This document shows, one piece after another, positions 1-39,367 of a stretch of 39,367 nucleotides of DNA; position 1 is the stretch's first letter, and every line of letters begins with the position of its first letter. The position numbers and the translations under genes were made by a program. Under the pieces are notes generated by a model. It saw only the letters and a list, made by a program, of their open reading frames with translations. It searched no databases and was not told the DNA's origin. The DNA comes from Acidimicrobiales bacterium (GTDB taxonomy: Bacteria; Actinomycetota; Acidimicrobiia; Acidimicrobiales; UBA8592). The stretch is taken from positions 1 through 39,367 of the forward strand of contig WTHU01000027.1 of assembly GCA_011523005.1 (NCBI GenBank), written 5' to 3'.

Positions 1-250
1 CTCGATCTGTAAGTTCATCGAAGCTTGTGGTGAAAGATATTCTGCTCAGGAGCCCCGATCTATCTTCATCGGTCATTTTTCCTCTTGACACTGCCTTTTC
101 TGTGCTTACTTCTAATTTCTTTTGAGCCTGTTCAGCTAGGGAAGCATCAATTTCTACAACGACGGTGTCGCATCCCGATTTCGCTGCCACTTCCGCTATT
201 CCCGACCCCATTGTTCCGCCACCGATTACAGCTACTTTCTTAATAGTCAT
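1..250 (-). CDS. 3-hydroxyacyl-CoA (3-hydroxybutyryl-CoA) dehydrogenase, N-terminal part; continues beyond the window edge
   Basis: Reverse-strand translation from CAT at 248-250 gives MTIKKVAVIGGGTMGSGIAEVAAKSGCDTVVVEIDASLAEQAQKKLEVSTEKAVSRGKMTDEDR..., a typical Rossmann GxGxMGxGIA start of HBDH/FadB2. Not in the ORF track because it is truncated. Confidence 0.85.
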   Translation of the reverse strand, partial: MTIKKVAVIGGGTMGSGIAEVAAKSGCDTVVVEIDASLAEQAQKKLEVSTEKAVSRGKMTDEDRSGLLSRISFTTSFDELTDR

Positions 251-365
251 GACTTATCTCCTTGTCCTTGTGGAAGGTTACTAGGGTCTGCAGACCTATG
301 ACAAAGAAGAAGGAGCAGAAGTAGGCAAAAATAGAATTGTCACACCCTTCTTGGACAATGTAAGT

Positions 366-518
366 ATGCACAAACAATTAACTCTCATTGAAACAGAAAA
401 TGCTAGTTGGCAAGCAACCGATGCTGATAAGGAAGCTGCCAAGCGCGGGCTCGCAGCTTCGAGGAAGGCTTTGCAGGAAGGCCGGAAACGCCTCGCTGAT
501 CTATTGAACGCGGCATAG
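366..518 (+). CDS. small conserved-looking protein (~50 aa), MHKQLTLIETENASWQATDADKEAAKRGLAASRKALQEGRKRLADLLNAA
   Basis: Plus-strand ORF ending at TAG 516-518, opposite the listed minus ORF 296..583. Composition is that of a charged, helical small protein. No clear Shine-Dalgarno, so the start (ATG 366 or TTG 351) is uncertain. Confidence 0.5.
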   Translation: MHKQLTLIETENASWQATDADKEAAKRGLAASRKALQEGRKRLADLLNAA

Positions 519-546
519 ATGAGTAAAACTACATGAGGCTTATAAG

Positions 547-924
547 TTAAAGACTCATCAGGGCCTGTTGCATATTGTCCCATTCCTTTGTTGCCCTGAT
601 GGCGTTCATTGTGAGTAAATACTTCTCGTATTCCCCATCAATTTTAAAATTCCCTTGCATAAATGAAGCAGTTACTGACTTTTCTTGCTGCAAGATGGAC
701 AACACTTCTTTGTATGTTGTCGATACAGAACAGTTTGGCGAAGGATGTTTTCCTAATTCTGCGTCAGTTACTTTTCCATTTTCAATTTCAATGTAGTACC
801 GAACTTTGCCTTGAGGTGCACCAGATATTTCGTATTGGCATGTGATGGTTAGATCAATTGGAGGTAATTCTGATCCCAGTTCTTTTAATGAATTTAACCA
901 ATCCTCAGTAAAGAGATCTTTCAT
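547..924 (-). CDS. SCP2 sterol-binding domain protein
   Basis: YYIEIENGKVTDAELGKHPSPNCSVSTTYKEVLSIL...ASFMQGNFKIDGEYEKYL is SCP2-like. Confidence 0.75.
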   Translation of the reverse strand: MKDLFTEDWLNSLKELGSELPPIDLTITCQYEISGAPQGKVRYYIEIENGKVTDAELGKHPSPNCSVSTTYKEVLSILQQEKSVTASFMQGNFKIDGEYEKYLLTMNAIRATKEWDNMQQALMSL

Positions 925-1061
925 TCTACTCCTTCGAAAAGATCTGATTCATTACATATCTGACCTACTCTGCTGAAAGCCAAAATGTAGTCGTCCCAGG
1001 GGTCTGCCTCCGCAGATTTTTCTGCCGGTAGCCCAAACCCAGATGGGGGATTTGGGTCAAC
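921..1061 (-). other. in-frame continuation of Mca downstream of TAG 1064-1062 (readthrough or nonsense-mutation tail)
   Basis: Same-frame translation after TAG: VDPNPPSGFGLPAEKSAEADPWDDYILAFSRVGQICNESDLFEGVE, then TGA at 923-921. This resembles the Mca C-terminus (HATQ-(I/V)DPN ... ELFAGIE). The TGA overlaps the SCP2 ATG as ATGA. Confidence 0.75.
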
Positions 1062-1775
1062 CTACGTCGCATGCGCTAAGAGAGCATCTGATCTTTGCTG
1101 AGAGAACTTTTCAACATCACTTTTTGTGGTAATTCGATGATCTTGGGAAGGTCGATCAAACCATGCGTCATTGAAGGGGGATTCAATCTTCAGTTTGATA
1201 AACATGTCATGCAGCGCTTCGATACGCGCACGACTCCAAGTTGTGTAGTACAGCTTCAACGGTGTCCATGGGTCTCCAAATTCAGGGAACTTCAATGGGT
1301 CCCCTGCCGCCTTCCAAGCTGGCAAGCTAATGTCAAATACCTTTAGGTGATCTGGGTGTTGGTAGCCTTGCTGATCGTCAGGATACGTCACTATGACATG
1401 AGGTTTCTCTTCTCTAATAATTTTGACGAGTCTACCGACCGCTTCGTCAAGCGGAGCATTTGCAAAGCAGTCTGGGTTTTTATTAGCTTCGGTATCTGGC
1501 ATGCCAGAATCTCTGTATCCCAGATAATGAACGCGTTTATACCCAATGATATTTGCAGCTTTGGCCAGTTCTTCTTGTCGGACTTTTGCTATGTTCTGTT
1601 TTATTTCGGGCCTATCCATTGCAGGGTTTAGGATGTCGCCCTCTTCCCCGCCAGTGCAACAAACTAAGGTAGCTGTAACGCCTGCGTCGGAGTAGAGAGC
1701 AACAGATCCAGCGCCTTTGGACGATTCGTCATCTGGGTGGGCATGAATTGTCATCATTCGGTAGTCGCTTAGCAC
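1062..1775 (-). CDS. mca: mycothiol S-conjugate amidase-like (Mca), PIG-L/LmbE family; apparently C-terminally interrupted by an in-frame TAG
   Basis: HAHPDDESSKGAGSVALYSDAG, GGEEGDILNPAMDRPEI, GYQHPDHLKVFDIS and KFSQQRSDALLAHAT match Mca motifs. Confidence 0.85.
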   Translation of the reverse strand: MLSDYRMMTIHAHPDDESSKGAGSVALYSDAGVTATLVCCTGGEEGDILNPAMDRPEIKQNIAKVRQEELAKAANIIGYKRVHYLGYRDSGMPDTEANKNPDCFANAPLDEAVGRLVKIIREEKPHVIVTYPDDQQGYQHPDHLKVFDISLPAWKAAGDPLKFPEFGDPWTPLKLYYTTWSRARIEALHDMFIKLKIESPFNDAWFDRPSQDHRITTKSDVEKFSQQRSDALLAHAT

Positions 1776-1870
1776 AAGGAATAACTTACACTTGTTTTGT
1801 GCTGATAATCCACCTGTAGAAATGCATTAAGGTGTTTTGAGCAGTAGTGTCAGCTAGAGATTTAGAGAAG

Positions 1871-2716
1871 ATGAGGATTGGAATGAGTGGAAGAGTTGAA
1901 GGGAAAGTAGCAATCATTACCGGTGGTGCAAGCGGCATTGGGGAAGGCACTGTTCGTCGCTTTGTTGAGGAGGGTGCTAAGTGCGTTGTTGCTGATATTC
2001 AGGAGGATTTAGCGCAGTCGCTTGCAACTGAGCTAGGTGATAACGCTGTTCCATTTTCGCTTGATGTTGCTGATGAGATTCAAGTGGAAGCGTGTGTAGA
2101 TTTTGCGGTGAGTCAGTTTGGGAAACTTGATGTCATGTTTAATAATGCTGGAATTCTGGGTTCAGTTGGCCCTATTACTGATATTGAGCGCGATGGCTGG
2201 TTACGCACTATTGATGTCCTACTCAACAGTGTGTTTTATGGGATTAAGCATGCTGCGAGGGTCATGCAAGATCAAGGATTCGGCTCAATCATCAATACTG
2301 CTTCAACTGCTGGAGTTCGAGCAGGTTTGGGCCCCCACGTCTATACCGCAGCTAAGCATGCGGTCGTTGGCTTGTCGCAATCAGTTGCTACTGAATTAGG
2401 TCCGCACGGTATTCGTTGTAATGTGATTGCGCCAGGTGGCACGGTTTCGGGTCTGACTGCGCGACTTGTTACTGGTGATCATCAGGATTTAGAGAAAGCT
2501 TCCAAATTAATTGGTGCTAATAATCCATTGCGTCGCGCTGGAACTCCGGAGGATATTGCTAACGCTGTTCTTTACTTGGCATCAGATGAAGCCAGTTTTA
2601 CAAACGGGGCTGTTCTTGTTGTGGATGCAGCTGGAGAAAGCATTGCCGACAGGAATAGTCGTTTCGTTGACATGGGCTCTCAAACTGTACAGGAAGCTGA
2701 CAGGAGTGGTGTTTAG
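1871..2716 (+). CDS. short-chain dehydrogenase/reductase (SDR)
   Basis: VEGKVAIITGGASGIGEG, NNAG, YTAAKHAVVGL, PGGTV. The track ORF opens at 1847; the real start is probably the ATG at 1871 or 1883. Confidence 0.9.
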   Translation: MRIGMSGRVEGKVAIITGGASGIGEGTVRRFVEEGAKCVVADIQEDLAQSLATELGDNAVPFSLDVADEIQVEACVDFAVSQFGKLDVMFNNAGILGSVGPITDIERDGWLRTIDVLLNSVFYGIKHAARVMQDQGFGSIINTASTAGVRAGLGPHVYTAAKHAVVGLSQSVATELGPHGIRCNVIAPGGTVSGLTARLVTGDHQDLEKASKLIGANNPLRRAGTPEDIANAVLYLASDEASFTNGAVLVVDAAGESIADRNSRFVDMGSQTVQEADRSGV

Positions 2717-2717
2717 T

Positions 2718-3125
2718 CTATTTTTCCTTAGTGACTAATAACTCTTTGATGGCTTGTTGGAGTTCGTTTGGGAATTTACATGGTTTTCCCTGTGGTGTTG
2801 TGCATCCGACGCGCGTATTTTGAATAGCTACAACAGTTTTGCCTTTTGTTATTCTCTGAAACCATTGTGCCGAGGCTCTTCTGATTTGTGTTATACCGCT
2901 TTCAATCAAAAGGCTATCTGATAGGTGGGCAGGAGCTAAGAAGCGTGTTTCAATTTGCGCCACGACAAGAAGGAAACCTTCATTGAGTAGTTGATCAATG
3001 CTCTTTCCTGCTTTATCCATGGCGGAAATTCTTGCTTCTTCAAAGTAGTGAAGGTAGTTGGAATGATTTACATGCCCGTAGGCGTCTAGTTCGTTAAATC
3101 GGACTTTGATTATAGTTTCGTGCAC
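2718..3125 (-). CDS. acyl-CoA thioesterase, 4HBT/YbgC-like hotdog fold
   Basis: VRFNELDAYGHVNHSNYLHYFEEARI is a 4HBT signature. Confidence 0.85.
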   Translation of the reverse strand: MHETIIKVRFNELDAYGHVNHSNYLHYFEEARISAMDKAGKSIDQLLNEGFLLVVAQIETRFLAPAHLSDSLLIESGITQIRRASAQWFQRITKGKTVVAIQNTRVGCTTPQGKPCKFPNELQQAIKELLVTKEK

Positions 3126-3126
3126 T

Positions 3127-3330
3127 TTAGTCGTTTAGAACAAATGTAATTTTTAGCGTTACTTCGAATTGAGAAATAGATCCATTTTCTACTGTGACCT
3201 TTTGGTCTTGGACCCAAGCTCCATCGACATTATCCAGAGTTCTGGCGGCTCTTTCAATTCCTTTTTTGATGGCATCGTCAAAACTGATTGTGGATGTTGA
3301 TATTACCTCGGTGATCCTTGCGATTGTCAT
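3127..3330 (-). CDS. dodecin (flavin-binding)
   Basis: 67 aa; ITEVISTSTISFDDAIKKGIERAARTLDNVDGAWVQDQKVTVENG...FEVTLKITFVL. Confidence 0.9.
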   Translation of the reverse strand: MTIARITEVISTSTISFDDAIKKGIERAARTLDNVDGAWVQDQKVTVENGSISQFEVTLKITFVLND

Positions 3331-3366
3331 TGCGCCCCCATGAACAGTTTTCGTATTTGTTAAAGT

Positions 3367-3735
3367 TTAGCCCTCTGTAGCTGTTTCAAAACTAGGAACT
3401 TCTACACCGGGTAAATAATAGGTGAACATTTCGGTGATTGTTTTGGCTATCTCCGCCGGATTAATCTGCCCTTTTGCTTGATCTATTGTTATTACATTAC
3501 TGTTCATATGAATTTTCTCTATTCCGCCCAAATTGAATAGAGCTTTGGCGAGTTCGTCAGGGGGTCGTGTTCCTAAGATCTCTTGTTCAATGGAATATCG
3601 TTCGTGATCCATCCCGGTAATACTTCGGTTGATTTCAAATCGGAGTACTCCGGGTTTTGTGACTGATTTTTGAATGACTGTTACTGGTTGACCCATATTC
3701 TGATCGTAGCTGTTCACCGAGTAGTATGCCGACAT
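3367..3735 (-). CDS. Nfu/NifU N-terminal scaffold-domain protein
   Basis: VLRFEINRSITGMDHERYS ... PPDELAKALFNLGGIEKIHMNSNVITID resembles the Nfu_N domain. Confidence 0.65.
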   Translation of the reverse strand: MSAYYSVNSYDQNMGQPVTVIQKSVTKPGVLRFEINRSITGMDHERYSIEQEILGTRPPDELAKALFNLGGIEKIHMNSNVITIDQAKGQINPAEIAKTITEMFTYYLPGVEVPSFETATEG

Positions 3736-3768
3736 GTAAACGATGAACTTAGAATCGGTGCATTGTTG

Positions 3769-4470
3769 TCAAAATAAAGTGTTTTGAGCTGGGTCCTTTC
3801 TTGGTTGGGGAGCTTGAGAGTATGGGATGTCTTTCATGTATTTCCATGAAATTCTATGTAGTGGGGTTGGGCCTGATTCATATAGAGCTTTTTTATGTTT
3901 TGGACATGGGTATCCCTTGTTAGATTCGAATGCGTAATTTGGGAACAATTTGTGATGCTCCTTCATGATCCTGTCTCTCGTGACCTTCGCTAGGATGGAC
4001 GCAGCGGCTATTGATAAACACTTGGCATCGCCTCTGATAATCATGGTTCTATTTGCTTTGCCGACTATTTCCCCAACAAAGTCCCATTTCCCATCAATTA
4101 GTGCATGATCTATTTCTATGTTTAGCGATGTAAGGGCACGTTTTGTTGCTAGCTTTTGTGCATGTGACATTCCGAATTCGTCGCATTCTTTATTTGTGGC
4201 GTGTCCGACGCTCCAGTGTGAGCACCAATTTGTTATGGCGTCGTATAGTGATTCTCTTTCTTTTTCGTTGAGTGCTTTTGAATCTCGGACTTTATAAAGT
4301 CTTTTGTCTTTAGGGATAACGGCTGCTGCGATTGTCAGTGGCCCAGCCCATGCGCCCCTACCGACCTCATCAATTCCGACGACATGTTTATTTCCGGCGG
4401 ACCAAAGACTGTGTTCAAATCTTTTCGTAGGGGCGTTGTGCTTGTTCGCTTTTCTCAGAGGAGTTGACAC
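3769..4470 (-). CDS. rnhB: ribonuclease HII
   Basis: VVGIDEVGRGAWAGPLTIAAAV, RDSKALNEKERE, ALIDGKWDF, KCLSIAAASILAKVTRDR, NKGYPCPKH. Confidence 0.95.
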   Translation of the reverse strand: MSTPLRKANKHNAPTKRFEHSLWSAGNKHVVGIDEVGRGAWAGPLTIAAAVIPKDKRLYKVRDSKALNEKERESLYDAITNWCSHWSVGHATNKECDEFGMSHAQKLATKRALTSLNIEIDHALIDGKWDFVGEIVGKANRTMIIRGDAKCLSIAAASILAKVTRDRIMKEHHKLFPNYAFESNKGYPCPKHKKALYESGPTPLHRISWKYMKDIPYSQAPQPRKDPAQNTLF

Positions 4471-4510
4471 GTTTTGAGGTTAGCTGAACTTGAAAAATGA
4501 TCAAGAGTCT

Positions 4511-6244
4511 TTATTGAAAGGTAGCGCTATCTGATGAGTCGGGCTCTATCCGGCGTTTCACAGGGTTAGCGTCTGCATGGATTGTCACTGCAGTTTCTCT
4601 TGGAATTTGTTTTGAGAGAAGTGTTTCGCCTATTTGGTCGTTACTAAACCAGCTTTTATCTAGGCTCCATGCATTAATTTGGATTCTTGTCGAAGTGTTG
4701 GCCTCCCAGAGAAGGGCTGGTGACGTCCCATGCCACCTAATTGCATACCCCATAATTCCAGAACTGATGGGCGCGTTTTTTACTTGAATCCCTACTCCTA
4801 TCCAATCTGGGTTATATGAGGATGCAATTTGGATTTGTTTGTCTCCAGATGACAATTTGCTTTCTTGAAGAAATCCTGCACGTATTGCCAGTAAGAAAAG
4901 CGCTGAGAAGACAGGGTCTTGCTGCCTTGAATCCGTGATTAGGGATCCTGTTTGGTCAGCTTTGGAAAGAATATGGTCCAAAGTCAGAGAATTTTCTTGA
5001 ATTTGGAGATACTCACCCAAAGTTGCAATAGCTATTTGGTAAGAGTCTGTGTACTTTCCAAATGGGTAAGGGGTTTCTTTCCTCTCTGTTACTTCTTCGA
5101 TATCTACAAGTCGACTTTGAAGTTCTGATGCGAGTGATTTTTGTTGCAGGAATGTCAGGATTTCAATTACTGCCCTAAGGGAGACTATTTCTAGAGTGAT
5201 ATCTCGTTTTTTTAGTCTTCGCTTGCTTGGTAACGATGCAAGAAGTTGATGCACAGTTTCGTTAAGCCAAGGGATAATGTCTTCCAATTCCTCTTCTTGA
5301 GAGCAGAACTCTAGATATTTCTGCCATAGGCAAAGTGCATAAAGCGTTTCTTTGCTGACGCTATTCTTGAACAGATTTGTTGGTGAGTTTTCCATGTATT
5401 TAAAGATGAGTTGCTTCGCTGAATCGGCAAAACCCCAAGCCATAAGTGCAAGAGCGGTAAGTGGAAGCACAGGTTTATCGGAGTCCACATCCCAAAAGCG
5501 TGAAGTGATTTCCTGATCGGATCCTATGAGAAGATGCCTTTTAGCAGTGTTGAGCACCGATGCGAGTCTGTTGTCGTCAGTTTGTATTTCCATGCCATTT
5601 TCAAAATGCTTTAGCCAGCCATTTGAGACGTCAGTGAACGAAGGAAGGCGTTCAATGTCCGGAAGATTATCTAGATTCTCATTATTTACAATTATTTCAA
5701 GCTTTGTTGAATGAGGGAGGGGAAAGATAAGAGCGTTGTCACTACAGGATTTATTTATCGATGATGTACTGGTGGTTAGGGCCTCTATTTCTGCGTTCAT
5801 TATCTGATTGGTTATATCTTGATATCCTGATCCGTTTATAATCATCCTTGGGGCTTTACTGGAGGCAATGATAGGCTTCGCATCATTCCTTATGATTGTG
5901 GAGTTAACCTCAACGGGGCCGAAATTTAATAGCATGATGCTTATTGCCACTGGTATGGGTGTCTCATTGTAGAACTCAAGTTTTGTTACGCTTTGGCCGC
6001 CCCACGGAATCACCTCGACGCGTTGAGTGATGTCGCCTCCTGGTACTCTCATGCGAGTTATCGTAGTGATTTCATTACTATCGACGCTTTGCCTGATAGA
6101 TGCTCTTTCTTCGGAGAAATGCCATCGATCATCTGCTCCAACTCCCCAACACAGTCTCTGGGGGGTGACATTAGGCCATGTTAGATTCCCGGAGGAGTCT
6201 AGGTCTAGCAGTACATGATTTCCTAATATCCCAAGTTCTGGCAT
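4511..6244 (-). CDS. hypothetical protein, possibly a GH15-like/six-hairpin glycosidase-related protein
   Basis: 577 aa continuous ORF. The N-terminus GILGNHVLLDLDSSGNLTWPNVTP...LCWGV and the following beta-rich region resemble GH15-type N-terminal domains; weak assignment. Confidence 0.4.
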   Translation of the reverse strand: MPELGILGNHVLLDLDSSGNLTWPNVTPQRLCWGVGADDRWHFSEERASIRQSVDSNEITTITRMRVPGGDITQRVEVIPWGGQSVTKLEFYNETPIPVAISIMLLNFGPVEVNSTIIRNDAKPIIASSKAPRMIINGSGYQDITNQIMNAEIEALTTSTSSINKSCSDNALIFPLPHSTKLEIIVNNENLDNLPDIERLPSFTDVSNGWLKHFENGMEIQTDDNRLASVLNTAKRHLLIGSDQEITSRFWDVDSDKPVLPLTALALMAWGFADSAKQLIFKYMENSPTNLFKNSVSKETLYALCLWQKYLEFCSQEEELEDIIPWLNETVHQLLASLPSKRRLKKRDITLEIVSLRAVIEILTFLQQKSLASELQSRLVDIEEVTERKETPYPFGKYTDSYQIAIATLGEYLQIQENSLTLDHILSKADQTGSLITDSRQQDPVFSALFLLAIRAGFLQESKLSSGDKQIQIASSYNPDWIGVGIQVKNAPISSGIMGYAIRWHGTSPALLWEANTSTRIQINAWSLDKSWFSNDQIGETLLSKQIPRETAVTIHADANPVKRRIEPDSSDSATFQ

Positions 6245-6285
6245 TACATTCTGACCTCACGAATCATCTGTCGTTATTTTAACTG

Positions 6286-7278
6286 CTATCGTTCAGATCT
6301 CTGCTCCCTCATCAGCAGAATATCGTAGGCGTCTGTGACTGTTATCTTGCCTTCCAAAACAGCAGTTACCTGGTCGCTAATGGGGGTTTCTACTTTGTGT
6401 ATCTCTGCGAGGGAAGTGACTGCAGGAGCCGTGACGACGCCTTCCGCGACATTATTCATCTCTGCAAGAACTTCCGCTGTCTTTCGCCCTTTCCCTAATT
6501 CCTCGCCAACATACCTATTTCTGCTTTGAGGAGAGAAGCAGGTGGCTACCAAGTCACCTAACCCGGCGAGTCCGGAAAAGGTTTCAGCTGCTCCACCCAT
6601 TGCACTTCCTAATCTTGCTAATTCCGCTAACCCTCGTGTAACAACAGCGGCTCTTGTATTGTCTCCATTTCCTAAGCCAGTTGTCATCCCTACTGCTAAT
6701 GCGAGAACGTTCTTGAATGCTCCTCCTAATTCGCAACCAACTACATCTTCGCTTGTGTAAACCCTGAATGTCTCTGTTGAAAAGACTTGGAATGCTTGTG
6801 CACGTAAAGATTCATTTTCCGTCGCTACTACTGCCGCTGTGGCATCTCCAGCAAGTACCTCACCAGCTAAATTTGGCCCAGTTAGGACTCCTGTAGGCCT
6901 TCCTGGCGACTCAGATGCTATGACTTGTGTCATTGTTAAATTAGTTTCTCGTTCGAGTCCCTTTGTGAGACTAATAATCGGGGTGTCAGGTTTCGAGAGA
7001 GGCAATAACTTTCGAAGGACCTCCCTAAAGCTCATAGATGGAATAGCCATCAAGACGATATCTGCGTTCTTTACTACTTCTTCTAGATCCACTGAAGCGT
7101 GCAGTTGTGGATGAAGTTTGTTTTTGCCCAGATACCTGATGTTTCTATTCTTTTGACTTATCGATCTGGCGACTACTGGATCTCGACACCACAGTTTTGT
7201 CGGCAGGTTATGAGAAACTAGGTGGGCAACCGTTGTTCCCCAACTTCCGCCGCCTATAACTGCTACTTGAAATGTCAC
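6286..7278 (-). CDS. gpsA: glycerol-3-phosphate dehydrogenase [NAD(P)+]
   Basis: VAVIGGGSWGTTVAHLVS, LTKGLE, TGPNLAGEV, GCELGGAFKNVLALAVGMTTGLGNGDNTRAAVVTRGLAE, FSGLAGLGDLVATC. Confidence 0.96.
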   Translation of the reverse strand: MTFQVAVIGGGSWGTTVAHLVSHNLPTKLWCRDPVVARSISQKNRNIRYLGKNKLHPQLHASVDLEEVVKNADIVLMAIPSMSFREVLRKLLPLSKPDTPIISLTKGLERETNLTMTQVIASESPGRPTGVLTGPNLAGEVLAGDATAAVVATENESLRAQAFQVFSTETFRVYTSEDVVGCELGGAFKNVLALAVGMTTGLGNGDNTRAAVVTRGLAELARLGSAMGGAAETFSGLAGLGDLVATCFSPQSRNRYVGEELGKGRKTAEVLAEMNNVAEGVVTAPAVTSLAEIHKVETPISDQVTAVLEGKITVTDAYDILLMREQRSER

Positions 7279-7340
7279 GCTTGCATCGTAGCGCTAGAAT
7301 CTGCGGGAATTGTCTATAGAGTACATAAGCGAAGTATTTT

Positions 7341-7898
7341 ATGTCTAATAAAGCTGTACTGATCCCTATTAAAGATTTTGAGTCTGCAAAAGTTCGCCTG
7401 TCTACGGTATTGGATTCGAATGCTCGAGCAGATTTAGCTAAGGAGTTAGCTACTTTGGTCGTCTCGGCTTGTCTAGAAACTCCTGTATTTATATCTTGTG
7501 AGAACGACGCTGTTGAGTCTTGGGCTCGTGATTTGGGGGCAGAAATTCTTCGTAATCCATCTGAGGGGCTAAACGAAGCTGTGGATTTTGGCTTTCGTAG
7601 TTTGAGCGAAAGGGGTTTCGAGAGTGTCTTGATAACCCATGGAGACTTGGTTTACCCCTCGGGACTTCTATCCTTATTTGAGATGGAAGAGATAGTCATC
7701 GTTCCTGACAGTGAATTAGATGGCACGAATGTCCTTGTATTGCCTACAAATATCGATTTTGAATTTAGCTATGGACCTGGTTCGTATACGCGTCACTTGA
7801 AGTCTGCAACCATGTTGGAAGCTGAGGTCCTCGTAGTAGCAGATTCTCCCTTTTCGTTTGATATTGATGACCCTGATGATCTTCATCATGTTCTTTAG
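7341..7898 (+). CDS. fbiD: CofC/FbiD-like 2-phospholactate (or phosphoenolpyruvate) guanylyltransferase, F420 biosynthesis
   Basis: VLIPIKDFESAKVRLSTVLDSNARADLAKELA, GLNEAVDFGF, LITHGDLV, FDIDDPDDL. Confidence 0.85.
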   Translation: MSNKAVLIPIKDFESAKVRLSTVLDSNARADLAKELATLVVSACLETPVFISCENDAVESWARDLGAEILRNPSEGLNEAVDFGFRSLSERGFESVLITHGDLVYPSGLLSLFEMEEIVIVPDSELDGTNVLVLPTNIDFEFSYGPGSYTRHLKSATMLEAEVLVVADSPFSFDIDDPDDLHHVL

Positions 7899-7927
7899 TC
7901 AATCTTTTCTGGGTCTAGAATAAGGAT

Positions 7928-8656
7928 GTGGTCACCAAAAACCTTGAAGTCCCTAAAAGAGCGTTAGCTATTGGCGCTCACCCTGATGATATTGAATTTG
8001 GAGCTGGCGCTACTCTCGCCAAATGGGCTGATCATGGTTGTGAGGTAAGCATGTTGATCTGCACAGATGGATCAAAGGGTACTTGGGATCCCAATATTAA
8101 CAAGAGTGAACTGATTGCCAAAAGAAAAAGTGAGCAGATCTTAGCAGCTGCGGAGCTCAAAGCGACCGGCAAAGTCGCTTTCCTGGGTGAAGTTGACGGT
8201 GAGCTTGAAATCAGCGAAAACTTACGTAAACGTTTGACACTCTTAATACGGAATTTGCGACCTAATGTTGTACTTACTCATGACCCATGGAAGATGTATA
8301 GACTCCATCCGGATCATAGAAAAGTTGGTTATTTAGTCCTCGATGCAATTGTCGCAGCTCGCGATCCACTTTTTTTCCCTGAGCAGGAAGTAGCTCCACA
8401 CAGACCGGATGAGCTTCTCCTATTCGAAGCTGAATTTGAAGATCACTTTGAGCAATGCGAAGGTTATGAAAAGAACAAGTTGAATGCTCTTCTTTGCCAT
8501 CAAAGCCAGTTGGAATCAACTATGGGGATAGGCCCAGCAAGTATTGATGCTGATACGGCTACTTTCAAGAGCAACGAATTATCTAAACTCGATCGCAGCC
8601 ATGCGGGGGTAGAATTTTCGTTAGCTGAGGGGTACAAAAGGCTTTCTGAACTCTAA
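7928..8656 (+). CDS. PIG-L/LmbE family N-acetylglucosaminyl-type deacetylase
   Basis: ALAIGAHPDDIEFGAGATLAKWADHG...CTDGSKG, HPDHRKVGYLVLDAI. GTG start. Confidence 0.88.
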   Translation: MVTKNLEVPKRALAIGAHPDDIEFGAGATLAKWADHGCEVSMLICTDGSKGTWDPNINKSELIAKRKSEQILAAAELKATGKVAFLGEVDGELEISENLRKRLTLLIRNLRPNVVLTHDPWKMYRLHPDHRKVGYLVLDAIVAARDPLFFPEQEVAPHRPDELLLFEAEFEDHFEQCEGYEKNKLNALLCHQSQLESTMGIGPASIDADTATFKSNELSKLDRSHAGVEFSLAEGYKRLSEL

Positions 8657-8659
8657 CAC

Positions 8660-9859
8660 TTAACGGTTTATGATGAAGATGCCTGACCGCACTTTCGGTT
8701 CAAAGTACGTTGATTTTGGTGGAAGCGTTTTTTTTCTATTAATAATTGCTTGAAGTTGATCCATGCTGACGGGGTGTAAAGCGAATGCGACTCCGCCCTC
8801 ACTTTGGGTGATTGATTCTAGGTAGCTTAATGGAATTGTGCCTGGCAAGTAGTGGAGTCTCCCATCTGATCCTTCCTCATCGACTTCAAGGATGGGGTGT
8901 AATATTCTCTTTTGTAGAATTACAGCGTCTAATTCTGATGGGTGTATGCGCTGCGGGGAAAGCTTATACCAGCTACCGTCAAGAAACATACTGAATTGGC
9001 CTGCATACTCTGGTTCATGCCCTTCGGTATCTTTGACTGGTTCGATATGGAAATCCATTTCTGCAATGCGCGTTGTCAAGCTTTTTGGTGTCAAATTATT
9101 TAGATCTGAAACATGCCTGTGGAAGGATCTGATTTTCAATTCATCAGCTGAGAATAGTGCGCCTAGTATCTTACTAAAGCGTTCGCTCCTGCCAGAGCGG
9201 TCCCAGACCGTGTAACTTGCATTCATTCTATGATGTCCATCAACTATGAAGGTGGCTTTATCCTGAAAGAGAATTAACAACTTGTCTGCGATTTGGTCTG
9301 GTACTCGCCATATGGTTTGTTCTAGATTGTCTTCCCTGCAGAAGTCCAGAATGGGTTTAAACTCCATAGCTTCTTGAATGAGAGCATTGACCGCTTCATC
9401 ATTATCATATGCAAGCGCTACTGGCGAGGAATGTATCCCGATATTTTCCAAATGGTTTGCGAGATCATTAGCTCGAAATTCTCGTGTTCTTTCGTGAGGG
9501 ATAACTCGACCGTCTTCGAATGCTTCAATTGAAATGTCTCCAACGATAGCTGTTTGGCGGTGGCCCTCGTAGGTTAATCGATAAAGGTAAAGTGCCGAAT
9601 TAAGTGTCTGGGAATATACTCCAGCATCAAATAATCTTTTCAGCGCTTCATTATTAGCGGCTGTTCTGTTCTCTGCCGGAAGAGAGGATTTTGCACTGGT
9701 CACATGCAGGAAAACGTATGGATCCTCATCCATCAGTTTCTCTCTCTCGGTTGCTCGTAACATGTCATATGCAGGTGACACAACACGTTCAGCCCATTCA
9801 GGCTTTACCAATTTGGCTGAGACTTTATCTAGAAGTTTGGCTTTAGACACTTTTCGCAT
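8660..9859 (-). CDS. DUF1015 family protein
   Basis: VVSPAYDML, FLHVTSAKSSLP, HERT, TFIVDGHHRMNASYTV, ALFSADELKIRSFHR are DUF1015 features. Confidence 0.85.
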   Translation of the reverse strand: MRKVSKAKLLDKVSAKLVKPEWAERVVSPAYDMLRATEREKLMDEDPYVFLHVTSAKSSLPAENRTAANNEALKRLFDAGVYSQTLNSALYLYRLTYEGHRQTAIVGDISIEAFEDGRVIPHERTREFRANDLANHLENIGIHSSPVALAYDNDEAVNALIQEAMEFKPILDFCREDNLEQTIWRVPDQIADKLLILFQDKATFIVDGHHRMNASYTVWDRSGRSERFSKILGALFSADELKIRSFHRHVSDLNNLTPKSLTTRIAEMDFHIEPVKDTEGHEPEYAGQFSMFLDGSWYKLSPQRIHPSELDAVILQKRILHPILEVDEEGSDGRLHYLPGTIPLSYLESITQSEGGVAFALHPVSMDQLQAIINRKKTLPPKSTYFEPKVRSGIFIINR

Positions 9860-11081
9860 TCCTTTGGTCTAGTAGCGAAACCCCGAGGACATTATCTAGT
9901 GAGAGTAAATTCTCATAAAGGTCTGATGGAATGTTTCCAGCGACTTCGATAGTTGAAACTGCTGCATTTTTTCCTGCAAAAACTTTGTTGTCCATGTATT
10001 GGACGTTTAGTTCAGCGGCTCGCAGGGATGATAAGACGGAGGCAAGGACTCCTACCCGGTCAAGGTGCCGAACTCTTACTTGTGAGGTGCCATCACCTGC
10101 TGGTGATTGGTTGACACAATTTAGGGGTGATCCTTGTTCAAAGCTTATTATGACATCAAGGATCCCTTGCGATATCGCTTTACTGGCTTGAGTGGTAGAT
10201 GCACCTATGTGGTGGCTACCGACAACTGAGAGATTGCTGGCAACTTGTGAGCGGAAGCTACCCTCTCCCTTTGCTGGTTCATCTCGGAAGACGTCAAGGC
10301 CAGCTTTAAGGCCGCGCTTGCTGATCGCTTCAAGGAGTGCTTCTTCGTCAACTATTTCGCCACGGCTTGTGTTGATGAGGATTGCGTCATCCATAAAGTA
10401 TTGAAGTAAGTCACGATTGATTAGTGCATGTGTCTCATTGTTATATGGAACGTGCACCGAGACTATGTTGCTTTGAGAGACAAGGTCTTCTTTCGTATCG
10501 ACTAATTTGATTCCGATTTGACGGATTTTTTGTTCGACTTGAGGCGTTCTTCCAGATTTCCTCTCCCCCATGATATTTATTCCGAATGCCTTTGCTCTTT
10601 CAGCTACAGATAATCCGATATCGCCTAACCCAATGATTCCCATTGTTTTACCTTGCAGCCCTTCGGCTTTCGAATACAGTTTTTTATTCCATATCCCTTC
10701 TCGAAGATCAATTACTCCATCAGCTATTCGACGATCTATGGCAAGCAATAGGCCGAAAGTCAACTCAGCAACTGCTACTGCGTTTTTTCCTGGTATGTTG
10801 CAAACATAGATGCCTTGACTTGATGCAGCTTCAACATCAATTGTGTCTGTCCCCGCACCTGCTCTAATGATTAACTCAAGTGAGTTCGCTTTCGATATGG
10901 TCTCCGCGACTACTCTTGTGCTTCGCACGACAAGAACTTCAACACCAGCTAAATGCTCATACAAGTCATCGGAGGTGCAAGCCGGATTTAGGGTGACTTC
11001 ATGCCCTAGATTTTCTAAGCCTGAAATTGCTGACGGGTGGACTTTGTCCGCTATTAGAATTTTCATTTTTCTCCTTACCAA
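9843..11081 (-). CDS. serA: D-3-phosphoglycerate dehydrogenase-like 2-hydroxyacid dehydrogenase with C-terminal ACT-like segment
   Basis: ILIADKVHPSAISGLENLG, RAGAGTDTIDVEAASSQGIYVCNIPGKNAVAVAELTFGLLLAIDR, GKTMGIIGLGDIG, NTSRGEIVDEEALLEA, LDVFRDEP. Confidence 0.85.
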   Translation of the reverse strand: MVRRKMKILIADKVHPSAISGLENLGHEVTLNPACTSDDLYEHLAGVEVLVVRSTRVVAETISKANSLELIIRAGAGTDTIDVEAASSQGIYVCNIPGKNAVAVAELTFGLLLAIDRRIADGVIDLREGIWNKKLYSKAEGLQGKTMGIIGLGDIGLSVAERAKAFGINIMGERKSGRTPQVEQKIRQIGIKLVDTKEDLVSQSNIVSVHVPYNNETHALINRDLLQYFMDDAILINTSRGEIVDEEALLEAISKRGLKAGLDVFRDEPAKGEGSFRSQVASNLSVVGSHHIGASTTQASKAISQGILDVIISFEQGSPLNCVNQSPAGDGTSQVRVRHLDRVGVLASVLSSLRAAELNVQYMDNKVFAGKNAAVSTIEVAGNIPSDLYENLLSLDNVLGVSLLDQRNAKSV

Positions 11082-11224
11082 GCAAAGCGCCGGCGTTTGC
11101 GGGCGTTTCGGTCAATAACTACATACAGTCTAATTGTTTTTTGACGTTGATCACTACAACAGTCGTCATGATTCACGCTCGCGCTGTTTCATGAGTTAAT
11201 GTACACACATACTCAAGGAGAAAA

Positions 11225-11731
11225 ATGAGCGCGGAACGTGAAAATCTGACATGGGAAAATTATGGAACAGCTGCTAGAGATCTGGCGAAAATAGTCGCTG
11301 ATGATAATTATCAACCCGATATTATTTTAGCTATTGCTCGAGGGGGTCTTTTTGTTGCTGGTTCGCTTGGCTACGCCTTATCTGTCAAGAATTTATATGT
11401 AATGAATGTCGAGTATTACACAGGCGTTGAGGAAAGATTAGATGTCCCTGTGGCCTTGCCCCCTTATCTTGATTCGATTGATCTTCGTAACGCGCGAGTG
11501 TTGATTGCTGATGATGTCGCTGATACGGGTGCCACTCTTGCTTATGTCCATGAGTTCTGCAAGAGCGAGGTTGCTGATGTTAGGAGCGCTGTTTTGTATG
11601 AAAAGAGCCCTTCAATTATTAAATGTGAATATGTCTGGAAAAGAACTGATAATTGGATTAATTTTCCTTGGTCTACTGAGGAGCCTCTATTGCCACCATC
11701 TGATGGAAGAGCAATTATTCTTGATGCGTGA
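11225..11731 (+). CDS. purine phosphoribosyltransferase-like protein
   Basis: IILAIARGGLFVAGSLGYAL and VLIADDVADTGATLAYV (PRPP loop). Good RBS (AAGGAG) upstream of ATG. Confidence 0.85.
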   Translation: MSAERENLTWENYGTAARDLAKIVADDNYQPDIILAIARGGLFVAGSLGYALSVKNLYVMNVEYYTGVEERLDVPVALPPYLDSIDLRNARVLIADDVADTGATLAYVHEFCKSEVADVRSAVLYEKSPSIIKCEYVWKRTDNWINFPWSTEEPLLPPSDGRAIILDA

Positions 11732-11799
11732 CGTCTGATTAGATTAGTCACGGCGTAAATCGTTCCGTAGCATTCGTCTTCTCGGTAGCATGATTATGT

Positions 11800-12648
11800 A
11801 TGAATTTTCTAATTGCTTCCTCAACCGAGGATCTCTGTGAGTTATTAGCAGAGGATCCTTCGCGCCAACTTCTAGCCGGAGGAACCGATTTCATGGTGGA
11901 GGTTAACTTTAGGCATCGAGATGTTTCCGAAGTTATTGCCATTGACCGTATTGAGGAGCTCAAACAATGGAGGCATGATGGTGATTCTGTGCTTATAGGT
12001 TCCTGCGTTACTTATCGCGAAATCGAGCGTGGGGCTCTGTCAACGCTCATTCCGGCGCTTGCTCAGTCAGCAAGAACTATAGGATCGCCCCAGATACGAA
12101 ACACTGGAACTATTGGAGGGAACCTGGCAACGGCATCACCTGCCGGAGATATGATCCCTGTGTTGTTAGCATTAGGAGCTCTAGTTAATGTCAGAAGTAG
12201 ATCTGGAGTCAGACAATTACAGGTAGATGAACTAATTACCGGTGTAAAAACTAATTCGCTTCGTGAGGATGAGTTTATTGAATCAGTTCGCGTTCCAGTG
12301 CTTCGCGGTCCGCAAGAGTTTCTAAAAGTGGGTCCGAGAAACGCTATGGTTATCTCTGTTAGCTCTTTAGCCATGGTGACTGATATTGATAAAGAGTACA
12401 TTGGTATCGCATTAGGATCTGTTTCTGCATCGCCATGTCGGTCCACGGACGCTGAGTCTTTTATTTCTGAGAATATTGACTGGAACAGCATGACAGTTAG
12501 ATCTGGGGCTATCGATAATTTTGAACGGCTAGTCAGAGAGTCTGCTAGCCCTATAGACGACCACAGAAGTTCCAGTGCGTATCGAACCCATACCATTGGT
12601 GTACTAGGTCGACGTGCTTTGTTGAGAATATTTAGATTGGAAAACTAA
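11800..12648 (+). CDS. xanthine dehydrogenase family FAD-binding subunit (CoxM/XdhB type)
   Basis: LLAGGTDFMVEVNFRH, IGSCVTYREIE, IGSPQIRNTGTIGGNLATASPAGDMIPVLLALGALVNV. Confidence 0.92.
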   Translation: MNFLIASSTEDLCELLAEDPSRQLLAGGTDFMVEVNFRHRDVSEVIAIDRIEELKQWRHDGDSVLIGSCVTYREIERGALSTLIPALAQSARTIGSPQIRNTGTIGGNLATASPAGDMIPVLLALGALVNVRSRSGVRQLQVDELITGVKTNSLREDEFIESVRVPVLRGPQEFLKVGPRNAMVISVSSLAMVTDIDKEYIGIALGSVSASPCRSTDAESFISENIDWNSMTVRSGAIDNFERLVRESASPIDDHRSSSAYRTHTIGVLGRRALLRIFRLEN

Positions 12649-13145
12649 TGGGTATTGCTCAGGAATCTAATCAGTACGAACTAACTGTAAATGACTCAAA
12701 GTATGTGATCTCCGGTTCCTGGCTTGGGGAAAGTTTACTTTATGTCCTCCGAGAGAGGTTAGGTCTGTATGGGTCAAAAAATGCTTGCGAGCAAGGTGAG
12801 TGTGGTTCGTGCTCTGTAATGATGGACGATGTTTTAGTGTGTTCTTGTTTAGTTCTTGCTGCCAATGCTGAAGGTCGAGCAATTAAGACTATCGAATCTG
12901 TTGCTGAGGGAAGTCAACTTTCAGATGTCCAAGAAGCATTTATTGACACTGGAGCAATTCAATGCGGATTTTGCACACCGGGGCTGTTGGTGACAATTCA
13001 TGATTTTCTAGACTCAAACCCTGAGCCTGAAGAATCGGAAATTAAGGAAGCAATTTCGGGAAACCTATGTAGATGCACAGGCTATGGGCGCATTGTTGAG
13101 GCTGTTCAGTTAGTTTCAATAAGACGATCAGGGCGAGATATCTGA
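12648..13145 (+). CDS. xanthine dehydrogenase family [2Fe-2S] subunit (CoxS/XdhC-type small subunit)
   Basis: NACEQGECGSCSVMMDDVLVCSC, IQCGFCTPG, NLCRCTGYGRIVEAV: all eight Cys ligands retained. TAATG overlap with upstream gene. Confidence 0.95.
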   Translation: MGIAQESNQYELTVNDSKYVISGSWLGESLLYVLRERLGLYGSKNACEQGECGSCSVMMDDVLVCSCLVLAANAEGRAIKTIESVAEGSQLSDVQEAFIDTGAIQCGFCTPGLLVTIHDFLDSNPEPEESEIKEAISGNLCRCTGYGRIVEAVQLVSIRRSGRDI

Positions 13146-15403
13146 TGTCGCTTCTTGAGGAGGGTATCGCATCTGCTGCAGGGGTTGGAATATCGGCCAC
13201 TAGGCCAGATGGGAAAGAAAAGGCACGAGGTGATTTTTTATTCTCAAATGACCTAAGTGCGGAGGACATGCTTTGGGGTCAAACTTTGCGGTCTCCATAC
13301 CCCTCAGCAAAGATCAGGAAAATTGATTTTTCGCAAGCCCTTGCAATTGATGGTGTCCATGCGATTCTGACTGCTGATGATGTCCCCGGAGAGAACATAT
13401 TCGGTTTAGAGCACCCTGATCAGCCTGTTTTAGCCTTTGACATAGTTCGTTATGTCGGTGAACCAGTTGCGATTGTGGCGGCGACCCACCCAGAAGTTGC
13501 TAAAAGTGCGGTTGATGCAATCTATGTGGATTATGAACAGTTAGACCCGCTAGTAAACAGCCAAGAAGCAATTGAAGCAGCGCCTATTCACCCAGAAGGT
13601 AATGTAATACGTCATTTAGTTATAAACCATGGCGACCCTGATGCAGTCGGGAATATCACCGTTGAAGGCGAGTATGAGGTTGGCATGCAGGATCAAGCAT
13701 TTCTTGGGACAGAGTCAGGGATTGCTTTCCCCTCTGCTGATGGCGGGGTTGATCTACATATATCAACACAGTGGCTTCATTCTGATAGAGACCAAGTAGC
13801 ATCCGCTTTAAATTTACCTGAAGACCTTGTGAGAGTAACTCTCGCAGGTGTTGGAGGTGCTTTTGGGGGAAGGGAGGATGTCAGCATGCATGTGCATCTT
13901 TGCATGCTTGCGTTGCATACGGGGCGACCAGTCAAAATGGTTTATGACCGTAACGAGTCATTTCTCGGTCACGTGCATCGTCACCCTGCAAAAATATGGT
14001 TCCGCCATTCCGCAGATGAGTCTGGTGCACTGGTTAAGGTTGAAGCTAAGGTGATCCTTGATGGAGGTGCGTATGCTTCTACAACGTCAGCTGTTTTAGC
14101 AAACGCTTGTTGCTTTTCTGTAGGTCCTTATCGTGTTCCTAATGCTCTCATTGAAGGGTGGGGTGTGAGAACGAATAACCCACCGTGTGGAGCGATGCGA
14201 GGTTTCGGGAACGTCCAAACCTGTTTTGCTGCTGAGGCGCAGATGGACAAGTTAGCTAGAGCTTTATCCATGGATCCAGTTGAGTTAAGACTATTAAACG
14301 CCCTCAAATCTGGCGATACTCTGATTACTGGTCAAAAAATTACTGGAACTGCTCCGGTAAAAGAAGTGCTGACTTCTCTTTCAGAACATCCAATCCCCAA
14401 AGGCGTTAAAGGTGACCTATTGGAATTACCGGGGGGAACAGGAAGAACAACTGATAATTCACATGTGAAGCGAGGTATTGGGTTCGCAGCTTCAATAAAG
14501 AATTTGATGTTTTCAGAGGGCTTTGATGACTTTTCTGAGGCACGTTGCATAGTTGTAGATGGTGAAGTATCGATTCAGTCAGCGTGTGTTGAGGTTGGAC
14601 AAGGTTTCGTTACTTTAGTGAACCAGATCGTTGAAGAAACTCTTGGGGTATCTGAAGCGGTTATCCTTCCTGTGGATACTTCAATAGGTTCTGCAGGTTC
14701 AACGTCGGCTAGTAGGCAAACTTGGATGTCTGGTGGGGCGGTTTTGAAAGCGTGTGAAGCTGTGGTTAATGCATTGATATTGGAGTTACAGAATGAGAAC
14801 GGCGGTGAGTATGAAAAAGTTGGATTGAATCTGGTTCCAAAAGATGGGTCGGATTCAATTTCGATTGCTGTAGCGCTACGAGGACGTAATTTTGATGAGC
14901 ATGTCACACATCGGCATTTGCCCACATTTCCGCTTGATCATAATGGGCAAGGAAATGCGCATGTTTCATTTGCCTTTGCTGCTCACAGGGCTGTCGTTGA
15001 TGTAGACCAAGAATTAGGTTTAGTGCGCGTCGTTGAAATCGCTACTTCCCAAGATGTTGGACGGATTTTGAATCCCGTTCAGGCTAGAGGTCAAATTGAA
15101 GGAGGAGTAGCTCAGGGATTAGGTCTTGCCTTGCTTGAAGAGCTTGTTCTTATCGATGGCAAAATAGCTAATGCTAATTTCACTGATTACCTCCTTCCCA
15201 CAGCGATGGACACTCCACCAATTGAGATCGCTGCGTTTATTGAGCAACCCGAACCGGGTGCTCCATTTGGAGCTAAAGGTATTGGCGAGCCGCCTGTCAT
15301 CTCGTCCACTCCAGCTATTGTCGCCGCAATTCGAGATGCTACTGGATTTGAACTCAATCGGGTGCCCATTAAACCAGAGGATATAGCCCTTAATGGGTTA
15401 TAA
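13145..15403 (+). CDS. xanthine dehydrogenase family molybdopterin-binding subunit
   Basis: GVGGAFGGREDVSMH, GAMRGFGNVQT, GSTSASRQTWMSGGA, APFGAKGIGEPPVISS. TGATG overlap with upstream gene. Confidence 0.95.
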   Translation: MSLLEEGIASAAGVGISATRPDGKEKARGDFLFSNDLSAEDMLWGQTLRSPYPSAKIRKIDFSQALAIDGVHAILTADDVPGENIFGLEHPDQPVLAFDIVRYVGEPVAIVAATHPEVAKSAVDAIYVDYEQLDPLVNSQEAIEAAPIHPEGNVIRHLVINHGDPDAVGNITVEGEYEVGMQDQAFLGTESGIAFPSADGGVDLHISTQWLHSDRDQVASALNLPEDLVRVTLAGVGGAFGGREDVSMHVHLCMLALHTGRPVKMVYDRNESFLGHVHRHPAKIWFRHSADESGALVKVEAKVILDGGAYASTTSAVLANACCFSVGPYRVPNALIEGWGVRTNNPPCGAMRGFGNVQTCFAAEAQMDKLARALSMDPVELRLLNALKSGDTLITGQKITGTAPVKEVLTSLSEHPIPKGVKGDLLELPGGTGRTTDNSHVKRGIGFAASIKNLMFSEGFDDFSEARCIVVDGEVSIQSACVEVGQGFVTLVNQIVEETLGVSEAVILPVDTSIGSAGSTSASRQTWMSGGAVLKACEAVVNALILELQNENGGEYEKVGLNLVPKDGSDSISIAVALRGRNFDEHVTHRHLPTFPLDHNGQGNAHVSFAFAAHRAVVDVDQELGLVRVVEIATSQDVGRILNPVQARGQIEGGVAQGLGLALLEELVLIDGKIANANFTDYLLPTAMDTPPIEIAAFIEQPEPGAPFGAKGIGEPPVISSTPAIVAAIRDATGFELNRVPIKPEDIALNGL

Positions 15404-15452
15404 AACTATCGGCTTTCCCCTAGGTTAAAAACCAAAAGAAATGTAGAATTCT

Positions 15453-16706
15453 ATGGTGGGCATGCTTTATGTTAACAGCGAGCGCCTGTGGGGGCGAATA
15501 AATGATTTAGCACAAGTTGGGGCTATTGATGGGACACTGGGGTGTTCTCGACTTGCATTGACTGATGAAGATGCTGAAGGAAGACGTCTTGTGATCACTT
15601 GGATGCAGGACTTAGGAATGGATATCGCAATTGATGGAATCGGCAATGTAGTAGGTACGTGGTACGGTCCTGATACGGATCGGGATTTACCTGCAGTTAT
15701 GACGGGAAGCCATATTGACACGGTCAAAACTGGAGGGCGATTTGATGGCAATTTAGGTGTTCTCGCTGGTTTGGAAGTAATTGAAACGATTGCTGAGCAG
15801 GGTCTCTCCCCTGTACATCCAATCTCGGTTGGTTTTTTTACAGGAGAGGAGGGATCCCGATACGCTCCTGACATGCTCGGAAGTCTTGTCTATGTTGGTG
15901 GGCTTGGGCTTGAATCAGCCCTTGATATTAGTGGCATTGATGGCACGAAAGTTGGAGAAGAACTCGACAGAATTGATTTTCGAGGCCAATCTCCATGTCC
16001 GGGCCCGATCCCGAAAGCCTTCATCGAGTTACATATTGAGCAGGGGCCGATTCTAGAAGCGGAAAATATTTCAATAGGGGCGGTGGACAGTGTTCAGGGA
16101 ATAAGTTGGACACAGATTACTATTGAGGGGCAATCCAACCATGCCGGTACTACTCCTATGCATATGCGGCATGATGCCGGTTGGGTTGCAGGAGAGATCA
16201 CATCTTACGTTCGTCACTTGGTTAGCGAGATTGGTGGCAATCAAGTCGGGACAGTCGGAAAAATTGACCTCGTCCCCAATCTCGTAAATGTGGTCGCATC
16301 AAAGGCTACTTTGACCGTTGATCTTCGTAATACTGATGACGAGATTCTCAAACACGCTGAACAAGAGCTTGCGAATTTCTGCGATACCTTGAGCTCTCAA
16401 GAAAAAGTTCAGATCCACCGAGAGGTCTTGGCACGTTTTGAACCAGTTGCGTTTGATAAAGCGTTAGTCGGTGAAGTTATACGCGTCTCTGAGGCATTAG
16501 ACATATCGGTTAAGCAAATGACTTCAGGCGCGGGTCATGATGCTCAGATGTTCGCAAGAGTTTGTCCAGCAGCAATGATTTTTGTTCCTAGTGAGAATGG
16601 TTTATCCCATAACCCCGCCGAATTTACATCTCAAAGGGAGATTGAAGATGGGAGTAATGTGTTACTTCAAATAATGGCTAAGCTTTCTGGACTTCGCCAT
16701 GACTGA
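15453..16706 (+). CDS. M20-type Zn-dependent amidohydrolase: allantoate amidohydrolase / N-carbamoyl-L-amino-acid hydrolase
   Basis: TGSHIDTVKTGGRFDGNLGVLAGLE, FTGEEGSRY, ELHIEQGPILEAENISIGAVDSVQG, SNHAGTTPMHMRHDA, SGAGHDAQMFA, GLSHNPAEFT. Confidence 0.92.
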   Translation: MVGMLYVNSERLWGRINDLAQVGAIDGTLGCSRLALTDEDAEGRRLVITWMQDLGMDIAIDGIGNVVGTWYGPDTDRDLPAVMTGSHIDTVKTGGRFDGNLGVLAGLEVIETIAEQGLSPVHPISVGFFTGEEGSRYAPDMLGSLVYVGGLGLESALDISGIDGTKVGEELDRIDFRGQSPCPGPIPKAFIELHIEQGPILEAENISIGAVDSVQGISWTQITIEGQSNHAGTTPMHMRHDAGWVAGEITSYVRHLVSEIGGNQVGTVGKIDLVPNLVNVVASKATLTVDLRNTDDEILKHAEQELANFCDTLSSQEKVQIHREVLARFEPVAFDKALVGEVIRVSEALDISVKQMTSGAGHDAQMFARVCPAAMIFVPSENGLSHNPAEFTSQREIEDGSNVLLQIMAKLSGLRHD

Positions 16707-17637
16707 GAGAAGTTTACGAGTAGCCGCTGCCCAAATGGGTCCAATTGAAAAGGGCGATTCTAAGTCGGCAGTTGTCGACAGACTTATTACCCTTCTCAGT
16801 CTGGCGTCGGAGGATAACGTAGATCTGATTGTTTACCCAGAATTGGCGCTTACCACTTTTTTCCCTAGATGGTTTGTTGAGAATGAGAATGATCTTGAGT
16901 TGGAATCTTTCTTTGAAGCCAATATGCCAACTCCTGAAACTGAGCCGCTCTTTTTGAAAGCGAAACAGCTAGGGGTTGGGTTTTGCTTAGGTTACGCCGA
17001 ACTTACTGAGGAGGGCGAAAGATACAACACACAAATTTTAGTAGATAACGTGGGAAACATTGTCGGAAAGTACAGAAAAGTGCATCTTCCTGGACATGAG
17101 GAACATGAACCATGGAGGAAATTTCAGCACCTTGAGAGACGTTATTTCCAAGCAGGCGATTCGTTCCCTACCTGGCGAGCTTTTGGAGGCATTGTGGGCA
17201 TGGCGATTTGCAATGACCGTCGTTGGTCAGAGACCTACCGTTCGCTTGCTCTTGGCGGAGCTGAGTTGATCTTGATCGGCTACAACACACCAATCCACTA
17301 TGCACCTGACCCTTCACAAGATAAGCTAGCTTCCTTCCATAGTCGTTTAGTTATGCAATCAGGTGCTTACCAAAATGGATGCTACGTGGTTGGCGTTGCA
17401 AAGGGCGGGATGGAAGAAGGTGTCGAATCATTATCAGATTCATGCATTATTAGTCCGAGTGGTGAAATTCTAGCGGAGGCTAAAACTGATGGGGATGAGT
17501 TGGTTATCGCTGATATTGATTTAGATATCTGCAAGAATTACAAAGAAACATTATTTGATTTCGCTCGTTACCGAAGACCGGAAGCATATAAGGCTATTAC
17601 TAACCAGACAGGGGCTATTTCCCCGAAAGAATTATGA
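16699..17637 (+). CDS. N-carbamoyl-D-amino-acid hydrolase (nitrilase superfamily)
   Basis: YPELALTTFFPRW, GKYRKVHLPGHEEHEPWRKFQHLERRYFQAGD, AICNDRRWSETYR, GYNTPIHY closely follow D-carbamoylase motifs; Glu-Lys-Cys triad intact. Confidence 0.88.
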   Translation: MTERSLRVAAAQMGPIEKGDSKSAVVDRLITLLSLASEDNVDLIVYPELALTTFFPRWFVENENDLELESFFEANMPTPETEPLFLKAKQLGVGFCLGYAELTEEGERYNTQILVDNVGNIVGKYRKVHLPGHEEHEPWRKFQHLERRYFQAGDSFPTWRAFGGIVGMAICNDRRWSETYRSLALGGAELILIGYNTPIHYAPDPSQDKLASFHSRLVMQSGAYQNGCYVVGVAKGGMEEGVESLSDSCIISPSGEILAEAKTDGDELVIADIDLDICKNYKETLFDFARYRRPEAYKAITNQTGAISPKEL

Positions 17638-20210
17638 CTACTTTTGAACTGAATGGCAAAGAGGTTACGGTACAGGGTGACCATCCGCACTTGTTAGCGG
17701 CGTTAAGGGATGAATTGGGTATTCTATCCGCAAAAGATGGATGCTCTCCGTCTGGTCAGTGTGGTTGTTGCACAGTAATTATGGATGGGAAAGCCAGAAT
17801 TTCCTGCCAACTTTCAGCTGAGCGGGCAAATGGATCCACCATTCAGACTCTAGAGGGTCTGGATACAGAAGAAATTGACAAAATGGGGCAAGCGTTTGCA
17901 GCGTGCGGTGCCTTGCAGTGTGGATTTTGTACTCCAGGGATCATGATCAGGACGAAGGTACTTGTTGACAAAAAGGGACCTGAACTTGAAAGAGAGTACG
18001 CTGCGCGCCATTTAGGTGCTCATTTATGTAGATGCACCGGATACGTAAAGATTCTTGATGCTGTTGAGGCACTAGCTAAAGGAGAAATACCTGAAGAGAA
18101 GCATAGTGCGGGCATAGGAAGCAGACTGGTTAAGTATGAGGCTGAAGACCTTGCTATTGGTCGTCGCCCATTTATTGACGACATTCAGGTTGAGGGCCTT
18201 TTGCATGGCGCGTTTCTTCTCAGCGAGCATGCTCGGGCCGATGTTCTCTCGATTGACGCTTCTGAAGCGGAGAGCTTAGATGGGGTTGTGCGGGTTATTA
18301 CTGCCGCTGATGTACCTGGCGAACTTCGTGTGGGGCTTATTCATAAGGACTGGCCTGTGTTTATTCCTGTAGGTGGTAGAACTAGCTATTTAGGTGATGT
18401 GATCGCAATGGTGGTTGCTGAGACACGCGAGATAGCTCGAGCTGCTCGTGAATTGATTCGAGTCGAGTATGATGTCCTCCCCCCTATTACAAACCCTCTT
18501 GAGGCAATCAAGAGCGATGAAAATGCTGTGTGGAAATTAGACGGCAACGTTCTCTCAACTTCACATTACAAGCGGGGGTGCCCAGAAGACGTATGGAGCG
18601 ATTGTGCTCACATCGTAAGCGAAACTTTCCAGACTCAACGTGTTGACCATGCCTTTCTTGAGCCTGAATCTACTTTAGCTACTTTGACACCTGACGGTCA
18701 TTTATACGTCTATAGCGGTGGGCAAGGTATTTGGGACGACAGAAACGATATTTCACGAGTTCTTGATATCGGAACAGATGATGTGACTGTTGAGCTTATA
18801 TCCAATGGTGGAGCCTTCGGCGGCAAAGAGGATATGTCTAATCAGGCACAAACGGCACTCGCAGCATGGCTATTGAGAAAGCCTGTAAAAACTACTTTGA
18901 GTCGTGAGGAATCGTTCCTCATCCATACAAAACGTCACCCTATTCGTCTTGAATACAAGATAGGTTGCGATGAGAATGGAGAGCTCTTGGCTTTATCGGC
19001 AAGAATGGTTGGAGACTCCGGCCCCTATGCTTCCGTTGGGATGAAAGTACTTGAGCGAGCGGCGGGGCACGCCTCTGGGCCGTATGTGATTCCCAATATT
19101 GAAGTTGAAGCGATCGCCGCTAGAACCAATAATTCAGTTTGTGGCGCATTTCGTGGATTTGGGGCCAACCAAGCGCAATTTGCCATGGAAGGCGTGATGG
19201 ATAGATTGGCAGCAATGGTTGGAATTTCTGGTTGGGAGATTCGATCAAGGAACGTCGTTACACCAGGTGCAGTTTGGGGGCCGGGTCAAATAATGGACGA
19301 TGGTTGCTTGGGGGCAAGGGAATGTTTGGATGCTATAAAGCCTGCATACCTTGAGGCGATTGAGCAAGGTAAAGCCGTAGGTCTAGGTTTAGGACTTAAG
19401 AATTCGGGGCTAGGTAATGGATTTAAGGAGATAGCTAAGGCAGTTATTCACTTTACCGATACTGGTCGAATTGAAGTCCGCCACTGTTGGACTGAGATGG
19501 GTCAAGGCGTCCACACCGTAGCGTTACAAGTAGCAGCAGAGGAACTAGGAGTTGAGGCCGACCGCATTGATGTTCTAGTTGATACTTCTCGAGAATTAGG
19601 AGCTGGGCAAACAACTGGAAGTCGCGGAACATTGATGGGTGCCGGAGCTGTCGCTGATGCTTGCAAGAAAGCACTTGAAGGTGGCTGTCAGGTTGGTATT
19701 GATTATGAGGGCGAATACAGAGTTGATTGGACGAACTCGTTGAGTGAGGAGGTGGATAATCCAATAATTCATTCGACTTTTGGATACGCATCTCAAGTAG
19801 TGGTCATCGATAAGGAAACTGAAAAAATTGAAAAGGTTGTTGCTGCGCATGATGTGGGTAAGGCAATAAATCCACTTCTATGCGAGGGACAAATTGAGGG
19901 AGCCGTCCATATGGGTCTTGGATACGCACTTTCCGAAGGGTTTCCTTGTGATGAAGTTGGCCAACCAAGTAACCTCACTCTCAAAAGCCTGAGCATCATT
20001 CGACCGAAAGATATGCCAGATGTGGAAGTTATCCTTGTCGAGTCGCCACAGCCTAACTCCCCCTATGGAATAAAGGGAGTTGGAGAGATAGGTCTTGTCC
20101 CCACAGCAGGCGCCGTTGCAGCTGCGCTAAATGATTTAGACGGTATGTGGCGAAACGAATTGCCTATGGAAGACGAATCTAATCGTGAGCGGGCAGAGGC
20201 ATGGACCTGA
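17634..20210 (+). CDS. fused [2Fe-2S]-molybdopterin xanthine dehydrogenase-family protein, resembling the selenium-dependent XDH/XdhD type
   Basis: N-terminal KDGCSPSGQCGCCTVIMDGKARISC, LQCGFCTPG, HLCRCTGY fused to NGGAFGGKEDMSNQAQ, GAFRGFGANQAQFAME, SPYGIKGVGEIG. ATGA overlap with upstream gene. Confidence 0.88.
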   Translation: MTTFELNGKEVTVQGDHPHLLAALRDELGILSAKDGCSPSGQCGCCTVIMDGKARISCQLSAERANGSTIQTLEGLDTEEIDKMGQAFAACGALQCGFCTPGIMIRTKVLVDKKGPELEREYAARHLGAHLCRCTGYVKILDAVEALAKGEIPEEKHSAGIGSRLVKYEAEDLAIGRRPFIDDIQVEGLLHGAFLLSEHARADVLSIDASEAESLDGVVRVITAADVPGELRVGLIHKDWPVFIPVGGRTSYLGDVIAMVVAETREIARAARELIRVEYDVLPPITNPLEAIKSDENAVWKLDGNVLSTSHYKRGCPEDVWSDCAHIVSETFQTQRVDHAFLEPESTLATLTPDGHLYVYSGGQGIWDDRNDISRVLDIGTDDVTVELISNGGAFGGKEDMSNQAQTALAAWLLRKPVKTTLSREESFLIHTKRHPIRLEYKIGCDENGELLALSARMVGDSGPYASVGMKVLERAAGHASGPYVIPNIEVEAIAARTNNSVCGAFRGFGANQAQFAMEGVMDRLAAMVGISGWEIRSRNVVTPGAVWGPGQIMDDGCLGARECLDAIKPAYLEAIEQGKAVGLGLGLKNSGLGNGFKEIAKAVIHFTDTGRIEVRHCWTEMGQGVHTVALQVAAEELGVEADRIDVLVDTSRELGAGQTTGSRGTLMGAGAVADACKKALEGGCQVGIDYEGEYRVDWTNSLSEEVDNPIIHSTFGYASQVVVIDKETEKIEKVVAAHDVGKAINPLLCEGQIEGAVHMGLGYALSEGFPCDEVGQPSNLTLKSLSIIRPKDMPDVEVILVESPQPNSPYGIKGVGEIGLVPTAGAVAAALNDLDGMWRNELPMEDESNRERAEAWT

Positions 20211-21271
20211 ATGCAAATGAGACTTTTGGTTTAGTCTGCGCCCACCACCACCTCTATTCTTCATTAGCACGTGGAATGCCATCACCAGATAAATTACCAA
20301 GTTCTTTTGGAGATATTCTTAATTCGGTTTGGTGGAAACTTGATAGAGCATTAGATCTTGAAACTATCGAATGGTCGGCGAAATTAGGCGCTCTTGAAGC
20401 TTTGGAAAGAGGGACAACTTGCATAATCGATCATCACGAGTCTCCTAACGCTATTGAAGGTTCATTGTCTGTTATTCAGAACGCTTGCCGTGAGCTTGGG
20501 GTACGAGTCAATACGTGTTACGGAGTAACTGATAGAAATTGCAATGACTTTTCCACCGATATGGCTATGACTGAAGAAGCCAGACGTGGATTAGAAGAAA
20601 ATAGGAGATTTCTTCAAGAGGGTGGTCTGGGTATGGTTGGCATTCATTCCGCTTTCACTTGCACTGATGAAACACTTAATGCTGCTGCACAACTTGCATC
20701 TGACATGGGTGTAGGCGTTCATGTTCATGTAGCCGAAGGAGATTTAGATGCCATTTCGTGGAGGCGACTGCAGCAGCATTCCTCTGATGATTGGATTCTT
20801 GTCCACGGAGTTCTTCTCCCTGATAAGCATCAACTTCGCGGAATAATTATTCATAACCCGAGATCAAATATGAATAACAGCGTAGGGTACGCGGATCCGA
20901 CACGATTTGAGAACCGAGTTGGCTTGGGAACTGACGGTATAGGGGCCGATATGCTCGAGGAGTTTCGCATTGGATATGCGCGACTTCGAGAATTTAACGT
21001 AGAGGAATCGCCGGAAACAGTCTGGAAAATGCTTGATGTGAATACCGCTTTATTTCCTGAGTGTCGTCAGGATAAAGTCACGTGGTCATACAAAGAAATG
21101 GACCCATGGCATCTTGCATTTACCAGTGGTGTTCGACCCGTTCAGATAGAAATTGATGGAAAGCATATAATGAGAAATGGCGAATTCCTCGACATTGATT
21201 CCGCTGAAATACGAGCTAAAGCTGGTGAAGCAGCAGAAAAGCTCTTTAAAAAAATAAAGGAGCTAGTATGA
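20201..21271 (+). CDS. ssnA: SsnA-like amidohydrolase, short form lacking the usual N-terminal beta-domain
   Basis: [94 protein letters not shown] resemble E. coli SsnA. Confidence 0.85.
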
Positions 21272-22275
21272 CACAACCTGTCGGTCTATATCTGCAGGAT
21301 GCACATTCGATTGAAGAGGCAATAGGCTTTGCTCAAGCCGCTGAAGCAAAAGGTTTTGAGTCGGTCTGGCAAGCTGATTCAAGGCTCGTGCGTGAGTGCT
21401 GTGTTCCTATGGCAGCATTTGCTGCGAAGACATCGAGCGTAAAAATCGGCAGTGGAGTGATTGATTGTTGGACAAGAAATCCGGCACGAATCGCATCAAC
21501 ATTTTCAACTCTTGATGACTTAGCACCTGGAAGAATCATTCTAGGTATTGGAGCCTGGTGGGATCCCTTAGCATCAAAAGTAGGAGTTGACCGCAAAAGG
21601 CCACTTAGAGTTATGCGAGAAGTTGTTGAGTCAGTGCGCGCTTTACTGCTTTGCGATGGGCCTGTCACCTACCAAGGCGATTACGTTCAATTAGATGGTG
21701 TTGAGCTTGACTATATTCACCAAGAACGAGTTGCTAAAGACGTCCCGATCTACATTGGCGCAACCGGCATGAAAATGATGGAACTAACAGGAAAGATTGG
21801 TGATGGTGTTGTCTTAAACTACATGGTTGAACCAGCATATAACCTGAGAGCAATGGAGGCGTTGGAGAAGGGTGCCCGATCAGTTGGTAAAGATCTGGAC
21901 GATATTGATCGCCCTCAGCTTATCGTCTGTTCTGTAGACGAGGATCGGCAAGCTGCCCTTGATGCAGCCCGTTTGCTCCTGACCCAATATCTTGGGCAAC
22001 AACCCCACATCATGGCTGCAAGTGGAGTCAGCGAGGAATTACTGAATGAAATTCATCAGGTTTTATCTTGGCCTGCTACCAATGAAGAGGTAAAAGCAGC
22101 TTCCAAGCTAGTACCAGATGATGTTGTTCAACGCTGTACAGCATCGGGAACACCGGAAGAAGCGAAGGCCAAAGTGAAAGAATACCTTGATGCTGGTTGC
22201 ACCTCCCCTATTCTCTACCCTTTGGGGCCTGATGTTCAGTTAATGATTGATTCTTTTTCGGACTGGAAACCTTAG
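21268..22275 (+). CDS. LLM-class (putatively F420-dependent) oxidoreductase
   Basis: [84 protein letters not shown]. Confidence 0.88.
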
Positions 22276-22326
22276 AAATTAAATATCCATATCGCACTTG
22301 TCTAGGGAGTGCAGTAATGTCCGTTT

Positions 22327-23772
22327 ATGACATTAAACGATAGTGAACTAAGTCGTCTTGATAGTTGCGGACTAGCAGAAGTAATCCGCTCGGGTGATGT
22401 GTCGCCCGTTGAAGCGGTTCAAGCTTCTATTGATCGTATTCAGAAGCTAGACGGCGAATTAAATGCCGTGGTAACTGAGCGATTTGAGAGAGCTCTTGAT
22501 GACGCTGCTGGTGACATACCTGATGGGCCCTTCAAAGGTGTTCCTTTCATATTAAAAGATCTTTGGACATCAAGTGCCAATGAACCGATGCATCTGGGGA
22601 ATAAAGCGTTAAAGGAAATTAACTATATCTCTCCTGTGGAGTCTGATTTGGCAAGAAGGTATAGGGAGGCAGGTTTCATTGTCGTTGGTAGGTCTAATAC
22701 TCCAGAGTTTGGACTTGTCGGAACGACTGAACCTGAGTCTTATGGCCCCTCACGTAATCCTTGGAACACCGACTATGGAACTGGAGGGTCCAGTGGAGGA
22801 GCGGCTGCTGCTGTGGCGTCTGGAATGGTCCCATCAGCTAATGCCAGTGACGGTGGTGGAAGTATTCGTATTCCAGCTGCAATGTGTGGCCTTGTTGGCT
22901 TAAAACCTAGCCGTGGACGTGTACCTATGGGACCGATGCAGGAAGAATGGGGGCTCTCCATACAGCATGTAGTTTGCCATTCTATGAGAGATGCCGCTGG
23001 CATACTTGACGCAACCGCAATCCCCACAATGGGCGATGGTGTAGTTGCTCCAAACTATGGGCAACCGTATATCAATCAAGTTGGCGCCGCACCCGGTAAG
23101 TTAAGAATTGGGTTATGGAATGAATCACCTCGAGAAGATTTAGAGATTCACCCTGATTGTCAGCGTTTAACTCGGGACACTGCTGAATTACTTGAAAAGT
23201 TAGGACATATTGTTGAAGAGGCTCACCCTGCTGTGCTTGATGACCCTGCGATTGGTGGACGCTTCAGCGCTATTTGGATGGCTGGAGCGAACTTAACACT
23301 CAAAAACCTTTCAAAAATTTTGCAGCGGGAAGTGACTGTTGATGATGTTGAAATTGGAACTTGGTTAATGGCGCAGGTTGGAGCAAAAACATCGGGCTTA
23401 GATGTGCTTCAGGCTCAAGCTGATATGGGCTCTATGCGTCGCTCGACGCTTGAGTGGTGGGAGAATGGGTGGGACCTCTTACTAACCCCTACTACTCTTG
23501 TTCCTCCTCCACTGGTTGGTGAACTTGTATCAACCGAGGATGAGCCAATGAGGAATTCGCTCAGGTCAATTCCATATGCAGCTTTCACATCTCCATTCAA
23601 CGCTACTGGTCAGCCTGCTATTTCTTTACCCACAGGGTTTTCTTCAGATGGCTTGCCGATAGGAGTGCAACTAGTCGCAGCATATGGGCGTGAAGATCTC
23701 CTGATTCAAGTTGGGTCGCAGCTGGAGAGCGAGATTCAATGGAGCAATAACCGAGCTCCCATACATGCCTGA
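22327..23772 (+). CDS. amidase (amidase-signature family)
   Basis: GVPFILKDLW, GRSNTPEFGLVGTTEPESYGPSRNPWNTDYGTGGSSGGAAAAVASGMVPSANASDGGGSIRIPAAMCGLVGLKPSRGRVP. Confidence 0.95.
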   Translation: MTLNDSELSRLDSCGLAEVIRSGDVSPVEAVQASIDRIQKLDGELNAVVTERFERALDDAAGDIPDGPFKGVPFILKDLWTSSANEPMHLGNKALKEINYISPVESDLARRYREAGFIVVGRSNTPEFGLVGTTEPESYGPSRNPWNTDYGTGGSSGGAAAAVASGMVPSANASDGGGSIRIPAAMCGLVGLKPSRGRVPMGPMQEEWGLSIQHVVCHSMRDAAGILDATAIPTMGDGVVAPNYGQPYINQVGAAPGKLRIGLWNESPREDLEIHPDCQRLTRDTAELLEKLGHIVEEAHPAVLDDPAIGGRFSAIWMAGANLTLKNLSKILQREVTVDDVEIGTWLMAQVGAKTSGLDVLQAQADMGSMRRSTLEWWENGWDLLLTPTTLVPPPLVGELVSTEDEPMRNSLRSIPYAAFTSPFNATGQPAISLPTGFSSDGLPIGVQLVAAYGREDLLIQVGSQLESEIQWSNNRAPIHA

Positions 23773-23830
23773 TAATTGCCGAGGTATTATTGACTTTATC
23801 TGAAACCTACTAACCATGTAAGCTCACATC

Positions 23831-24196
23831 ATGGCAAAAAATGTTTTGGGTACTGAGCTTCAGGACTGTAGCCATGATCCTTTGACGGGATATTACCGAA
23901 ATGGTTGTTGCGATACTGGTCCTGGTGATATGGGGGTCCATACGGTATGCGCAATTATGACTGAGGAATTTCTTGCATTCTCTAAGGAGGCTGGAAATGA
24001 CCTCTCAACGCCAATGCCGGAATATGGCTTTTCCGGTTTGAAGCCTGGAGATCAGTGGTGCCTTTGTGCGTCTCGCTGGCAGGAAGCTTTCTTAGCTGGG
24101 AAAGCTCCAAAAGTGCGTTTGGAGTCGACTCATATGGCGACACTTGAGTGGGCTAGCTTGCAAGATTTAAAGAAATACGAATTTCCACAGCAATAG
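23831..24196 (+). CDS. DUF2237 family protein
   Basis: NVLGTELQDCSHDPLTGYYRNGCCDTGPGDMGVHTVCAIMTEEFLAFSKEAGNDLSTPMPEYGFSGLKPGDQWCLCASRW. Confidence 0.88.
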   Translation: MAKNVLGTELQDCSHDPLTGYYRNGCCDTGPGDMGVHTVCAIMTEEFLAFSKEAGNDLSTPMPEYGFSGLKPGDQWCLCASRWQEAFLAGKAPKVRLESTHMATLEWASLQDLKKYEFPQQ

Positions 24197-24249
24197 TCAA
24201 AAGTAGTCGGATTATCTCTTCATTTGATTACCCCTGCTAGGTTTAATAC

Positions 24250-25548
24250 GTGCCGAGAACTGTTATACGAGGAGCGAGATACCCCGGAGATCTAGCCTTT
24301 GAGGATGGAATAATTACCGAACTTGGGGTAGTTGATCAGAAGGATAGCGATGTGGAGCTTCGATATGATGACGCCATCATTACCCCCGGTTTGATTAATA
24401 CGCACCATCATTTGTATCAGTGGATGACAAGAGGAATTGCAACGGGTTGTAACCTTTTTGAGTGGCTCCAAACCCTTTATCCAGTATGGAAGAAAATGGA
24501 CGTAGAGGATGTCTATTCAGCTGCGGTTGTTGGTTTAGGGGAATTAGCATTAAGTGGCTGTACTACTGCGTTTGATCATCATTACGTAGTTCCGGATGGT
24601 GATGATTCGGTTTTCGATGTAATTGTGGATGCAGCAAAACTTGTTGGGATACGTATTTTCCTTAGTAGAGGTTCTATGGATCTTGGGGAAGCAAACGGTG
24701 GTCTTCCGCCAGATAATTTGGTTGAGGAGCGAGATTCAATACTTGCTTCTACAGAACGTATAATCTCCAGTCACCATGATGGCGATATGGTGAATATTGT
24801 TGTCGCTCCTTGTAGCCCTTTTTCTGTGACAGAAGGTTTGATGATTGATTCTGCTAGCCTCGCTCGTAAACACGGACTTCGGCTTCATACTCATTTATGT
24901 GAAACCATTGACGAGCAGGAACACTGCATAGAACGATTTGGGAAGAGACCGGCTGAACAGTTATTTGAGTGGGGATGGACTGGGGATGATGTTTGGTTTG
25001 CACATGGAATTCACTTTTCAGAGAAGGAGATTACGTTACTTGGAGAGGAAGGAACAGGAGTTGCGCATTGTCCCTCATCAAACGCCCGACTCGCTGCCGG
25101 CATGTGTCCCGTCACTGATCTTCTGCAAGCGAATGTTCCGGTTGGACTTGGAGTGGATGGAGTTGCCAGCAATGAGGTGGGCGGGCTCTTCCCCGAGTTA
25201 AGACAAGCTCTTTATACCGCTCGCTTGAGAGAAATGCGCCCGGATGCCTTAATGCCTAGGGACGTTCTCGATCTTGGAACATCCGGTGGTGCCAGGTGCC
25301 TAGGGGCGTCAAAATCAGGTAAGTTAGCTGTCGGATTCAATGCAGATTTTGCAGTGTGGGACGTATCTGATCTAGCCGGCGTTCGAGATCCAATTTCCGG
25401 TCTAGTTTTAGGTCCTGACAGGAAGGTTCTTGATCTTTTCGTTGGTGGCAAGCAAGTAGTTAAAGACGGAGAACTTCTTGGTTTTAGTCTTTCTGATGCT
25501 CATAAATCGCTGTCAAAGCGCTCTAAACGCTTATGGGAACACACTTAA
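24250..25548 (+). CDS. 8-oxoguanine deaminase-like amidohydrolase
   Basis: NTHHHLYQWMTRGIATGCNLFEWLQTLYPVWKKM, SRGSMDLGEANGGLPPD, HTHLCET, HCPSSNARLAAGMCPV, GLGVDGVASNE. Confidence 0.78.
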   Translation: MPRTVIRGARYPGDLAFEDGIITELGVVDQKDSDVELRYDDAIITPGLINTHHHLYQWMTRGIATGCNLFEWLQTLYPVWKKMDVEDVYSAAVVGLGELALSGCTTAFDHHYVVPDGDDSVFDVIVDAAKLVGIRIFLSRGSMDLGEANGGLPPDNLVEERDSILASTERIISSHHDGDMVNIVVAPCSPFSVTEGLMIDSASLARKHGLRLHTHLCETIDEQEHCIERFGKRPAEQLFEWGWTGDDVWFAHGIHFSEKEITLLGEEGTGVAHCPSSNARLAAGMCPVTDLLQANVPVGLGVDGVASNEVGGLFPELRQALYTARLREMRPDALMPRDVLDLGTSGGARCLGASKSGKLAVGFNADFAVWDVSDLAGVRDPISGLVLGPDRKVLDLFVGGKQVVKDGELLGFSLSDAHKSLSKRSKRLWEHT

Positions 25549-25620
25549 AATCACAGTTTTTATTTCGTGTTCCTAGAGATATTGCATAAATACAGTTAAA
25601 TATGGCGCTAACCTCATGCT

Positions 25621-26391
25621 ATGGGAGGAATGTACGAAGACCTTAAAGGGCCAGAAATTTCGAGTGTTTTATCAGAATCTTCAATAATTCTTCTTCCTGT
25701 AGGAGCTATTGAACAGCACGGACCTCACTTACCTATGTCTGTTGACCGTGTCATTGCTGAAGAGACTGCTAAAGCCATAGTTGATCAATGTGGCGATGAT
25801 TTGGATATTTGGCTGCTTCCGACGCTTTCTATTTCAAAATCAAATGAACATAACTGGTCTGAAGGAACGATTTCGCTACGATATGAAACCCTCATGGCGA
25901 TTCTGCATGATATTGGGGAGTCCCTGAGTAAAACCAGCGCAAAAAAATTGGTTTTGTTGAACGGACATGGCGGAAACACGACGTTACTGAATACTGCCCT
26001 TCGTGAATTACGACTAAATCATTCCCTTGAAACTTTCTTGATACACCCAGCTCTACCCCCTGCCTACGGTGGATCATCGACTGAAGACGAACTAGGTATG
26101 GGAATACATGGTGGCAGGGACGAAACTTCGGTATTTATGTTTTTGAGGCCAGATCTGGTTAACTTGAGCAAAGCTGAACGAAGAGTTCCTGAACAGCTTG
26201 CTAAAAATAAGCATGTGAAGTTTGGAGGTTCCGTGTCATTTGGGTGGTTATCGAATGATTTTCATGAGGACGGGTATATTGGCGACCCGACAGGGGCCTC
26301 ACCTGAACTAGGTGAAAAGTTATTTAATGCCGCAGTTGAGTCTCTTTGCGAAGCTTTGAGTGAGATCAAATCCTTTAAGTTCAAAGAGTAG
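25621..26391 (+). CDS. creatininase family amidohydrolase
   Basis: ILLPVGAIEQHGPHLPMSVDRVIAEE, NGHGGNTTLLNTALREL, HGGRDETSVFMFLRPDLV. Confidence 0.9.
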   Translation: MGGMYEDLKGPEISSVLSESSIILLPVGAIEQHGPHLPMSVDRVIAEETAKAIVDQCGDDLDIWLLPTLSISKSNEHNWSEGTISLRYETLMAILHDIGESLSKTSAKKLVLLNGHGGNTTLLNTALRELRLNHSLETFLIHPALPPAYGGSSTEDELGMGIHGGRDETSVFMFLRPDLVNLSKAERRVPEQLAKNKHVKFGGSVSFGWLSNDFHEDGYIGDPTGASPELGEKLFNAAVESLCEALSEIKSFKFKE

Positions 26392-27804
26392 ATGATGAGG
26401 CTAATTCGCGGAGGAACAGTCGTTAACGCAAACCATACTGGGCGTTATGAGGTACTGATAGCAGGCGAAAAGATAGCTGCGTTAATTGACCCTAATAGTG
26501 ACATGTTGGATTCTGTAGAGAGCTGGGATTGTGAAATAATAAATGCTTCGGGGAAATACGTAATCCCAGGAGGCGTAGATTCCCATGTCCACCTTCAACT
26601 ACCTATGTCTGATGAGGCAACGTCCAGTGACACGTTTGAATCTGGGACGCAAGCTGCAGCTTGGGGTGGAACTACTACTGTTATTGATTTCGCAGGGCAG
26701 ATAAAAGGTTCTTCGGTACCAGATGCAATAGAGTCTCGTCTAGCTGAAGCTGAGGGACAATGCGCAATTGATTATTCTCTTCACCTTTCGGTTGGTGACG
26801 TTCATACACAATCGTTAATTGATATTCGAAACACTGTTGACTCAGGGATTACAAGTTTTAAGCTATTTATGGCATATCCGGATGCCTGGTATTCCGATGA
26901 TGGCCAAATACTGCAGGTAATGCAATTAGCAGCTGAAACAGGTTCCATGATTATGATGCACGCTGAGAACGGTATTGCTATCGACGTATTGAGAGAACAA
27001 GCCGCTACTCAAGGGAAACTAGGTTCAGTTTGGCATGGGCGAACCCGTCCACCAGAACTAGAAGGAGAAGCAACCCACAGGGCAATACAGTTAGCTGTAG
27101 TTGCGGGAGCTCCGTTGTATATCGTTCATTTGTCCTCAGTGAATGCGTTAAAAGAAGTTTCTCGGGCGCGTGATGAAGGTCGTAACGTGTTTGCTGAAAC
27201 TTGCCCCCAATACCTATATCTGACACTGGAAGAACACCTAGATCAAACAGGTATTGACGGTCTAAGACATATCTGTTCTCCTCCTCTTCGTTCGTCGGCG
27301 GAAAATCATCAGGATAACTTATGGATGGGTCTCAGAACAGATGATTTATCTGTGGTCGCAACTGACCACTGCCCATTCTGTGATGCAGAAAAACTCTTGG
27401 GGGCTGAAGATTTCAGAGATACACCGAACGGCTTAGGAGTCATTGAGCACCGCATGGATCTCCTATATCAAGGAGTTCTAACAGGGGAAATCACCTTGCA
27501 GAGGTGGGTTGAGTTATGTTCAACCACCCCAGCTCGACTTTTTGGACTTCAAGGAAGAAAGGGCATTATTGCTCCGGGCGCTGATGCCGATATTGTGATT
27601 TTCAACCCGAAAACGGAACATGTTCTTGGAGCTAGCACCCACCATATGTCAATTGATTATTCCGTTTGGGAAGGCATCAAAGTTCAAGGTCAATCAGAAA
27701 GCGTAATTAGCCGGGGTTCATTTGTAATTCGAGACAGGAATTTTGTTGGTAAGTCTGGACACGGAGAGTTTCTGAAACGTTCCCTTCCGGAACCGTTGCG
27801 TTAG
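26392..27804 (+). CDS. dihydropyrimidinase / D-hydantoinase
   Basis: YVIPGGVDSHVHLQLPM, GTQAAAWGGTTTVIDFA, SFKLFMAYPDAWYSDDGQI, HAENG, YIVHLSSVNAL, ETCPQYLYL, VVATDHCPF. Confidence 0.92.
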   Translation: MMRLIRGGTVVNANHTGRYEVLIAGEKIAALIDPNSDMLDSVESWDCEIINASGKYVIPGGVDSHVHLQLPMSDEATSSDTFESGTQAAAWGGTTTVIDFAGQIKGSSVPDAIESRLAEAEGQCAIDYSLHLSVGDVHTQSLIDIRNTVDSGITSFKLFMAYPDAWYSDDGQILQVMQLAAETGSMIMMHAENGIAIDVLREQAATQGKLGSVWHGRTRPPELEGEATHRAIQLAVVAGAPLYIVHLSSVNALKEVSRARDEGRNVFAETCPQYLYLTLEEHLDQTGIDGLRHICSPPLRSSAENHQDNLWMGLRTDDLSVVATDHCPFCDAEKLLGAEDFRDTPNGLGVIEHRMDLLYQGVLTGEITLQRWVELCSTTPARLFGLQGRKGIIAPGADADIVIFNPKTEHVLGASTHHMSIDYSVWEGIKVQGQSESVISRGSFVIRDRNFVGKSGHGEFLKRSLPEPLR

Positions 27805-28751
27805 GCAGGCAGCAGAATAGATGCTATCTGGTCAAGGTATTTTTTAGGATCAGGCATATCAAACATTGGTATCAAGAATTCGTCAACTTCGTTCTTGTCA
27901 CAAATCTCTCTAATTTCTTCTTTGCACTCCGAAGGAGTTCCTTGAATTATGAATGGAGCAATCCATTCATCCTTAACATGCCGAGCAGCTGATTCAAGAC
28001 CGCTGCCCAATGCAGAGCGGATCCTACCAATTTCTTCCGGTGTTATCCCTATACTTTCTTTAACTCGGGGCGGTGCATCAACGAGCCTGTACGTCATATG
28101 AGGTCTGACGAACTCAAGGTCCTGCTCATCAGTTACGATGGCGGTTGAGTAACATACTTTTGTTTTCTTACTGTGCCTTATGTTCTCTATATACTCACCT
28201 AATTCTGGCTTATAGATAAAATCTAACATGACGCCATCTGCCAATTCTCCGCCGAGGGCGAGCATTTTTGGACCTCGACCAGCAAGCCATATCTCAATAT
28301 CTTGTCGTGTGTAGTCTATTTGTGCCGACTCTATGGATGCAATTAGCCCCTCATGTGAAACTCTCTTCCCTGTGAGAAGTTTGCGCGTAATCTCAATTGT
28401 GTCCCTTACAGCAGTTAAAGGCTTCTCTCTTCTGATTTCGAGAGGGTCCAAAGTAAGCGAACCTCCTGCACCGATTCCAAGAAATGCTCTTCCCTTTGAT
28501 AGTTCATCTAGAGTCATTATCGCAGCCGCTGTTTGGGCAGGATGACGAGTGTAAGGGTTTGTGATTCCCGGCCCTATTTCAATAAGGTTTGTTTCAAGCG
28601 CAATGGCAGTCATGACGATATGGACGTCCCTTGTTGCTAGCCCCTCGTCATATACCCAACACCTCTGATAGCCAAGATTCTCAGCATGTTTTACTACTTG
28701 CACTATTTGTTCAATTGGGCATTCTGGAATAACGTTTAAACTTATTTTCAT
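27801..28751 (-). CDS. LLM-class (putatively F420-dependent) oxidoreductase
   Basis: AENLGYQRCWVYDEG, IGPGITNPYTRHPAQTAAAIMTLDELSKGRAFLGIGAGGS, GPKMLALGGELADGVMLDFI; homologous to 21268..22275. Confidence 0.88.
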   Translation of the reverse strand: MKISLNVIPECPIEQIVQVVKHAENLGYQRCWVYDEGLATRDVHIVMTAIALETNLIEIGPGITNPYTRHPAQTAAAIMTLDELSKGRAFLGIGAGGSLTLDPLEIRREKPLTAVRDTIEITRKLLTGKRVSHEGLIASIESAQIDYTRQDIEIWLAGRGPKMLALGGELADGVMLDFIYKPELGEYIENIRHSKKTKVCYSTAIVTDEQDLEFVRPHMTYRLVDAPPRVKESIGITPEEIGRIRSALGSGLESAARHVKDEWIAPFIIQGTPSECKEEIREICDKNEVDEFLIPMFDMPDPKKYLDQIASILLPA

Positions 28752-29488
28752 CTCTGGGCCTCAAGATCTTCCTCAAAAGATACACCAATTAGTTGCCTTT
28801 GAGAGTCAATTTCTTTGACTGCTTCGTGGAGTTCTCTTACTAATTTCGTATTTTCTTCGCTGACTTTTGTTACCGCAATGATCATTTCTGATTTGTGTGG
28901 GAGTTCTTTTAGGCTGCCCCTTTGCGAGAGAAGAACCTTTGCTGCAGAAGCTGGAGTCAACCTTTGGTAGGGTTCGCACTCAGCTATTGCGGCCACTCGT
29001 AACGGTCTGTGACATTGATCTGCTATTACTCTACCTAGTGCGTCAGCACCGATAACTGAGATCATCAGTGTCGTTTTTGATGGGATTACTGGTTCATAGT
29101 CTGCTGGGGCTTTAAAAGGTTTTCTTCTAGATCCATCTGCCTCTACAACAACATGATCAACATATGAGAACCATGAATCGCAGGTTTGCTTTTCCACGCC
29201 GATAGCTTTTTCTCCCACAACTTTTTTCCAGATCATTACTGTCTCATTGTTTGTGATTGATTCAATGGCTTTCGCATCAGGTCTCATGAGTGTTCGAAGG
29301 TCATAGTTTTGGTCAGACCCCATTTTTGTCGTAGACGTCAAAATAGTACGCCCGGATAGCTGTTTTCCAAGAGCATGGAGCAAAGTGGTCTTACCGCCTC
29401 CGCCTACTAACGAAATAAGATGATTTTCTCCTTTCCTATCTAATCCCAAACTTTTGACAAGACTTGGAAGGCTTATAATTTCAAACAC
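28748..29488 (-). CDS. yqeC: selenium-dependent hydroxylase accessory protein YqeC-like
   Basis: LISLVGGGGKTTLLHALGKQL, TSTTKMG, VVVEADGSRRKPFKAPADYEPVIP, SVIGADALGR. The probable GTG start at 29488 replaces the upstream-extended ORF. Confidence 0.85.
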   Translation of the reverse strand: MFEIISLPSLVKSLGLDRKGENHLISLVGGGGKTTLLHALGKQLSGRTILTSTTKMGSDQNYDLRTLMRPDAKAIESITNNETVMIWKKVVGEKAIGVEKQTCDSWFSYVDHVVVEADGSRRKPFKAPADYEPVIPSKTTLMISVIGADALGRVIADQCHRPLRVAAIAECEPYQRLTPASAAKVLLSQRGSLKELPHKSEMIIAVTKVSEENTKLVRELHEAVKEIDSQRQLIGVSFEEDLEAQR

Positions 29489-30264
29489 GAAAACACCGCC
29501 TCTAATACCCCTCCACCTATAGATAATGCTTTGTCGGAGATATACCTCCAATTGTCTGTTCGTCTAGGGTCAATATCACCTATTTTCATATTCTGTTTTG
29601 TCATTACCAATGGGTGTATCAAACCCCTAACTACCCCATCAAATGGTGCGTTGATTGTATCCTCTGCTATGAAGCCGAGGGTTTGATTTCTAACAACTGA
29701 CTCTCCTATTTCAACATTCCAGTGGACTTGTCCATCTTTCGGGGAACGAAGAACACGTTCATCTCCCCTGCCTTCTACTGGTTCCGGCCGGCCTGTATTC
29801 TCTATTGCTTTCCCATCTTTTATAACTCTTCCTAAGAAATGCCCTCTTTTCGTTTCGATGACAAAGTCACAATCACGGCCTGCGGTAAACCCGGGCCCTA
29901 AACCGACGACGATGTTCGCATCGGAAATCGTGGTATCAATATTTTTCTTTGCAAGGCGTCCATCAATTACTATTGATGCGTCTATCTTCGGAATTCCTTC
30001 ATTTACCAGTACGGCGACAATTCCCTCTCTACTCTTTGTGATTGCCTTTGATACAGAATCAACTAATTGCACGGACATGTTCTCAATGTGAGTAGATTTT
30101 TCGTAGACCGCATTCGCTACAGAAACTGAACGACGAACTGCTAGTGGAAATGGCAACTCAGTAACCACAATCGGGAATCCAGCATGGTGAAGTCGAGATA
30201 CTACCCCAGTCGCTATATCGCCTCCTCCGCGGATGAGGCATAGTTCTTTACGGAAGATTGTCAC
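29473..30264 (-). CDS. yqeB: selenium-dependent molybdenum cofactor maturation protein YqeB-like (EF2563/YqeB family)
   Basis: IRGGGDIATGVVSRLHHAGFPIVVTELPFPLAVRRSVSVANAVY, VVGLGPGFTAGRDCDFVIETKRGHFLGRVI, NAPFDGVVRGLIHPLV, GDIDPR. Confidence 0.88.
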   Translation of the reverse strand: MTIFRKELCLIRGGGDIATGVVSRLHHAGFPIVVTELPFPLAVRRSVSVANAVYEKSTHIENMSVQLVDSVSKAITKSREGIVAVLVNEGIPKIDASIVIDGRLAKKNIDTTISDANIVVGLGPGFTAGRDCDFVIETKRGHFLGRVIKDGKAIENTGRPEPVEGRGDERVLRSPKDGQVHWNVEIGESVVRNQTLGFIAEDTINAPFDGVVRGLIHPLVMTKQNMKIGDIDPRRTDNWRYISDKALSIGGGVLEAVFSCLKL

Positions 30265-31018
30265 CTGCGATTACCTCAGCCAGAATGGAAACTGCTATTT
30301 CTTCAGGGCTTTCAGCAGCTATCTCTATTCCAATAGGAGTTGCTATGCGTTCTAATTCTTTCGTGCTCATACCTGAATCGATAAGTTGGTTTCTTACTAC
30401 TTTCCAACGCTGAGTACTGCCCATTAAGCCAATGTAAGCAGCCGGAGTCTCTACAATCAAAGGCAAAACTTTGGAATCGACTTCGGCGTTTCTAGTAACG
30501 ATGATAACTCTGGTGTGTTCATCAATTGGTTCAATTTGGATTGCGGTTGACAAGTCGCCCGTTAACGTTTCACCCTCACCTGTAAATGTAGAAATGATGT
30601 CTTCACGGTCATCCCAGACTATTACTCTGTATCCCAGCCAGCTTGATAGTTCTGAGACTGCTTTACCGATATGTCCAGCTCCGAGAATAAATATTGTTGT
30701 TTGTGGCATAAATGGCTCCAGATAAATTGTGACATTCCCACCGCACACGCCTGGGTCTCCTTGTGAAGGGTCGACTAATGCGTAGGTGAGTTGTCGGGGT
30801 TTTTTCGCTTTAATTGATTCTTTCGCTGCATGGATTACACGTGATTCCATCTCGCCTCCACCTATTGTTCCATAAGTGGAGCCGTCCTCATGTACGAGCA
30901 TTTTTGCACCAGCTTTTCTGGGGACAGAACGGTCAGTTTCAATAACCGTGCATAAAACAACTGGCTGCCTAAGTGAAATCCTAGTCAGTAATTCCTCAAA
31001 GATTTTCATGCCGACCAC
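30248..31018 (-). CDS. xdhC: XdhC/CoxF family molybdenum hydroxylase maturation factor
   Basis: LCTVIETDRSVPRKAGAKMLVHEDGSTYGTIGGGEMESRVI, FILGAGHIGKAVSELSSWLGYRVIVWDDRE, YIGLMGSTQRW, PIGIEIAAESPEEIAVSILAEVI. Confidence 0.93.
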   Translation of the reverse strand: MVGMKIFEELLTRISLRQPVVLCTVIETDRSVPRKAGAKMLVHEDGSTYGTIGGGEMESRVIHAAKESIKAKKPRQLTYALVDPSQGDPGVCGGNVTIYLEPFMPQTTIFILGAGHIGKAVSELSSWLGYRVIVWDDREDIISTFTGEGETLTGDLSTAIQIEPIDEHTRVIIVTRNAEVDSKVLPLIVETPAAYIGLMGSTQRWKVVRNQLIDSGMSTKELERIATPIGIEIAAESPEEIAVSILAEVIAGDNLP

Positions 31019-32316
31019 AGTCTTCTGGCTTGCTTGTGCAATGCGTCTCTGGCTTGATTCACATCAATGGAAAGGATTTCATTGCCTTTTACCTGCCACG
31101 TGCCAGCGACCATGACGTCCGACACGTGTTCACGGTTTCTCCATAATATAATTTGTTCAAAGATGTTCTCACTGGTGACTGGAGTTGGGAATCGGCCATC
31201 GATAAGTTGTAAATCAGCTGAATAACCGGGCTCTAGTTTCCCGACATCTTTAAGTCCTAGAGCCTTTGCTCCCCCTACGGTCGCCATATTAAGCACTGTT
31301 GAGGCTGGCATAACTGCTGGGTCTTGCAACCTTGCTTTATGGATGAGGAAAGCTCCGCGCATGACTTCATAGAAGTCGTTGATATAGCCGTCACTGCCTA
31401 AACCTACTGTAACTCCTGCATCAAGTAATTCTGGGATAGGTGCTATTCCTCCACCGACTTCACAATTTGCAAGAGGCATATGGGTAACTTTTACGCCTGT
31501 ATTTTTGATTATTTCTATTTCTTCTTTAGATAAGTGAACGCATTGACTGGCGATGAAATTTGAGTCGGCTAGACCTAAATCCTTGTAAAGTTCGAGAGGT
31601 CTTTTCCCATGTTTTTCTTCACACCACATACCTTCATGTTCTCCTTCGTTGCAATGTGCATGGACTGCTAATTTGCTCTGCTTCGCTAGAGAAAATGCTT
31701 CGGCGATGAATTCTTGTGAACATGTAAAAGTTGTGTGAATACACATCATCGCTGAGATCAGCGGGTCATCTAGAGTTCTTTCGTGAAATGATAAATTCTC
31801 TTGAATTCCAAGTTTCCCTATTTCATTTCCTGATCGTTCCGTGGCTTCAAAGCTCAGAATTCCTCTGATCCCTGCGGACACAACTTCATCCTTTTGGGTG
31901 TCTAGCCCACCCGGCAAAGTATTTGGGGCTTCAAGGATGTCGTAGAAGGTAGTTGTCCCAGATAAGAGCATTTCTGCGCATGCCCATTTAGTTGCTGCAG
32001 ACAGCATCTCCTTATCAAGAGCGTCTTCTACCTTTGGCCACCAATAATCGTTTAAAAATCCCCAAAAATCTTCAGGTGGATTATCACTTGGTATTCCATG
32101 TGCCAGGACTCCGTACATATGTGTATGGGCGTTAACAAAACCAGGGAGCAAAATCTTCCCTGTCCCATCGATGAGTTCGTCTTCAGGGTACTTGGCTTTC
32201 AGTTCGTGATTATCACCGATTTCTGTAATCTGGGTGTTTTGCACACGAATACCGTGAGATCTCAGAGGTTCCTCTTGAGAATTGGCAATAAGCCAGTCTG
32301 AGGTAATGATAGTCAC
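31006..32316 (-). CDS. amidohydrolase family protein (SsnA/chlorohydrolase/SAH-deaminase-like)
   Basis: LLPGFVNAHTHMYGVLAHGIPSD, VHAHCNEGEHE, CVHLSKEEIEIIKNTGVKVTHMPLANCEVGGGIAPIPELLDAGVTVGLGSDGYINDFYE. Confidence 0.88.
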   Translation of the reverse strand: MTIITSDWLIANSQEEPLRSHGIRVQNTQITEIGDNHELKAKYPEDELIDGTGKILLPGFVNAHTHMYGVLAHGIPSDNPPEDFWGFLNDYWWPKVEDALDKEMLSAATKWACAEMLLSGTTTFYDILEAPNTLPGGLDTQKDEVVSAGIRGILSFEATERSGNEIGKLGIQENLSFHERTLDDPLISAMMCIHTTFTCSQEFIAEAFSLAKQSKLAVHAHCNEGEHEGMWCEEKHGKRPLELYKDLGLADSNFIASQCVHLSKEEIEIIKNTGVKVTHMPLANCEVGGGIAPIPELLDAGVTVGLGSDGYINDFYEVMRGAFLIHKARLQDPAVMPASTVLNMATVGGAKALGLKDVGKLEPGYSADLQLIDGRFPTPVTSENIFEQIILWRNREHVSDVMVAGTWQVKGNEILSIDVNQARDALHKQARRLWSA

Positions 32317-33059
32317 GCTAGGGCTCCCCCATCGATTCTGATTGATTCTCCATTTATATGTTGCGCTTCATCTGTGATCAGATAGGAAATTAGTCCTGCC
32401 ACGTTTTCTGGTTCGGAGAATTTATGAAGCGGACTTTGACGCAGAAGCAACTTTAGATCTGGGTCTTCAATTTGAGGCATTTTTGTCATTTCTGTTTTGA
32501 TACCACCTGGATTTATGCAGTTTACTTGGAGGCCTTTCCCGCCATACTCAACTGCTAGTGATTTAGTTAGAGCTAGTACGCCGGCTTTGCTTGCCGCATA
32601 GGCTACCGAGTATGGGATACCAGCGAGGGCTGTTGTGGAGGAAACATTGACAATCGATCCTGATGTTTTCAGAAGGTAAGGAATTGCTTCCCTACAGACT
32701 AAGAATGTTCCTGTTAGGTTAACTGCCAAGGTCCTTTCAAAGTCTGTCAATGAGTGTTCATGGGAGTGGCTCCAGAGTTGGATACCAGCAATGTTGATAA
32801 CTGCATGTATCTCACCAAATTGCTTGGCCATCCCAGAAATAGCTTCTGAAATCTGCATTTCATTTGATACATCGCATTCTATGCTGATGGTCTCAGATCC
32901 TAGGCTTTGACATTCTTTTGTGGTCTTTTCGAGTTTATCTTTCGCTATGTCAGCCAAAACGAGTGATGCCCCCTCTTCCGCGAGGCGAAGTGCTGTTGCT
33001 CTACCTATTCCTGTTGACGCTCCGGTTAAGAAGATGGCTTTGCCTTGATGCTGGCCCAT
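32313..33059 (-). CDS. SDR family oxidoreductase
   Basis: KAIFLTGASTGIGRATALRLAEEGASLVLADI, INIAG, YAASKAGVLALTKSLAVEYGGKGLQVNCINPGGIKT. Confidence 0.93.
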   Translation of the reverse strand: MGQHQGKAIFLTGASTGIGRATALRLAEEGASLVLADIAKDKLEKTTKECQSLGSETISIECDVSNEMQISEAISGMAKQFGEIHAVINIAGIQLWSHSHEHSLTDFERTLAVNLTGTFLVCREAIPYLLKTSGSIVNVSSTTALAGIPYSVAYAASKAGVLALTKSLAVEYGGKGLQVNCINPGGIKTEMTKMPQIEDPDLKLLLRQSPLHKFSEPENVAGLISYLITDEAQHINGESIRIDGGALA

Positions 33060-33065
33060 AGTGGC

Positions 33066-35990
33066 TTAAATTTCTGATTTCCTGATCTTTTGCCAGACGC
33101 GTTCAGGAGTAAATGGAATTTCATTAATAGCGACGCCAGTTGCGTTGATTATTGCATTTCGGATAGCTGGGGCGACTCCATCTTTCGGTATCTCAGCGAC
33201 AGCTTTGGCTCCGAAAGGCCCCGAATCTTCCATAGTTTGGACTAGGAACACTTCAAAGTCTGGCATTTCATCAGCTCGATATATCTTGTATGGCCCCAGA
33301 CTGTCATTGATCATTTTCCCTGTTTCATCAAATGCGTATTCTTCGCAATGGGCATAGCCGAGAGCTTGGAGCATTCCACCTTCTACTTGGCCAGAAGCTG
33401 TGACGGGGTTAATTGCTACACCGCAGTCAACTGCCATAACAAGTTTGATAATTGTCACTTGGCCGGTATCTATGTCCATTTCTATTTCTGCAAACTGTGC
33501 TGCGAAAGGAGCAGGGCATTCAGGTGATACGTAGGAAGCTGTCCCCATTATTTGTTCGTGGTCTTCCAAGTGAAATGCCTCCATCGCTATATCTTCAATT
33601 GATACGGATGACCCGTCGGGTGCTATTGCTTTTCGGTCACGCAATTCAATTGAACAGGGCTCTTTGATATTCAGCATTTTTGCTGCGCGCTCTTTAATTC
33701 TTTCTCGTACCTTTTCAGCGGCAAGCTTTGCGGCAGTTCCCGAAATGTAGGTTGTACTGGATGCGTATGCTCCCGTGTCGAACGGAGTCACGTCTGTATC
33801 TGATGAGTAGACCTGGATATCACTTAAGGGAACCCCTAGAACTTCTGCCGCTATTTGACCAAGTACGGTATCGGCTCCAGTTCCGAGGTCGGTCGCTCCT
33901 ACCAACATGTTAAAGGACCCATCATCATTGATTTTGATACTGCATCCGCCCATGTCCAAGAACGGTATGGCTGTTCCATGCATGCAGAACGCGAAACCCA
34001 AGCCTCGCCGGATATTAGGCTGATCTTTCGGGGATACCCATTCAGGGTCGTCTTTTCGGTGCCATTTGATTGACCTCTTACCCTGAGCGATACATTCTTC
34101 AATTCCATTTGAGGTTATTTTTGGATATTCATCTATATCCTCTGGGTCTACTGCTCTTTCACCAAGATGGGGAGCGATATTCAACTCGTCACCCACTTTG
34201 ACCCAGTTTTGCCGCTTGAATTCAATGGGGTCTTTGCCCAGAGAGTGCGCTATATCTTCCATGTGTGCTTCCAATGCGAATTCTGCTTGCGGAGCGCCAT
34301 ATCCTCTGTATGCTCCAGCGACAGGAGTATTGGTGTAGACGACATCGCAGTCAAATTTCTTGTTTTCAGCGTTATATGAGGTTAATCCTCGAAGACCTGC
34401 AACTGTCTGAACAGTTTGGCCATGCGTTCCGTAAGGACCTGTATTGCCGATTAAGCGAAGCTTTTGGGAAACGAGTTTTCCGCTGTCTTCAACGCCTGTT
34501 GTGAAGGTTAAGGTTTGCGGATGTCGCGACCGAGATGCAATAAATTCTTCGCTTCTATCAAGTTCGAGTTTTACTGGCCTTCGTGTTGCTATTGCAAGAT
34601 GAGCAACTATATCTTCAATGAGCATTTCTTGTTTCGCTCCGAACCCTCCGCCTATTCTCGGCTTGATGACGCGTACATCCTTAATATCTCTTCCAATTAA
34701 AGGTGCAAGCATTCGTCTAACGTGGAATGGTACTTGTGTGGCGGTTCTAACAACTAGTCGCTCATCGCTGTCTAGCCACGCCACAGAAATATGGGGCTCA
34801 ATAGGAACCTGTTGCACTTGATGCACTTTGAATGTGTCCTCAAAGACGTGATCAGCTTCTATTGCTCCTTTTTCAACATCACCTCGCTCAGCTTCGATTC
34901 TCAAAACGATATTTCTATCGGCATCATATATCTCTTCGGTGTCCGCCTCGTCATGAATTACCGGAGAGTCGGGTTCCATTGTTTCTATTTCATCAAGCAC
35001 ATATGGCAGGATTTCATATTCAACTTTGATGAGGTCTAATGCTGCTTGAGCAATTTCTTTTGTTTCTGCGGCTACAGCTGCGACTCTATCCCCTACATGT
35101 CTGACCTTATTATCAAAACTTACTTGGTCATGCGGGTGGGGGTTAGGCCAGCTTTGCCCTCCGGAAGCGTACTTTACTCGGGGAGTATTCTTATAGTGTA
35201 TGACTGCGTGCACTCCTGGAAGTGCTACTGCTTTTGTGTCATCTATATCAATGATGTTTGCGTGAGCGTGAGGACTCCGAAGCACTTTTGCGATGAGTTG
35301 ACCTCTTTCTTCAAAATCATCAGTAAATGCCGGATTCCCTTTCACCAAACGAACAGCATCCACCTTTACTTCTGGTTTACCTACAACTGCCATGTCGGGA
35401 ACGTCTTTCGAGGGGACAACTCTCGGCACAGCTGGAGAAGCATCTGGACCGTGATCAGTCGGGCTGACATCAACTGGATTCTTTCCATCGGTGAGAGGGG
35501 GAAGATATACAGGTCCAAAGGGCTCGTTTGTTTCGCCCCGCATTAGAGCTGCTGCGCGCATGACAGCTTCTACAGGCTTAACGTATGCAGTTTCGCGGTC
35601 AAGAATTCCAGAGAGCATATCTCTTACTTCATGTTCTGTTGGGTTGGGATTTCGATTAAGCAATTCCCATGTTCCAAGTATCATCGCTGGTGTTGAGTAC
35701 CCGGATTGCATAGCGCCTGTCGCTACGAATGCTGCTTGGATTGGATGGAGTTCAGGTTTATTAAACCACTCAACGGTTATGACATCATGGCCATCAATTT
35801 GGGCAGCCAGCATACAATCGGTACTAGTTAGTTTGCCATCTATCAAGACTGCGCCAGCGCCTGTTTCGCCGGAGTCCGAACCGTAGCGGACGCTTATCAT
35901 TCCGCGTTGACGTAGTAGTTGCAGTAAAGTTTCGTGAAGTTCTATTTCGGTTTCTATTTGCTGTTCGTTTAAGGAGAAGGAAATTTTCAT
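33066..35990 (-). CDS. xanthine dehydrogenase-family Mo-binding protein with fused N-terminal ferredoxin-like domain lacking Fe-S cysteines
   Basis: Mo domain: RIGGGFGAKQEMLIEDIVAH, GAYRGYGAPQAEFALE, GAYASSTTYISGTA, GPFGAKAVAEIPKDG. N-terminus: RYGSDSGETGAGAVLIDGK ... AMQSGYSTPAMI ... GILDRETAYVKPVEAV. Confidence 0.9.
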   Translation of the reverse strand: MKISFSLNEQQIETEIELHETLLQLLRQRGMISVRYGSDSGETGAGAVLIDGKLTSTDCMLAAQIDGHDVITVEWFNKPELHPIQAAFVATGAMQSGYSTPAMILGTWELLNRNPNPTEHEVRDMLSGILDRETAYVKPVEAVMRAAALMRGETNEPFGPVYLPPLTDGKNPVDVSPTDHGPDASPAVPRVVPSKDVPDMAVVGKPEVKVDAVRLVKGNPAFTDDFEERGQLIAKVLRSPHAHANIIDIDDTKAVALPGVHAVIHYKNTPRVKYASGGQSWPNPHPHDQVSFDNKVRHVGDRVAAVAAETKEIAQAALDLIKVEYEILPYVLDEIETMEPDSPVIHDEADTEEIYDADRNIVLRIEAERGDVEKGAIEADHVFEDTFKVHQVQQVPIEPHISVAWLDSDERLVVRTATQVPFHVRRMLAPLIGRDIKDVRVIKPRIGGGFGAKQEMLIEDIVAHLAIATRRPVKLELDRSEEFIASRSRHPQTLTFTTGVEDSGKLVSQKLRLIGNTGPYGTHGQTVQTVAGLRGLTSYNAENKKFDCDVVYTNTPVAGAYRGYGAPQAEFALEAHMEDIAHSLGKDPIEFKRQNWVKVGDELNIAPHLGERAVDPEDIDEYPKITSNGIEECIAQGKRSIKWHRKDDPEWVSPKDQPNIRRGLGFAFCMHGTAIPFLDMGGCSIKINDDGSFNMLVGATDLGTGADTVLGQIAAEVLGVPLSDIQVYSSDTDVTPFDTGAYASSTTYISGTAAKLAAEKVRERIKERAAKMLNIKEPCSIELRDRKAIAPDGSSVSIEDIAMEAFHLEDHEQIMGTASYVSPECPAPFAAQFAEIEMDIDTGQVTIIKLVMAVDCGVAINPVTASGQVEGGMLQALGYAHCEEYAFDETGKMINDSLGPYKIYRADEMPDFEVFLVQTMEDSGPFGAKAVAEIPKDGVAPAIRNAIINATGVAINEIPFTPERVWQKIRKSEI

Positions 35991-36739
35991 GCTTGTAGCT
36001 CCTCAGAAACCCGTTTGTAGAGAACAGATGCAAGATGTTTTCTATAGTCACTTGATCCTCTGAAGTCGCCTTGAGGGTTAAGGTTTGCGAGTTCGTCAGC
36101 TGCAGTGATAAGGGTAGGTACTTCTGCGACGCCGGTTAGTGAAACTTGAAATTTTCCTTTTGATTCTGAATATCCGACTGCAGAAACGATAGGTACGTCC
36201 ATTGGTGTTCGGCCTACAGTATGGAAACATGAGTTGGAATCGTGAGATGGGCTAGAGAATTTGATGGCGGTAATTATTCCTGTTGGCGATGAGGATTGTA
36301 AATATTCGTTGAGTGGTATCCAATTCTTTTCGTGTATTTGAATTTCGGCATTAAGGGCAAGGAATCCGGAGAGTAATATGCTTTCACTACTTCGCTCAGC
36401 GATAGTTCCTCCGATAGTGGCTTGAGTTCGCAATGTTGATGGAAGTTCTTTGCTGCACAATTCTTGAAGCAAGTGAGGGATTTTGTCGTTGTTGATTAAA
36501 TCAGAGAGCCTTGACATAGCTCCGATTTTTATTGAGGTTTCACTTCCTTCGCTTTCGGATGTTATTCCGGCTAGGCCAACTGATTGCAAGTCAATAATTT
36601 CTGTTTCGCTGGATGGATTCGCGAGAACTTGAGGTATCACGAGAGTGCCGCCTCCTATTAGGACGGCATTCTTTTCGGATGCTAACTTCTGAGCTTCATC
36701 AAGGCTTTGAGGGCGGTGATAAGCAAGTACGCTTGGCAT
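35987..36739 (-). CDS. FAD-binding (CoxM-like) subunit, short/divergent
   Basis: RPQSLDEAQKLASEKNAVLIGGGTLVIPQV, LRTQATIGGTIAERSSESILLSGFLALNAEIQI; ATGA overlap with the downstream XDH-like gene. Confidence 0.75.
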   Translation of the reverse strand: MPSVLAYHRPQSLDEAQKLASEKNAVLIGGGTLVIPQVLANPSSETEIIDLQSVGLAGITSESEGSETSIKIGAMSRLSDLINNDKIPHLLQELCSKELPSTLRTQATIGGTIAERSSESILLSGFLALNAEIQIHEKNWIPLNEYLQSSSPTGIITAIKFSSPSHDSNSCFHTVGRTPMDVPIVSAVGYSESKGKFQVSLTGVAEVPTLITAADELANLNPQGDFRGSSDYRKHLASVLYKRVSEELQA

Positions 36740-36764
36740 ACTAAATCCTCTCTATTTGGCCCTT

Positions 36765-36782
36765 CCGGGGGTACGCCTCCGG
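36765..36782. promoter_or_regulatory. GC-rich hairpin (CCGGGGG-TACG-CCTCCGG) in the MFS / FAD-subunit intergenic region
   Basis: 7-bp stem with one G-T wobble and a TACG loop when read on the + strand; one A-C mismatch on the - strand. Function unknown. Confidence 0.3.
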
Positions 36783-36844
36783 TTGAGTTCAATTAAGCTG
36801 TCATTTAAATTTAGCCGTTAGTTCTTCAAGCGTCCAACGTTCGA

Positions 36845-38362
36845 TTAACTAATGAAACGTTTCCTTTTTCGGTAAAGCGAAACAGCTATGAGAAAACCGA
36901 TGCAGGCAGTGGCTCCACTGAAGACATGAGCCCATGCAAGTCCGCTACCGATGGCCTCTGTTGTATCTGATGCAACAGTAATATTGTCGCCGGATAATAC
37001 TTTTCTCACAGATTCCACGTCACCTGTTCTTGCTTTTACGACTGAGAGAAGGATCGCTCCCCCGATAGCAACTCCATAGGTAATTGCCAGGGTTCGTAGA
37101 AATTGATGTGCGCTATTGGTTCGGCCCATTTCCTCTGGCGTGCTTGATGATTGGAGAAGTGTGAGACCAGATGTGGAGATAAATCCAATGGAAGCGCCAA
37201 TCAAGAAATAAGCTCCAAAAAGCACTGCTAAAGCGTATGAAAATGATACTGATATACCTGCCAAGAGCACAGAGGGAATCATTAGGGTTGAACCTAGTAG
37301 GATCACGTCTTCTTCGCTTCTTCGTTTTAGAATCTTGCTGGTGGCAAATGCTGCAACAGTCCAGCCAACTGTTAGAAAAACTACTGAGAATGACGCAAAG
37401 GCTTCGGAACGCCCCCGTGTCGTTTGCATATAAAGTGGCAGGTAATTATCGGTTGCTAGTCCGGTAATTAAGGCAAGCGCAGATGCGGCATGGATTCGAC
37501 TTAATGGGAACTTTGTTATATGACGTTGTAGCAAAACAGGGTCGTTCTTTTCTCCTGAGTGACGCCAGTAAAGATAAATAAAGAAACCAGTTGCCATAAA
37601 AAGTATTGCTGATGGAATGGGTGATTTTGTTAGTTCACTGACAGCGATCAGGGAAGCGATAATGCATATGGAGAGCAATGTGATGCCAGTCAGGTCAAAA
37701 TTCAGCTTTTTCTCATCGCTGTTGTCGACGGCGTCTGGTAGGCGCTTCCAGCCCATAGCGAGTGCAAGCGCGGTTATTGGTAACTGAACTACAAATATGA
37801 GTCGCCATCCGCTCAATTCAAGAAGGGCTCCAGCAAGTACAGGACCACCCAACCCGAGAGTTCCCCACACCATTGAATTTGCCGCAAATGCGGTAGGTCG
37901 AAGTTTTTCGGGATATGCAAGACCTACTGATGCGAGCGCAACAGCTATCACTAGTCCCCCACCTATTCCTTGAAGTGATCTTGCCGCAATTAGCAACGTC
38001 ATAGATGGAGCTATGGCTGCTAGGGCACTTGTAAAGAGAAACCATAATCCTGTGATTTGAAAGGTTTTTCTTACTCCAATTGTGTCTATGATCGGTCCGG
38101 CAACTATCGCAGCGAGAGCGGATGTCGCTAGGTATGCAGTCAATACCCAAGGCGAAAGCGATACGTTTCCTAAGTCTTTTGCAATATTTGGAAGAGCTGC
38201 CACGATAGCCAATCCGTCAAAAGCAGCTACCGCTACGACGGTGAGGTTCGCAAGAGTTATAGGTAAGTAGCTACCTGCCCAAATACTATTTTCTTTGTTT
38301 CGTTTAGGAGACGATGTGCCCACCGATGAAGGGTATCCCGCCTTAGTGCCTTCATAGTGCAT
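36845..38362 (-). CDS. MFS transporter, DHA2 (EmrB/QacA-like) multidrug family
   Basis: Many TM segments; LTVVAVAAFDGLAIVAALPNIAKDLG, SPWVLTAYLATSALAAIVAGPIIDTIGVRK, ARSLQGIGGGLVIAVALASVG. The start is probably at MHYEGTKAG (38362) rather than the ORF maximum at 38431. Confidence 0.9.
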   Translation of the reverse strand: MHYEGTKAGYPSSVGTSSPKRNKENSIWAGSYLPITLANLTVVAVAAFDGLAIVAALPNIAKDLGNVSLSPWVLTAYLATSALAAIVAGPIIDTIGVRKTFQITGLWFLFTSALAAIAPSMTLLIAARSLQGIGGGLVIAVALASVGLAYPEKLRPTAFAANSMVWGTLGLGGPVLAGALLELSGWRLIFVVQLPITALALAMGWKRLPDAVDNSDEKKLNFDLTGITLLSICIIASLIAVSELTKSPIPSAILFMATGFFIYLYWRHSGEKNDPVLLQRHITKFPLSRIHAASALALITGLATDNYLPLYMQTTRGRSEAFASFSVVFLTVGWTVAAFATSKILKRRSEEDVILLGSTLMIPSVLLAGISVSFSYALAVLFGAYFLIGASIGFISTSGLTLLQSSSTPEEMGRTNSAHQFLRTLAITYGVAIGGAILLSVVKARTGDVESVRKVLSGDNITVASDTTEAIGSGLAWAHVFSGATACIGFLIAVSLYRKRKRFIS

Positions 38363-38395
38363 GATTGTTAAATTTGCCACCGCAAAGGAGCTACG

Positions 38396-38965
38396 ATGGG
38401 AATGATGCGTAGTCGCCGAGGAAATCGCCAAAGATACATTCGATGGATTGCAGTTTTTTTAGTTTTTGCTGTTGCTCTTCCTTTTGCTGTTGTTGTTTTA
38501 TCTCAACCTGGAGATGAAGAAACTAACTCAACTATTGAGCCTCCAACGCAGCCCACAGAAAAACCTATTCCTGTGAACTCTCAGGATGAATCAGTTGACG
38601 TGCAACCTACAACATTGCCGTTCGTCATTGAGCAAGCTCCAAATAATAAAGCACCTCAGATCACCCTTGATGGTCCAGATTGCGTAGATCCATTGAGTGA
38701 AAGCAATCTCGTTACAATAGCTATTTCTGTCAATGACGTTGACGATACATCTGTGGTACTTGACTTGTCTGCTTTAGTCGGAGAAGAAAATATTGATTTA
38801 ACTTCGTCCATTAACGAAGGGCCTGAATTGGGTGTTCCCGGAATAGCTTCTGCTACCTTTCCCATTCCTCCTACCGAAGAGTCATATTTACTATTGATCT
38901 CCCATGCAGCTGATGCTGATGGGGCTAAATCTGAAGCAGCTTTAGTTATCCCTTTCAGGTGCTAA
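38396..38965 (+). CDS. membrane-anchored or secreted hypothetical protein
   Basis: N-terminal Arg-rich stretch plus hydrophobic segment WIAVFLVFAVALPFAVVVLS, then a Pro/Thr-rich linker and a beta-rich C-terminal domain with two Cys. Confidence 0.6.
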   Translation: MGMMRSRRGNRQRYIRWIAVFLVFAVALPFAVVVLSQPGDEETNSTIEPPTQPTEKPIPVNSQDESVDVQPTTLPFVIEQAPNNKAPQITLDGPDCVDPLSESNLVTIAISVNDVDDTSVVLDLSALVGEENIDLTSSINEGPELGVPGIASATFPIPPTEESYLLLISHAADADGAKSEAALVIPFRC

Positions 38966-39364
38966 TCATCGAGCTTCCGGTGTAGATTCACCTGTTCCTT
39001 CTAGGTTTATCAGACCGACTGGTGCTGGTGTGGAGAATCGTTTGAGCCCAAATGGTGCTTTGGCAACGAGGCGACAATATGGATGGATAGTTGGAGCTTC
39101 GTTATCTGAGCCGTTCTCTGTAGTTAGTTCTGATATTTCAACCCATTCTCCGTTGACTTCAAATTCGATTGTAAAGGACGTACCAAGCGGTTTTTTGGCT
39201 TTGATAGACCAAATAATTTCTGAGACTATTCCATTTATACTCACCACGCTTGGTAGATTTCCAAGTTGTAAATCGTGGCTGGGTAGATCTGTATCCGTAA
39301 GGTATGAGCTTGAGCTAGTTCCGTGTTCAAGTTTTCCGTCATCAACACGTATGGTGAATTTCAC
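38966..39364 (-). CDS. hypothetical protein, possibly continuing beyond the window edge
   Basis: 132-aa ORF convergent with 38396..38965; beta-rich, no recognised family. The upstream frame is open to the window end. Confidence 0.5.
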   Translation of the reverse strand: MKFTIRVDDGKLEHGTSSSSYLTDTDLPSHDLQLGNLPSVVSINGIVSEIIWSIKAKKPLGTSFTIEFEVNGEWVEISELTTENGSDNEAPTIHPYCRLVAKAPFGLKRFSTPAPVGLINLEGTGESTPEAR

Positions 39365-39367
39365 TTC

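Follow-up and report, generated by a model that had tools for sequence, protein, structure and literature searches.

Enzymes of the xanthine oxidase family are textbook electron-relay machines based on molybdenum (Mo), two [2Fe-2S] clusters and FAD, and the question raised by the locus described here is how such an enzyme can work if its Mo site is retained but the ligands for both clusters are gone. The locus is part of a 39,367-nucleotide stretch of DNA from an Acidimicrobiales bacterium (host assembly of 1.95 Mb, 88% complete), which as a whole is referred to here as the window. In the original prediction, positions 33066-36739 were described as a Mo hydroxylase whose fused ferredoxin domain had lost its cluster ligands. 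A Mo enzyme is indeed encoded at 33066-35990, but the span holds two genes, the other of which is the FAD-type gene that had been noted as translationally coupled upstream. The features of these two genes are as follows.

35987..36739, minus strand: FAD-type subunit, YgfM-like, 250 aa, fast-evolving, overlapping the start of the Mo gene by ATGA
33066..35990, minus strand: XdhD-like molybdenum hydroxylase, 974 aa, with ferredoxin-like, helical Fer2_2-like and Mo domains and 0/8 of the [2Fe-2S] Cys ligands
35811..35882, minus strand: former N-terminal [2Fe-2S] site, residues 37-60 (GSDSGETGAGAVLIDGKLTSTDCM), ligand positions S38, T43, G46 and D58
35685..35708, minus strand: former helical-domain site, residues 95-102 (QSGYSTPA), ligand positions S96 and S99
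35583..35603, minus strand: former helical-domain site, residues 130-136 (LDRETAY), ligand positions D131 and E133
34629..34652, minus strand: GGGFGAKQ loop of the Mo site, residues 447-454, with a Gln common to E. coli XdhD
34158..34160, minus strand: E611, the equivalent of the urate-site Glu606 of E. coli XdhD, found in 85/85 window-clade rows
33192..33224, minus strand: Mo-site motif SGPFGAKAVAE with the catalytic Glu (E933)

The reading frame of the Mo protein is intact over its 974 aa. In an alignment for which a relative with 8/8 Cys (L109) served as the reference, the ligand positions of the N-terminal plant-type cluster are occupied by S38, T43, G46 and D58, and those of the helical cluster by S96, S99, D131 and E133, i.e. 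0/8 are Cys, as had been predicted. Pfam searches of this protein identified Fer2_2 (63.9 bits), the a/b hammerhead and both MoCo domains, and Fer2 was not detected in them. The sole nearby Cys, C59, adjoins the fourth N-terminal position, for which the ligand was earlier thought to be either shifted or lost. Its loss (D58) is borne out; however, as C59 is missing from most relatives, it does not represent a conserved ligand that has moved. Based on this alignment, the loss of the clusters in the window enzyme is almost certainly real.

A search for relatives with identical Cys-less motifs, which had been suggested as a check, indicates that this loss is widely shared. When 85,462 species genomes were scanned, all of the 80 best loci (65-97% identity) proved to be without the ligands and carry the conserved replacements GSxTGETGA, QSGYS and LDRET; they are mostly from Acidimicrobiia, with some from Chloroflexota and one from Propioniciclava. 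Chance or sequencing error is insufficient to account for identical replacements across these 80 best relatives, as they come from independent assemblies. Within the 85 rows of the window clade, when only rows with a letter at the residue in question are counted, S96 is present in 84/84, D131 in 84/85 (the remaining one has a Cys) and E133 in 85/85, and the former ligand positions that vary are S99 (S/T/A), site 3 (A/S/G/D) and site 1 (S/A). Further, in dN/dS comparisons of the window protein with three loci (L001, L002 and L003), the ferredoxin-like part gave values of 0.055, 0.055 and 0.021 and the Mo domain values of 0.021 and 0.016 (L001 and L002), with the FAD subunit (0.16) being looser than either of these. 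The Cys-less ferredoxin-like domain is thus under strong purifying selection, nearly matching that on the Mo domain. Together, the fixed replacements and the dN/dS values of 0.02-0.055 support the view, advanced originally, that the loss of ligands is a fixed, selected trait and not decay.

The Mo domain had been described as intact, and the motifs GGGFGAKQ, RGYGAPQ, DLGTG and GAKAVAE of the Mo site are all conserved in it, including the GGGFGxK, RGxG and catalytic Glu motifs that characterize the Mo domains of the xanthine oxidase family; this supports a catalytic site that, judging from these motifs, is intact. Glu606 of E. coli XdhD, to which E611 corresponds, has been proposed to orient urate (PMC12507026). 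The Gln following GGGFGAK was originally taken as an argument against simple xanthine oxidation. However, this residue is not diagnostic, as Gln is common at this position in relatives with 8 Cys and in E. coli XdhD. An AlphaFold2 model of the Mo protein (mean pLDDT 79.9, pTM 0.82) is of low confidence around residues 131-133, a loop of the former cluster, and in the cofactor loops, and its best full-length fold match is the D. gigas aldehyde oxidoreductase (TM 0.75/0.80); according to this model, the Cys-less domain would take the normal fold. The domain order is also that of the D. gigas and D. desulfuricans aldehyde oxidoreductases (1sij and 1dgj), which have two intact [2Fe-2S] clusters and an aldehyde substrate. 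The closest PDB sequence to the Mo domain is that of 4-hydroxybenzoyl-CoA reductase (1rm6), which performs a reductive dehydroxylation and whose clusters are in a separate FeS subunit, with an extra 4Fe-4S. By fold and Mo site, the window protein belongs to the xanthine oxidase family and is XdhD-like, although it departs from the family in lacking the Cys ligands (0/8) for a pair of [2Fe-2S] clusters, and its score against TIGR03313 (XdhD), which is its best match, is 688 bits, whereas the cut-off is 1102 bits. Due to this score it is not filed as a strict XdhD member, and its substrate could differ from that of XdhD.

Relatives with equal fused architecture were gathered from Chloroflexota, plasmids and E. 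coli K-12, and a tree was built from the Mo domain alone, thus excluding the trait itself. In this tree the window clade has a support of 100/100, and its sister (L108, also 100/100) has 8/8 Cys; L107, which lies inside the window clade, still has one Cys (LCRET). In a second Chloroflexota clade the N-terminal cluster alone is lost (D[ST]D[GA] CCCC), in L118 the helical cluster alone is lost (CCCC SDSE), and in E. coli XdhD both clusters are lost (0/8 Cys, DADS SNSD), with its relative from Cetobacterium having 8/8. Parsimony on this tree indicates three losses for each cluster, viz. in the window clade, E. coli XdhD and one Chloroflexota clade for the N-terminal cluster, and in the window clade, E. 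coli XdhD and L118 for the helical cluster; in all three helical losses the first site has become Ser and the fourth is acidic. If the ligands had been lost in one ancestor common to the window clade and E. coli XdhD, then these should group together, and this is rejected by the AU test (p 1.9e-81). A single ancestral loss common to the window clade and either L118 or the clade that has lost only the N-terminal (Fer2) cluster is likewise rejected (the AU tests against holding groups together as one clade gave p values of 1.9e-81, 1.2e-9, 9.8e-39 and 0.001). Given the single-matrix tree model and flagged long branches, the exact position of the E. coli pair can be trusted less than that of the window clade. 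The tree shows that both [2Fe-2S] sites were lost once in the ancestor of the clade spanning Acidimicrobiia and Chloroflexota, the sites having stayed Cys-free afterwards. Judging from these distributions, the N-terminal and the helical cluster are each losable without the other, and the ferredoxin-like fold is shown to persist as a constrained part of the protein.

Among these enzymes, that from E. coli has recently been characterized. Purified XdhD-YgfM is reported to convert urate to yanthine with NADH, with electron transfer from NADH through the FAD of YgfM being assumed by Li et al. (PMC12507026), in the main text of which the word "cysteine" is absent. The window system has in common with E. 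coli XdhD/YgfM (TIGR03313/TIGR03312) a fused ferredoxin-like and Mo protein with 0/8 Cys, a short FAD subunit encoded separately, the helical-site motif QSGY, the Glu606 equivalent, GGGFGxKQ, and SsnA (SsnA-like in the window), YqeB and YqeC as neighbours. However, the identity with XdhD is about 37-39%, the Cys were lost independently, the other ligand sites hold different residues, and YgfK was not found in the 88%-complete host genome, which has an F420-type reductase instead. The XdhD-like enzyme of Cetobacterium somerae (L088), from a uricolytic cluster in which SsnA/YgeY/HyuA are neighbours, also has the fused architecture and an FAD subunit, but all 8 Cys are present in it. The original prediction had missed the Cys-less E. 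coli XdhD, the recurrent loss and the selenium-linked/reductive-urate type of the operon. In the openly searchable literature, no description of Fe-S-less Mo hydroxylases of the xanthine oxidase family was found, nor, within the same scope, did the papers found mention the missing cluster ligands of XdhD. This lineage keeps its catalytic site yet repeatedly discards the relay, E. coli XdhD included. The assumed NADH-FAD-FeS-Mo route for XdhD, which is now in use for gout probiotics, cannot be right as drawn, annotations naming it an Fe-S-binding subunit stand corrected, and the electron donor of urate reduction becomes a directly testable problem.

The two genes belong to a minus-strand operon (36739-27801), in which they are followed by these genes.

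32313..33059, minus strand: short-chain dehydrogenase (SDR), found mainly in the closest relatives
31006..32316, minus strand: SsnA-like amidohydrolase, for which the best NCBIfam matches are SsnA, below cut-off
30248..31018, minus strand: XdhC-family Mo-cofactor maturation factor
29473..30264, minus strand: YqeB, selenium-dependent Mo hydroxylase maturation, above cut-off
28748..29551, minus strand: YqeC, selenium cofactor biosynthesis, above cut-off
27801..28751, minus strand: luciferase-like (LLM), F420-type oxidoreductase, candidate yanthine/oxopurine reductase

The SsnA-like protein scores 279-280 against NCBIfam SsnA cut-offs of 444-455. Among the loci where at least 6 kb of downstream sequence is present, XdhC is found in 49/55, YqeB in 46/55, an SsnA-like gene in 44/55 and LLM in 37/55. 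YqeB and YqeC are markers of selenium-dependent Mo hydroxylases (PMC2276186), and the genome has both of them as well as SelD, which is itself a selenoprotein (in-frame TGA within HGAGUGCK). Neither uricase nor YgfK was found in this 88%-complete assembly. The reductive urate pathway employs YgfK, UacX or an F420-type reductase, of which F420-type LLM genes lie beside the enzyme, and in Chloroflexota, the SsnA clusters are reported to have a luciferase-family F420 gene in place of YgfK/UacX (PMC12507026). In L069 and L075, YgfK (43-44%) is present beside the Cys-less enzyme together with an SsnA-like gene, which is 59% to the second copy in the window. The neighbours, SelD, the failure to find uricase in the assembly and the Glu606 equivalent point to a probable selenium-linked reductive purine (urate) pathway. 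As the operon matches the Chloroflexota gene content and XdhD activity in PMC12507026, we infer that the substrate is likely an oxopurine in such a pathway, a view held with somewhat better than even confidence.

In regard to the FAD subunit, its gene adjoins the Mo gene in 72/73 loci. The GGGT and TIGG loops are retained in most of these subunits, including the window copy, which in view of these loops may still bind FAD; L066, L068, L079 and L080, which are Chloroflexota members of the window clade, have lost the AGG as well as the TIGG loop. The FAD/Mo divergence ratio is 3.3-4.1 in the window clade and 0.76 and 1.66 in two groups with 8 Cys. However, it is 3.83 in a third 8-Cys group (L111/L124/L129), and hence the fast evolution of this subunit is not strictly tied to the loss of Cys, which its relaxation may precede.

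With both clusters missing, the classical Mo-FeS-FeS-FAD relay cannot operate, as the original prediction had recognized, and it is quite likely that no internal relay is used. Our preferred reading, to which we give about an even chance, is that of an XdhD-type Mo enzyme whose relay module has become a cofactor-free scaffold and in which electrons would be exchanged at Mo itself. The ferredoxin-like domain and the FAD subunit would then form a cofactor-poor scaffold shaping or shielding the Mo site, and the enzyme would act on an oxopurine, most likely urate/yanthine/xanthine, upstream of the SsnA-type hydrolase and the F420-type reductase, with the Mo centre passing its two electrons to and from small molecules directly in the active site. 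In the simplest form, this would be a substrate-to-substrate oxygen transfer, in which one oxopurine is hydroxylated and urate is dehydroxylated (net xanthine -> yanthine), and such an enzyme would be a transhydroxylase in a xanthine oxidase fold. Pyrogallol-phloroglucinol transhydroxylase, where Mo moves oxygen between substrates without net redox, is a mechanistic analogue only, being a member of the DMSO-reductase family with an unrelated fold and retained Fe-S clusters. That the chemistry is specifically substrate-coupled is a tentative proposal. More doubtful is its fullest version, viz. a relay-free transhydroxylase using Mo (possibly Mo-Se) to move oxygen between purines, which has dispensed with the clusters and in some lineages with FAD, and for which E. 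coli XdhD would provide a second case of separate origin.

A different reading is that the enzyme is a urate reductase as proposed for XdhD-YgfM, with Mo being reduced by FADH2 of the YgfM-like subunit or from outside (by ferredoxin, flavodoxin or an F420H2-linked donor) along a rearranged or shorter cluster-free path. This accords with the report that XdhD-YgfM, in spite of 0/8 Cys, is active with NADH (PMC12507026), and the physiological donor of the enzyme class (XdhAC) is called unknown in a review (PMC12990295). It also accords with the keeping of the FAD gene (72/73) and of two loop motifs in most FAD subunits; most of the window-clade subunits may on this basis still bind FAD, which counts against the relay-free view. 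However, several window-clade FAD subunits are without both FAD loops, and the subunit is weakly constrained. Moreover, in the known structures of this family the two clusters bridge Mo and FAD, the distance being too great for direct tunnelling, which counts against entry via FAD. We consider this reading credible, though short of an even chance. The reported NADH-driven formation of yanthine (PMC12507026) presupposes a route of some kind between NADH and Mo, and speaks against chemistry that is purely substrate-coupled in E. coli XdhD. An unrecognised electron route into Mo fits the reported NADH activity, and substrate shuttling at Mo fits the recurrent disappearance of one cluster or the other as well as the decayed FAD loops of certain lineages; relay-free chemistry is favoured overall, with no strong choice between these two.

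The original prediction also suggested that the enzyme might borrow a [2Fe-2S] subunit, e.g. that at 12648-13145, and an intact 8-Cys subunit is in fact encoded there. However, this subunit is part of a separate PucD-type XDH operon (11800-15403), and the Cys-less domain, which is still fused, folds normally in the model and is strongly constrained (dN/dS 0.02-0.055), should fill the docking place, making such borrowing very improbable. It is also very unlikely, by our estimate, that the acidic and hydroxyl residues now in place of Cys hold a different metal, or an unusual cluster with O ligands: although D131, E133 and S96 are nearly invariant (84/85, 85/85 and 84/84) and the three independent helical losses converge on Ser first and an acidic residue fourth, the variation at S99, site 3 and site 1 fits poorly with a four-ligand metal site, and the acidic residues may more simply compensate for the charge of the lost anionic cluster. 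Decay, a pseudogene or an assembly error might be suspected where both cofactor sites are missing, but its probability is negligible given the intact 974-aa frame, the replacements shared by 80 relatives, the strong purifying selection and the conserved operon.

In four loci, L107, L118, L108 and L115, no FAD gene was detected near the Mo gene, the adjoining ORFs having been checked in three of them. The possibility that FAD is absent altogether in them (L154, L155, L153 and L161, respectively) was dropped, as whole-genome searches revealed unlinked FAD_binding_5 genes. Some of these unlinked matches are weak, as is also the case for the window subunit.

When the ligand motifs were inspected, none of the eight [2Fe-2S] cysteine ligands (0/8) was present in E. 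coli XdhD, the corresponding sites of which read NSDDGFGFAGSD, QSGYNDPA and FSRDAGW.

L087:15317-18187, E. coli K-12 xdhD (b2881)

The annotation of this protein assigns it an Fe-S binding subunit, which is at variance with the lack of these ligands.

Partial losses are seen in other loci compared. In one Chloroflexota clade of fused Mo hydroxylases (viz. L110, L112-L114, L116, L119-L122, L126-L128 and L130-L132), the N-terminal plant-type cluster alone is lost (GVKFGDEQGLTGADTV) and the helical cluster is retained, while the reverse pattern is found in L118. The FAD-type subunits of L066, L068, L079 and L080 are lacking both FAD-binding loops but still adjoin the Mo gene. Further, the fused enzymes of L111, L124 and L129 retain all of the cysteines, yet their FAD subunits are degenerate and fast-evolving, which could possibly represent a first step towards cluster loss.

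The window harbors a second cassette and several genes related to purines:

11225-11731, xanthine-phosphoribosyltransferase-like gene
11800-15403, PucD-type XDH operon, adjoining the second cassette
15453-16706, allantoate-amidohydrolase-like gene
17634-22275 (+), second cassette: Se_dep_XDH-like fused enzyme, SsnA-like protein and another F420-type LLM
24250-25548 (+), 8-oxoguanine deaminase (537 bits, exceeding the cut-off of 532)

The fused enzyme of the second cassette contains 8/8 cysteines and scores 813 bits for Se_dep_XDH against a cut-off of 830; its SsnA-like protein lacks about 60 N-terminal profile residues. The deaminase and the amidohydrolase- and phosphoribosyltransferase-like genes look like parts of a purine-catabolism island.

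L173:1501-2418 (G000:C174, window's own assembly) (-), SelD, in-frame TGA in HGAGUGCK

As this SelD is itself a selenoprotein, the small-genome lineage appears to use selenocysteine.
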